A stretch of DNA of 64,000 nucleotides from Terfezia claveryi (lineage: Eukaryota > Ascomycota > Pezizomycetes > Pezizales > Pezizaceae): contig WHUX01000039.1 of assembly GCA_015179025.1 (NCBI GenBank), forward strand, positions 1 to 64,000, written 5' to 3'. This document shows, piece after piece, positions 1 through 64,000 of the stretch. Position numbers and translations under genes: made by a program. Each line of letters starts with the position of its first letter. Positions within the stretch are counted from its first letter, which is position 1. Below the pieces are notes generated by a model. The model did no database searches and was not told where the DNA came from. It saw nothing but the letters and a program-made list of their open reading frames with translations.

Positions 1-1691
1 GCGGAAATCCGAAAGCCACTACCACTGGATTATGTGTATTACCACCCCATATTATCTACCCGTCCCAGGTAGTGAATTCGATGGAACACCTTGACGCCAC
101 TGTCCCCTCCGTTCCCCCTGTTACCCTTGTTCCTCCGATGTCCTCCGCCAAACCCCTGGATATTAACTTCATCGGAGGAGGGGCTTTCGCTCATCTCACC
201 GAAGGCATAAGCTCAAGGCCTATACCCTCTCAATTTATAAGATTAATTTGGAGATTAATAAGACAAGGTCTAAAGATGAGTGGAAATCCCTGGTCCCAGA
301 TGAATACCACGAGTTTATTGACCTATTTTCGGAAAAAGCAGCGGAGAAGCTGGCCCCCCATCGACCATATAACCACACGATTCTACTAATAGAAGGTAAA
401 ACCCCCCCCTATGGGCCCCTCTATGGAATGTCCCGTGTGGAGTTGGAAGCCTTGAAGAAATACTTGGAAGAAAACCTCAACAAGAGCTTCATTTGCCATA
501 GCTCCTCACCAGCAGGTGCTCCGGTACTGTTTGTGAAGAAATCGGACAGCTCTCTTCGGTTGTGTGTTGATTATCGTGGCCTGAACAAAATAACAGTTAA
601 AAAACAGATACCCTCTACCTCTGATCCAGGAGACATTAGCCAGGCTTTCCAAGGCGAAATGGTTACCAAATTGGACTTGCGAAGGGCGTACAACCTGGTA
701 CAGATCGCTGAAGGGGAGGAGTGGAAAATGGCCTTCTGGACACGTTATGGCCACTTCGAGTACAACGTCATGCCCTTTGGCCTAACCAACGCCCCTGCCT
801 CCTTCCAGCACTTCATCAATGACACCTTACGGGACTTTCTGGATATGTTCTGTAACGGCTTACCTCGACGATATCTTGATTTATTCAGATACTCTAGCAG
901 AGCACAAGATTTATGTCCGGCAGGTATTGGAGAAGCTAGAGCAAGCTGGGTTGTACCTCAAGCCCGAGAAATACGAGTTCCATGTGCAAGAGGTTAAGTA
1001 TCTAGAGTTGATCATCACTACGAAAGATATTAGAATGGACCCTACCAAGGTCACTGCCATTCAAGAATGGGAAATCCCAGCAAATCTAAAGGATGTTCTG
1101 GCCTTCCTGGATTCGCCAACTTTACAGACGGTTCATATTAGAATATTCCAAGATCGTCGCCCCCTTACAGCCCTGACCAAAATAGACCGGCGATTCTACT
1201 GGAGTCCAGAAGCCCAATCCACCTTCCAGAACCTCAAGGAAGCCTTCTGCTCAGCACCCATACTGGCTCACTTTGATCCCGATAGCGAGTGTATCGTAGA
1301 AACGGATGCCTCCGACTATGTCTTCGCCGGAATCCTGTTCCAGCACGTCAATGGAGTTCTCCACCCAGTAGCCTATTTCTCCAAAAAGCACTCCCCGGTG
1401 GAGTGTAATTACGAGATCTTTGATAAGAAATTAATGGCTATTGTTCGAGCTTTTGAGGAATAGAGGCCTCACCTAGAGTCAGCCAAGGAAATCATCGAGG
1501 TGCTATCAGATCATAAGAATCTTGAGTACTTCACCACCACTAAGCTGCTGAACCGACGGCAGGCTAGGTGGTCAAAGTTGTTATCTCGATTCAACTTCAA
1601 GATCAAGTATCGGCCTGGAAAAGCTGGGGGTAAGCTAGATGCACTGACTAGGAGATCAGAAGATCTCCCTAAAGGGGGGATGAAAGGCTGA
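1..1691 (+). pseudogene. gypsy A pol: protease tail, reverse transcriptase, RNase H (broken)
   Basis: The reading matches gypsy pol. Protease-linker remnants lie at 1-240, the RT N-terminal region at about 250-600 (VDYRGLNKITV), the conserved block [17 protein letters not shown] at about 770-820, the catalytic YLDD at about 861-872, and RNase H with METDASDY-like and YFSKKHSP motifs at about 1290-1470. RNase H ends with the usual [15 protein letters not shown] segment near 1610-1650. Lesions are a frameshift near 610-640 after KKQIPSTS, another near 850 before YLDD, and a TAG near 1460. The N-terminal half is read in one frame and the YLDD half in another, so no single protein can be made. 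Identity is firm from colinearity with the copies at 48049-49455 and 20516-21459; a functional product is not supported. Confidence 0.92.
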
Positions 1692-1705
1692 GGTACCAGA
1701 ATCAG

Positions 1706-2766
1706 GTGGTACTGAAACCAGAAAATCTCGACCTAGCGGCCAATAGCCTTGCTGTTGCTAACGCTGATGCTGATGCTAAAGCTGAAGCGAACTCCAGAGC
1801 AGATCTCCTTCTGCAGATACAACGGGCATATGCGGAGGACGACCTGGTTAAGGATATAATCGCCGCAGTGGAGTCTGGACAGCGCCGTCACACTAAGATT
1901 TCCCTAGCCGAATGCACTACTCAGGACGGCCTCCTATACCACCTAGATCGGCTCTATATACCTGAAGGGGAGCTGCAGATGCAGCTGATTAAGGAACACC
2001 ATGATACCCTGACTGCGGGTCATCCTGGAGTAGCTAAAACATTGGAGCTGCTAGCTAGGCAATATATGTGGATTGACCAACGGAAGGAGGTGGAGCGGTA
2101 CATACGGAACTGCCATGTTTACAAGCGTGCTAAGCCTACCCGTCATGCTCCTTATGGGACCCTGAAGCCTCTGGAGATCCCAGACCAGCCTTTGCAACAC
2201 CTAACCATAGACTTTGTGACTGGGTTGCTGGAGGATTTGTGGTTTAATGCTATTCTTATGGTAGTAGACCGATTGACCAAAATGAGGCATGTTATACCTT
2301 GCCATGATACCTGTTCTGCCCGGGACCTCGCCGGCCTCTACCTCAACCATGTATTCCACTACCATGGTCTCCCCAAGTCAGTCGTCTCGGACCGCAGCCT
2401 CCAATTCGTCTTGGACTTCTAGAAGGTATTCTGCGAGCTTCTGGGAATCAACGTACACCTCTCCACGGCGTATCACCCCCAAACAGATGGTCAGTCCGAG
2501 CAAATGAATGCAATCATAGAGCAGTACCTGAGAGCATACGTCAATTACTAGCAAAACAACTGGGTTTCACTGCTGGTAACCTATGAGTTTGCTACTAACA
2601 ACCATTTCTCGGAGTCTCTAAAAACCTCCCCGTTCCTAGCCAATTATGCCTGGCACCCTTATTTCATGGACTCTCTAGCACCTCTGCACAAGACTAGGGA
2701 GAACACCTCAGCTAAGGAGTTCGCCACGGAGATTGCTGAGTTGCACTCCACCCTAAGAGCCAAACT
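1706..2766 (+). pseudogene. gypsy A integrase, N-terminal and core part (broken)
   Basis: The frame opens with an Ala/Asp-rich linker, then the HHCC-like zinc region (HHDTLTAGHPGVAKTLELL, then a CHVYKRAK block in which the second Cys is Tyr), then the DDE core with DFVTGLLED, SDRSLQF and [12 protein letters not shown]. Stops interrupt the same frame: TAG at 2420-2422 where element D has Trp (TGG), and a TAG near 2549 where D has Gln. Both are explained by single G to A or C to T changes. The frame runs to 2766 and continues in register at 19246 once element B and one target copy are removed, with only a TAA a few codons further on. This is strong evidence that B entered an already existing A copy. 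Confidence 0.9.
2762..2766. repeat. target-site duplication AAACT (left copy) of element B
   Basis: AAACT stands directly before the TGTAA start of the B 5' LTR and again directly after the TTACA end of the B 3' LTR (19241-19245). Five base pairs is the usual duplication size for gypsy integrases. Confidence 0.95.
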
Positions 2767-3394
2767 TGTAAGGAAGTGGCTTACTCATACCCTATGACTA
2801 ACCCTCTCCCTCACAAATGTATTTCTTATGTATTTTCTTACTCAGCAAGTATCTCAAAACACACAACATTCTGTGTGCTGTCTGCCTTGCTAATATTTCA
2901 CATGCTTTCACATGTTATCACATACTTTCACATGCTTTCACATGTATAAGTCTAAGTTAAGACTTAACCTATTTTGTACTAGATAGTATTTGGAAGTACT
3001 ATCTAGAGGATCAGATAATGCTGATCTTTATCACATGTAAGGGTCAGATGATGGTGCACTGCCTCAGCACTGCCCTAGCACTGCCCCGTTGGAAACATAT
3101 ATAGTCCCCTGAATTTCCCTTCAGTTAGACAGATAGTTAGAACTCAGAATATAGTTAGAGTACAATCAATATAGAAGTTCCACTGGTTAATTTCTAAGTG
3201 CCTTTGGCACTCCTATACTACTTTACATATTACAGTAATCTTATGCTACTGGTAATAACTTTAATAGTAAGAATAAACAATATACTATTAGTAATCTAAT
3301 TTGTAGTATACATTACTAGCCTGAGATTATCTGATTAGATAAGATCCTTATCTTATCTAATCTGATCTTCCAGTCCCCCATACAACACTTTACA
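2767..3394 (+). repeat. 5' LTR of gypsy element B
   Basis: 628 bp, starting TGTAAGGAAGTGGC and ending CAACACTTTACA. The pair differs from the 3' LTR by about 19 substitutions that I could read, all but one transitions, and by a 20-bp difference in copy number of a TTTCACATGC-type short repeat. A TATA-like box (TATATA, 3098-3103) suggests the U3/R promoter. Confidence 0.96.
3098..3103 (+). promoter_or_regulatory. TATA-like box in B 5' LTR
   Basis: TATATA inside GGAAACATATATAGTCCC, about 300 bp from the LTR end; conserved in the 3' LTR copy near 18949. Its role as the pol II promoter of the element is inferred from position. Confidence 0.4.
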
Positions 3395-4339
3395 TTTTTT
3401 TAACCTAAGAACTTGATTCTTACCTAACTAGGAAGGCCTGATCAACCTTACCTAATCAACAAAGTTTCTACCAACAAGAGTAGAAACTAAAGCCAGTATA
3501 AGCCTACAGCACAAAGCATAGTAGCACCAAAGTCTGACAGTCAGCAGTAAGACTATCTTCCAAATAGCAACAGTAAGACTATTTAACAAATAGCAACCAG
3601 CAAAAGCCTACAAGAAGTAGCACAATCCTGAAACTGGCTAGCAGGAAAAGAGCAATAGGAGTAAGTTGGAATCATTTAAGGAAAAATACAAGTAGGAAGC
3701 TTGGGAAACCCTCAAAAGAATTGTCCTTTACTCAAGACAAAGCAAAAAGAATAGCAAGAGACTATTTTAGAAAGCTCCAACAGAAAGAGAAGGCTAAAAA
3801 ATCAATTAAGAAAGCAGAAAAGTCAAAAACCTTAATTGAAATAGAAAAGGTAGCAAAAGGAAATAAAACTACCTAATTTGGAAACTCTAAGACCTGGAAA
3901 CTGCCTCAGAAGTCCAATAAGGGTGTGGATTATAGGAACAAGTCCTATTAACATCCAAACTCCAGAGAGTATCCCAGCCCCACTCTCTACCTAGCCTAAA
4001 GAAAAATTGGGAATTCTCCCAGTAAGCAGAATAAGGAAAGTTTCTGTACCTCTCCCTCTAAAAAGAACACAAGTACCTAGCAGTCCAACCTCTATCCTTC
4101 CACTCAACTTTCTTCCCAGCATTTATAGGAAACCCTGCTCCACAACAATCTCATCAACAAAAGTAACCCTTTTACCCTTCAACCTCCTCTCTCCCTTACC
4201 ATAATCAACCTTGGTATCAGAAGCAACAGAAAGAGGATAAGAAGGAAGTTGATAAGAAGTAGATCCTTCCTCATCAGGATCCACCTTAAAGAAAGCAGGA
4301 ATAGAAGAAACAGAGTCCAAGGAATCAGTAGTATAATAT
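3395..4339 (+). other. B untranslated leader / degenerate gag start
   Basis: No convincing primer-binding site was found next to the LTR (sequence begins with a T run, then AACCTAAGAACTTG). The stretch 3660-3880 is rich in Lys codons (a KKAEKSK-like reading) and may be the decayed beginning of gag. No open frame of useful length. Confidence 0.5.
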
Positions 4340-6219
4340 TTGATAGACATGGAGACTCCTAAACAAAAAAGTACTAGTGTAATGGAAGGAGGAGGAAGAG
4401 CTAGGAAAGGCAGGAGAAAGGCAATGACAAGTGAGGAGCTAGAAGCACTCAAGGCCAAGTTAGTCAATACCCCTAAAAAGAAAGTTCCAACTGGGAAAAA
4501 TATCCCAGAAAAAGAAGTGGAAACAAGGGAAATAGTCATTGGGCCTAATTCATCAATGCCTGAAGTGAGGATATAACACCTCCTGCAACAAAAGCCTTTT
4601 GGGAAAAAAATGAATCATTATGGTACTAAAGGATATCACAGGTATTTATATACCTAACAATAAATAACATGTTATCAAAAAGAAAAAAGGAACTATTGGC
4701 TGAAGTAGTAGAAAAGTTCATGATTTTTCAATAGAAAGACCAATTTGACAAGTCAGTCAAATGGACTTTCAACTCTTATCTACTTCAAAAGCAGTATGGC
4801 CTTACCCAACCTATAATCCATATAAAGGAGTTCTATGGCTAGCATTAAACTGGCCTTTCCTGACACAGTACATGCTTATGGGTAACCTGTATGATCTGGG
4901 AAACCCCAGAATAGTGCCTCCAATAACAGAACCTGTAGAAACCTATGAGGAAATAGGGGAAGAAACTGTTTGGAGCTGGAAGCAAGAGTAAGGAGAAAAG
5001 TGTGCAGTATGAAGAAGAGGATGATGGAGATTATGAAACAGATATAGAAGAAATATCTGAGAAAGACATGCCACCACCACCTAAAGATAAGAAAAAGCCA
5101 ACACATACCAAAAAGAGTAAGACTCCTAATAAGAAGACTAGAAGGAGTTCTACTGGTATGGCTGGAGGTGGCAGTGAGGACCCAGGATCTGGATCTGAGG
5201 GTGATGAGTCAGACAATGGCTCTGATAATGACAGGAAGAAAAGGTCAACTAGGGAGCCTAGCCCTCACCACTTGGAATGGTCTAAAAAGACTAGTCAAAT
5301 GATACCAACACAACAAGTCAGCAAATCCCTTGTCAAGAAGGCAAACAAACTTGCAAAAATTCCCAATCCCCCAATGATTGATGGAGTATCAGAGAAATAG
5401 AGGGATCAAACTACCTTTGATAATTATGTGTAACAATTGCAGAAGTGGGTAGAAATATCAAGGGATAGATATAGCAAGTTGGGAAAGTCTGGATAGAGCA
5501 AGTTTTATGTTTGAGAAGAGTGCTCAGACTTGGTATAACCAGTACTGCTCTGAAAAGGAAGAAGTTAAGGACAGGAATTTCCATGAATTTATGTTAAAAC
5601 TGAGAGGTAAACTCATCTCTACAGTGGCACCTGAAGTTCTATGGAAACAATACCTATCACACCATTAGAGACCAGATGTTACTGTCATGCAGTATGCACA
5701 GAACCTGAAAGAGTTCAAAATTAAGTGCAAGGATCTAAATGGTAAAGACATGATAAGTGATCATGCACTAAAAATGAAACTAGTAGATGGACTAGTACCC
5801 TGCTTAGGGCTAAAGTCAAAGGACTGATATCATATGAATCAACCTTTGAGGAAATATTGAATAAGATTGCAGTCCAGGAGGATGTACTAAAACAGGAAAC
5901 TAAATCCTTACAGCAGCACCAAAAGAAGGCTGATAAGCAATGGGGTCCTGGTAAACCTATAGAATAGACTAAGTCTGAATTCAAATTGCCTGAAAAGGTG
6001 GCCAGGAATGCAGCTAAAGTTGCTGGCAAGAAGGGTGGATCAGGAGGACTCTATGGCAACTTCCCTAATACTAGAAAGGATAAAACTAAGTATACACCTT
6101 ATGTAGAACAGGAGAAGAAAAGAAAAGAAGCTGCAAGGACAGGGTCCTGTTATCACTATGGGAAAACAGGTCATACTTCCAGGGATTGCCCTAATAGGAA
6201 GGTGTCTTCAGCTTACTAA
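4340..6219 (+). pseudogene. gypsy B gag with CCHC zinc knuckle (broken)
   Basis: The region is a chain of gag-like fragments separated by stops. A basic N-terminal piece spans 4340-4576 (METPKQKST...). An acidic then Lys/Ser-rich segment spans 5002-5400 (EEEDDGDYETDIEE, then KKPTHTKKSKTPNKK). Decayed capsid-like sequence fills 5400-5980 with many stops. A final ORF at 5986-6219 ends in one zinc knuckle, CYHYGKTGHTSRDC (C-X2-C-X4-H-X4-C) near 6147-6190. The knuckle followed by protease and RT makes the gag assignment sound; the capsid part is assigned by position only. It would package element RNA in virus-like particles, but no intact protein remains. Confidence 0.82.
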
Positions 6220-6385
6220 TATATGGGTCTAGACCAGGAGTCAGAAGATTCCCACCTTACAAGCCTTTAGGCTAGTCCTACATGGCCCCACATAAGGTAA
6301 AAACAGCCTATCAGGAAATGATGTTAAACAACAGAGTCAGCTGCACTTCAGGTTATGAGAAACCAAATGATACAAGAAGTTCTTA

Positions 6386-6760
6386 GTGCCAGAAAGTCAT
6401 AGAACTTCTAATGCAGCTGAAATTAAAATTAATGGGCATATTGCTTATGTACTATTTGACCCATGTACATCAGGAGGAGACCTGATATCAGCAAATTACT
6501 GCCAGTTGTTTAATATACCCTTGAAAGAGATCAGCAAGAAACCTCTGGAAACTGCAATTAAAGGTAGCAGATCTCAAATGACAAATACAGCAACAGTCAC
6601 AGTAAATCTATCAGGATACCAAGAAACTAGGACATTCTATGTGGCCAACCTGAAGGACTGGGATGTTATATTTGGTGAACCTGCTCTGAAGGATTATAAA
6701 GCAATTATGAATGTCAAAGATAATGCAATACTATACAACCTACAGGCAGGACAAGATTGA
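6386..6760 (+). pseudogene. gypsy B aspartic protease domain
   Basis: A 124-residue frame with a retropepsin-like layout: KINGHIAYVLFDPCTSGGDLIS carries the catalytic Asp in a changed setting (D-P-C-T-S-G rather than D-S/T-G), and the later VIFGEPALKDYKA resembles the ILG-xPWL block of gypsy proteases. It lies between the gag knuckle and RT as expected. It would process the polyprotein. The altered active-site triad and the lack of a continuous frame on either side suggest it is inactive here. Confidence 0.75.
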
Positions 6761-7049
6761 TATTAATATGCTCAAAACAAGGATACACTTGGAAAGTACA
6801 ACTGCAGCAATGAATATAGGTAGGACAGAAGAGATTGGTTCAAAAGGATGATCCAATAGCTATTGTGACTGAAGTTGGAGGTAGATTAATACACACCCAA
6901 AACCAACTACAGTAATATCTTGGATACAGGATGATCTGTCAGAAGACCTAGAGGAAGACCAGGATGGTTACAAGAGTGGTTTGACTCATCAGATTGGTCA
7001 GAGCTAGAAGATAATGGAAGCTCTCCAGTCATTACAAATGCAGTTAATC

Positions 7050-8445
7050 TGGAAGAAGTGGAGTTTAATATATTTGAAGAATTCCCTGAATTATTCCCAG
7101 AAGAAAGCCAACTGCATTACCACCAATCAGAGAACCTTATGACATCATGCAACATAAAATTATAGTTCCTGATGGTGCAACCTGGGAACCTGCATACTAT
7201 ACAAACTATACAAGGTTTCTGGATCAAGTGACTGAGAAAATGAGGACAGAGCTAGAATCTGGAAGAATAGTGCCATCTAGCTCACTCAACAGTATCCTTA
7301 TGTTTACACAGCCAAAAAGGGATTTAGATAAGAATGGCAAACAACAGGCCAGATTCTTATTGCACTGTGTACCTAGAAACAAACTAGTATAAAAGGATAA
7401 AACACCCATGCCAAATATCAAAGCAATACTGGATTGGATAGCTAGCAAGGAATATATTTCAGCAGCTGATCTAGTAGATGGCTATCACAATATTAGGCAT
7501 GCACATGAATCAGTAAAACATAGTACCTTTACAAATCATCTAGGGAAATTTGACTCATTGGTCATGCAGTAGGGTGATTACAATGCACCTGCAACCATGA
7601 TGAGGGCTATGAACTGGTTACTAAGAGATTATATTGGAAAGACTGTCATGGTTTATTTAGATGACATTCTGATTGGCACAAATACCCTGGAGGAACATAA
7701 GGAAGTGTTGAGAGGGATCTGCAGGATATTGGCTAAGGAAAAGTTTTTCTTCAACAAAAAGAAATGCCAAATCCTTACCCCAAGGCTGAAAGTACTGGGA
7801 TTCATTATTACCAAACAAGGGCTAGAAATGGATCCAGAAAAAATTAACTCAATAGCAAATTACCCAATCCCTGACTCAAAAAAGAAATTACAAAAGTTTC
7901 TAGGGATGGTTAATTACTTGAGAAGGTTTTGTCTAGAATTGGGAGCTGTAGCCAAACCACTATCAGAATTACAAGGATCAACAAAGAAGCACATGTGGAC
8001 TCCTTTGCATAATGAGTCATTTAAAAAGATTAAGGAGCTGATAATGAGCAATAAAGTGCTCAAGCTAATTAATCATAACTCAGGCCTTCCAATCTATTTA
8101 ATTACTGATGCCAATAATACAGGAATTTCAGGATGGATTGGCCAAATGGAGAATGGTGTTATCAGGCCAGCAGAGTTTCACTCTAGGAAATTGAATGATA
8201 GACAAATGAATTACACAACAACTGATAAGGAATTATTAGCAATTGTTGACTCACTGAGGTATTTCAGGCCTGAGCTACAGGGTCACAAAGTGATCATCCA
8301 AATAGATCACAAACCCTTGGTCACATTTATGGATAGTATCCCTGAAAGTCAGATGAAGAGAAGGTGGCAAGAGACTATGAGTCAGTTTGACCTAACCCTA
8401 GAATACATTTAGGGCAAGGACAACCACATAGCAGATGTACTGTCC
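7050..8445 (+). pseudogene. gypsy B reverse transcriptase and RNase H (stops)
   Basis: One frame carries RT and RNase H, interrupted by stops near 7390 (TAA), 7570 (TAG) and 8410 (TAG). RT motifs: ALPPIREPYDI at the start (about 7115), an SAADLVDGYHNI block with the first catalytic Asp near 7465, and YLDDILIGTNTLEEHKE with the catalytic pair near 7655. The thumb shows FLGMVNYLRRF near 7900. RNase H shows LITDANNTGISGW, the FHSRKLNDRQMNYTTTDKELLAIV block and GKDNHIADVLSR at 8413-8448. The long uninterrupted piece is 7597-8412. Sequence is clearly more diverged from A, D and F than those are from each other. Confidence 0.93.
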
Positions 8446-9107
8446 AGAGGAGTATATAGTCCCTCTGGAATCTCCTCTACTGGACAGTCTTCTCACCACA
8501 CAACTGCCTTACTACAACATCCAGTAGTAACCAACCACCTCTCTGTCCCTATACAAACTTTCAAGAAAACTCCCCCACCACATTCTCCACCAGCCACCAT
8601 GCCTTTCCCAACCAGCTCAGGATCAGAGGAGCCACTGGGAGACCAGTGTCTCTACCAATCCTTGGGAGACAATCTCCCAACACCATCCAAAGGAGAAGGA
8701 GACTCCCTCCTCTCCAAATCACTACTAGCAACCTCCCACCAAGATAGGTGCAGGAGGTTGATCCCACTAGGCCTGTCTGGCATGACAGAGAAGGCCTGAA
8801 TGCAGTCTTTGAGGCTGAAAGGTACCAACCAACAGTTGAAGATAACCCTGAACCTGATGAATCTAATACACCACAAAGAAATTTCAGGCTCAGGCAGCTC
8901 CAGCAGGAGCCAGCAGCAGTACTAACTACTGCCACCACTACCAGGGCCCAGGCCCAACAGCAACAACAAGAGGAAGAGAGAGGAAGTACCTCCTCTCCCT
9001 CTACCCTTGCTGCCTCTGAGGCAGAGGACCCACAGGAAGGGACCCTGGGGATCAATCCTCTGACTCAGGTGAACCTGAGGAATGGGAAAGGTCCAGGAAA
9101 CTCATGA
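8413..9107 (+). pseudogene. gypsy B pol spacer: Pro/Ser and Gln-rich linker
   Basis: After the RNase H stop the same frame runs open to 8799 as a low-complexity Pro/Ser/His-rich segment. A shifted frame then runs 8748-9107 with a Gln/Glu-rich stretch (AQAQQQQQEEERG near 8950-8985) and an acidic end. No catalytic motif. It lies where gypsy elements carry the link between RNase H and integrase, but it is longer than usual. Confidence 0.6.
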
Positions 9108-10189
9108 CTACAGAACAGATGGAACAGTCCTTGAGAAGGGCTGACAGGGGTTCTGTGGTTGTGAGAAACCTTCAGGAGTGGAACCCTACTCTTGAAGGTA
9201 CCTTAAAGAGAAGGGCTGTCTCACCTAAGTGTAAGGATGAGGCAGACAACAAGAAGGTGCACTTTCAGCCTCCTCCTCCTCCAGGAGCCTCACCTGCATC
9301 CTCTATCAGCACCCTTCCTGACATCTTCCCTGAGGATCCAATCCTCCCATCCTCCTCCAACAAAGCTCATGACAAAGAGTTTTGTTCCCAATGTGGTAGA
9401 GTGGGCCACAAAACTTCCAAATGCAACAACACAGAGCCTGGTATTAACCTCTGTGACAATTGTTGGGCAATAGGACACTTCAAGGAGGATTGCCCCAAAA
9501 GGACTAAGTTTCCTCCTCCCAGATGCACCAATTGCATGGAAACAACTCACCTCAGCAACAAATGCCCCCTTGACAACAAACTCTATCCACTGCAACATCC
9601 ACTGCCAGCAGAAACCATCAGGAAATGCATCATATGCAACCAAGATGGTCACTGGTCCTATCTATACCCAAATCTTCCAAAAGTCACTACCACAGGAGGA
9701 AAATTGATACCAAGATGCAAGTATTGTCTTGGCTACCATAACCTGAACAAAAACTTTGTCAGCTCCTGTGACACTAGGAAAAACAATCTGAAGGCCCTCA
9801 ATAAGCCCTTCTACAACAGTGACTACCTGAAAAAGACACTAGGAGTCCAGGAAGAAGATGAAAAGAGCATGGAACCAGATTTGGTAATTGCTGAGTGGAT
9901 AAGAGATCATGAGTTGGAATGGCATTATAGAGAAGAGCTGGAAAAAGATACAGTGTTTGGACCATTGTACTTAAGGGTTAAGAAAGGAGAGCAAGTACCT
10001 ACAGTAAAGGTACAGGATGGGTTTATGTACCTCTTGAAGAATTTTGCTTGGAGGATAGTCATTCCCAAGGGACTACAAGTTAAAGGTAACCCTGCCTCTG
10101 AAGTCCTTATCCAACAAGCACATGTCACTACTGGACATGGAGGCCTTGCAAAAGCAGCAGAAGAGCTTACCAATAACTTCATAAATGAA
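9104..10189 (+). pseudogene. gypsy B zinc-knuckle array and integrase N-terminus
   Basis: A long open frame with an unusual layout. Residues about 88-215 hold five knuckle-like units in tandem: CSQCGRVGHKTSKC, CDNCWAIGHFKEDC, CTNCMETTHLSNKC, a degenerate CIICNQDGHWSYLY, and CKYCLGYHNLNKNFVSSC. The later part is a normal integrase entry: VKVQDGFMYLL, VIPKGLQ, then the HHCC zinc-region start HVTTGHGGLAKAAEEL. It breaks off after NNFI, where palindromic element C is inserted, and the rest of the integrase resumes near 16975. CCHC knuckles bind nucleic acid and normally sit in gag; five of them between RNase H and integrase is odd. Confidence 0.85.
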
Positions 10190-10814
10190 TATAGTTTGCC
10201 TTTATAGCATCTGACACCTTCGGTGCTACTAATGACAAACTGCCAGTTACCGGCATGCTCCGCTGTTTCTCTGTCTCCCCGACACCGGCTCTTCACAGGC
10301 TGCCTGCTGACGCTGGCACCACATGGTCCTCCTCCTGACCCTGACGTTCCTGCACAATCATCAGGAACTAGCTCTGACGCTATGTCTTAGGAGGTACCGC
10401 TCTGGCGCCGTGTTTTCTGAAGTGCCGCTTTGATACGTGTCTTTAACATCGACGCCCTAGTACAACTACCTGATAGGCAAACCACTTTGTGCGCTCAGAG
10501 CATGGAGGTGATAGCAGCTATACATTGCAAGAACTATATACGTTTGAATTTCTATATACATAGCTAAGCTATAGATGCACTTCCAACGAACCATTCTCTT
10601 ATGCATCCCACTTGAACTCATCCTGCGCATATGCCTCCAAAAATCCTAGCGGTTCCCTGATCTAAGCCGTCTGCAAAGTCGTTATCGCTGTGCTTTGATC
10701 TAATAATATCCATATAGCTATTAACAACAGAACGCTGATATCGCGAGACTGCACATACCTAGAGCTACCTAATTGCTGGCTGATGTAGTCATCCACTGCC
10801 ATGAGCAACGCCTA

Positions 10815-11460
10815 TTACTAGAGCAATTAGCTATGCATTCCCATAAAGTCCATGGATTTGCTGGCGAGTTCAGGTACCTAGGTATATCTGCGCATATAGA
10901 TGGGGAATATCTCAGAAGTGCACTTAGGGAGTCCTAAGAGCAATTAGTTATGCCTTCACATACAGTCCGCTGGTTTTCTGGCGAGTTCACGTACCTGGCT
11001 ATGCCTGTGTCTGCCCATATAGATTGGGGATATATCGGAACTGCACTGGCGGAGTCCTAAGAGCAATTAGCTATACATTCACATAGAGTCCGCTGGTTTT
11101 CTGGCCAGTTCACGTACCTAACTATGCCTGTGTCTGTGCATAGAGATTGGGGATATATTGGAACTGCACTGGCGGAGTCCTAAGAGCAATTAGCTATACA
11201 TTCACATAGAGTCTGCTAGTTTTCTAGCGAGTTCACGTACCTAGCTATGCCTTACACTGGGGGAGTCCTAAGAGGAATTAGACATACATTCACATAGAGT
11301 CCACTGGAATTCTAGCGAGTTCACATACCTAGCTATGCCTGTGTCTGCGCATATAGATTAGGGATATATCGGAACTGCACTGGCGGAGTCCTAAGAGCAA
11401 TTAGCTATACATTCACATAGAGTCTGCTGGTTTTCTGGCGAGTTCACGTACCTAGCTAGC
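10815..11460 (+). repeat. about 123-bp tandem repeats, left arm of C
   Basis: Units begin CTAAGAGCAATTAG near 10933, 11056, 11180, 11268 and 11391, with a diverged unit at about 10818; one unit is shortened to about 88 bp. Each contains TGGTTTTCTGGCGAGTTCAC and a GGGGATATATCGGAAC segment. Confidence 0.88.
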
Positions 11461-11779
11461 TATGTCTCCGCATATAGATGGGGGATATCTCGAGAGTGTA
11501 CTGGGGGAGTTCTAACCTCAGCTTGACCTGCCGCCGACTGGCTGGTTGAGTTACCTGTGCAAAGAGGGGGCACACGTGCTCTCGCGTTATGTTCGTTCAC
11601 GCATGCCTGGAAATATGTCTCAGTTGAAGCGGCCGACAAATATGTGTGATTAGCAGGAAGGCAGATTGGCGCACGCTGGTGTGACAGATCAGCACATGCA
11701 TGTTTCAGGCTACATATGCCTGCCAGCCATGAGATTACCGAATCGGGTAATAGGTATGGAAGAGGAGCCCTTATGGCAG

Positions 11780-12150
11780 GCTTGTAAATATGGACTTGTT
11801 TATGCGAGAAACTCATACTTTTCGAGGCTTCTAGATATATATGCGAGAAACTCGTGCTTTTGTGACTTATATATATATATATGCGAGAAACTCGTGCTTT
11901 TGTAACTTATATATATATATACGAGAAACTCGTGCTCTTGAGGCTTATTAGTATATATGCAGGAAACTTGTGCTTTGGAGATATATATATATATATATGA
12001 GAAACTCGTGCTTTTTGAGGCTTATATATAGATATGCAAGAAACTTATGCTTTTCGAGACTTATATATATATATGCAGGAAACTCATGCTTTGGAGATAT
12101 ATATATATATATATGCAAGAAACTCGTGCTTTTGTGACTTATATATATAT
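11780..12150 (+). repeat. AT-rich tandem repeats, left arm of C (outer part)
   Basis: Repeats of the type ATATATGCGAGAAACTCGTGC followed by TTTTGTGACTT or TTTGGAGATAT spacers, separated by TA runs. The same array continues at 14067-14440 after the inserted element H and appears inverted at 14445-15065. Confidence 0.9.
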
Positions 12151-14066
12151 GTTCTGGTCCGTTCCGGGATCCGAGCCATACCGGTATGGACTGGATATCG
12201 CAACGGACTAGGCCGTTACGGGATTAAATTGTTCAATGTTACGGATAGCAACAAGGATTTACCACAACACCACAGCGGCCACAGTGACATTAAAAGTACT
12301 AAATAGGGACATATCCGATATGAAGGTAATTTTGTTAAAGAATATCGGAGATAACATAAGTGACCTATCGAAGAAAATACTCAGTAGAGGTATACCCGAA
12401 ATGAAGGTTATTATGTAGAGAAACCTTAGTTCAAAGAACAAGAAGTTGTAGCATGCGCAATAGTAGCCTTTAAAGATCATGATACCATAACTTCTTTGCA
12501 ACAAACATAAGTATTTTAACCATTGCTTTACTTAATTACACTCTTACCAGTCTCTACAATATTACACTCTTACCACCAGCGGAAGCATGCAAAACACCAT
12601 TATCTAGAGCCAGCGGAAGCATAAATTGCATGCATATATAGAGGCCGAAAAGCCATCATTTCTATATGTTTGTCTTCTCATTCATTTCCCATATATGGGT
12701 ATTTCCTCCTTTGTGCTAGGTTTTCCCAATTGCAGGAGGAGCCCCAACCGACGCGGTGGGATGATTGTAGGTAAGACATGTAATCTGGTTTTAAGACAGC
12801 GCCAGTTGATCCAATGGCTGGTGGCAAGACACGGCAAGTCCCTATTTCCAAGGTGTGCCCGGCTGGGACTTAGAGCTTTTCTCCTGTTCATTCCTTCCAA
12901 ATAATTTTGCTCACTCAATTCTACCTGGTTTGCTTGCTCATTTTCTTGCTCATTTTCTCGCTTATTTGCTCGCTCATTTTCTTGCTAATTTGCTTACTCG
13001 ATTCTAGGCTGATTTGCTCGCTCGATTGTATGCTGATTTGCTTGCTTGATTCTAGGCTGATTTGCTCGCTCGATTATATACTGATTTGCTCACTCGATTA
13101 TATGCTGATTTGCTTGCTTGATTATATGCTGATTTGCTCGCTCGATTCTAGGCTGATTTCCTCGCTCAATTATATGCTGATTTGCTCACTCGATTATATG
13201 CTGATTTGCTTTCTCGATTATATGCTAATTTGCTCGCTCGATTATATGCTGATTTGCTTGCTCGATTATATGCTGATTTGCTCGCTCGATTCTAGGCTGA
13301 TTTCCTCGCTCGATTATATGCTGATTTGCTCGCTCGATTATATGCTAATTTCCTCGCTCGATTATATGCTGATTTGCTCGCTCGATTCTAGGCTGATTTC
13401 CTCGCTCGATTCTATGCCAGTGGTGATTTCCTTGCTCAATTCTTTGCTGATTTCCTTTCTCAATTCTAGGCTGATTTGCTTGCTCAATTCTACGCTGGTT
13501 TGCTCGCTCATTTTCTCGCTAATTTGCTTGCTCGATTGTATGCTGATTTGCTCGCTCGATTGTAGGCTGATTTCCTCGCTTGATTCGGTGATATCCTTGC
13601 TCAATTCTCTACTGATTTCCTCGCTCAATTCTAGGCTGATTTCCTCGCTCGATTCTAGGCTGAATTGCTTGCTCAATTCTAGCGGATATCCAGGTTAATA
13701 TGGACAGTGAATTGCAGGCTCATATGCACGGTGAATCTAGCATTCTAGGGACGCGGATGTGAAGGCTGGTATAGATGGGGGTTTTGGGGTGCAGCGTGTT
13801 AGATAGCCTTATTAGATAATCGTAAGAATAAAATGGATTATTTCAAAATGCATATAATGCAGATGAACTACAAGAACAAGCGCGGTAGCGCGGGCACGGA
13901 CCAATGAATCTAGGAATATGGCATCAAATGATTTACGTTGGTTAGGCCAAATAAGTTGGGTGTGCGTAAGGAAATATAAGAAGATATGAATATTTATGCC
14001 ATCCCGGAACGGCCTGGGTAATCTTGCAATCTCGCAATAGCCTGGAATCCCGGAACGGACCAGAAC
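12151..14066. mobile_element. element H: TIR element nested in C
   Basis: 1,916 bp bounded by near-perfect terminal inverted repeats: left GTTCTGGTCCGTTCCGGGAT, and the exact complement of that sequence followed by one mismatch at the right end (about 14045-14066). A second, weaker inverted match lies inside (GGCCGTTACGGGAT near 12209 against GGCCGTTCCGGGAT on the other strand near 14010). Both flanks are (TA)n, so a target duplication cannot be resolved. It divides the AT-rich array of C, so it arrived after C had formed. No transposase motif was recognised; the interior is a minisatellite plus unassigned sequence. Confidence 0.75.
12907..13690 (+). repeat. 24-bp minisatellite inside element H
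   Basis: About 30 copies of a unit close to CTGATTTGCTCGCTCGATTA plus TATG. Because 24 is divisible by three, the array is open across its length in one plus frame (263 codons, an LICSLDYM repeat) and partly in a minus frame (a SSEEISLELSEQ repeat). I regard these frames as by-products of the repeat, not as genes. Confidence 0.92.
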
Positions 14067-15065
14067 ATATATATGCGAGAAACTCATGCTTTTCGAGGCT
14101 TCTAGATATATATGCGAGAAACTCATGCTTTTGAGGCTTATTAGTATATATGCGGGAAACTCGTGCTTTGGAGATATATATATATATATGCGAGAAACTC
14201 GTGCTTTTGTGACTTATATATATATATGCGAGAAACTCGTACTCTTGAGGCTTATTAGTATATATGCTGGAAACTTGTGCTTTGGAGATATATATATATA
14301 TATATGCGAGAAACTCATGCTTTTGTGACTTATATATATATATGTGAGAAACTCATGCTTTTCGAGGCTTCTAGATATATATGCAAGAAACTCATGCTTT
14401 GAGACTTATATATATATATATGCGAGAAACTTATCATTAGTTTCATCTGGAAGCCTCGAAAAGCATGAGTATATATATAAGTCTCAAAGCACGAGTTTCT
14501 CGCATATATATATATATATCTCCAAAGCACAAGTTTCCCACATATATACTAATAAGCCACAAGAGCACGAGTTTCTCGCATATATATATATAAGTCACAA
14601 AAGCACGAGTTTCTCGCATATATATATATATATCTCCAAAGCACGAGTTTCCCGTATATATACTAATAAGCCTCAAGAGCATGAGTTTCTCGCATATATA
14701 TATATAAGTTACAAAAGCACGAGTTTCTCACATATATATATATATATCTCCAAAGCACAAGTTTCCCGCATATATACTAATAAGCTTCAAGAGCACAAGT
14801 TTCTCGCATATATATATATAAGTCACAAAAGCATGAGTTTCTCGCATATATATATATATAAGTTACAAAAGCACGAGTTTCTCGCATATATATATATATA
14901 AGGCACAAAAGCACGAGTTTCTTGCATATATATCTAGAAGCCTCGAAAAGCATGAGTATATATATATCTCCAAAGCACGAGTTTCCCACATATATACTAA
15001 TAAGCCTCAAAAGCACGAGTTTCTCGCATATATATCTAGAAGCCTCGAAAAGCATGAGTTTCTCG
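14067..15065. repeat. palindrome centre of C: inverted AT-rich tandem arrays
   Basis: 14067-14440 carries the array in the left-arm orientation (GCGAGAAACTCATGC units). At about 14440-14450 the orientation flips (CTGGAAGCCTCGAAAAGCAT), and 14450-15065 carries the same units as their complement (GCACGAGTTTCTCGCATATA). The two halves could pair over hundreds of bases with almost no loop. Confidence 0.9.
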
Positions 15066-15409
15066 CATAAACAAGTCCATATTTACAAGCCTGCTATGAG
15101 GGCTCCTCTTCCATACCTATTACCCACTTCGGTAATCACATGGCTGGCGGGCATATGTGGCATGAAACATGCATGTACTGATCTGTCACACCAGCGTATG
15201 CCAATCTGCCTTCCTGCCAATCACAAATATTTGTCGGCCGTGTCAACCGAAACATATTTCCAGGCATGCATGAACGAATATAACACAAGAGCACGTGCGC
15301 CCCCTCTTTGCACAGGTAACTCAACCAGCCAGTCGGCGGCAGGTCAAGCTGAGGTTAGGACTCCCCCAGTGCACTCTTGAGATATCCCCCATCTATATGC
15401 GGAGACATA

Positions 15410-16260
15410 GCTAGCTAGGTACGTGAACTCGCCAGAAAACCAGTGGACTCTATATGAATGTATAGCTAATTGCTCTTAGGACTCCGCCAGTGCAGTTCCG
15501 ATATATCCCCAATCTATATGCGTAGACACAGGCATAGCTAGGTACGTGAACTCGCCAGAATACCAGCGGACTCTATGTGAATGTATGTCTAATTGCTCTT
15601 AGGACTCCCCCAGTGCAAGGCATAGCTAGGTATGTGAACTCGCCAGAAAACCAGCGGACTCTATGTGAATGTATAGCTAATTGCTCTTAGGACTCCGCCA
15701 GTGCAGTTCCGATATATCCCCAATCTCTATGCACAGACACAGGCATAGCCAGGTACGTGAACTCGCCAGAAAACCAGCGGACTGTATATGAAGGCATAGC
15801 TAATTGCTCTTAGGACTCCCCCAGTGCAAGGCATAGCTAGGTACGTGAACTGGCCAGAAAACCAGCGGACTCTAGCTAATTGCTCTTAGGACTCCGCTAG
15901 TGCAGTTCCGATATATCCCCAATCTATATGTGCAGACACAGGCATAGCTAGGTATGTGAACTGGCCAGAAAACCAGTGGACTCTATGTGAATGTATAGCT
16001 AATTGCTCTTAGGACTCCGCTAGTGCAGTTCTGATATATCCCCAATCTATATGCGCAGACACAGGCATAGCCAGGTACGTGAACTCGCCAGAAAACCAGC
16101 AGACTGTATGTGAAGGCATAGATAATTACTCTTAGGACTTCGCAAGTGTACTCCTGAGATATTCCCTATCTATATGCGCAGACATACCTAGGTACATGAA
16201 CTCGCCAGCAAATCTACAGACTTTATGGGAATGCATAGCTAATTGCTCTAGTAATAGGCA
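15410..16260 (-). repeat. about 123-bp tandem repeats, right arm of C
   Basis: Complement of the left-arm array: repeated blocks with GTGAACTCGCCAGAAAACCA and CTAATTGCTCTTAGGACTCC, about seven units, some shortened to about 60-90 bp. More units than the left arm, so the arms have drifted by unit gain or loss. Confidence 0.88.
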
Positions 16261-16974
16261 TTGCTCATGGCAGTGGATGACTACATCAGCCAGCAATTGG
16301 GTAGCTCTAGGTATGTGCAGTCTCGCGATATCAGCATTCTGTTGTTAATAGCTATATAGATATTATTAGATCAAAGCACGGCGATAACGACTATGCAGAC
16401 GGCTCAGATCAGGGAACCGCTAGGATTTTTGGAGGCATATGCACAGGATGAGTTCAAGTGGGATGCATGAGAGAATGGTTCGTTTGAAGTGCATCTATAG
16501 CTTAGCTATGTATATAGAAATTCAAACATACATAGTTCTTGCAATGTATAGCTGCTATTACCTTCATGCTCCGAGTGCACACAGTGGTCCACCTATCAGG
16601 TAGTTGTGCCAGGGCATGGATGTACACATACACCACGGTGGCATCTCAGAACACAAGGCGCCAGGGTGGTACCTTGGAAGATATGGCGCCCGAGCGACAC
16701 AAGGGCTAAGGTTCCTAGGGTGCACAGCTAGAAGAGGGCAATCGTCAGGGCGCCTGGTAATGGTGTTGTGGCATCGGGGTTACCTGATGCACAAGGTGGG
16801 TCAGGTAGAAGATAGTCCGTCAGGGCGCCGGGAGCAGGCATTGCGGTACAGAAATATATATCCTGATGTGCCAGAAGTGGCGTCGGGGCGACCTAACGCA
16901 GAGGGCAGGAGAGGTACAAGGTGGTCCATTAGGGCGCCTGCAGGGGGCGTTGCAGTACAGAAATATCTATCCTG

Positions 16975-18190
16975 ATGAAGTACATCTTTCAGGATTTTTA
17001 TAAGCAGGTTGAACAATTTGTGAGGAGTTATGAAACCTGTCAAATCACCAAAGGATCCATACAGAGACCCCCTGGATTCCTTACTCCTCTGAATGTACCT
17101 ACTAGGCCATGGAGCAGTATGGCTATGGATTTTCTTAGTATGGAACCTGCTATAATTTTATGTACTGAATTTACTCTTGGTTACAGAACTCCTAAAGATG
17201 ACAAGCCTCACATATTGTTATTTCATAAGTTATTAGTCATGACTGACAGGCATTCTGATTTCACATTTTTGTTACCTGTTGCAGACAATGTTGATACATT
17301 AGGGGTTATTGATATCTTTGAAAGATTTATTAAGCCTAATGTGGGATTTCCTTATGAAATTGTTTCTGACCAAGACCCCTTGTTTATGTCCACTGTTTTT
17401 CAAGATTGGATGCAGAAAAATGGAATTATGTATAAAGCATCTTCTACATATCACCCCCAAACTGATGGGATAAGTGAAAGGAAGAATAGGACAATTATTC
17501 CTATGTTTGCAGCTAAGAAGCTGGAGCAAGGATTGAATTGGGTACAAGCCACACCTTCTGTTCAAACAGAGGTGAATGTAAGAGTTAGTACTACAAGAGG
17601 ACTTTCCCCCTTTTTTACCAAGCTAGGATACCAGCCTAATTTGTCACCACCTATCCTACCTCACCCAATTCCTACCTATTCAAACCCTACAACCAGATTT
17701 TACCAGGTTGCTGAAAACCTTACCAAAGCAAAAAGGGACCAAATTCAGCAAGCCAACAAACTCCCCTGATTACCAAATCAATGATCAGGTGATGCTATCA
17801 ACAAAAAACCTCCCAGCAAGGTACCACTCCTCCAAACTATCCCCAAAATGGATAGGCCCCTTCACTATTACCAAATATTCACCATGGAGTCAAAATGCTA
17901 AACTTGACTTCACTGACTTCCCTGACCTCAATAATATCAACAATTCCTTCCACACCTTACTTCTCAAACCCTTCTTCCCTAATCCAATACAACTGTTCCC
18001 CTCTAGAACTCTGGAACAACCAAGACCAGTTAAGGAAGACAGGTATGAGGTAGAAAGAGTTTTGGAATTTAGGTCACAACCTAGAACAGGGAAGCTGCAG
18101 TACAAGGTGAAATGGAAGGGATGGCCTCATAAATTTGATGAGTGGGTATATGCTGATGGTGTTGATGAGTCATTGAAAAAACAATTCTAG
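16975..18190 (+). pseudogene. gypsy B integrase core and chromodomain
   Basis: Resumes the B integrase after element C. The first frame (16975-17769) gives YKQVEQFVRSYETCQITK (the CC half of the HHCC zinc finger) and the catalytic triad in MAMDFLSME, SDQDPLFMS and DGISERKN. A segment of about 25 residues between DFLSMEP and VMTDRHSDF is longer than in A and D. A shift near 17710-17770 moves to a second frame that gives the VMLSTKNLPARYHSSKLSPKW block and a chromodomain, RYEVERVLEFRSQ with GKLQYKVKWKGWPHKFDEW, at about 18040-18150, ending at 18190. Chromodomains guide such integrases to heterochromatin. The frameshift and the element C insertion make the copy inactive. Confidence 0.92.
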
Positions 18191-18274
18191 TTGACTGGTA
18201 GTAAGTAAGCAACTTACAAAAAAAGAAAGGTTGGTGAGAATAAGCTTGGCAAGAATAAGACAAGGAAAGAAACC

Positions 18275-18529
18275 TTGGAAATGATTAATAATGAAAGAAA
18301 GAAAGGCCTTGCTACCCCTGTTTCATCCAATGCAGTCAAGATTGACAAAGGTAAAGGAAAAGAGTTGGACATACCCCAGTTAATGCTTAAATATTTCTTT
18401 GCTCAGAAAGTTGTTGATAAGGATTTCAAGGAAGGATATGACAATGTCAGGTATGATACTGGAGCTAAAGGTAGTAGTTCCTACAAGGATAGGAACAATA
18501 GGTATTATGGGTTGAATGTTGACTACTAA
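18275..18529 (+). pseudogene. gypsy B pol C-terminal basic tail
   Basis: An 84-codon frame after the chromodomain stop, rich in Lys, Asp and Tyr (NERKKGLATPVSS, DKGKGKELD, SSYKDRNNRYYG). No family recognised. It may be the decayed end of the polyprotein, since it fills the space up to the polypurine tract. Confidence 0.4.
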
Positions 18530-18579
18530 TGTATATAACCCATCTCCCCTGTTTATTTCCTAAGATGGAGTTTTTATCT

Positions 18580-18592
18580 AAACAGGGAGGCA
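18580..18592 (+). other. polypurine tract of B
   Basis: AAACAGGGAGGCA stands directly before the 3' LTR, the position and purine bias expected for the plus-strand primer. Confidence 0.6.
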
Positions 18593-19240
18593 TGTAAAGA
18601 AGTGGCTTACTCATACCCTATGACTAACCCTCTCCCTCACAAATGTATTTCTTATGTATTTTCTTACTCAGCAAGCATCTCAAAACATACAACATTCTGT
18701 GTGCTATCTGCCTTGCTAATATTTCACATGCTTTCACATGTTATCATATGCTTTCACATATTATCACATGCTTTCACATGCTTTCACATGTATAAGTCTA
18801 AGTTAAGACTTAACTTATTTTGTACTAGATAGTATTTGGAAGTACTATCTAGAGGATCAGATGATGCTGATCTTTATCACATGTAAGGGTCAGATGATGG
18901 TGCACTGCCTCAGCACTGCCCCAGCACTGCCCCATTGGAAACATATATAGTCCCCTGAATTTCCCTTCAGTTGGACAGATAGTTAGAACTCAGAACATAG
19001 TTAGAGTACAATTAATATAGAAGTTCCACTAGTTAATTTCTAAGTGCTTTTGGCACTCCTATACTACTTTACATATTACAGTAATCTTATGCTACTGGTA
19101 ATAACTTTAATAGTAAGAATAAATAATACACTATTAGTAATCTACTTTGTAGTATACATTACTAGCCTGAGATTATCTGATTAGATAAGATCCTTATTTT
19201 ATCTAATCTGATCTTCCAGTCCCCCATACAACACTTTACA
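18593..19240 (+). repeat. 3' LTR of gypsy element B
   Basis: 648 bp, TGTAAAGAAGTGGC to CAACACTTTACA; about 20 bp longer than the 5' copy because of an extra TATTATCACATGCTTTCACA-type repeat. Differences from the 5' LTR are almost all C/T or G/A. Confidence 0.96.
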
Positions 19241-19245
19241 AAACT
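19241..19245. repeat. target-site duplication AAACT (right copy) of element B
   Basis: Directly follows TTACA of the B 3' LTR and equals 2762-2766. Confidence 0.95.
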
Positions 19246-19744
19246 GGTATATGTTTAAGCTAGGCAAGCGGAGTATGCTAACAGATCACGGTTGCCAGCC
19301 CCCAAGTATCAGCCAGGAGATAAGGTATGGCTCTCCAGCAGGCACTTCCAGACGGAATGGCCATCTCGCAAGCTCGACCATAAGTTTCTGGGTCCATTCA
19401 AGGTAGTGGCCACTGTGGGCACTCATGCCTATCAATTGAGGTTCCCCAAGGACATCAAACGCCACCCGGTTGTATACGTATCGGAAATTGAGCCAGCAGT
19501 TGATGATCCCCTCCCAGGGCAGAAACACCCCCCACCTCCTCCAGTAGTTATCGAAGGTAAAGAGGAATGGGAGGTGGAGGAAGTGCTGGACTCACAAAAG
19601 AGGTATGGGCATCTGCAGTACAAGGTTAAATGGGTAGGGGACAAGGAGGCTACCTGGCAACCCGCTGAGGACCTGGAAAATGCTCAGGATCTGGTCTCCC
19701 TGTTCCATCAGCGATACCCGAGGAAGCCCCGTCTGGTTGAGTGA
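19246..19744 (+). pseudogene. gypsy A integrase C-terminus and chromodomain
   Basis: Continuation of the element A integrase from 2766, in frame apart from a TAA near 19256 at a position that is Gln in element D. The protein reads LPAPKYQPGDKVWLSSRH (the GPY/F-type integrase tail), DHKFLGPFKVV, HPVVYVSEIEPA, and a chromodomain EEWEVEEVLDSQKRYGHLQYKVKWVGDKEATWQPAEDL at about 19563-19680, ending at TGA 19742-19744. It is nearly the same as the copy at 46416-46900 on the other strand. Confidence 0.93.
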
Positions 19745-19939
19745 TCTCCCCATGTCTGAGTTGGGGTTCTTGTCCTTGTTCTTGCTGTTGTTGTTGTCAC
19801 CTACGACGCAGGTAATGGGTCTTTGTTGTTTGGAGTTTGGGGTTCTCGTTATTGCACTTGTTGTTGTTTCCTGTGTTGATTTTCCCAGTTGCTGTGCCCA
19901 GGCCTCCATCGCTGGAGTTCCAGCCTAAAGGGGGGATAG
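19745..19939 (+). other. A 3' untranslated region and polypurine tract
   Basis: About 195 bp between the pol stop and the LTR. AAAGGGGGGAT at 19928-19938 directly before the LTR is a good polypurine tract. This segment is missing from element D. Confidence 0.75.
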
Positions 19940-20515
19940 TGTCACAACCGTGTACTCAGTTGCCCTCGCCATCATCTGCGATCACAGGTGATGAGTTATT
20001 GCCATTGTTGTCTTTGTCATCACCTGCGATCGCAGGTGATGAGTTATTGTTATCGTTACCTTGCTTGGCTTCCGAGATAGGGATCTTGGGAAGCTTATTT
20101 CCCCCATTGCCCTGACAGAATTATGTATATATAGACCTTGTCCCTCGTCTTGTCATTGGATCCCTATCCAACGTCTTATATACCCAATACAGGACCTTGC
20201 TTCTCCCAGTGCTTGTGCACCTCCCTTGTGCACCTCCTTGTCTCGTGAAACAGCTCTGCAGCCACAACTGTCTCCTTCCGACATACGCGGCAACTGCTTC
20301 CGCGTGTCTCTTGCCTCTCGCCCTTGCCCCCCGTCCCAGCCTTCCCCAGTCACACATGTAGCGTTCCTATGTGTGTGTTACTCTAGCCTTGCCCTTGCCT
20401 TGCCCCTAGCCTTTCCCCTGATCACACACGTAGTGCTCCTACGTGTGTCACACCTCATTCCTGTCCTCGCTCCGGCATACCCCTTGGTCGCCTTATCCCC
20501 AGAGCCTTCGTTACA
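19940..20515 (+). repeat. 3' LTR of gypsy element A
   Basis: 576 bp, TGTCACAACCGTGTACTCAG to GCCTTCGTTACA. Family match with the F LTR (23429-23987, TGTAACAACCG) and the D LTR (TGTCACAACCG). It contains a 22-bp perfect palindrome at 20019-20040. RT sequence of the opposite-strand element F begins at the next base, 20516. Confidence 0.92.
20019..20040. promoter_or_regulatory. 22-bp perfect palindrome in A LTR
   Basis: Reads the same on both strands around a central GCGATCGC core flanked by ATCACCT/AGGTGAT. A decayed copy sits about 45 bp upstream, and the F LTR carries an identical palindrome (23941-23962) plus two decayed ones. Position in U3 suggests a binding site for a dimeric factor; this is inferred. 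Confidence 0.6.
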
Positions 20516-21459
20516 CCCTTGGTCTTAGTTAATGCTGTCAATGGTGCCACGATCTTCGAATATCCTAGAATGAACCGGCGATAGAAGTTAGCAAAACCCA
20601 GGAAGGCCTGCACGTCCTTCAGATTGGCAGGGATTTCCCATTCCTGAATTGCCGAGACCTTTGCAGCATCCATTCTGATGCTTTCCGTTGTGATTATCAA
20701 GCCCAGATACTTCACTTCTTGGACGTGGAATTCACATTTCTTGGGCTTGAAGTACAACCCTGCTTGTTCCAGGTTTTTCAGGACTTGTCGGACATGGATT
20801 TTGTGCTCTGCTAGGGTATCCGAATAGATTAGGATATCGTCTAGGTAAGTCATATAGAACACATCCAGGAAGTCTCGTAGGATGTCATTAATAAAGTGTT
20901 GAAAGGAGGCCGGAGCGTTGGTTAATCCGAAGGGTATGACGTTGTACTCAAAGTGGCCGTACTGGGTGTGGAAGGCCGTTTTCTACTCTTCACCTTCAGC
21001 TATTCAGACCAGGTTATATGCTCCCCTCAAATCCAGTTTAGTGAACCATTTTGCCTTAGAGAGCCTGGCTAATGTTTCCTGAATCAGAGGTAGGGGATAC
21101 CTGTTCTTGACCGTTATCTCATTCAGGCCACGATAGTCCACACACAACCGAAGAGAGCTATCGGATTTTTTCACAAATAGCAAAGGGGCACCTGCTGGAG
21201 AAGAGCTATGACGAATGAAGTTCTTGTTGAGGTTTTCCTCCAGGTACTTCTTCAGGGCCTCCAATTCCACTTGGGACATTCCATAGAGAGGGCCATAAGG
21301 GGGAGTTTTTCCTTCGATTAGCAGAATTGTGTGGTCATATGGTCGGTGGAGGGCAAGCTTTTCCGCAGCCTTTTCCGAGAATAGGTCAATAAACTCATGG
21401 TATTCATCTAGGACCATGGACTTCCATTCTTCTTTGGACCTTGTCTTATTGATTTTCAC
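20516..21459 (-). pseudogene. gypsy F reverse transcriptase (cut short)
   Basis: Two pieces in the same family as D. The first (21459-21004) covers [52 protein letters not shown] and [12 protein letters not shown]. After a stop or two near 20985-21000 comes [22 protein letters not shown] and the catalytic [12 protein letters not shown] near 20840. The thumb ends [24 protein letters not shown] and is cut at 20516. Reverse transcribes element RNA in an intact element; here truncated and carrying stops. Confidence 0.92.
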
Positions 21460-21702
21460 GTTTATATTATGTATAGAGAGAGCATGTGCCTTCAGCTTGT
21501 GCCTCCTGGTGAGGTAAGTGAAAGCCCCTGCACCAATAAAGCTAACACTCAGGGGTTTTGGGGAAGCGGGGGATATTGGAAAGACAGGGGGAACAGGAAC
21601 AGAAGCAGGAGGGTTATCAATGTTGATATATGTGGTCTGGTGTACTACCTGGGCAGAGTTCTCTACCGGGGGGGGTAGTGCATATAACCCTTTAATGGCA
21701 GT

Positions 21703-22155
21703 TTATGGAGCACCACAGTGCCTCTTGCAATACCCACTATTGAAAGTCAAGGTGTAAGAGCCAAAGTTAATGGAGATATTATGCATTCGGAGCCAAGGAA
21801 TCCCCAGAACAATGGGGTATTTGAACTTGGTCACAAACATCGGTAGACTCTCCGAATGGTCACCAATGGCGCTGGGCAGGCAAGCAAGATCGGTGATAGC
21901 CCCAGAAGAGATTGGACGGCCATCAATAATATCAAGATAGCGGGGGGTCTTGAGTTTGGCTGTTGATATCGAATTTTTACTGACAAAGGTCTGATCAATG
22001 AAGGCCATTCCCAAAGCACCACAATCTATAAGAGCTGATGTTACCACTGTTTTACCATTGAATTCAATAGTTATTGGTACTACAAAATGCTCGCCAAACA
22101 AGCGAGATTCATCAACAGACATAGATGCAGGAATAGAGAAAGACGACAAAGACAA
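21703..22155 (-). pseudogene. gypsy F protease domain
   Basis: 150-residue frame. ALIDCGALGMAFIDQTFV matches the retropepsin site (D-C-G in place of D-S/T-G, as also in D where it reads ALIDCGASG), and PIVLGIPWLRMHNISI matches the ILGxPWL block. It ends with YCKRHCGAP. Located between gag and RT. The Cys in the catalytic triad is shared by the whole family here, so it is probably a family trait rather than damage. Confidence 0.85.
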
Positions 22156-22187
22156 ATGACCTAATGCAGGTTTCTTGCTAGTATCAG

Positions 22188-23392
22188 TGACTAGGCAAGG
22201 GACAGGGCTTTTCCCGACTCATCAACCTCCTCAATCCTGAATTCGGAGATAGCGTGGGCGGCTATCGAGTGGTTTTTGCGGAGGAGACATGCCGCGATAT
22301 AATGGTCCCCTTTCCCGCATGCTATGCACAGCCCGTTCATTCGGCGGTGATCTCTCTCCTCCTGGGTTAACCGTGGCCTATCTGTGGATAGGTCCATAGG
22401 CGCGGTACCACCTGCCACGAGAGAGGGGTGCACGGGTTTGTTGGCCGAGGCCGAAACTTGGGCAGGCTTGGGGGTCGGTTGCTGTTGTTAGTATTGCTGT
22501 GGTTGGTGTTGCTGTGGTTGCTGAGGTGAGTGGGTGGCAGGGCGAAAGGTAAGGTGGTGTCTCAACCTAGCCATCCGTTGTTCCACCCTAGATGCCTGGT
22601 CGATTAATTCGTCGAGACTCTTGGTCTCTGGGAGGGTGACCATGGCCTATTGAAGTTCGTCATTCAGTCCCTCCTGGAACTGCTCGAGCTTTGACTGGTC
22701 GTTCCACAATACTTCTGCTGCCAGCCTGGAGAACTCTGCCACATATGTGGACAGATCCGAATTACATTGTTTCAGGGCTCAGAGGGCTCGGCTAGCCATG
22801 CCCACGGCATCGGGGTCCCCAAAAGCCCTGTCTAGAATAGCGAAGAGTGCCAGGATGCCATCCAGCTTAATCCTAGTCTCAAGGACATATGGCTAGATTT
22901 GATCTACTGCCTTACCCTCCAGCAGGGCAAAGACATAAGCCAATTGGTATTGCTCAGATGGGAATCTGGCTGAGTCCCCATTGAGTTTGAGGTTTACCGA
23001 GTTCTTCCAAGCTCGGAGGCGAGCCCTATCCCTATTGAATTTGGGGGGGTTGAAATACTTTCGGTTTTGGCAGTTGGTGTGGAGTGTGGGGTTGCCAACA
23101 TAGCGGCCATAGCGCGGTTGAGGGTCTGGATCGTGGTTTGCTCGTTGGCCAGAGTGATGGTGGCATTGTCAAGGTCGTTTTGGAGTACTGTAATTTCTTC
23201 ATCGGCAGATCTCAGTTTTCGTTCAGCCACGGCCAAGCTATTGCTAAGTTCGGCCCCGATAGCATCTATGGCCTCGAAGATATCGATGATCTCTCGACGA
23301 TAGGCATTCAATTTGTTCAGTCCTAAGGGTATAGGGAAGCTTCTCTAGGTCTGGAACCTGACAGTGGGTAGTGGAAGGGCTGCTCCTGACAT
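22188..23392 (-). pseudogene. gypsy F gag (broken)
   Basis: Starts at an ATG at 23392 (MSGAALPLP, equivalent to the D start MSGTPPP). Residues about 30-110 form a probable coiled coil (RREIIDIFEAIDAIG, AVAERKLRSADEEITVLQNDL). The capsid-like middle (22450-22990) is interrupted by stops. The end (22433-22191) carries a CCHC knuckle, CIACGKGDHYIAAC, then KALSLA. At least some stops (Trp to TAG near 23347, Gln to TAG near 22650) fit single transitions. Confidence 0.87.
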
Positions 23393-23428
23393 GACTGTGT
23401 ACCAGTTGATCCAAAGGATCCAACATAG

Positions 23429-23987
23429 TGTAACGACGGCTCTGGGGACAAGGCGACTAAGGGGTACGCTGGAGCAAGGGCAAGGCTAGGGTGACATACA
23501 CGTAGGAATGCTACATGTATGACTAAGGGAAAAGCTAGGACAGAGGCAAGGGTAAGGGCGAGAGAGGCAGAGGGCAAGGGACACGAGATACGTGGAGGCA
23601 GTTGCCGCATGTGTCAAGGGAGGCAGCTATGCTGTAGAGTTGTTTGTACAAGACAAGGATGTGCACAAGGGAGGTGCACAAGCGCTGGGAGAAGCAAGGT
23701 CCTGTATTGGGTATACAAGATGTTGGATAGGGATCCAACGATAGTACGAGGGACAGGCTCTATATATACATAACTCGGTCAGGGCAATAGGGGAAATAAG
23801 CTTCCCTATTTCGGAAGCCAAGCAAGGTAACGATAATAAAAACTCATCACCTGCATCGCAGGTAATGCCGAGAGCAACAATAATGATAACCCATCACCTG
23901 CAATCACAGGTGATGACAAAGACAACAATGGCAATGACCCATCACCTGCGATCGCAGGTGATGACAACTGAACACACGGTTGTTACA
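23429..23987 (-). repeat. 5' LTR of gypsy element F
   Basis: 559 bp; on the minus strand TGTAACAACCGTGTGTTCAG to CCGTCGTTACA. The U3 part holds the perfect palindrome 23941-23962 and two imperfect copies near 23850 and 23892. Confidence 0.9.
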
Positions 23988-24949
23988 GGTGCTAGTGTTC
24001 GATGATAGAATAATAGTTATTTCCCTTTGTATAATGGTCTTGCTTAAGCAGACTATGAAAAAAAAAGTAGTGGTGGTGGAACTGATGGGGCTACTGAGTA
24101 GATAATAGGTTCTAGTAAGGATATTGATATAGATGCTAGTAGTTTAATCTGATAGGGTTCTCATATATCTTGTACTTAAAATAGACTCTGAATGGATAAG
24201 TATTAGCACTAAATAAATTCTTTAGCCTATTGTTGGGCTTAAGTAATACTGTTATTATCATCATCAGCTATGTAGTCATCTAAGCTAGCACCAAAAGTCC
24301 TCTGAGTATAGACATATTGGTATTGAAGGTAATATCTATAAAGTATTATAGACAAGTAGTGTAATATTACAGGCAGGCTAAAACTATGAATATACAAGTC
24401 AGCAGAAAAGGTAAGAAGAGATTATTGGTGATAAGTACAAGTATAAATGTAGTAATAACTTAAGTATAAAGTGGACTTGATAAGAGTAAAGCTATATATA
24501 GACTTAGAATACCACTTAGGTCTTATTATATTAACTATATAAAAGTAGTAGCTTATATAGAAGTATTGATCTAATAAACCTTTATTAGATCTAACAATAC
24601 TTCCTTTAATGGCTTAGTAGTACTAATGTCAGATAGTTGCCTAAAATAGGATGTCACTTCCTATTTAGGAACTCTGCAGTCTAACATGCATTAATTAGGT
24701 AGCCCGAACTACAACACTTGGTAGTCAGGCTAACATATATAAGCTGAACTTGAATACAATGAATAACAATATATGAATAATAAATATAAGAACTTGATAG
24801 AACTATATAGAAGAAAGTATATATAGGAAAATACATTTAGAGGTCATACACTTTTTTGAGCCAATACACATCTATTTTAGACATATTACCTACATCTGTA
24901 TGGTTGATTAGGCCATATCAGTTAGTAGCTATAACTAGATATTGGAATA

Positions 24950-25730
24950 TCTCCTAAAGAGGGTAGGTCTCTTACTTGAGCTATAATAGCTATAGTAAGG
25001 AACTGTAGGTTTTTTAATTATTTCTTTGTCTGTCAGCCATTCTTAGATTTAAATTCTCTATTAAAGTCACTTTAAAGAGCTTTTACCTATATATTGGTGA
25101 GATTTTCAAAGTAGATGATCATTGCTTGAAGAGTTTCACCTATATTAGATTTAGATCAAATTGCCTATATAATCATAAAGCAAGAAAAGTCATTAATGAG
25201 AGTAACCATATATTTCTGATGTCTTAGGTCCTCTACAAGCATTACACTATAGAAATTAGAGTGGACAATATTGCCGACATACTATATATAGATTCCATGA
25301 GATCAGGATGGCGGTTTATGGGATATTGCTTTCTAGATAGATAAAGGTCTCTTAGTACCTTAGAGATAGTTCTGAATAAAGGAAAAGGAAGATAAATATA
25401 CTTTTCATGCTAGTTCATTGCCTTTTGCTTAGTAAGATAGGCCTTTGCTAGATAGCTTATATCTAGTTGATAGATTCTATGTATGATAATATGAGAAATC
25501 AAGTATTCCTTATATTTGAGTATGTTTGATTTTCCAATATTGAGAGATCTGCCTTGTTGGGAGATTTTTGCAATACTAATAAGTTTGTAAGAGAAATCAG
25601 AAATAAATAGGATATCATGGAGATTAAGATTTCCTAGACGAATAGTGCCTTTGTAGGTAAACTGAATACTGCCTCCTTTAGTTCTCATAAGCTGGTGATG
25701 GGGTTGTAGATCAATTAGCTCAGCCAAGTT
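24950..25730 (-). pseudogene. copia G protease tail, pre-integrase and integrase (broken)
   Basis: The open piece 25727-25410 reads GNLNLHDILFISDFSYKLISIAKI, which matches the copia block preceding GAG-pre-integrase (VLYVPxLxxNLISI). Further left, a frame with stops reads VGNIVHSNFYS, YMVTLINDFSCFMI and ENLTNI, close to the copia integrase core (DxxGP...YYVTFIDDxS). The strand and order fit the LTR on the right. Confidence 0.65.
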
Positions 25731-26006
25731 ATTAGTAATATGTACTGAAGAGTATGAATCGGCGAACTACTTAGCTTAACTTAGAGATTTTTCAATAGTT
25801 GTTCTGGGTGTTTCAGTAGTTGTCATATTATAGAATATATTCCAGATATTATTGAACTGAGCAATATTGGCTGTCAGAGGTTTTGCTAGATCTCTTTTCT
25901 TAGTTTAGTAGTCCTTTTCTTTATGTAAGGTCCTAGGCTATCTTTTTGCCTTATAGTAATGATACTTAACTAGTAGGCTAGTAGCTGTAAAGGCTGATAC
26001 AGGTTC

Positions 26007-26700
26007 TTAAGGTACATCTCTTTTTAGGCAAGCTTTGAAATGATTGGATAGTTTATGGAGTTGAAGTACTATGTCTGTATAAGTTGGGATAGCTGTTCTC
26101 CCTATGATATTCATAATGAGACTCTGATATATAGCGATATGGGAAAGTGTAGATAACAGTATAGTTACCTTCCACCTATTATAGCTGATAAAGCTCTTAA
26201 TAGTACTGGCGAGACTGGAGGTATTAGAGTAAATGGTGACTATGTTGGCCAATAGGAGGTTCCATTTGTTTTTAACTTCATGAGGTGTTGGACCAGAGTA
26301 TCCTTCCTATCATCAAAACGGAAGTTAGTGATTGCAAGGAGCAGTGCTGACATATGTATGCAAGTGCACCCTTCATAATAGGACTTGAAAGTATTCCAGG
26401 CATCTAGTATATTAGGAGAGATGCGAATAAGAGACAGTAGCTCTGAGTCATAGTTTGCTATGATCATAGCTAAAGCTTTGTCAAAGAGGTACTGATATGT
26501 CTTCGTTAGTGGCTAGAGGGCTATACCCTTATCAGAGTCTATAGCCATATCTAGATCTGCTAGTTGGAGGAGCATTCGGACTTCCATGGACCATGAGCTG
26601 TAATTGTTCTTGTCTTTAAAGCTTTCGGTAGCCTTTGGTGGCTTAAACGAGGTGTTGGCTGATGCCATTGCTGATGTCATTGCTGAACTCTAATGAATGA
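26007..26700 (-). pseudogene. copia G gag (broken)
   Basis: 26467-26240 reads DAWNTFKSYYEGCTCIHMSALLLAITNFRFDDRKDTLVQHLMKLK, with the spacing of copia gag helices (AWxxLxxxYxxxSxxxxxxLxxxLxxxKxxexxsvxxhixxlk). 26252-26007 continues in another frame. Early codons near 26690 start SAMTSAMASANTS-like. It follows the LTR and PBS directly. Confidence 0.65.
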
Positions 26701-26708
26701 TATTGAAA

Positions 26709-26725
26709 GCGATGTGTTGCTACCA
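26709..26725 (-). other. primer-binding site of copia G
   Basis: On the minus strand TGGTAGCAACACATCGC follows directly after the LTR end (TTTTACA). The TGGTAGC start resembles the complement of the initiator methionine tRNA 3' end used by many copia elements. Confidence 0.55.
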
Positions 26726-26954
26726 TGTAAAACCTGTGTGGGTAGAGATATGAGAGGAGATGTCTTTTATTGATGAATCTAATGATTCGATAGCCATCTA
26801 AACAGGTGCTCAATGGTCCCATTAAATACATGAGCACTCGAGCGACAATGAAAGCAATAACATGACCATTTGTCCGAATCCGGACACACACGCAATCTCA
26901 CCGCATTCAGCCTGTCCACGCAATCTAGCCATACCAGCGGGTTATCATTCAACA
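26726..26954 (-). repeat. 5' LTR of copia element G
   Basis: 229 bp, TGTTGAATGATAACC to GGTTTTACA on the minus strand; contains AATAAAAGA (polyadenylation-like) near its end and is followed by the PBS. No second copy is in the window. Left boundary is set by TGTTG alone. Confidence 0.6.
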
Positions 26955-28118
26955 CTTCGTGGTTGCTCAGTGCATGCCCCTATAGTCTGGCTCATTCCTT
27001 ATATATCGCTACTTTAGGTCATTCCATATTGATCGAGACTACACAATATCTCGTTTCTGCTACAGGATATAGAGCTTAATACATCATTTGCATACTCTAT
27101 CTCATATCTCTAGCTATTTCAATATCTATGGACTGTACTAGATAAAGTTCACCTTCATTGACCTTATATCTGCTACCGCCGTTGGCTTGTTGTGCAATGC
27201 ATACTATTCTTGTTGCCAGGTTACTCAGTTATCTGATCAATAGTAAATAGACCCAAGTTATCGGATCTATGGGATAACAAGATGCACAGGGTATAGAGGA
27301 TATAGGAGTTGTGTAAGATAGATAGGTAAAGAGGCTGCGGAAGATATAAAAGGCCGAGGAGGATCAAAATACTGAAAAACCGGCTGATATGGTCCAAAAG
27401 CTCAAAATGGCTGAATTATGCATGATCGGTGCCGAACAATAGTAGCTTTCTATATAGCTCTATGCCTATACATTGTATCCTAACATAAATATAATTGCTA
27501 ATTTAAGGTGCTGGTACTATGTAGGCTTGTTAGTTCATGATATCTGCGGGTGGAGGGGTAATACTGAGAGGGGGGGGCAATTACATCCTTTTCGAGGTGG
27601 ATTGGTGCATATGGTTACTTCACATGAGTTATTCAACTAACTAGCGTGCGCATATCGTAGAGAATATTCAAGAGTGTCAGGAAACAATTTATCCGGTCTG
27701 TAGAGGAAGTCTGGCCAGCGTAGTATCAAAGGATATGTGTCGTGGCTAGTTGACATGGATCATAGCTAGGCCAAAAACTGTACCCCTCGTAGGATGCGGT
27801 AGTCTGGTTGCGGTAGGCACATGGCTGCCACTAGGCTGCATATAAGTTCTCGCTAGACTTCCTACATATGTGCATATTCAGGATTAGTCATAGACTTCCG
27901 GCGGAAAGACCTCAAGTCATACTCCTCTCAGAGAATATAACAGTGGTTATTGCAGCCAAACTCTCGTAGTGAATAAGTATTAAATTTAAAAAAAATCCCA
28001 GTACCGATATTAGCTCGCCCTACTATTATATCCAGTTATATCCATGTAGCAACGATATTTCGCCTAACCTAACCCAGAGTACAAACCAAGCAAGAACCTG
28101 AACTATCTGCATTATAGT
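26955..28118. other. intergenic, no gene seen
   Basis: No frame with a recognisable family, no long repeat. It lies downstream of the kinase gene (28167-29518, minus strand) and upstream of the copia LTR. Confidence 0.6.
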
Positions 28119-28166
28119 CTTAACTAAGAGAGAGGAATATCCATTCCTTCAAGAGAGACCGTGGGG

Positions 28167-29518
28167 TTAGAGGAGAAAAGGACTGAGCCCCTCAGGAGAG
28201 CCCAGAGGAGGACCCTTCCACTCCTTCGCCGGCCTACTCGGAAAAGTTGGAAACATCTCTTTTCTCTTTGGCATCGGCTCCTCCTTAAAGTACTCATGCG
28301 CCAGCACCTCCTCCGCCGTGATCCTTCCTGCAGGATCCAAACACAGCAAGCGACTGAGTAAATCAAGCCCCTGGTTCGTCAGCATCGGAAACTCATCCTC
28401 CAGCTGGCTCCCAGTCGTGCCAGAGTTAATGCGGAATGTGAGTACTTTTGCGTGGGGGAGGCGGCGGTATCCGGGCCAGGAGGCCTCAGTAGGGACACCT
28501 AGGAGTGCAAATATCCTTAAGATCTGGTCGACCTCGCTGGCACCTGGGAAGATGGGTTCTCTGGTCAGGAGCTCAGCAAAGATACATCCCACACTCCACA
28601 TGTCCACCTCTGGGCCATATTTCCTTGTGCCAAGGAGGAGCTCAGGTGGGCGGTACCACAGTGTGATGACATAGCTGGTTAGATTTGGGGGAGGTGGGTT
28701 GGAGGTGAATCGTGCAAGACCAAAATCGGCAACTTTGATTTGCCCGCGGTTGTTCATGAGCACGTTGGCCGTCTTCAAATCTCGGTGAAGCATCCAGTTT
28801 CCGTGCATGTATTGCATGGCGGAGGCTAGTTGGAGCATGATGGTCTTTGTTTCGGATTGCAGGAACGGATCTCGCATGTTGTTGCAAAGAGTCCTGAGGT
28901 CGTGCTCGATAAAGTCCATGACTAGGTAGACTCTGATGCAATTCCGTGAGTCGTAGGCCTTTTACCCACTAGGTCGGGTAGGTGAGGGGGGAAACAAATG
29001 AAGGGAGCTGCTCACTGATTCACTTCATTGCCAAAGACTACTTCTCGTAGATTAACAATATTCGGATGATAACACATTCTCAATGCCTTGATCTCCCTCT
29101 TGGCCACTATGAAATCTTCCTTGTCCTTCTCAAGCTTGAGCTTCTTCAGGGCCACAATATCTCCTGTGGAGCTGTCCCTCGCACGGAAAACATGCCCGTA
29201 AGATCCCTCCTCGATGAAATCCAGAATCACGTAGTTTTTGACGCGTCTGTAGGGAGCGATCTGCGGCCTGGGGAGGTCCTGTGGGCTGATGGAAAGGGAA
29301 GGGGTTGAGGATGGCATGGATGTAATATTGTCGTCGAAATCTCTTCTCTCTTCATGGTCCAGGGTGGACATTGGGGGCTCTAAAAGGAATGTAGCAAGGA
29401 CTGCGGGGTCATCTTCAACTCCTCGCCCGTGTTGTTCGCCTTTGAGGCCCTCTCCAAATACCTTTTTCGCTTGGAGGCACACCACAGTGTCCCAACGGGG
29501 ATTGGGCTCAGTGGACAT
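28167..29518 (-). CDS. cyclin-dependent protein kinase, CDK9/10/11-like
   Basis: Two exons on the minus strand, 29518-29024 and 28958-28167, joined by a 65-bp intron (GTGAAT...AAAAG) in phase 0 give about 428 residues. The N-terminal about 90 residues are unassigned. Kinase features follow in order: EEGSYGHVFRARD (glycine loop), ALKKLKL (catalytic Lys), KREIKALRM (C helix, Glu), then from exon 2 VYLVMDFIEHDL (hinge), HRDLKTANVL (catalytic Asp), DFGLARF, the activation segment TSYVITLWYRPPELLLG with a Thr/Ser for phosphorylation, and DMWSVGCIFAELLTREPIF. VITLWYRPPELLLG is typical of CDK9/CTK1 kinases, while ALKKLKLEK is closer to CDK10/11; the helix normally reading PITSLRE is EDFIVAKRE. A role in transcription or RNA processing is likely by family. 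It appears intact and is the clearest host gene here. The intron placement is my prediction; a GTGAGC donor 9 bases on breaks the frame. Confidence 0.9.
28959..29023 (-). other. intron of the CDK-like gene (predicted)
   Basis: 65 bp, minus-strand GTGAAT donor and TAAAAG acceptor. Splicing joins GNE to AYDSRNCIRVYLVMDF in frame; unspliced, a TGA follows at once. Confidence 0.7.
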
Positions 29519-29559
29519 TTGGATTGGGAGAGGTGGGAATGAGTTTTTGTGATTTGGTT

Positions 29560-31320
29560 GCTTAAGAGCTGGGAGATGGGAAGATTCAGAGACAGAGTAT
29601 CTTAATATGCATCTGTGAGATTGCGTGCGGGGTAATGAGGTGGGATATCTTGGGGTTGAAAGTATATGGAAGCTATTTTAGGTAACTACGCTGTTATTTA
29701 GTGTGGTTTTCCTTGGTTTCCTATCGTGAACGCCCTGTTCCACCGTTTTCCTTACGAGGCGGCTCTGATCGAGACTACGTTTTCCTTAGACTGGTTGGCA
29801 CAACCTCTCGTAGAGAGCTCCAACACACCCATGTCCAGCACGCCCAACACCCAACACGTCCAACACACCCAATGCATACAACATTATCACAGTAGATGCA
29901 GGTAACGAGGCGGAGTGGTTTCAAGTTGTATAATTGTGTCACCAAACTCAAATTCTGGCAGTTTGCCGGTACATTGTGACCTAGAAAAAAAAACCGGTAG
30001 ATATATGTAGCTACTGCTTCTTGAAGTTCTAATCCTGGAATCGAACTTCTCCTGTAGTCATCATCCGAGTTTTGTAAATGTGCCGTACCTTCACTCCATA
30101 CCTTCCATTCCGGTCGACTGGCTATCCAAACCATACCTCTGGGATTTGAAGCACGGTATTCCGCGCAACACACTCGTGTGCGAGGACTGCATATAGGAGA
30201 CAAGAGACATCAAGGCAGGAGATACAGTATCTACAAAGCTGCAAGCAGTATATACTCCCTGGGCACAGGTACCGGTACACGCATATACAGCAGCGTATCA
30301 ACCATAAATACTTCAGTGAAGTATGCTTCCACAAAACTCGGATAAGCATGTGTGAAGCGCTCTCAGGGAGCAAGCCTGAGCGAGGCCCGGAGCATACGGT
30401 TATAGCAGAAATACACTGGAATTCTGGAATAGAATCCTCTCTGGGACTACGGCGGGTTATTGCCCCAGATCATGTCTGTAGATTGTTCACGTTTGTTAAT
30501 TACTTCATAAATAACAATAACATAACATAAATATTTTACCGTAATTGTTAAGTTGACAGGTTCACCATTGCTATTGCAATAGTTATCGACACCCTACGTA
30601 CAGTATAATTTTGTAGGCAACCAACAGCCAATGTGCAAGTTACAGGCATGGATACCATAGAGTCAGACCATAACAACATCCTGTTATGGAGATATTGGCT
30701 CTTCATAATTTTTCATAATTATTTTAGTAGGATTTTTCCAGAATTTTATATTTAAGTTTTGTTTTTTGTTTTGCTTACTACGAGTCATTGGCGGGGCGTT
30801 ATGTCATATGTCTATTTTGTTTTGATTTGCACAAGTCTATTATGTGGATTTGGTTTTTAGGTTATCAAGTTATATTTAGCTAGTTTTTATGTTTTTGAGA
30901 TCACAAGCATACAGGCATTTCTACAAGTTTATAAATCTTCACCAACTATATGAGCTTATATAGGTATCATACACAACTCCTCCGGATTTCATCCCATTTT
31001 TTCCCTTATCAAGTCGAATAAGACGGTTTATCTTCTACAGTAAACCAACATATATAGATGATACTAATCTGGCAAATCTCAGATTCCTTTGAATAGATAT
31101 CTTACAAGCCAAGTAGACAAAAGCCTTTAGCTTAATGGAAATAACCATGAAATAGAAAGATGCTCAGAGCCTGGTAGTACCAATTAATAAATGTGAGCTT
31201 CAACAAATAAAACAATCAAAATTGTAGTGGGAAAAGTGCTGCAGGTGGCGGATTCTAGAGATAAGTGTAGTACGAATTGTGATGTAAAGCAATTGGAGGG
31301 CCTTGTGTATAAGGTTCCAA
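29560..31320. other. intergenic, with a lone TIR-like end near 29785
   Basis: No supported gene. TAGACTGGTTGGCACAACCT at about 29788-29807 followed by CTCGTAGAG closely resembles the terminus of the MITE at 58530-59511. 29818-29880 is a run of CCAACACACCCA-type short repeats. 30700-31000 is T-rich. Confidence 0.5.
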
Positions 31321-31329
31321 GTAAAGAAA

Positions 31330-32600
31330 AGTCAAGGATTTCCAGTACAATTTGAGGATACAGCTGAATTAAAGGTAAATACTGATAAAGATAATGTAGA
31401 AGTTGATAGTAGTGATGATACTGTGTTGGAATGCACACGCTGCATACTCCCACCAGAAAGGTTCCCCAGGTTTCTGTAGGTCAATGTGTCATATCTCCAA
31501 TATATCCCTGTTGTCATGTAACTAGGTCTCAAGTTGCTTGAAGGTGGTCCAAATTGATGCTGTTTCTTTAGCCCGCAATATACTATACCACCCAATAGTT
31601 GTTCTCCCAGAGATATCTTTGGTTCTTACCCTCTTCCCCTTCGTAGAAAACATCCGCTTAGATCTCGAAGTTTAACCTTTGCGGATTCCATATAACCATA
31701 CCTTCTTTTGTCGATAGTAAAATATGCCAATATATGGTTCTTAGTCACCAGGTATATGGACAATGGTTGTCGTACCCTCCACTTAAGTTTGTTGATGTGT
31801 ACCGAGATGTCCGGCCATGTCGTTGGTGATAAGTAGAACAGACCCCCTACCGTATTAATTCGCAACTAAGAATGCTGTCTTATTCACAAACAGGCGGTCG
31901 GAGAGGCCTTAAATTTACTGTCTTATATGCGATACTAGCTTAAACAGGAGATACTTTCTTATAAAAGAAACTCCAAAAAAGACGACAGTGGCATAATTGA
32001 TATCTTTTTACACGATCTCCTCTCCAAGCGTAAATGTAGCATATTGCATGGCCTCTTCTTCAGTAATGTAATCTCCCTGCTCATTGTCACTTTCATCCGC
32101 TTCCTCCTCATCAAATCGCTGTCCGCCTGCTAGAATTCTGCAGTTTCAATACTGAGGTTGCGCGAGGTTTTTGACTGGTGGTTTGCGCACTGGGTCCAGG
32201 ACGGAATTGACATATTACTGGGTCCAGCACGAGGTGCCTGCGGAATTGAAATTGTAACAAGTGATGGTGATGAGTGAAAGAAACCGGCAGCGCCAGTCTA
32301 CGTTGACATTCCTATACTACTGTCCTATAAGAAAAATTTGCTGTCTTAAACACGATTCGGATATCTCGGCCAAAATTAGGCTGTTTTACCCCTGTCTTAT
32401 ACACTAATACTGTCCTGCCGAGTAGTACCTTCTTAGTTGCGAATTAATACGGTATCACAGCTTGGAATGTTTTCAGCAGGCATAGTTCATAACTTTTCAT
32501 TACCTATATCATCTGTGGGCAGCAATTTGTGGAACTCCACTCACGTCACAATTTTTTCTATAAGCAGGATTTTTTCAATTTCTCCTCACTTTCAGCATCC
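31330..32600 (-). pseudogene. degenerate copia relic J (RT end and RNase H)
   Basis: On the minus strand, GGLFYLSPTTWPDISVHINKL (31848-31786) matches the copia block GSLLYLxxxTRPDIxxxVxxL. LVTKNHILAYFTIDKRRYG follows, matching the chain xxKRVLRYLxGTxxYG, and about 31600-31540 reads GGIVYCGLKKQHQF-like sequence, the RNase H ISWxSKKQ region. The relic is interrupted by the 603-bp MITE. Removing it and one TA joins KTFQAVI to GGLFYL in frame. Upstream parts beyond 32600 are too decayed to assign. Confidence 0.6.
31850..32452. mobile_element. TA-flanked MITE (Tc1/mariner-type ends), 603 bp
   Basis: Terminal inverted repeats CCGTATTAATTCGCAAC continuing to TAAGAA, 23 bp perfect, at both ends, each flanked by TA (31848-31849 and 32453-32454). 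No coding capacity. Internal CTGTCTTA words recur near both ends (31873, 31920, 32341, 32391). TA target duplication and short length point to a non-autonomous Tc1/mariner-type element. Excision restores the copia frame around it, which independently confirms both ends. Confidence 0.85.
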
Positions 32601-35600
32601 TCTTTTGTTTTCCCTTTTTCTCAAATTATCCGCTTGGCCAAATCGGCGGTCGTGAGGGTTATGCCGAACCACATGGGTACCAATTATCATGGTCCCATTG
32701 TTATTGCTGTACATTCTCTCGTCTCCGACGCATTGGTAAATCTGTCCATCGTCAATATTTGTTCAGTCACTTGTACCACTCATGGCCGGCTTGATGGAGC
32801 TGTTATCGTGCCTTATTTGGCTTCTAATATTCAGCTTCCGTAATGGAGAGGGCTCAAAAGTATGCAGCCACAAAGTCCCATTAGCATGGTTTGGACAAAG
32901 TTACCACTAGTAAGATTGTCAAGGTTTTTGGTCTCATTAACCGAGTTTAGGTATCATTAAATCCGAATCTGTGCTCTTGAGTAACCCTATCCCACTTTTC
33001 AGCTTGGTATTTTTCAATCCTTCCATTAGTTTTGCGTTTTATATACATACCACGTATTCTCATTTGATATCGACAATTTTGGTGCCTTCAGAGATTGAAT
33101 CTTTCCAAAGTTTAGTGAATATTTCCATATTTTCATAATTGAGCTCATTCCTTGTCGCGTATTTTGGCCCATTTGATGGTTCTTACCGTGTGAATATTGG
33201 CCCGCTGGCTTTTTCAGGCGGGGACCTGCTGTTCTCATCAATTCTCGTTCCCCTAATTCTAGGTGGTTCTTTGAGTTTGCAAATTGGTACCTTTATTTCA
33301 TCATAGGTTAGAATTACTTGAATACAGGTATTTTTTTGTAGTCTATACCCTCGAGCGACCTAAGGTCATGACGGGGACCTTTGATTTAGGGTTCGGGTTG
33401 GGTTTCGGAGGCTTGTTGTTGGTTCTCCTAGTTCTGGTTTATCCTTGGACTCTTCTTCCGAGCTTGATTCATATAATCGTGTTAATTCCAGTAGGACTTT
33501 TGGCCAGTTTTCATGTACTTGTCAATTTTGACTTTGTAAATTTCAAAGCTCGCAACCAATAATCCGGACTTCATAACTTCTGGTGGACAGTTTATCCTGA
33601 AAGAACAGTCAAAATAGATGACTCTTCGTCCGAACGGTCCTAGATTTGTTCTTGCGGCTTTGAATTATAATTTTGACTGGGGTTCCCATTTGCAGGCTGA
33701 TCTGGTTTAGTTCAGAAGGCCTTATCCATAACCCCTTTGGGAGGTCTGAGTATTGCGTTGGTTTCACTATACTTCGTCTCTGTCTCTTTGAGGTGATCCC
33801 TCTTTAATCTAGCACTTCCTATAATTGTTTCGGAATTCCTCTCACAATCGGCTTGTACTTGGCTTACTTGTAGATGTGTGGCGGCCTCAGGTTTATTGAT
33901 AATCCGAAAGAGAGCGTTCCCAGCTTCGTTCTTTATCCGTAGGGGCTGGACTAGTGCTGAAGTCATCTACTATTACTAGTAGATACCGACATTTTTTTTT
34001 CGGGTGTATTGGATCAATGGATCGGATTAGGTCTGCACAAATATGTTCTAAGGGTCTGTTAATGAGATCTTGAGCTTGTAGAGTTTCTTTAGTGATAGTG
34101 ATTTGGTAGTCTTACCTGTTTCATAGGCTTTGCATTTGAGATATTTGGGTTCTGGCTTCCTATGGATAATTAGGCAGGGTACATATACAAGTATTATGTG
34201 AAATTTATTCATACCTTTCATGCATCTATTTTTGCTGCTTCCTTCAATTGCTTTTCCTTTATGCTCCCTGCTTTCCCTTCCTCCGTATGGTTAGGGTAAC
34301 CCTTTTTCAGTCTGCATTTACAGACTGTTTGGAGCGCATTCCACTGCCGCTAATGATATTATTGTATTCTGTTTATACTGACATTGTTATGGCTGAGATG
34401 GGTTTTGGGTAGCCTGATGACAGCCGCGCTTCCCTAAATATAAACATCTCATGTACATATATTTTGGCTCTTCGAGTGACGTTTTAAGTCGATTCCACAC
34501 CTGTAGGTGCATTTAGTTAGGCCTGAGTTCATGATCTTGGATCCTCAGCTGCCCCATACCGACAATATTACATTAAGCACTGGTAGCAGATGATGTCTTC
34601 AAGCCAGTGCAGTTCATTGGTTGTGTGTTGCATTACAGCTGTTAAGTATTCGTACATGCCTTCTTTGTTATTACTCTATTGTGATCAATCTAACAGTGAC
34701 TCTTTCAGATATGGATCCCTCTTCTTCCAGATGTTCTTCTTTTCTTGCCTTCTTAACCTTCCTTTTTCTGTTCACGTTTTTTGGTGAAAAACTCTAATCC
34801 ATCTTAGTCCATCCTTTTCCTAACAATAGTCGCATCTTTTTCCATTATCCAGCTTGCTCTTTTTGCTCCTTTTGCTCTCTGTTTGAATATTACTGGGTTC
34901 TCCAGAGGGAGGCTCTTTGGGTCGGATTGGAACGTTCGAGCTGATAAAAGATCTGAAGGTTTCGTATATCTGCTAGTACATATATGTGCCTTTCGCTCTT
35001 ATACTGCTCGTTTCCATATACAGTGTTTTTTCTGCCCTATATAGCTACCCACTCCTATACATTCACATGTAGATTCAGGTGCTCTCTTCAGCTGCTTGGG
35101 AAATAACGTTCGCCATTTATCACCTGGTCGGCACCGAGTGACAAGTGAAAGTATATCCTGCAGGTTCTCCTTCCCTTTGTCCTCCTAGTTTTCCCTTCGC
35201 CTTTTTGTCTCTCGTCACAAACAAGTTTGATGAGTCCTATCAGTATTCCGATGTCATGCCTGCTCATAAGCCTGGTGTGCATCCTTCGTTATACTAATAT
35301 TTGAACTGATAAGGTTGGCTATTCCCCTTCACTGTGAGTGAGTACCCCGAGATCCAACCGATCGGTTATGTCTCCGGTTACGATGTCCTATATGGTGTAT
35401 GATCCGACCTCGTGCATCGTGGGAGCCATTTCCATAATGGCAAGATTAGGCTCAAACTTGAGAATGGATTAGCCCTGTGTCATCATGCTATATTGAGATG
35501 GCTTATATGGGACTTCAACATTGAAAGGTCTTCTTGCTTAGATGACATTGGGAATTTCGCAGGCTTGCGGGGACCGATCCTGGCACGGGTGACTTCGTAT

Positions 35601-36060
35601 CGTGATTATTGCTTCCGCTTTGGTGTATTCCTTGGGCATGGGTTCGAATTCTTTTGGTGGTTTGTTTTCTCGTGGGCTTTGTGTGTTGATTGGCACTTCT
35701 TGTGTTGATGAGATGGTACGACTGGTGCTCAAATGGTCCATTGATGTTGCCAGTACTGCTCATGTTCCTGCTTTGCTTGTTCTTCTTGTTCCCTTTTCGT
35801 CCTGAATGGTGCTTGTATTTGGTCTGTTGCAAAAGTTTCGGATGTATACAGGCATGTCGCGTTGATCGGGTGTGCATTCGGACATGTGGCGTGCTCGTTC
35901 TCAAAGATGTCCTAACATAATGTATGTACCGCAAAGTGGAGCAGCAGGTTCATACATATAAGATTCTATGATGTTACGGCAAGGACTTGGGGTAGAAAGA
36001 TATGCTTGTTTGCTTATGAGTAAGGAAAACATGAGCGGTTGACCAAATACTTGCCAACCA
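32600..36060. other. decayed repeat region, no intact gene
   Basis: Many short, stop-ridden frames, mostly on the minus strand: for example 33966-33712 (RPPKGVMDKAF) and 35741-35538 (NKPPKEFEPMPKEYTKAEA, RSHPCQDRSPQACEIPNVI). The second reads like coding sequence but I recognise no family. This could be an old retroelement worn down by transitions. A short poly(A)-tailed repeat end lies at about 33343-33385. Confidence 0.4.
33340..33385 (-). repeat. poly(A)-tailed short repeat end, copy 1
   Basis: Minus strand: CCCCGTCATGACCTTAGGTC, then GCTCGAGGGTATAGAC, then TACAAAAAAATA. The same end occurs at 39885-39925 (minus) and 61273-61345 (plus), each time followed by an A-rich tail, as for SINE or LINE 3' ends. 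Confidence 0.6.
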
Positions 36061-36069
36061 GACTAGGTA

Positions 36070-37880
36070 TCTTGCTATTGGTTTGGTGTTTAATAAACTC
36101 TCCTACTTCAACACTGCTGCCGCCAGCCTCATTCTGTTCAGAATATCAACAATAGAAGAATATCACGTCAAGGCACAAATAGTGTACATGCTTGTCACGG
36201 TATCCCAGCCCACGGAGGCAGAGGGGTCGGTAATCACTCCTCCTATATCATAGCCGGGGAATATCTAAGTCATTATCGGGTTTCCCTAAAGCCTCTACAA
36301 ACTATTTTCAGGAAAAGATTTAAACTACCCATCACAAGCCTCGGCCGCAATATTCTCACCGATTTTCTCATCTGATCCTGGATTCTGCAAATCATTTTTC
36401 TAGTACCGGAATAAGGAGATAAACTTAAAAATACCCATTACAATGACTACTCATATGTGGTCCCAGTAAGGGGACCATAATGAGCCACCCGGAAACCCGG
36501 GGAGGATTCAAAACAGGGCAAGTTAAACTGCCATGTCTGGCACCGTTTGTGAAAGCTTCCGCCATATTCTGATAATTTCTCATTGCCCTGGAAAAGCTAT
36601 GGAGGGGGTGCCGCAAGCTGTGAGAAGGTGAGAGCTGAGGATGTTGCGCATTGAATATAATCGAAAACATGTGACTTGATTAGACCAGAGATGAGTTGCG
36701 GTGAATTAGCGGTGCTTTCGTGATTGGGCGTTTTGCTGACTCTTCACATTGCTCTAGGTTTCCAGGGAAAATGGTGGTGTTCGACATCAGATGCAATCCC
36801 ACCCTTCCAATATGACGACCTCCCTATAGGCCGTATCCGCTAAGAAGCTATGCCCACTAGGATGCATGTCAAATTAGCGGAACTTATAACGCAAAACAGG
36901 ATGGAAATTTGACCTCCATGGCCAATTCTGCACATGTAATAATTTTTTTTCTAACCCAACACTCATATGCGGTTCAGTGCGAAGTCGAAAGTGACTGGAT
37001 TCTCGAAGTAGGTGGACAGCATTGCGGAATGATAGTCGGGACAGCAGTTGGTAAATAGAGTACATGTACGGAGGAGAATGGCATGGCATATGTAGGCATA
37101 CAACCACATATATACATAGTGAGCACGCATATAAATATACCCTTTGAGAATGATTTATTTATTTCGAGTGGAAATATAAGGTACAGCTAATACGAACAGG
37201 GTTGTTATTCACAACTACTCCTCCTCCAAGAGCTTCTGTTCCAGTGCCAGGCTATGCTCCTGCTGTCTTTGCTTCCGTTGCCGCTTCCAAGCCCCTAGGG
37301 ACATCCGCAGTCTTTTTGCATCCTCCACATTCTGCTTCTTTGGCGCTTTTCCCGTCTCTCTAAGCACTACTGTAGGTCATTGTAGCAGAGGGAGGATAGG
37401 GGAAAATGCCATAAGCGGAGTCGAGGGGGTGGAAGGCGTAATATGGGGGATAGGGGAGAAGATAGTCAGAAAGGAGAACAAGAGGGCTTCTCATTCTCTT
37501 GATTCACCACTACACCATGCTCTGGTATGTCCACATCAACTGGATCCACCTCAGTAATTGCTTCAGAGGGGTGATTTGTTTGTGGCATTTTGTACCTCCG
37601 GGGATATCGAAGCTTGAGGTCAATAAAGGAGGTACTGATTAAAGTTAGCTATCATCCCAGAATAAAGCTTTCCACAGTACAAGATTGCAAAGCAGGCTCG
37701 CCGTCCAGCAATACGTGATCTGGGATTGCGATAGGTCTATCTCAATCTTTGTACTCCCATGTTTTCCATATTACATACAAGGCAATGCAATGCGTGATCT
37801 GAGCGTCCAACAGGTTTGTCTGCAGAGGGCCATGTTTTCAACAGGTCTATCCAACAATATCGGAAGGGGGTCAAGTATGA
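36070..37880. other. intergenic, nothing assignable
   Basis: Only short shadow frames. TTGCCAACCAGACTAGG at 36051-36067 resembles the MITE terminus at 59500-59515. Confidence 0.5.
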
Positions 37881-37884
37881 CAGC

Positions 37885-38047
37885 CTATGAGCCAACCTGA
37901 ATGACCTGAGCCGGGAGAGCCTATGTTAGCCAAGCTGAGCGAACCTGAGTGCCTATGTGAGTGAACCTGAGCTGGGAGAGTCTATGTGAGCGAACCTGAG
38001 CTGGGAGAGTCTATGTGAGCCAATCTGAGCTGGGAGAGCCTATATGA
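37885..38047 (+). repeat. about 29-bp minisatellite
   Basis: Four to five copies of GAGCTGGGAGAGTCTATGTG followed by AGCGAACCT, with drift. Confidence 0.8.
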
Positions 38048-38049
38048 GC

Positions 38050-38860
38050 ATTGGATTCAGTAGATTCAGTTCTAGTAGATTCAAATTCTAGTAGATTCAG
38101 ATTCTAGTAGATTCAGATTCTTGTAGATTCAGATTCTAGTAGATTCAGATTCTAGTAGATTCAGATTCTAGTGGATTCAAATTCTCGTAGATTTAGATTC
38201 TTGTAGATTCCGATTCTAGTAGATTCAAATTCTAGTGGATTCAAATTCTAGTAGATTCAGATTCTTGTAGATTCAGATTCTAGTACATTCAGATTCTAGT
38301 ACATTCAGACAGTGTCACCAACCAGCCAGGCCAGCCTTCAGTCCGCCGGGGGCCTGGACTGAGGGCCGAGGTCCGTACTGGTCTGAAACAGCCTGGACGG
38401 GCCCCGGCGGGCTATCTTATGGACTGCAGTTCGACCAGTCCGATCAGTCCGACCAATCCACCCAGTCCGCCCAGTCCATCTACAACCTGCTCTTGTGGGT
38501 ATGCATGCCGGCCTGATAAGTCAGGCCAGTCCCCGGCTGAGCTCAATGGGCCTGCTTGACGGCCGGACTGGCCGGCCCGATCCAAGTACTGCATTCAGAT
38601 TCTTGTGGATTCAGATTCTAGTGGATTCAGATTCTAGTAGATTCAGATTCTAGTACATTCAGATTCTCGTAGATTCAGATTCTTGTAGATTCAGATTCTT
38701 GTAGATTCAGATTCTAGTACATTCAGATTCTAGTACATTCAGATTCTAATAGATTCAGATTCTAGTACATTCAGATTCTAATAGATTCAGATTCTAGTAG
38801 ATTCAAATTCTAGTAGATTCAAATTCTAGTAGATTCAAGCTGATCCTATCCATCTATTCT
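38050..38860 (+). repeat. 16-bp minisatellite, interrupted by a 282-bp element
   Basis: Units close to AGATTCAGATTCTAGT, with TTGT, TCGT and TACA variants, on both sides of the inserted element at 38310-38591. About 16 units lie left of the insert and 15 right of it. Confidence 0.93.
38310..38591. mobile_element. hAT-like non-autonomous element, 282 bp
   Basis: Begins CAGTGTCACCAACC and ends ATCCAAGTACTG, so the outermost inverted bases are CAGT/ACTG with only weak similarity further in. It is flanked by CATTCAGA at 38302-38309 and 38592-38599, an exact 8-bp duplication as made by hAT transposases. It is GC-rich (GGCCGG-type words), unlike the AT-rich array around it. No coding capacity. Caution: the target itself is repetitive, but removal of element and one 8-mer restores the 16-bp register. 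Confidence 0.72.
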
Positions 38861-40845
38861 ATAATCAGATGGAGTTGGAGGGAAATCTGTAGGGACCATA
38901 TTGTTGGTGGCAAGGTCAGTCAGAACGGAATCGATGGAGTTGGTGGAGCGGCGGAAAGGAAATTGGCAGGCAGAAAGAGAGTATCCATAGTTAGAGCTTA
39001 GACAATCAGGAGAGTGTATCAATAGGTAACCATAATTAATTTAGTAGATAAAAAGATTTATATGCCACTAAGTTAGGAAATTTTACTATGTATTATACAC
39101 TGTAATTAATATTGTAAGTTGGAATTAACGTTAATTTTTGAAAATAGCAAGAGCAAACGTAATTTAAAATAATTAAAAAAAAGTATTATACAATTTTTGA
39201 AAACTATATTTATTTGGTTTCTGATAATATAGTAATTGCGTAGCAGTGGCATGACTGTAAATACATACCTAGGCCTTACGTGCAGACCTACCTATTATAT
39301 ATTAAATTCAGTACTTCCTAAACTCAGCAGTCAATATTGAGTGAGCTGGGAACACCCATTCCATTTGGCAATTAGGTTGATTAATAGTTAGGACACCATC
39401 CCATTCGACAGTGAACTATGATTGCGGAATAAATCTACAGAGTAAATCAATATGTAGGATAATTACGGGGTGAATTCAATCCCACGAGATGAAATGAATC
39501 CACAAAGTAAATCCACAGTCGACACTCACGAATGCCATCCCATGGTGATGGGCAGTTTGGGACGCCATCTCATTCGGTAATTATGCTGATTTGGGCAGTT
39601 GGTAAGTAGGGAGGGTGTTAACCAATATGATTGCCGAATTGCTTTTGGGTCTCCATTGCCTAATACTATGACGAGTATAGAACGAACAGTCCATTCATAT
39701 TCAAGATTAAGTTCAAATAAATTTCCTATCTACCCTTTGGTTCTTAATGCCCCATTTACACTATCTTGACCAAAATAAAACAATTGAACTTCTTTCAACC
39801 TCAAATGGCATAATGTAATTTTCCAATATAGACAGGAACGGAAACCCTGGTTGGAAACTAAATCGTTGCTTTTGTCTTTTCTTTTTTAAAGTCTATACCC
39901 GCGATCGACCTAAGGTAACATGGGGTCGCGGAGCCTCCCCTTTAGAGCTTCAGCCTCTGCTTTCGGTACAAGAAGCGGGTCCAGCCTCCCGAGCCTGAGA
40001 AATAACAAAAGACCGCAACAAAGATAGCTACAACCGTAATAAACCTCCAGCGCCAGAACCCGTCCCCTTATGCAACCAGACTACCCCTTATGTGAGGTTT
40101 GAGGTTTAGAAAAGAAAGTCCCAACCAGATCCGCTCGGACTTCCTTGTCTCTATCTTTCCTCTTCCGCAACCACCTTTCCCTATCGTCCGCCTGCTCCCA
40201 TGAGCTCCACCTCCGTCAAACCCATTCCCGGCGATACAAGACAAAGCGTCATGCTTGCCCATTTCCCGCTCTTTCTCTTTACAAAGCCTGCATTCAGGGT
40301 CCACTGTGAAAATCATTGCTTAAATGCAGGAATACCTAGATCTCCACTGTCGATTTGCGCCCCCCCCCCCCCCCCCAAACAACACATAATAACCATCCAG
40401 CTTTTTACTCAGACTTATCTTTGTGGGGTTCTGTAGCAAGATTCCCAATTAAAACTTTGTTCTTGGAAACAAGCTCTGCGAGTAGTAGTCCAGCCAATAT
40501 GTGGCGAGACATGAAAGTTGCGAGTTTACCCTGAACTCCCCAACTCCAATCTATCCAACGTTCGCTCCTTCTCTAGCTCGATATTTAGCCTGTGATATAT
40601 CCGATATTTGCGCATTCCCTGGCTTGATATACAGCCTGCGTTTGCCTTATCCCCAGCTTGACATGCAACTACCTAGCTATATTTTTTCATATCCACCACA
40701 CTGGTGTTTACCCTGAACTCGCCAATACTCAATTCTTGTTTCCTTATTCTAGGACAAGTCGTTGAATGTGAGATTTTAATTTAATAAAACACATAACTGT
40801 GCTGGTGAAATCCCTCACAAATGAAAATCCATAGCCCTTATAGAG
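38861..40845. other. intergenic; poly-C run and repeat end copy 2
   Basis: No gene recognised. A 17-base C run occupies 40360-40376. At 39885-39925 (minus strand) lies the second copy of the A-tailed repeat end (TTAGGTCGATCGCGGGTATA, then GACTTTAAAAAAG). AT-rich sequence 39000-39250. Confidence 0.55.
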
Positions 40846-40849
40846 CTAG

Positions 40850-41205
40850 ACATAGAGAAAGCTTGTGGCGAGCAAGGCTTGAGATATAGAGAAAGCTCGT
40901 GGGAGCAAGGCATGCGATATATGGAAAACTGGCGGCGAGCGCAAGCCTTGTTTATAAAGCTAGATATAGGGAAAGCTCGTGGAGAGCAAGGTATGTGATA
41001 TATGGAAAACTCGTCGTGAGCAAGCCTCGCTTATAGAGCTAGATATAGGAAAGCTCGTGGCGAGCAAGGCATGCGATATAGGAAAACCTGTGGAGCAAGC
41101 CTTGTTAATGCAGCTAGAATAGAGAAAGCTCCTAGCAAGCAAGGCATGCGATATAGGGAAAACTCGCTTCGCTTATGGAGCTAGATATAGAACAAGCTCA
41201 TGGCG
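40850..41205 (+). repeat. degenerate minisatellite with GCTAGATATAGGGAAAGCTC units
   Basis: Four to five diverged units of about 75-90 bp, each with AGAGCTAGATATAG, GAAAGCTCGTGGCGAGCAAG and GCATGCGATATATGGAAAAC parts. Confidence 0.75.
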
Positions 41206-41387
41206 AGCAATGCATTGCATGCTGCCCTACCATTGTTAGTTTTATATTATGGCAATGTAGATTCATTGTTTATCGTAACATACCTATATTCTTGCAGTTA
41301 CTGTAAATGCATAGAAGGATTTACTGCTTGGAATTGTAGTAAAATGGCTTCGATTAAGGGTGTTAGCGAGAGCAAAACAAGAATGAA

Positions 41388-41678
41388 TCATTTAAATATA
41401 CCTCTGAAAATATCAAATCTCGAGAAAGTACAGGATCCTTGATACCCTTTTGCCCCTGTAGCAACCCAGCGTGCAAAGTGAGACTCCACATCTTCTACTT
41501 CATGCCTTTTTAACGCCTTTTCGAAATGCTGATGACGAACACCCAAATCCTCTGACCTTGGAGGTGGAAAAGCTCTAGCCAACTCAGCTATATCCTCTTC
41601 GACAGAAGTCCCAATCTTTAAAGCTTGCACACGCCCAAATGGGATTTCCAATGCTTGCTGCCAGTATACCATAACCAT
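41388..41678 (-). CDS. hypothetical ORF, unrecognised
   Basis: 96 codons with mixed, protein-like composition (VEEDIAELARAFPPPRSEDLGVRHQHFEKALKRHE, then HFARWVATGAKGYQGSC). The predicted middle is helical and charged. No known family, no signal peptide or membrane segment. The codons upstream of the ATG stay partly open with a stop near 41705, so it could be an exon or the remnant of a larger gene. Low confidence that it is expressed. Confidence 0.25.
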   Translation of the reverse strand: MVMVYWQQALEIPFGRVQALKIGTSVEEDIAELARAFPPPRSEDLGVRHQHFEKALKRHEVEDVESHFARWVATGAKGYQGSCTFSRFDIFRGIFK

Positions 41679-41884
41679 TTGGCTGTCTACCCTTATTATT
41701 TTGCTTTTCTAATAGATATTTAGTAGCCATAGAGGCAGCATGCCACATAGGAGTAAAGGGTGTATCAAGGCGAACATCGGAATAGAATCGGTATTATCGA
41801 CGATCGGAATAGAAGCCCTGGATAGAATAGAACTGATAGTAGCCTCGGAAATTATAGCACACTTTTTCTTTCGGACAATAGTAG

Positions 41885-42200
41885 AGGAAGGAGCAGCGGT
41901 GACAGCAGTGAAAGCGACAGCGGCGGAGGAGGCAGCGGCGGAGGAGGCAGCGGCGGAGGGAACAGTGGCAGCGGCGGATGGAACACAGCGGCGGAGGGAA
42001 CAGCGGCAGCGGCGGAGGGAACAGCGGCAGCGGCGGAGGAGACAGCGGTGGAGGAGACAGCGGCGGAGGGAACAGAGGCAGCGAGGAGACGGCGGCGGAG
42101 GCGGATGTGATAGTACGGAGGTGGAGGCGACCGCAGCGGAGATGTAGGCGACAGCAGTGGAGATGTAGGCGACCGCAGTGGAGATGTAGGCGACCGTAGT
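41885..42200 (+). repeat. GC-rich GGCGGAGG minisatellite
   Basis: AGCGGCGGAGGAGGC / AGCGGCGGAGGGAAC units of 15-18 bp at 41890-42100, then about 24-bp units GGAGATGTAGGCGACCGCAGT to 42200. Long frames on both strands here (Ala/Glu-rich and Arg-rich) are products of the repeat. Confidence 0.85.
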
Positions 42201-42239
42201 CGACAGCAGCAGCAGACGTAGCTTACTCCCCAAACGAAT

Positions 42240-42805
42240 CTTCCTATGAAAGAAAAGACCCCAAGTCACCTTAGACTAGCCGCCAACCAATCAGATTCCG
42301 CATATCCCCCTTCATCTGCTTCAAAAAAGCCCACTATGTAAGCTCCCAATGGGATTCAGTCGAACTTTTTTGATTAGAGAAGTGTGTAAGAGTTAGATGC
42401 GTTCAAATAGTCTGGGCTTGTAGGATTGTGGGATTGGCTCATATAAAATATAAAATATAAAATATAAAATATAAAAGTTACAGGTCAGCTTGCAACCTCC
42501 AGTAGGCCAGGATAAAACGAGAAAAATAGATATAAAAAAACCAAGAAACTCCCGAAACCCCGGGGATCAAAACCGCTTGCAGCTGAAACAAATGTCCGAT
42601 GCACCCCCGCCCTGCTCTATGCCAGCTCTTCGCCTCCCGACCCATTTCGCTCCATGTCCCTCCATTTCCCTCCTTATCCCTATCCGTCAAATGCCAAACC
42701 CCAACCCCGGTGACCACCTATTACGATCATCATTGGCCTGTCACAACGTGAGTCATCCAACTGTAGCTCCCTGTTCTACACACTTCGATCCCTTCTCCCT
42801 CACTC
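42240..42805. other. intergenic with AAAATATA repeat
   Basis: 42438-42477 holds about five ATAAAATAT units. Nothing else assignable. Confidence 0.55.
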
Positions 42806-42808
42806 ACT

Positions 42809-45445
42809 TTAAGCTAGCGTGGCGATACAATCATTGAATGCTGTGATGATCCTGTCATACATATCACATCTAGCACCATCGCCAGCTGGAGTTCCAAGTT
42901 GAATTTTTCTTGTGAACCCTTTTGCATCCAAAACTTCCAACTCACTGGGATCCGTTTGTTTGTAAAATAAAATCTCCCGAAGCTCCCACGCGAGCTTTTT
43001 GAGAAGACTCATCGCATCATGGAAATTGTCCAATACCCGTTCCTCAAAATCCCCTGAAATATCCTCCTTCTTAGTAGATGCACAGAATGGACTTGCCAAG
43101 CATAGTACCCATGAGTTCAAAGTTTTGTAAGGGTTCATGATGCATAACCAAATAAGCACATAAAAAAAGGACTCTAAATCGTGTCTCCAGGTATGACATG
43201 TAGGGGTGCCGGGGCGCTGTAGAAGCTCGAGGGCCATGAATGGGGCAGTACCAGTGATACATGGAGACTGCTCTTGTAAATTGGAGAGCTGGTGTGCATA
43301 ATCGAGGTCAATCAAGAACCCTTTTAAGCCTGAAGTCCCACGCATCCTCATGATATTGTAGATCGATACATCGCAATGCAATATCCCGGCTTTCTCATAT
43401 AGTGACCGATGGCCTATTCAAATCAAAAAGTTAGTTAAAGGACTCAAAGGACACATGTGAAGGAGCATATTACGTACAATTGATAGCATCACGCAAGGTT
43501 TCAGCAAGGTTCAGAGGTCGGATCCTACTGTCCAATGGCTTGCCCACGTTCCGAACCACCATAAAACTGCGAGTGCGAGCTTGCACTACATCCGAACCCT
43601 TGAGCTTGTTAGTTTTGGAAGGGCTACTGGATTCAAGTTGGCTCCCAGCACGCTTCCTCGATTCAGTCATTATGGGAACTGGTTTGGCCCTTTCTACATC
43701 GCTCTCATCCTCTGAGTGTATTGTCTGCAGAATAACTGCGCCACTCTTTCTCTTTCGACGACCAATTTCCCCCGTTTCCTCCGGTAGAATCTTCCACTCG
43801 ACGAGTGTTGCTTCTGTATAGTCAAAGTATTTGCGAACGTTATTTTGCTCCCGGCTGTTCCTAACCACAACATCAGTATCACCTGCAACAATAATATCCA
43901 GGCATCCAAGGACCTCCTTTTGCTTTGCCACCTGCCAGAGGGTACTCTCAGAAGTAAGCTGTGTATCCCGCCAGGCCTCTTTTATAACACACATCTTCTC
44001 TACACACTCCGTGCATGTACTGCAATCGTTATCGGCACATATACTTGACTTGGAATCACACTCTTTGGCTAGCCAGCAGAGTGTACCTCGAGTGATTATT
44101 GCAGGACTCCAGCAGAGAATTTTCAAGAGCCTGAATTTCTTGCCGCCGAAATGGAGATAGGCAGGGTAACTGTTCTCCGAACCGACCAAGGGGAGAAATG
44201 TAGTTCCCGAGTTATCGTTGTAACACTCATCGAAGCCCAGCTGGGAGGCAGTCATCTCCATGTAGCCAAGTAGTCCACGCATAAATAAATTCTGGCCTGT
44301 TTCGGTTGAAAGTCATGGCAATTACTGATAGAGACGCCCACACGGTCAAAGAACCAGAAGCGTGCTAAATGGCCACAAACAGTGAATGCATGTACAAAGC
44401 GCCTTCCAGGTTGCGCACCAAATGTCTCTCGGACATAGCGAGCGACCTGCAAGATAAGTTTCTTTGAGAGATCTTGATTTTGATTAGACTTGAACTCCCC
44501 AAGGACTAGCACATCCTTCCATGAGTGGGTGGCTTCTGATCCGTTGATAGCAAGACTATGAGATGGCTCTGCAACTTTCGAGACAAGCATATGTCTAATC
44601 TCCGCCTTGCGCCACGATATGCATCGGACATATGCGCACTTCCGGAGTTATAGTAAAATCGATCAGCGATGTTGCACCGCTCACTGAATTGCTGGAACCA
44701 GATTGCACCATGACGCTCAAATGCTGTGGTATCAGTATCCTTAGCCATAGACATCCACTCATCGAAAGTATTAGATTCCATAACAGTATGCATATCTATT
44801 TGTGAGGCATTCCCTGAGCCGCCGGCATCCTCAAATAACCTGTCAAATGCAATGTCCTTCCACATTGAACCCTCCAACTCGCTCTGTAACAACGGATTTA
44901 ACTCATCACGCATCTGATTGCAACTTGAACTCATGGAAGACGATTTTGATTTGTAGATAATGCATGGCCAGCACAGTGAGCTCGAGGGAATAGGTTCTGG
45001 ATTAGGTGTGGTTCGCAGGGGGGGTTCTATACACTGGTAAGAAATATAACAAAAGGGAGGGGTGCTATATACACGTACCTCGGGTTGATGGAACCACACT
45101 CTGACGTTTGGATGTGGTTTCCACCAGTGAAGCAATTAAGTCCCAGACACTTTCGTCATTGTCCGTGTCAGAGATGATAGTATGATATAGCTCTTCAGTT
45201 TCCCGGGTGTTGAGGCTAAGATAGAGACTAGCGACCCTAGAGGAAATAGATTGTGGGAGATGATATTTCTGCAAAACGAATATACTGGATATAAGGAACT
45301 GTTGACAGACGGTGGTGAGTGGGGGACGAAGGTCGGGACAGAGTTCGAAAGGGAGATCGAAAGCTTGTCGGGTTATAGCCCTGCAGGCTGCTAAAGAGCC
45401 CGGTGGTAAAGCACGCAGGACGTCGGCGCTGCTCGGAGAAGTCAT
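42809..45445 (-). pseudogene. FunK1-type fungal protein kinase gene, frameshifted
   Basis: Minus strand, introns predicted at 45078-45027 (GTACGT...ATAG) and 43477-43414 (GTACGT...AATAG), both keeping the frame. The N-terminal part (exon 1, 45445-45079) is unassigned. The family-typical middle reads SWKDVLVLGEFKSNQNQD, ARYVRETFG, RRFVHAFTVCG and RFWFFDRVG (44590-44300). The kinase lobe reads ILHCDVSIYNIM (HRD region with Cys for Arg), GFLIDLDYAHQL (DLD where classical kinases have DFG), GTAPFMALELLQ and HDLESFFYVLIWLCI (43413-43150), all hallmarks of FunK1-domain proteins. Breaks: a 1-base shift near 44600-44615 and two shifts near 44260-44310 (the segment should read through to GLLGYMEMTASQLGFDE). 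Either a recent pseudogene or assembly errors. Kinase substrates of this family are not established. Confidence 0.82.
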
Positions 45446-45617
45446 CGAAGAAGCTATCGTGGAGAAAGAGTTGAGGCAATAATAATAAACAAAGTAACGT
45501 GGAAGTTTAATGAAACATATGTTTGTTTAAATCTACGTTTCTTGGCACTGCAACGCGAACCCCTACAGTACCGTAGGTCACGAGACAACCACTCGCTTAG
45601 TGGACATAGGTTGTTGA

Positions 45618-46049
45618 TGTTGAAAAGCACGTGAGTTCACATATGTTGGCCACTCATGTCATTGCGGCTACTCAGGTCATACAATGACATTTATTAACAT
45701 ATGTCATGTCTGCCACTCATGTCATTGCGGCTACTCAGGTCATACAATGACATTCATTAACATATGTCATGTCTGCCACCGATGTCATGTCGGCCACTCA
45801 TGTTATTGCGACACTCACTCACGTATCTCCAGCATTTCCTGCTTTCCAGCAATACTTAGTCTTTAGCATTATCCCTTAAGTGTATATAGAGCTGGCCTGA
45901 CTGCCTCTTCTTTAGAGGTTAAGGGGATATACAACTCATACGTTCTCATACAACTCATACGTTCTCGTACTGGTGAAGTGACTCTTTGTTGATCATTAGC
46001 TATCTTATCCGCTCGCTAGTGTTGCTACTCCTACAAGGTCATTCCAACA
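45618..46049 (+). repeat. 5' LTR of copia element E
   Basis: 432 bp with TGTTG...CAACA ends, followed by GGTTATGACCCCC (possible primer-binding site). It contains two tandem copies of an about 60-bp unit (ATGTCATTGCGGCTACTCAG) and TATATAG near 45882. Polyadenylation site not seen. Confidence 0.9.
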
Positions 46050-46062
46050 GGTTATGACCCCC
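46050..46062 (+). other. possible primer-binding site of E
   Basis: GGTTATGACCCCC directly follows the CAACA LTR end; position fits, the tRNA was not identified. Confidence 0.4.
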
Positions 46063-46133
46063 GGTGCACGCGCAAGACAGTATTCACCATAACTCCTCTT
46101 TACGAGAACTCCTCCATAACGAACTTCTTCAAC

Positions 46134-46242
46134 ATGGAAGAAACAATACCCGCAATGACTGTTGCTAGCAGCTCTCAAAATCAAGTTGCACCCGCAACGA
46201 CTTCTGCTACAACGACTCCTGCAACCACAATCTCTCTACCTC
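46134..46242 (+). pseudogene. copia E gag, first part (before D)
   Basis: ATG at 46134 opens METIP-like, Thr/Ala-rich gag N-terminus (VASSSQNQVAPATTSAT). It is cut after 36 codons by gypsy D. D plus one 5-bp duplication is 5,751 bp, a multiple of three, and the frame continues as PIISPFPRSFALSKDF at 51994. Confidence 0.85.
46238..46242. repeat. target-site duplication ACCTC (left) of gypsy D
   Basis: ACCTC before TGTAACG at 46243 and again at 51989-51993 after the other end of D. Confidence 0.93.
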
Positions 46243-46391
46243 TGTAACGTGGCACGAGGGGCGTAGTGACCAAGGGGTACGAGCGGAGCGGGGGCAGAAG
46301 GCAGAGGCGAAGGTGGAGGCGAAGGCGAGGACAAAGGCCACGGCAAGGCAAGGCAAGGCAATGCAAAGGCGGAGGGGAGGTCCAGGACGTA
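46243..46391 (-). repeat. 3' LTR of gypsy D, truncated to 149 bp
   Basis: Identical to 51435-51583 except for two neighbouring differences (CCACGG against CCATAG). The remaining U3/R part is gone; pol sequence begins at once. Confidence 0.88.
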
Positions 46392-46399
46392 ACCAATTC

Positions 46400-47177
46400 C
46401 AGGACGACAAGAACATCATGGGGCGGGGCGGGGCTTCCGGGGGTAACGCTGGTGGAACAGGGCGACCAAGTCCTGTGCATTTTCCAGATCTTCGGCGGGT
46501 TGCCAGGTCGACTCTTCATCCCCCAGCCATTTGACCTTATACTGCAACCGCCCATATCTCTTCCGCGAGTCTAGTACCTCCTCCACCTCCCATTCCTCTT
46601 CACCTTCGATAACCACTGGAGGGGGTGGGGGGTGTTTCTGTCCTGGGAGAGGGTCATCCGCAGCGGGCTCGATCTCGGAGACATGAACAACCGGGTGCCG
46701 TTTGATGTCTTTGGGGAACCTCAATCGATAGGCGTGAGTTCCCACAGCTGCCAATACCTCAAAGGGGCCCAGGAACTTATGATCCAGCTTGTGGGAGGGG
46801 CGTTCTGTTCGGAAGTGCCGGCTGGAGAGCCACACCTTGTCTCCTGGCTGGTGTCTGGGGGCTGGCAGCCGTGATCCATTGGCATACTCAGCTTGCCTGG
46901 CTTGTGCATATCCCAGCTCGGCTTTCAGGGTACGGTGGAGTTCAGCGATTCCAACCGCGAACTCCTTGGCCGGGGCATCTTTTTTGGCTTTTTGCAGGGG
47001 CGCCAGGGCATCCACGAACCGGGGGTGCCAACCGTAGTTAGCCAGGAAAGGCGAGGTTTTGGAGGATTCTGAGAACTGGTTGTTCGCGGCAAATTCGCAG
47101 GTGGCCAGCAACGAAACCCAGTTATCCTGCTGGTAATTGACAAAGGCCCGCAGATATTGCTCCATAATGGCGTTCAT
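46400..47177 (-). pseudogene. gypsy D integrase C-terminal half and chromodomain
   Basis: Open from 47177 with MNAIMEQYLRAFVNYQQDNWVSLLATCEFAANNQFSES (core end), GWHPRFVDALAPLQK, LPAPRHQPGDKVWLSSRHF and HPVVHVSEIEPAADD, then a chromodomain EEEWEVEEVLDSRKRYGRLQYKVKWLGDEESTWQPAEDL at about 46590-46480. The normal stop after YPRKPRP is lost through the deletion and the frame runs into LTR sequence. A frameshift near 47175-47210 separates it from the upstream half, which ends GSKHVCPRHITPRRTAN instead of continuing to [12 protein letters not shown]. Confidence 0.93.
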
Positions 47178-48034
47178 CCTCTCCGATTGGCCGTCCGTCT
47201 GGGGGTGATATGCCGTGGACAGACGTGCTTTGATCCCAGAAGTTCGCAGAAGGCTTGCCAGAATTCTGAGGTAAACTGGGGGCCACGGTCGGATACGATC
47301 GATTCAGGGATGCCATGGTATCGGAATATATTATTGAGGTAGAGATTGGCTAACTCTGGGGCAGAGCAGGTATCCCGGCAAGATATAACATGCCTCATTT
47401 TCGTCAACCGATCCACCACCATCAAGATGGCATTGAACCCTGAATCTTCCGGCAACCCTGTTACGAAGTCCATAGTCAGGTGCAGCCACGGCCGATCAGG
47501 GATATCCAGAGGTTTCAGGGTCCCATACGGGGCGTGGCGGACAGGCTTAGCACGTTTGCAAACGTGGCAGTTCCATATGTACCGCTCCACGTCCTTCCGT
47601 TGGTCAATCCATGTGTACTCCCTGGCCAGAAGCTCTAACGTTTTGGCCACTCCAGGGTGACCTGCAACCAGGCTGTCATGGTGTTCCTTGATCAATCGAA
47701 GGCGCAGCTCTCCTTCCGGCACATACAGCCGTTCGAGGTGGTAGAGGAGGCCTTCCTGGACGGTACACTCGGCTAGGGAGATCTTGGGGTGGCGGCGCTG
47801 GCCAGAATCCACTGCGGCGATAATTTCCTTGGCCAGGGGGTCATCCTTGTATGTCTGTCTCACCAGTTGTCGGAGGTCGGCTTCCATGGCGGCCTCAGCT
47901 TCCGCATCAGCCTCAGCTTCCGCATCAGCCTCAGCTTCCGCATTAGCCTCAGCTTCCGCATCAGCCTCAGCTTCCGCATCAGCCTCAGCGAGGACATTGG
48001 CCGCCAGATCAAGGTTTTCGGGCTTCAATACCAC
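47174..48034 (-). pseudogene. gypsy D integrase N-terminal half
   Basis: Starts with VLKPENLDLAANVLAEADAE, then an 18-bp tandem repeat coding (AEAEAD)n at 47995-47890. Next come LVRQTYKDDPLAKEI and the zinc region with EHHDSLVAGHPGVAKTLELL and CHVCKRAKPVRHAPYG, where all four ligands are kept (H, H, C, C). The DDE core has MDFVTGLPEDSGF, MVVDRLTKM and SDRGPQFTSEFW (two catalytic Asp). A frameshift near 47200 detaches the Glu-containing part. This is the best-preserved integrase of the family here. Confidence 0.93.
47890..48000 (-). repeat. 18-bp tandem repeat in D pol
   Basis: About six units of GCCTCAGCTTCCGCATCA (plus strand). Encodes an acidic Ala/Glu/Asp run between RNase H and integrase. 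The equivalent place in A (1745-1800) has only a short version, so the unit number varies. Confidence 0.9.
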
Positions 48035-48048
48035 CTGATTTTGGTATT

Positions 48049-49455
48049 TTAGCCTTTCATCCCCCCCTTAGGGAGATCTCCTGATCTTCGGGTTAATGCA
48101 TCGGGCTTGCCCCCAGTCTTTCCCGGCCGGTATCTGATCTTGAAGTTGAACCGAGATAAGAACTCCGACCACCTAGCTTGCCTTTGGTTAAGCAGCTTGG
48201 TGGTGGTGAAATACTCAAGGTTCTTATGATTGGACAACACCTCGATAATTCCCTTAGCTGACTCCAGGTGTGGCCTCCACTCCTCGAATGCCCGCACAAT
48301 GGCCATCAGCTCTTTATTATAAATCTCGTAGTTGTACTCAGCTGGGGAGTGCTTTTTTGAGAAGTATACCACTGGGTGGAGGATGCCATTGTCATTGTTC
48401 TAGGATAGGATTCCCGCGGAGACATAGTCGGAAGCATCGGTTTCAACAACACACTCCTGGTCAGGGTTGAAATGGGCGAGGATTGGTGCTGAGCAGAAGG
48501 CTTCCTTGAGGTTCTGGAAGGCAGATTGGGCTTCTGGATTCCAGTTGAAACGCCGGTCTTTTTTGGTCAGGGCGGTGAGGGGTGCTACGATTTTCGAATA
48601 CCCTAGAATGAACCGCCAGTAGAAGTTAGCGAATCCCAGGAAGGCTTGGACGTCCTTGAGATTTGCTGGGGTTTGCCATTCCTGGACAGCGGTGACCTTG
48701 GTGGGGTCCATCCTGATACCTTCGGTAGTGATAATTAACCCCAGATACTTGACCTCCTGTACATGAAACTCGCATTTCTTGGGCTTGAGGTATAATCCGG
48801 CTTGCTCCAGCTTTTCCAACACTTGACGGACATGTATCCTGTGCTCTGCTAGGGTGTCCGAATAGATCAGGATATCATCGAGATAAGCCGTGTAGAACAC
48901 ATCCAAGAAGTCTCGTAGGGTGTCATTAATGAAGTGTTCGAAAGAGGCCGGAGTGTTGGTTAAGCCGAAGGGCATGACATTATACTCGAAGTGGCCATAA
49001 CGAGTTCGGAAGGCAGTTTTCCACTCCTCCCCCTCAGCGATCCGTACCAGGTTGTATGCCCCTCTCAAATCCAGTTTGGTGAACCATTTGGCCTTGGAGA
49101 GCCTGGCTAATGTCTCTTGGATTAAGGGTAGGGGGTACCTGTTTTTGACCGTTATCTCGTTTAGGCCCCGGTAATCGACGCACAACCGGAGAGAGCCATC
49201 TGATTTCTTCACGAAAAGCACCAGGGCACCCGCTAGTGAGGAGCTGTGGCGAATGAAGCTCTTGTTGAGGTTTTCCTCCAAGTATTTCTTCAAAGCTTCC
49301 AGCTCCAACCAGGACATTCCGTAGAGGGGGCCATAGGGGGGGGTCTTACCCTCTATCAGCGGAATCGTGTGGTCATATGGCCGGTGGGGAGCGAGTTTTT
49401 CTGCGGCCTTTTCCGAGAACAGGTCGATGAATTCATGGTATTCGTCCGGCACCAT
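48049..49455 (-). pseudogene. gypsy D reverse transcriptase and RNase H
   Basis: RT motifs all present: [59 protein letters not shown] (first Asp), [18 protein letters not shown] and [13 protein letters not shown] (catalytic Asp pair near 48885), with thumb [18 protein letters not shown]. RNase [26 protein letters not shown], then, after a TAG near 48402 (Gln in A), [26 protein letters not shown] and [12 protein letters not shown]. Upstream it is joined to protease by an in-frame TAG (Trp in F) near 49457. Only these two stops stand in the way of a full frame. Confidence 0.94.
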
Positions 49456-49461
49456 TGACTT

Positions 49462-50187
49462 CTACTCCTCCTTCGACCGTGTCTTATTAATCTCCAAATT
49501 TACCTCATATATAGACAGGGCATGAGCCTTCAGCTTGTGCCTCCTGATGAGGTAAGCGAAAGCCCCTGCTCCGATGAAGCTAACATTCAGGGTTTTTAGA
49601 GGGGGTAAGACAGAGGAGTCAGGGGAAACCGGGAGCACAGGGGAGTTGGCATCAAGGTGCGCAGGCAGGTGCACCACCTGGGTCGGGTGGATTATCGGGG
49701 CGGGCAAGGCACACAACCCAGTAACGGTGGCCTTTGGATTCCCGCAATGTTTTTTGCAATATTGGCTGTTGAACTGCAGGGTATAGGAGCCGAAGCTGAC
49801 CGATACATCGTGCATTCTAAGCCAGGGGATTCCAAAGACAATCGGGTATTTGAGCTTTGTCACGAACATTGGGAGGTTTGCTTCAGAGTGATCCCCGACC
49901 AGGGCAGGCACGCACGCAATCTCGGTGATATCGCCGGAGGAGATGGACCGACCGTCGATGACATCCAGGACACGAGGGGTTTTAAGCTTGGACGTGGGCA
50001 TGGAGAATTTACTGACGAAGGCCTGGTCAATGAATGCAATTCCTGAAGCTCCGCAATCTATAAGGGCTGACATGGTGATTGTTCTATCATTGATTTTGAG
50101 AGAGATAGATACAACAAAGTGCTTGCTGAACAAGCGAGATTCGTCAACAACAGAAGCAGAAGAAACAGAAAATGCAGACAAAGACAA
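49462..50187 (-). pseudogene. gypsy D protease and linker to RT
   Basis: 241 codons. ALIDCGASGIAFIDQAFVSK carries the retropepsin Asp (D-C-G-A). GDHSEANLPMFVTKLKYPIVFGIPWLRMHDVSV is the second conserved block. Then CKKHCGNPKATVTGLCALPAP and a Pro/Val-rich linker, ending [42 protein letters not shown] before the stop. Opens at MSLSAFSVSS, 36 bases after the gag stop region, so expression would need readthrough or reinitiation. Confidence 0.9.
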
Positions 50188-50222
50188 ATGGCCTGGGGCA
50201 AGTCCCTTGCTAGTGTTAGTAA

Positions 50223-51398
50223 CTAGGCAAGGGACAGGGCTTTTCCCACCTCGTCAACCTCCTCGATCCTGGGCACAGGAGTGTCGGAAATGGCATGGAT
50301 AGCCAGGGGGCGGCTTTTTCGGAGGGGACATGCCGCAATAAAATGGTCCCCTTTTCCACACGCAATGCACAACCCATTAGTGCGGCGGCGGTCCCTTTCC
50401 TCCTGGGTTAGTCGAGGCCTTCCCGATGATAGGTCCATAGGGGTGGCTCCTCCGGCCACAAACGAAGGGTGGGCCGGCTTATTGGCAGGGGCAGGGGCCG
50501 CTATTTTGGTGGCCTGGTGTTGCTGGGGTTGTGGGAGACGGGGTGCTAGCCTGTACGTGGGGCGGTTGCGGAGCCGGGACATCCGCTGTTCTACTCGGGA
50601 AGCCTGGTCAATGAATTCGTCAAGGGTTTTGGCTTCCGGGAGGCTGACCATGGCCTGCTGGATTTCGTCATTTAGCCCTTCCTGGAATTGCTCCAGTTTG
50701 GACTGGTCATTCCATCAGACCTCCGCCGCCAATCTCGAGAATTCTGCCACATAAGTAGACAGATCGGTGTTTTTCTGCCTGAGGGCTCAGAGGGCCCTAC
50801 TGGCAGTGCCAACGGCATCGGGGTCCCCGAACACCCTATCCAGGATTGTGAAAAGGGCCGAGATATTATCAAGCTTGATCCCGGTTTCAAGGACATATGG
50901 CTGGATCTGGTCGCAAGCTTTCCCCTCCAGCAAGGCGAAAACGTATGCCAGTCGATGTTGTTCCAACGGGAACCTGGCAGAATCCCCGTTTAGCTTGAGA
51001 TTGACTGCATTCTTCTAGGCTCGTAGACGAGCCCGGTCCCCATTGAACTTGGGGGGTGTCGGAATGCTTTCGGTCTTGTTGCTACTGGCTGCTGTTGTTG
51101 TTGGTATTGCCAGGTTTGCTAGAGCCCGGCTGAGGTTTTGGACCGTAGTCCGTTCGTTGGCTAGGGCAAGGTTTACATGGTCGAGATCCATCTGGAGGAC
51201 TGTGATCTCTTCGTCGGCGGATCTCAGCTTTCGTTCGGCCACGGCCAGGCTGTTGCCGAGTTCGGCCCCGATGGTATCCATGGCCTCGAAGATGTCGATG
51301 ATTTCTCGACGATAGGCATTTAATTTGTTCGGGCCTGAGGGTATAGGGGAGTTTCTCCAGGTTTGAAACCTGACAGCGGGTGGAGGGGTTCCGGACAT
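50223..51398 (-). pseudogene. gypsy D gag with CCHC knuckle
   Basis: Start ATG at 51398 (MSGTPPPAVRFQTW). The coiled-coil region is RREIIDIFEAMDTIG...VAERKLRSADEEITVL. The capsid-like region (about 51010-50700) reads NGDSARFPLEQHRLAYVFALLEGKACDQIQPY. The C-terminal part has ASRVEQRMSRLRNRP and a CCHC knuckle CIACGKGDHFIAAC, ending GKALSLA at 50223. Three in-frame stops: TAG near 51016 (RAW to RA*), TGA near 50788 and TGA near 50718, each one transition from Trp or Arg. It would form the particle shell. Confidence 0.92.
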
Positions 51399-51434
51399 GA
51401 CAGCATACCAGTTGGTCGATAAGATCCAACGTAG

Positions 51435-51988
51435 TGTAACGTGGCACGAGGGGCGTAGTGACCAAGGGGTACGAGCGGAGCGGGGGCAGAAGGCAGAGGC
51501 GAAGGTGGAGGCGAAGGCGAGGACAAAGGCCATAGCAAGGCAAGGCAAGGCAATGCAAAGGCGGAGGGGAGGTCCAGGACGAAGGCGAGGGCGGAGGTGA
51601 GGACGGAGGCCAAGGCAAGGCAAGGCAAGGCAAAGGCGAAGTCGAAGGCGAAGGTGAAGGCGAAGGCGAGGTCGAAGGCCAAGGCAAGGCAAGGCAAGGT
51701 AAGGCAAGGCAAGACGAGGGGAGGTGCACGAGGAAGGTGCACCAGCATGGAGAGAAGCAAGATCCTGTATTAGGTATACAAGACGTTGGATGGGGATCCA
51801 ATGAGAGGGCGGAGAGAGCAAGCTATATATATAGGCTTCCTTTCTGGCCAAGGCCACCGGAAGGAATAAGGTTCCCGAGACCCCTTATCTCGGGAACAGA
51901 GATAACAACGATATCAATCAACAATAACGAGAGTCAGACGGAATCCCGTCTGACTCTCAAACCCGGCTAGGAAAGGACGGTTGTGACA
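51435..51988 (-). repeat. 5' LTR of gypsy D
   Basis: 554 bp; minus strand TGTCACAACCGTCC to CGTTACA. It contains a long purine-skewed AAGGCAAGGCGAAGG region (51480-51720) and an inverted repeat GAGTCAGACGG/CCGTCTGACTC at 51931-51956 in the place where A and F have their GCGATCGC palindromes. Confidence 0.93.
51931..51956. promoter_or_regulatory. inverted repeat in D LTR U3
   Basis: Arms of 11 bases (GAGTCAGACGG and its complement) around AATC. Same position in U3 as the palindromes of A and F but unrelated in sequence. Confidence 0.5.
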
Positions 51989-52463
51989 ACCTCCTATCAT
52001 CTCTCCCTTTCCCAGGTCATTTGCTCTCTCAAAAGACTTTTGCCATGAAGTTAAGCTCAATGGCATTGAGCCGCTCGAGGGGTTTAAGAATTATGAGAAC
52101 TGAGCATCTCAGATGACTATGGTATTTTATACCATAAATGTATTGGATATCGTTGTTGACGGTGTTCAACCCGATCCCAATGCATCTTCAGCTGAACAGG
52201 AGGGGTTTATGTCTCTTTCAAAACAGGCAATGCTAATCCTTATTTGAGTTATTAGTAACCCTCTTCTGAATAAGGTGTCTAAATACAGATCACCTCATGA
52301 TATTTGGAAGTACTTAAGAGAGACTTGTTTTAAAGACACTGCTTTTTCATTTATTCACCAAGTCGCTTGCCTCGGTGTTCTTTTCTCTAGGAAACTTGAA
52401 AAAGGCAAGCCTATATAAGAATTTTTAGATAAATTCGACAGTCAATGGAACAGGGTCTATCAA
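51989..52463 (+). pseudogene. copia E gag, second part (after D)
   Basis: Frame-matched continuation of 46134-46242: SFALSKDFCHEVKLNGIEPLEGFKNYEN, then a TGA at 52101, a TGA at 52245 and a TAA at 52416. Between them DIWKYLRETCFKDTAFSFIHQVACLGVLFSRKLEKGKP has the AWxxL-type copia gag helices. Each stop could arise from CGA or CAA by one C to T change. Confidence 0.85.
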
Positions 52464-54488
52464 ATGGCAACCGGTCCTGATGAGTATAAGCAAATGCTCA
52501 GAAAATTCCTAGAAGCAGACAAGGCAAAGCGGGATTTCTTATTGGCAGCTTTAAGCCATGAGTATCCCAATCCAGTGGATAATTTGACTACCAAAGCTAA
52601 TCTGACATATACAGAAGTCAGACATCATTTTCTGGGACTCGCATCCAATAATCAATTGGATCTCTCAGTTAACTTACCTAACGCAGCTCTGTTAACTCAG
52701 GCTCATGGTCCTAAGAAAGACCGAAAATGCCCTTTGGGCACAAAAGAGCAGAATAGTGAGAAGACCTGCACTTACTGCAAGAAACATGGAGGAATCTCCA
52801 ACCGCCATAACTGGCAAGAATGCCGAAAACTTAAGCGAGATCAAGCTCGCAAGCAGGATAAGGCGAATAAGGACAATTCTGGCAATAACAACCAGCAACC
52901 CTCTAAGCAATCTGACCAAGGTCTTATTGCAACCGCTCTTGTTACTGATGCTATGGACGTTGATCTCGCTCATGTCAGTACAAATTCATACTCCTGGAAG
53001 CTTGATACATGTGCAACAGCTTATATGACCTCTGATATAGGACGATTTGAGCACTTACAGCAGAGTTCTGGAACTGTGAATGTCGGAGGGAATAACTCTC
53101 TCTCTGTGGAAGGAATTGGCTCAGTCTTACTGAATTGCCTTCTTCCAAATAATGTTCACAGAATCGTTCGTCTTACTGCCATGCTTTACGTTCCTTTACT
53201 AGGTCATTTGCTTGTTTCATGGAATGTATTAAGGAATAAGGGATTTATGATGAAAGCGTATGGCAATAAGATTGTTGTGTTACATTCTACTTGTTGTTCT
53301 GCCAATTCTGTGTCTTCCGACAATTCTATGTTTTCAGGCAATTCTACTATTACTTCTGAGGAGGAAACTGAGCAACCTGTATTTATGGCCGAATTCAAAG
53401 GCAATCTCCCCTTTATTATCGAACATACAAACAGCTCGTTGCTTGCCTCTAATCAGGTCGCTGTGGCAATTCCCTCTAATCAGGCAATACCCTCTAATCA
53501 GGTCGCTGCGGCAATTCCCTCTAATCAGGCAATACCCTCTAATCAGGTCGCTGCAGCAATTCCCTCTAATCAGGCAATACCCTCTAATAAGGTTATCGGA
53601 ATGCCCTCTAATCAGGCCTCTGGAACCTCCTCTAAAAGAGCCCTCGAAACTGCAATGGAAGCCACCAAACAAGCCAAAAAGCCCAAAACGCAGGCAATAC
53701 ATTCTTATGATTTTTGGCACAGATCTCTAGCTCATTCGAGCAAAATGACTCACAAGGTATATATGGACGGATCGCTCCTACCCCCTATGCTTGCTGAATT
53801 CTTCTGCAGATCTTGTATTATGGCTAAATCCGTGAACGCAGTCCCACAGAGCCTTACTCAAGGCAGATCCACTCGCCCTTTCCAGCTGATATACAGCGAT
53901 CTGAGTGGAAAGCAATCTATACCTTCCTACGGAAACTCACAATATTACATTACTTTTATTAATGATTTTACCAGGATGGGTTGGATATACTTCTTAAAGA
54001 ACAAATCTCCGGATGTTCAACAGATCATTCAGGAATATATTACCCTCATGGAAAGGCAGTATAATACCACTGTCTTAAGCATGATTACTGACAATGGTGG
54101 AGAGTATATAGAAGCTGACAAATATCTAAGAATCAAGGGGATTCAGCATATCTATACACCTCCATATTCTTATCAGTCAAATGGGGTCCCAGAGTGCTAT
54201 AATAGGACAATACAGACAATAGTCCGCAGCATGCTAATTGACCTAAACCCAGCTAACGGTATCTCTGCAGAAGCTGGCAGCTCTGCAGACCTACGCCTTT
54301 GGGCAGAAGCATGTCTAGCCGCCATCTACATCTGTAATCGCTTACCCCATTCTCAGCTTTCTCAGAGAAAAACCCCCTTTGAGATGCTGCATAATGTACA
54401 ACCTTCTATTGCTCACCTCAAGCCCTTTGGCAGCATCTGCTACATCCATATACCTGTAGAACGCAAGCTTCCTGGAAGCAAGCTCTAG
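52464..54488 (+). pseudogene. copia E gag end, protease and integrase
   Basis: 674 open codons. A CCHC-like knuckle, CTYCKKHGGISNRHNWQEC, lies at residues about 105-125. The protease motif is WKLDTCATAYMTSD, with D-T-C in place of D-S-G, followed by the LLGHLLVSWNVL block. A Ser/Asn/Gln repeat (IPSNQAIPSNQVAAA) lies at residues about 330-385. GAG-pre-integrase is FWHRSLAHSSKMT with C-X2-C at FCRSCIMAK. The integrase core has QLIYSDLSGKQ, ITDNGGEYIEAD and SNGVPECYNRTI, so the catalytic triad D, D, E is complete. The frame ends at TAG 54486, within KL*PRAETAIFVGY, where copia elements have a sense codon. Confidence 0.94.
53445..53620 (+). repeat. tandem repeat in copia E pol
   Basis: About three 57-bp units coding AIPSNQAIPSNQVAA, between protease and pre-integrase; a length-variable linker. 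Confidence 0.85.
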
Positions 54489-54908
54489 CCAAGGGCTGAA
54501 ACAGCAATATTCGTTGGTTATACAGAATCCCCGTCCATTTATAGGGTCCAGCTAGCTAATAAGCATATATTTACCGTTAAGGCATCCAACTGCACATTCG
54601 CTGAGCAATTACCAGCGAATCGAGCTAAGCATATACCAGCGAGTCGAGCTGAGCAATTAGAGCACATACCAGCGAATCGAGCTGAGCATATACCAGCGAG
54701 TCGAGCTGAGCAATTAGAGTACGTACTAGCGAGTCGAGCTGAGCATATACCAGCGAGTCGAGCTGAGCAATTAGAGCACGTACCAGTGAGTCGAGCTGAG
54801 CAATTTCCAGCTAATCGAGCTGAGCAAACATCAGCTAAATTACCTCAACTCGAGCTTACCAAATCTACTGAATCCACCAAATTTACTTAATCCATAAATG
54901 CGCATACA
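54489..54908 (+). pseudogene. copia E integrase tail and repeat linker
   Basis: Same frame as both neighbours, bounded by stops at 54486 and 54888 (TAA, one change from CAA). Starts PRAETAIFVGYTESPSIYRV, the usual copia integrase end, then 54600-54830 is a tandem repeat of 24-33 bp units coding IPASRAEQLEH. Such linkers separate integrase from RT. Confidence 0.85.
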
Positions 54909-55682
54909 TTGCTTGCAACCGCTCTTGCGGTCAATGAGACTGAACCTAGGACGTTCAAGCAAGCAACCGAGTACGCAGACTCTCCACGATGGTATAAGGC
55001 CATGCAGGAAGAGCTTGAAACTCTGACGGATCAGTCTGTTTGGATGGTTGTGCCCTTACCTCCTCCAAGGCACAATATCGTAGGCTGCAAATGGGTCTAC
55101 AAGATTAAGAGGGATTCAGCAGGCAACATAAGCCGCTACAAAGCAAGGCTTGTTGCTCAAGGGTTTTCTCAGCAACCGGGGACGGATTTTGACGAGATCT
55201 TCTCTCCTGTTGTGAGGTATGATTCATTGAGATTACTGATCGCTCTATCAGTTTCTCTTACCTGGCCTCAGCCAGATCAGCTTGATATTAAAGGAGCTTT
55301 TCTATATGGTTCTCTAAACGAGGAAATCTATATGAAGCTTCCTCCTGGTTACGAACAATCTGGGCAATGTGCCCGTCTTAACAGGTCAATATACGGCCTT
55401 AAGCAGTCACTAAGACAATGGTATCAGAGGTTGACTGGCTTCCTTTTACTACTTGGATACGTGACAGCAAACTTTGATCCATGTATACTAATACATGTTG
55501 AACTACAAGTGATTATTGCCATATATGTGGACGATATCACTTTTACAGGTCCCAACAGCTTAGAAAGGGAAAAATTGAAAAATTCCCTTAAGGAGGAGTT
55601 CAACCTCAGCGATCTCGGTCCTCTAAGCTGGCTACTGGGCATCCAGATCGAATGGCATATTGACTGTGTTACCCTCTCATAG
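54909..55682 (+). pseudogene. copia E reverse transcriptase
   Basis: 257 codons: RWYKAMQEELETLTDQSVWMVVP, KWVYKIKRDSAGNISRYKARLVAQGFSQQPGTDFDEIFSPVV, then QLDIKGAFLYGSLNEEIYMKLPPGYE (first catalytic Asp), LNRSIYGLKQSLRQWYQ and IAIYVDDITFTG (catalytic YVDD near 55530). It ends in FNLSDLGPLSWLLGIQI and TAG 55680, which is CAG by one transition. All seven RT blocks are recognisable, so the enzyme fold would be intact but for the stop. Confidence 0.95.
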
Positions 55683-55700
55683 CAAGCATATATTGACCAA

Positions 55701-56471
55701 TTGCTCCTAAAATTTGGACTGCAGGATTGCAACCCGGTCTCTCTTCTCATGGATCCCAGCAGATTGAAGAATTTGCTAAAGGCCCGTGAGGGAGATGACC
55801 TTGCTGATTCCTCCAACTATAGGCAGATAATTGGCTCTCTTATGTACCTAGTGATTGGTACCAGGCCTGATCTTGCCTTCACCGTTTCTTCTCTCTCTCA
55901 GTTCTCGTCAGAGCCCACAAAGATCCATATGGGGGTATTAAAACAGACCCTTCGTTACCTTAAGGGAATGAGAAATCTGACACTCACCTACAGGAAACCC
56001 ATTACTGTGAATTTATCAGGCTATTCTGACTCAGACTTTGCTGGTGATAGAAATGACAGGAAATCCACCACGGGAAACATATTTCAGATTGCTGGCAATA
56101 CAATCTGTTGGAGATCGGTAAAGCAACGTTGTGTTTCAACCTCTATGGTCGAGGCTGAATACATCGCTCTTTCTACCTCTTCCAAACAGCTAATTTGGTT
56201 GCAGAATACACTGAAAGAACTCCATGTTGTGATTCCTTCTACTTTAAACGCTGACAATAATGGGACTATTGATCTTACAGATAATCCCCATATCAGTGAC
56301 AAAAGCAAACATATAGACGTTGCCTACCACCACATCAGAGATCTTGTGGAAACAGGCAAAATCAACGTCTTATGGATACCAGGTAACAGCAACTTAGCTG
56401 ATATCTGCACAAAGCCGCTGCCACGGCCTCATTTTCTTACTCTAAGGGAACAAATAATGCGAACATCTTGA
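55701..56471 (+). pseudogene. copia E RNase H region
   Basis: Same frame as RT. Opens with LKFGLQDCNPVSLLMDPSRL, then IGSLMYLVIGTRPDLAFTVSSLSQF and TLRYLKGMRNLTLTY. RNase H: SGYSDSDFAGDRNDRKSTTG (catalytic Asp), ISW-equivalent TICWRSVKQRCVSTSMVEAEYIALS (catalytic Glu) and ISDKSKHIDVAYHHIRDLV, ending in LADICTKPLPRPHF and TGA 56469. It removes template RNA during reverse transcription. Confidence 0.95.
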
Positions 56472-56571
56472 TTAGCACTCTTTTCACCTGCTTTTTCCTA
56501 CTGGGTTTTGAGGTTTTTAACGAGACTACTCATGTTCGTCTTGCTATTCAGCAGTATCTGCTGAGGAGGGG

Positions 56572-56929
56572 TGTTGAAAAGCACGTGAGTTCACATATGT
56601 TGGCCACTCATGTCATTGCGGCTACTCAGGTCATACAATGACATTCATTAATATATGTCATGTCTGCCACTCATGTCATTGCGGCTACTCAGGTCATACA
56701 ATGACATTTATTAACATATGTCATGTCTGCCACCGATGTCATGTCGGCCACTCATGTTATTGCGACACTCACTCACGTATCTCCAGCATTTCCTGCTTTC
56801 CAGCAATACTTAGTCTTTAGCATTATCCCTTAAGTGTATATAGAGCTGGCCTGACTGCCTCTTCTTTAGAGGTTAAGGGGATATACAACTCATACGTTCT
56901 CATACAACTCATACGTTCTCGTACTGGTG
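56572..56929 (+). repeat. 3' LTR of copia E, truncated
   Basis: Matches 45618-45975 almost base for base up to GTACTGGTG, then departs. The last about 75 bp (including the CAACA end) are missing, so no right-hand target duplication can be read. Confidence 0.88.
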
Positions 56930-58525
56930 CGCTGATATGATAGTTGAAAACCCAGTACGGAAGGGATTTGTCAGACCGTTCCGTAAAGTACATACCCTGG
57001 TTAAGTGAAACTAATCGGTATACCGAAAGTGAAGAGAATGACGCGCCTAATAAATTAAATCATAGCGAAACTATATTGGCTATAGTGGCACTATTGGTGC
57101 GCTACATCCAACTATTTACGAAGTAAAGAACTAAAACTTATATTGTTCCTCTACATATTGAGATAGGGACTGCTCTGCATAGGCTAGAGAATTTGCAAGA
57201 TGGAGATTTTGATTTCAGCTGATCCGGGGACTGGTAGTGACTGATAATAATGTCCGAGTTCTTCAAGGAAGTTGATTGCAGTATGTACCCGATATAATCG
57301 CTTTAATAGAAACTAGCTCTTTTCGGTACTACTTTTCCAAGTGCCAAAATTCCCCTTGAATTGTACAAGAGGAGCCGAGCGATACTCTGAGCTTAGATTC
57401 CAGTACTGTGCAGGCTTTTTGTATTTCTGCATCCCACAATTTCCATGTGTAGCGAGATTGTGGGGCAGGAATGTTTATTGTGGTCTTAGATCGCTCTCTC
57501 CCTCAACTTCAATGTCGAAGTCATCATGGTCAACGCCTTTTTTAGCCATGCTGGTATTTCAGCCTGTCCTCCATTTTTGTCACCTGGGATAACCATGAGG
57601 TCCTTCTCCGGGTTCGAGGTCGGGTTTCTTGCTTTGAGGTTGGAGAAAGCAAGCCCACAAATAAATCCCCCTACACATATGGTAGAATACAAACCTCTGC
57701 ATCTATTGCAGGTCAGAGCTATACTGCCAAAATATAGTCTAAGAGTATTCTTACCTATGCCTGTCGAAACCCTTTCCTTATCAAAATTTCGGAGAAGAGA
57801 GAGCTCCAATGCCTTCAGTGACTGTTCTGCTGTCTCTGCTGCTCTTCTTTGGTGAGATACCCGAGAAGTATGATTCTAGCTCCAGGAAGGATCCTGGAAC
57901 CATCCACTGAACCTTGGGAAAAATTTTAGCTATGCCGATAGAATCTTTTCTGGAACTGTTCATACCTATGCCTGCCAAAACCATATCCTCACCTGCCGAT
58001 CCTTGGTATAGAGGACGGAATTGAGAGCGCCGATTTTTATCCTTTAAAAAAAAAAGCATATGCACCATCTTTCGGGACTCCTTGGTCCGCGAGTTACCCT
58101 CAACTCCCTCTTTCGCAGGTTACCTTAGCTTCCCTTATGCCGCCCTCAAAGCCCTCCACCACGATGCAACTATTGTTGTGAATCAGTACTCGTATTGAAT
58201 TATTGTGTTTATGACAGGGGGCTCTGGGATTTACTGCGGAGGCAGAGCCGCCCACAACCAGCGCGGAGGGGGCTAAAGACGCCGGGGTTTTCCCAACGAA
58301 AAGGGGGTCAAAGGTGGAGATTGTGCCTCAGGAGAGGGGGTACGCAACTCGCGGGGTGGGGGGTTTATGGCGTCGAGGGCTGGGAATGCCGCGGGGGGAA
58401 TTGGAACTGAGTGGGTGGTATTGGAGGTGAAGATTTTCTTCCAGGGGATTCCCACACGGCAGCTAAGCTTGGCTGTTTGTGAACGTGTGATTCGTTTGAT
58501 ATATGAGCTCCTATAGCTATATAGT
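56930..58525. other. unassigned region with weak ORFs
   Basis: Minus-strand frames at 57809-57486 and 58068-57781 have ordinary composition (CVGGFICGLAFSNLKARNPTSNPEKDLMVIPG; PLYQGSAGEDMVLAGIGMN) but no known family. Both contain a DNA word close to CCTATGCCTGTCGAAACC (57753-57770 and 57967-57984), hinting at a partial duplication. Confidence 0.35.
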
Positions 58526-58691
58526 ACTAGTCTGGTTGGCACAAGCCCCTCGTAGAGGATATAGTACATACTTCTGGAAATCTCTCATCTTTTCTCCTGA
58601 CAGAAAGATAAAATCTGATAAGATTGTACGTCACGTTGTGCCGTCTTAAACCAGATATGTGTCACGAGAAAATGTCCCGCTGTGCGGCTGA

Positions 58692-58790
58692 GCGATGTGC
58701 GGGCTTGGCGATGTGCGGGCTTGGCGATGTGCGGGCTTGGCGATGTGCGGGCTTGGCGATGTGCGGGCTTGGCGATGTGCGGTCTTGGCA
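58692..58790 (+). repeat. 16-bp minisatellite inside the MITE
   Basis: Six copies of GCGATGTGCGGGCTTG. One copy of the core exists on the opposite strand in the other arm (near 59305), so the array grew from a word of the inverted repeat. Confidence 0.92.
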
Positions 58791-59190
58791 TTAAAATTAC
58801 CGGATTGGGAAAACACGAGGATCAATTGTAAGATACTGATATACATAATCGATGTGAGATGGGAGATATGAACAAATTACAAATGTCTATCTATCTGATA
58901 CCGTATTCTATGGCCCCTGCATCAGGGTTATTAAATGGGGGGTCGAATAGAATTCTATACTCGAAGTTAACTAGAGAATATCTAACCAAACAAACCAAAC
59001 CAAACTAACCGGAGTATTATAATAGCTCTTACTCTAGCATAAGAACAGTCTGGCTTGCACTGTATGAGACTATATTCTTACTACTCCTGATAGCTCGATT
59101 GGTAATAACTGAGTATTACAAATATATGCTGAGTTTTACCATCTTGATAATTCATACATGTTTTATGTTATTCATATACTTTCAAATCTG

Positions 59191-59265
59191 TAGATTATGG
59201 TGTAGTGGTTTGCATTTGGGTTTGAATTCGTTACAATTTTTTATGTCAGAGGTTCGATTCAATCA
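59191..59265 (+). other. tRNA-like pol III promoter segment (decayed)
   Basis: TGGTGTAGTGGTTTGCAT (59198-59215) matches a tRNA D-arm/A box, and GGTTCGATTC (59251-59260) a T-arm/B box, about 50 bp apart. The T stem does not pair and the acceptor ends do not match, so it is not a working tRNA; a T-rich stretch follows. Probably a tRNA-derived SINE head or pseudo-tRNA. Confidence 0.45.
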
Positions 59266-59515
59266 TTTTTTCAATTTTTCTTTTTCTCCTCTCAACGAAC
59301 ACAATGCCAAGCCCGCACCGTACGCAACTAAACCCCATTTTCTCGTCAATCTCACCGTCACGTGCAACCACACTAGTCACGTGCTCAAAGGTGGGATGTT
59401 GGCGGGTCTTAAAACAGCTGGTTTAAGACTGGCTTTATCAAGCAGAATCTTATCAGATTCTATCTTCCGTCAGGACTAAAGTAGTCTCCGAGGGTGTTGT
59501 GCCAACCAGACTAGT

Positions 59516-59831
59516 GCGAGATTAGTCGCGGGTCTTGTACATTTGTATTCGGAATTTTGTAGACGTATAGATTTCCTTTAACAAATAAAAAAAATAAAAA
59601 TATGATTGAAACTATGTCTACAGGAGGAGACAGCTACGAAAACACAATAATCAAGGGGGAAACTCGTGAATGAGCACCCCATACAAATCTCGACTTGCAA
59701 GTGCTAACGCAATGTAGAACCAAGAAACCTAATTATGAAACAGGGAAGACGAACTTGAGGCACGGTGGTACCGGTAAGGGTGACTTCGGGACGAAGGTGA
59801 AACGGTCAAGGTGAGTGCTACCAAAACCAAA
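59516..59831. other. short intergenic stretch
   Basis: Downstream side of the F-box-like gene; no feature seen besides AAATAAAAAAAATAAAAATA at 59583-59602. Confidence 0.5.
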
Positions 59832-60578
59832 CTAATCCATTATATAGAATGGCGTCAAATCGGGATCCATATACCCTCTGTCTTCGTATGTCAACGCCGC
59901 AAATTCACTCTGGATGGGCAGATTTTCAACTTTCACAAGATGCAGCGAAGCCTCACACACTGTGTCAAACATGGCACATGTACAAGGGCTAGCTGCGTTC
60001 GGTACACAGCCCATCCACATGGTTTGGACAAAAACTTGCCGCTGTAGATGATGGGATGAACCCGAAAAAAGTTTCCAGTTATGTCGGACCGGTTTACCCA
60101 TGGGTGTGTAGGGTTTATGGAAACATTCTTCACAAAACCAGACACATTTGATCTCTTGATCGATTATCCCTCGAAGGTCTCCGTGTAGAATAGCCCCCAG
60201 TCCATCTGTATGTAGCTTTTGATTTGGTGCGCGTCTCCAAAGGAATGCATATTCGTAGCCCTCGCGAACCATAGTTTCACCGGGTTTCTCTTGCTCTCTT
60301 CTCTCCAGTCTGCAGTCCTTGCACAAGGGTATATTGCACAGAAAACACCGGTTCAAAAGGCTGGTACAACGGGGGAATGCATTGCGTAGCTTTCCAACAG
60401 TAGCGGTGAACGTCAAGTGAATAGTGCGGCAAGTTCGGGCCAGATTGATGATATCGGGCCGATGACTGTAGGAGAGGATAGATTCTAGGATTGGGTAGGC
60501 GTTGAAGATACGCAGTAGCAATTCTGGGCTCTGAGCCGTGTGCTTTGGGGATTCATGTTGGTCCATTGTAAGGGACAT
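59832..60578 (-). CDS. F-box-like, cysteine-rich protein
   Basis: A single uninterrupted frame of 248 codons. Residues about 18-65 (SPELLLRIFNAYPILESILSYSHRPDIINLARTCRTIHLTF) have the leucine pattern of an F-box, which would bind Skp1 in an SCF ubiquitin ligase. Then come Cys clusters: CTSLLNRCFLCNIPLCKDC (about 71-90), CVWFCEEC (about 144-151) and CVPNAASPCTCAMFDTVC (about 195-212), suggesting a zinc-binding module. Start: MSLTMDQ, with a second Met at residue 5; the region upstream has no in-frame alternative that I checked. No frameshift. The F-box assignment rests on pattern only; a general Cys-rich fungal protein of unknown role is the alternative. Confidence 0.65.
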   Translation of the reverse strand: MSLTMDQHESPKHTAQSPELLLRIFNAYPILESILSYSHRPDIINLARTCRTIHLTFTATVGKLRNAFPRCTSLLNRCFLCNIPLCKDCRLERREQEKPGETMVREGYEYAFLWRRAPNQKLHTDGLGAILHGDLRGIIDQEIKCVWFCEECFHKPYTPMGKPVRHNWKLFSGSSHHLQRQVFVQTMWMGCVPNAASPCTCAMFDTVCEASLHLVKVENLPIQSEFAALTYEDRGYMDPDLTPFYIMD

Positions 60579-62020
60579 GGCGTGAAGTTGTAGTTTTGAT
60601 GAAAAAGTGGGATGGATGTTCTGTTGGGTTTTTGCTCCGGAAAGTTCTAGTTTTCTGTCGATAAAGTGATATTCAGTTGAGTTTTGTTTTGTAATTGATG
60701 TTCAGTGACATTGAGGATCTTTTATGCTCAGTCACAGGGTCAAGTGCTTGTACCTGTATGGCCTGCCCGGGAATCGGCTGATTCGTTCATAGGCCAGCCC
60801 ATTCGCGAATGGGACAATTCCTAGAGAGGCCATGAATTGGCCCAATTCAAGAATGGTGGTCAGTTATGTTAGAATGCCGTCCATTCCGTTGTTCATTCCG
60901 CCCATACCTTGCTATACCACTTGCATCGGCTTGCACTCATATGGCGTGCTTCACAACCTCCTTCAGATGTGCGTTCATACATGTATAGATATCTCGTTCA
61001 TATTCCTACTTGTTTGAGATAACTAAGTCTTTACTACACTTCACTGCATCATGACTATGGCCTAGCCGTGAAATCAGAAATTGTGCTAACGTAGGGTTCT
61101 CGTGGCACCGGGCATATCTATACTAATTGGGTTTGATACCGTATATATAAGTGCATTTTTAACAGTATCTAGAGGGTAGCAATTCTCCAAACAGGGGTCT
61201 GGTGAGTGGTGTTTCACTATTCCTTAAATTTGGGGTTATCGATAAAACAGTTCTCCTCTTCCTATGCAAACCGATGTGGGACCCCGTCATGACCTTAGTT
61301 TGATCGCGGGTATAGTCATAAATAAAAAAAAAGTTAAAAAAAAAGACCTAAATCAATTATCTTAGCGCCCATTCCCTAAGTGTGTATGCATGCCTGACAT
61401 TGCTTGGGCCGCATCCAACTGATCAGATTCCCGATATGGGTTCCGTCGGACGAAATTCCCTACCACCACCCATCTTGTTGTTCTTGCCAGCTGTTCGCGG
61501 CGTTGAATTTAGACTTGTTATGGCCAAGGTTGCGGTCAAAGAGCTCGAGGAGCATGGTGATATTTCATTATTATTAAGTACAATTCATGTTTCTCCACCT
61601 GATAAGCATGGTAATAATTTATTATTGAGTACAATATATGATTGTTAGCACTAATGTATTTTCACCTTACCATGTACCATCATAAAATGACTACATTTGC
61701 TCGTTATCACATTCCCGGGGCGACCAACCCCTCCTGTTCTGGCCTCCGGAGGAATTTCACTTTTGTATTCCCGGGCAAGCTAGAACATACTTCTGTCTTG
61801 AAACATTCACAAACTGAATAATAAACAGCCTTAGCGGAATTTAGCAATGACTCCGCAAGTCCTCATTCAAAATAATATTTCTCGCCACAAATATCCATCC
61901 AGCAAACCTTCACCCCGCTGCTGTCACCTCTGCTACTTCCAACTCCGCGCTGTCACCTACTCCGCTAGGTATTTTTTTTTCGTTTTGAACACTTATCCCA
62001 TTTTAGGAAAAATTCCCCAT
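60579..62020. other. intergenic with repeat end copy 3
   Basis: The A-tailed repeat end lies on the plus strand at 61273-61345 (CCCCGTCATGACCTTAG, ATCGCGGGTATAGTC, then AAATAAAAAAAAAG). An 88-codon frame at 61382-61648 is unrecognised. 60780-60860 contains CCCATTCGCGAATGGG, a 16-bp palindrome, followed by AAGAATGGTGGTCAGTTA, words repeated near 63405-63520. Confidence 0.45.
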
Positions 62021-62024
62021 TGGA

Positions 62025-62282
62025 TCTATCACCTCGGCCACCGCCGCTATCACGTCTACCTCCACTACTGACACGTCCACCTCCACTACTGTCACCTCCA
62101 CCTCTGCTGCTGTCACCTCCACCCCCGCTACTGTCACTCCATCTCTGCTGGTATCACCCCCTCACTACTGCTATTATCTCCACTTCCGCTACTGTCACTT
62201 CCACCTCCACCTCCGCTGCTGTCACCTCATTTCCACCACTACGACTTCCGCCGATGCTGGTACTTCCGCTGCTGCCCCGCTA
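62025..62282 (+). repeat. CT-rich minisatellite CCTCCACTACTGTCA
   Basis: Diverged units of 12-24 bp built from CCACCTCCGCTGCTGTCACC. The plus frame gives Pro/Leu/Ser repeats; not regarded as a gene. Confidence 0.85.
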
Positions 62283-62485
62283 AATTTTCTAGAGAAAAGA
62301 AATATATAGTTTTCATTTCATTTGACTATCTTGATTGGATATTGCTTAAAGGAATGGAAGAGTATTGAGACCCCACATCTCAAGATTCTATGATATACAA
62401 ACACTAAGTTTGATATAAGCGGATATTGATATAAGCGGACATGAAACTTAGCAGACAAGCCTACTCCCAACTCCCACATCTACAA

Positions 62486-62960
62486 CTAAACTAGAAACTC
62501 AAACCACACTTTCCACAAATCCAGCTCATTTACTTCCTGCTCAGCTAAGTCCACCATCTGTCTCCATGGGTCACTGGTCTTCAAGACCTCCCACAACCTC
62601 ACTAGCCTCTCCTGTTCCACTGAATTCACCCATTCTATACGATTATAACTGAACCAGCACAGGGGAAAGGGGAAGATAAGCGTGTTTATCAACATTACGA
62701 ACGCAAGGTAGTCGTGGACTGGACGGGGCTTGTAGAGGAGAGTTTCGAATGGTGAATTTTCATCCTTAACATCCTCATTATTATGGTCGAGATCTATATC
62801 GCTAGGTGAGTAAACATTCCGCGCTCGCTGCAGCAGTTCCGATGGACAAGAAATATAGCCTCCCTCATAAACGCAGTCAATCCCAATCTTCGTCACTCTA
62901 TCAAAATCAATCAATAAACCCCTATATCTCCATTTCTTGTCAATATCCCCGATATCCTCA
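62486..62960 (-). pseudogene. protein-kinase-like C-terminal fragment
   Basis: Open on the minus strand from about 62960 (a DWDVEDIGDIDKKW reading just after a possible TATAAG acceptor) to 62486. It reads KKWRYRGLLIDFDRVTKIG (LIDFD resembles the DFG-equivalent DLD/DFD strand of FunK1 and related kinases). Next is GGYISCPSELLQRARN, comparable to the APE segment, then DYLAFVMLINTLIFPFPLCWFSYNRIEW and LVRLWEVLKTSDPWRQMVDLAEQEVNEL, as in helices of a kinase C lobe. The N lobe and catalytic loop were not found upstream, where stops are frequent, so I call it a fragment or the last exon of a decayed gene. Confidence 0.45.
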
Positions 62961-62990
62961 ACATCCCAATCTTATAGGATCCAGGTAAGA

Positions 62991-64000
62991 TGACAAACAG
63001 TTATATTGTCTATAATAGTAATAATAATATTTGGGTATCCTAAAAAGATTTCGAGATCAACAAGTACTACCAGAGGTTACAGAAACGCTGTTAGCTTAGA
63101 TACTGTTCTCTATAAATGGTGTCTGGCATTTTGAAAGACAAGTTCCGATGAGTGGTGACCTGATTAAAGAAAGTAGCAATTATCTTCAAGGCACTATACT
63201 CCAACGATAAAGCATTGAAGTTTTCAGATGGTTGGTTAGTAGGGTGGAAAGTCCGACATCGTGACATGCAGTTGGATCAACTTGAAATCTACCGTTCATT
63301 GCTTGTGTTTACGTGATGCTAAGTAAAAACCTCTATAAATGCATAACTCCTCTGAAACTCCCGGTCCCGACGTTATGCTAATATAGAGATTTGCCTGAAA
63401 ATAGCGAATGGGATATTCCTATTCGCGAATGTGACAGCTCCCGGAAAGGACATTCTGCCCAGGAATGGGTATTCCTGCATGAGATGTCCTTCCAGGAATT
63501 GTCCCAATACAAGAATAGTGGTCAGTTAAAGTAGACTCACCGGTGGACATGCGTATACAGGCCAGTTAAAGTAGGTTGCAGACACTGGCCAGTTAAGGTA
63601 GGCTTGCCATGATTTGGGCTTATGATCAGCTAACTACCTAAGTACATAGGAGTAGGTATTTGTTATCTACAAATGTATGCACATACGCTAAACAGTGACT
63701 GGAACATGTACAGATCGGTATACTTTAATTTTGCTCATGAGTGAATGCTCTGACGATCTGTGGTAGTGCAGCGGTGATTCGACTATGATATGAGAATACG
63801 TATATGAAACATAGACTTACATATATATATCCTGGCTACGTTCTAATCCAATCTGCAGGAAACTCGGTATAAGAATCACTGAATGCTTAAAGAAATTTAA
63901 ATACATGTAAAAAGCAAAAAGGAGCAAGGCTATGTGAAATTCTCTTTAAGCCTAAACACGCAGCATGCTTATGGCTAAGCTCATATGCTCTTCTCAATCT
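62991..64000. other. window end: dispersed repeats, no gene
   Basis: 63400-63605 holds ATTCGCGAATG words and three to four GGCCAGTTAAAGTAGG units about 27-30 bp apart. Nothing else assignable. Confidence 0.5.

Follow-up and report, generated by a model that had tools for sequence, protein, structure and literature searches.

The mobile element at positions 10177 to 16977 of the window, the 64,000-nucleotide stretch of Terfezia claveryi contig WHUX01000039.1 that was analysed, carries no recognised gene and is best explained, with a probability of about 0.86, as a PlavakaB-type, CACTA-related transposon that is non-autonomous, whose ends would be served in trans, whose genes would have been replaced by a palindrome and whose inner arms would recombine with each other. 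This reading is preferred to that of a classical foldback element because the CATCA..TGATG termini and the 2-bp duplications of the family match those of PlavakaB, for which the part of the published account considered here gives the same termini and duplications of 2 or 3 bp (PMC12730594). A PF18759 transposase lies between the same ends in partner copies but not in the palindromic element, which differs from PlavakaB in its lack of recognised genes and in its interior, a palindrome of layered tandem arrays. The boundaries were set by the ends common to other copies together with the 2-bp duplication, and the features of the window copy are as follows.

10175 to 10176, no strand: target-site duplication AA, left copy (the flank ..ACCAATAA precedes the element, with AA after)
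10177 to 10370, plus strand: A end, starting CTTCATAAATGAATATAG.. in the window copy; side-specific, absent at the opposite end
10371 to 10819, plus strand: B, left outer arm
10820 to 11515, plus strand: C, left 123-bp tandem array
11516 to 11800, plus strand: D, left unique arm segment
11801 to 12149, plus strand: E, left 38-bp AT-rich tandem array, first part
12150 to 14067, plus strand: nested second transposon, outside the palindrome, with inverted ends TGTTCTGGTCCGTTCCGGGAT
14068 to 14431, plus strand: E, left 38-bp array, second part
14432 to 14459, minus strand: asymmetric palindrome core, with CTTCCAGATG on the minus strand at 14444-14453
14470 to 15069, minus strand: E', right 38-bp array
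15070 to 15354, minus strand: D', right, 92% identical to D
15355 to 16249, minus strand: C', right 123-bp array
16250 to 16695, minus strand: B', right outer arm, 90% identical to B
16696 to 16977, plus strand: R end, in which a 109-bp end unit occurs twice; last bases ..TATCCTGATG
16978 to 16979, no strand: target-site duplication AA, right copy

The arms, of about 2.1-2.2 kb each (B, C, D and E), are inverted copies flanking a conserved asymmetric core. Minus-strand self matches paired 10820-12150 with 14696-16009 (E = 0.0, 85%) and 10371-11458 with 15623-16695 (E = 0.0, 90%), and tandem periods of 123/211/88 bp and of 38 bp were found in both arms, which bears out the large palindrome, the layered arrays and the centre at about 14440 that a sequence-only reading had described. 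The extent given there, 10190 to 16974, missed the true ends and wrongly counted in the nested transposon, which has perfect 21-bp inverted ends, carries its own 24-bp array and was inserted in TATATA of array E, splitting the left array in one arm only. The element was rightly taken to be non-coding. Scans of four frames in the window, each overlapping the element and at least 150 aa long (one belongs to the nested transposon), returned no Pfam family, and the same held for L015, another copy, where 10 of its 13 frames with 100 aa or more were scanned (longest 163 aa).

The outermost segments, A (194 bp) and R (282 bp), are unlike each other, and the inverted terminus measures about 5 bp. The family ends are CATCACAAAGG.. 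and ..ATCCTGATG; the A end begins CATCACAAAGGAATATAG.. in most other copies, and the window copy itself opens with CTTCA, versus CATCA in the family. It is highly improbable that the element is a classical foldback, Mutator-like or Galileo/P-like, in which the recognised ends would be long terminal inverted repeats containing tandem repeats. Inverted arms with tandem arrays, no recognised coding capacity and structural variation from copy to copy are indeed shared with the fly foldbacks, Tetris and Galileo, in the portions of the descriptions considered here (PMC4079207, PMC4168063, PMC3688188), and the window element has tandem repeats in its inverted arms and no conserved coding frame. However, the long inverted repeats do not reach the very ends, since the palindrome is internal and the ends are side-specific; the duplications are of 2 bp rather than the 8-10 bp of Mutator-type foldbacks, as given for Tetris in the part of its description considered (PMC4079207); and the same ends carry a Plavaka transposase, not a Mutator or P one. 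The fly foldbacks, proposed from the sequence as the nearest analogue, are therefore a structural analogue only, set apart by the 5-bp terminus and the 2-bp duplication.

The genome search that the sequence-only reading had called for placed the element, with common termini, at no fewer than about 47 sites in the 72.6-Mb genome; before counting, 12 of 45 rows on the R side were dropped (lacking an R part or duplicating a place already represented), as were 3 of 41 on the A side (no A part). Among the 17 elements in which both an A and an R end were recognised, the 2-bp flanks matched in 16 and the 3-bp and 4-bp flanks in none. When the inner 109-bp R unit was used as the end, 0 of 14 matched, the chance being about 1 in 16 each. 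The duplicated pairs vary among loci (AA, TT, TA, CA, AC, GA, CC and GG); L024 is the one two-ended element without a match, and L026, which has two A ends, also lacks one. As had been noticed, the window copy disrupts a gypsy element, splitting its pol so that the RNase H/zinc-knuckle part lies on one side and the integrase core on the other. With no more than 3 mismatches allowed, the genome contains 88 uninterrupted instances of the corresponding empty site (38 bp, one AA only), of which 20 are exact; the reversed pattern gave 0 matches. Some copies have moved recently: the ends of L024 are identical to those of L025 over 774 kept columns, yet the two occupy different insertion sites. An assembly or amplification artefact has a barely appreciable probability. 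Palindromes do trouble this assembly, a contig end falling inside the element in 9 of the 30 loci examined, and flips of the interior in particular could be mis-joins; against this, the window copy has arms that are similar at 85-93% but not identical, the nested insertion lies in one arm alone, and the element recurs at all those places with differing flanks and 2-bp duplications, and an uninterrupted version of the site exists. What would have told against a mobile palindrome, be it a single copy, an artefact or disagreeing ends, is not what the genome presents.

A possible source of transposition was found at C155:40273-51222, where a 10.95-kb copy bears a transposase between an A end (177 bp, at 87% identity with that of the window copy) and an R end (108 bp, 84% identical), with TA, read by eye, on either side. 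Within it, pieces of a Plavaka transposase (PF18759, E 2.5e-21 and 2.6e-14) sit in two overlapping frames in the 1.5 kb of the transposase gene that was read. This link came from that reading and a later DNA search, in which 23 of 63 rows, short secondary ones, were dropped; in the Plavaka PF18759 search itself, C155 is absent among the 127 matches listed, which cover the best 123 of 598 candidates. KDZ transposases were also considered as the source and rejected, since PF18758 gave 9 matches, 0 of them on C155. A search with the R end returned 69 matches at up to 3 mismatches and 0 in the control; 22 were set aside as inner R units, leaving 47 outer R ends. Among the matches listed, 32 of these 47 adjoin segment B, 12 have an identically arranged Plavaka transposase up to 5 kb to the inside (2310-2328 bp from the R end in 9 of the 12), none has both palindrome and transposase, and three have neither (C3, C420 and C33, of which C3 is a palindromic copy in another comparison). 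The earlier statement that no transposase was seen thus stands for the palindromic element, but a source exists in Plavaka copies with the same ends; other copies do carry a transposase, as had been asked, though never beside the palindrome among the matches listed. No palindromic Plavaka element appeared in the titles and abstract openings of the literature searched, which is no proof of absence.

Two functions can be considered for the palindrome. Read-through transcription could yield a long double-stranded RNA feeding small-RNA silencing, perhaps of relatives; this idea, raised already by the sequence-only reading and compatible with the PlavakaB one, is unlikely. Arms of about 2.1 kb with only a short core between them would fold back, and the pattern of nucleotide changes points the same way: those of the C-to-T type are strongest at CpG (272 of 3332, 8.2%), compared with 313 of 13102 (2.4%) at other C/G and 42 of 15950 (0.26%) at A/T, which suggests that element copies may be methylated. 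However, against the 8.2 kb that was read of the C155 copy (10.95 kb in all), the palindrome interior gave nothing better than E 0.03, so that the RNA would chiefly hit palindromic copies and not obviously the transposase. Additionally, no promoter would be expected from A or R, because both C155 genes point outward, to the element ends. Alternatively, the arm arrays might be additional transposase-binding sites through which the palindrome aids transposition, as proposed for Galileo, whose long inverted repeats contain extra binding sites according to the part of the report considered (PMC3688188). Repeated CTGACG/CGACGCC motifs within the A and R ends would fit; nevertheless CTGACG, a motif picked by eye and counted in one copy (L015), occurs three times in A, four in R and once in B, but never in the left-arm segments C, D and E, and this proposal is quite unlikely.

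The PlavakaB reading also holds that the inner arms recombine, which was examined by comparing sides across copies (usable rows: 44 of 52 for B and 46 of 53 for D, side labels having failed for the rest). The first 50 bases of B are 90.9% alike on the same side versus 75.0% on different sides, so that, with A and R also differing, the inverted symmetry of the arms falls short of the whole length first claimed; from base 251 of B inward, same-side and different-side identity agree within 0.2 points, and D has no side difference (91.0 versus 91.2%). With a few pairs from neighbouring elements (L022, L035) included, D is more alike within copies (94.8%, 25 pairs) than between them (91.3%, 1353 pairs), whereas whole B within copies (91.1%, 21 pairs) is not above its between-copy value (92.4%), and exchange is therefore unseen at the outer edge. 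The outer part of B is 75-80% alike between sides, which would make the palindrome itself not recent; of the earlier proposal of recent movement or formation, recent movement holds for some copies and recent formation finds no support.

Relative to the A end, the core was found in the 'same' orientation in 17 copies and 'flipped' in 8, the window copy among the latter (n=25; 23 scored, L018 and L028 read by inspection). L024 and L025, with their identical ends, have opposite cores, as do L012 and L013, a supported sister pair. L024 and L025 share an inverted match of 4.68 kb at 98.1%; yet a collinear match at 99% leaves only a central stretch of about 0.93 kb uncovered, so that as little as 0.9 kb may be inverted. 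Between L012 and L013, the inverted match lies in one half of the interior only (2.59 kb, 98.1%). The minimum number of orientation changes is 6 for 19 copies or, on the A side, 4 for 22 on a poorly resolved copy tree with 12 of 15 inner branches open, and gives no reliable count. Since the inner arms lack side identity and the core occurs in either orientation, the arms seem to exchange and the interior to invert, although mis-assembly of palindromes could mimic flips. Y-chromosome palindromes undergo intra-palindrome gene conversion; the family resembles them in that the inner arms (D) are more alike within than between copies while the outer edge has decayed, and differs in being a multi-copy transposon, seemingly with interior inversion. 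It is unlikely that this is the element's essence, namely an invertible, self-correcting palindrome, foldback-like and tied to CACTA/Plavaka, in which arm recombination repeatedly flips and homogenises the interior and a cruciform or hairpin RNA would be selected for spread or silencing escape.

Under the PlavakaB reading, the A and R ends would be recognised in trans by a PlavakaB transposase from other copies with the same ends, which would excise the element and insert it elsewhere, duplicating 2 bp of no fixed sequence. Judging from the gene-bearing copy, the genes between the ends would have been replaced by the long palindrome of layered tandem arrays. This palindrome would be old at its outer edges, while D and the part of B inward of about base 250, the segments assessed, would exchange sequence within a copy; the observed pattern is consistent with homologous recombination, through interior inversion between the arms and gene conversion. 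Most likely, the palindrome would be a passenger, persisting because the ends are mobilised.

In the portions of the literature considered, foldback-like structure is mostly tied to Mutator, although not always: Galileo, for one, belongs to the P superfamily (PMC4079207, PMC4168063). The present family ties such structure to Plavaka, with a partner in the same genome. Additionally, because fixed ends and an asymmetric core record the orientation of each interior, it offers a natural family of at least about 47 palindromes suited to measuring inversion and arm-to-arm gene conversion.

The termini of the element (window 10177-16977) were defined by alignment with other copies, which begin with CATCACAAAGGAATATAG and end with ATATCTATCCTGATG; the window copy begins with CTTCATAAATG, differing from the family start. 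When the window was compared with itself, two minus-strand matches were obtained (10820-12150 against 14696-16009 at 85%, and 10371-11458 against 15623-16695 at 90%, both with E = 0.0), and the longest inverted arms reported for it by a repeat finder measured 845 nt at 93%. Both arms present the same order of layers, namely B, the 123-bp array C, D and the 38-bp AT-rich array E. The following features delimit the structure:

10177-10370: A, outermost left segment, not an inverted copy of R
12150-14067: nested, different transposon with perfect 21-bp inverted ends
16696-16977: R, outermost right segment, not an inverted copy of A

The palindrome of layered arms described in the sequence-only reading was therefore recovered, but not the inversion over the whole length, since A and R differ; the likeness to foldback elements lies in the inverted arms with tandem arrays and does not extend to these outermost segments. 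The same reading had counted into the element the nested transposon that interrupts the left array E. No Pfam family was detected in four long window frames overlapping the element (12874-13698, which is the long frame of this transposon, 14329-14901, 9925-10386 and 14862-15380), or in the 10 frames scanned of the 13 of at least 100 aa in L015, a locus carrying another copy. The TGT..ACA termini of the nested family recall those of PlavakaA. In the whole genome, 54 of its 57 exact end matches come after TATA, so that its insertions apparently favour TA repeats, among them those of array E in the palindromes.

Many copies of the element were found in the genome (72.6 Mb, 794 contigs). Searches with A+B (best 40 of 145 candidates scored; 38 usable matches, 3 of 41 rows dropped) and with R+B (best 40 of 156 candidates scored; 33 usable matches, 12 of 45 rows dropped) yielded 22 paired matches and 49 places, that is, at least about 47, because contigs C136 and C237 may each count twice. 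The further copies for which an arm search had been proposed thus exist, with common termini. Thirty loci were fetched, and in nine of them the contig breaks off within the element (L010, L014, L017, L020, L027, L028, L031, L032 and L038). Both A and R ends were recognised in 17 elements, including the window copy, and their flanks matched over 2 bp in 16, the sole exception being L024, and over 3 bp in 0/17; as a control, flanks set by the inner 109-bp R unit instead matched in 0/14. The R end recognised in L018 is a unit resembling the inner one, and L021, with a deletion in its A end and flanks AA/AA by eye, was left out of the 17. L026 (C136:11607-17117) carries an A end at both sides with no matching duplication and shares its left flank with L028, being possibly a recombinant or a mis-assembly. 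The earlier suggestion of an insertion into a gypsy copy was borne out, as the window element lies in gypsy pol, between the zinc knuckle and the integrase core, and, with up to 3 mismatches allowed, the genome contains 88 instances of the uninterrupted site with a single AA (20 exact), against 0 in the reversed control.

The copy at C155:40273-51222 possesses both termini, its A end being 87% identical to that of the window copy over 177 bp and its R end 84% over 108 bp; it is flanked by TA on either side and contains two overlapping frames matching the Plavaka transposase PF18759 (E 2.5e-21 and 2.6e-14). The initial statement that no transposase was seen holds for the element itself, but not for this partner, which has these transposase frames between the same ends. 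It also carries pieces of a DUF6532 (PF20149) gene, oriented away from the transposase, at C155:45000-51350 (L039, L040). A DNA search was made with 1.5 kb of the transposase region (best 40 of 109 candidates scored; 63 rows, the 40 main ones used). Among the matches listed, outer R ends adjoin segment B in 32/47, and in 12/47 the transposase lies inward at no more than 5 kb with the same arrangement, with an R end-to-transposase distance of 2310-2328 bp in 9 of these 12; both occur together in 0/47 and neither in 3/47, one of which, on contig C3, is a palindromic copy. As far as the available text of PMC12730594 describes them, PlavakaB families have CATCA..TGATG termini and duplications of 2 or 3 bp, with which the ends and 2-bp duplications of the element agree. 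Because of this agreement and of the ends common with transposase copies, the element is most suitably classed as a non-autonomous derivative of PlavakaB.

In 26 of 31 loci (the window and the 30 fetched), the centre is occupied by an asymmetric core some 30 bp long; a contig end cuts the copy before the core in L014, L020, L031 and L038, and none was seen in L035. Core orientation was determined relative to the A end (for some copies by way of the R end); of 23 copies scored by script, 15 were 'same' and 8 'flipped'. The L018 and L028 cores read 'same', giving 17:8 in 25 copies, and L026 was excluded because of its two A ends. Opposite cores were found in two close pairs, L024/L025 and L012/L013. 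The ends of L024/L025 are identical (774 kept columns), and their interiors show both an inverted match of 4.68 kb at 98.1% and a collinear match at 99% that leaves out about 0.93 kb at the centre; the inverted part accordingly measures between 0.9 and 4.7 kb. In L012/L013, a supported sister pair, one half of the interior matches in inverted orientation, over 2.59 kb with 98.1% identity. Mis-assembly behind the apparent core flips is a live alternative to inversion of the interior.

When copies are compared with one another, the outermost 50 bp of B show 90.9% identity for same-side and 75.0% for different-side comparisons, a gap that narrows to 1.4 points at bases 201-250 and to at most 0.2 further inward, side labels being present on 44/52 B rows and 46/53 D rows. 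For D, identity was 91.0% same-side versus 91.2% different-side, and 94.8% within one copy (25 pairs) versus 91.3% between copies (1353 pairs); whole B showed no within-copy excess (91.1% in 21 pairs versus 92.4% between copies). Some length changes are common to both arms of the same copy (L029, L018, L033). Judged by the B and D identities, the edges of the palindrome thus appear old and its interior young, a pattern that fits gene conversion within copies, by which the arms of a copy would be homogenised. Substitutions, counted relative to the commonest letter on each side, were mostly of the C-to-T type (CpG 8.2%, other C/G 2.4%, A/T 0.26%), and the window copy, with 14.7% at CpG, ranks third among the six copies shown (0 to 25%). 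We infer from the sequences that the copies are probably methylated; for the black truffle, the available text of PMC4165359 describes methylation with a strong CpG preference.

Elsewhere in the window, copia-like frames are surrounded by 358-bp direct repeats with 99% identity (45618-45975 and 56572-56929), which also enclose an oppositely oriented gypsy lying between 147-bp repeats at 98.6% (46243-46389 and 51435-51581); 45618-56929 has the appearance of a copia with a gypsy inserted in it, both named by eye from translations. Short tandem repeat blocks of 88-91% identity occupy 38054-38837, with a period of about 16 bp judged from the offsets of matches. For a protein encoded at 59832-60638, the top match other than itself is from Terfezia claveryi (78%), and Terfezia is the name on seven of the eight such matches; by this one protein, the host is probably related to the desert truffles (Pezizomycetes).

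The element family is real and well-defined, with known ends and an unusual inside. To the whole explanation, a PlavakaB-type palindrome mobilised in trans whose arms exchange and invert, we assign a probability of roughly 0.86, held down because the inverted stretch of L024/L025 may be only 0.9 kb. The element is best seen as a PlavakaB variant with a foldback-like anatomy, and is possibly a candidate source for RNA silencing.
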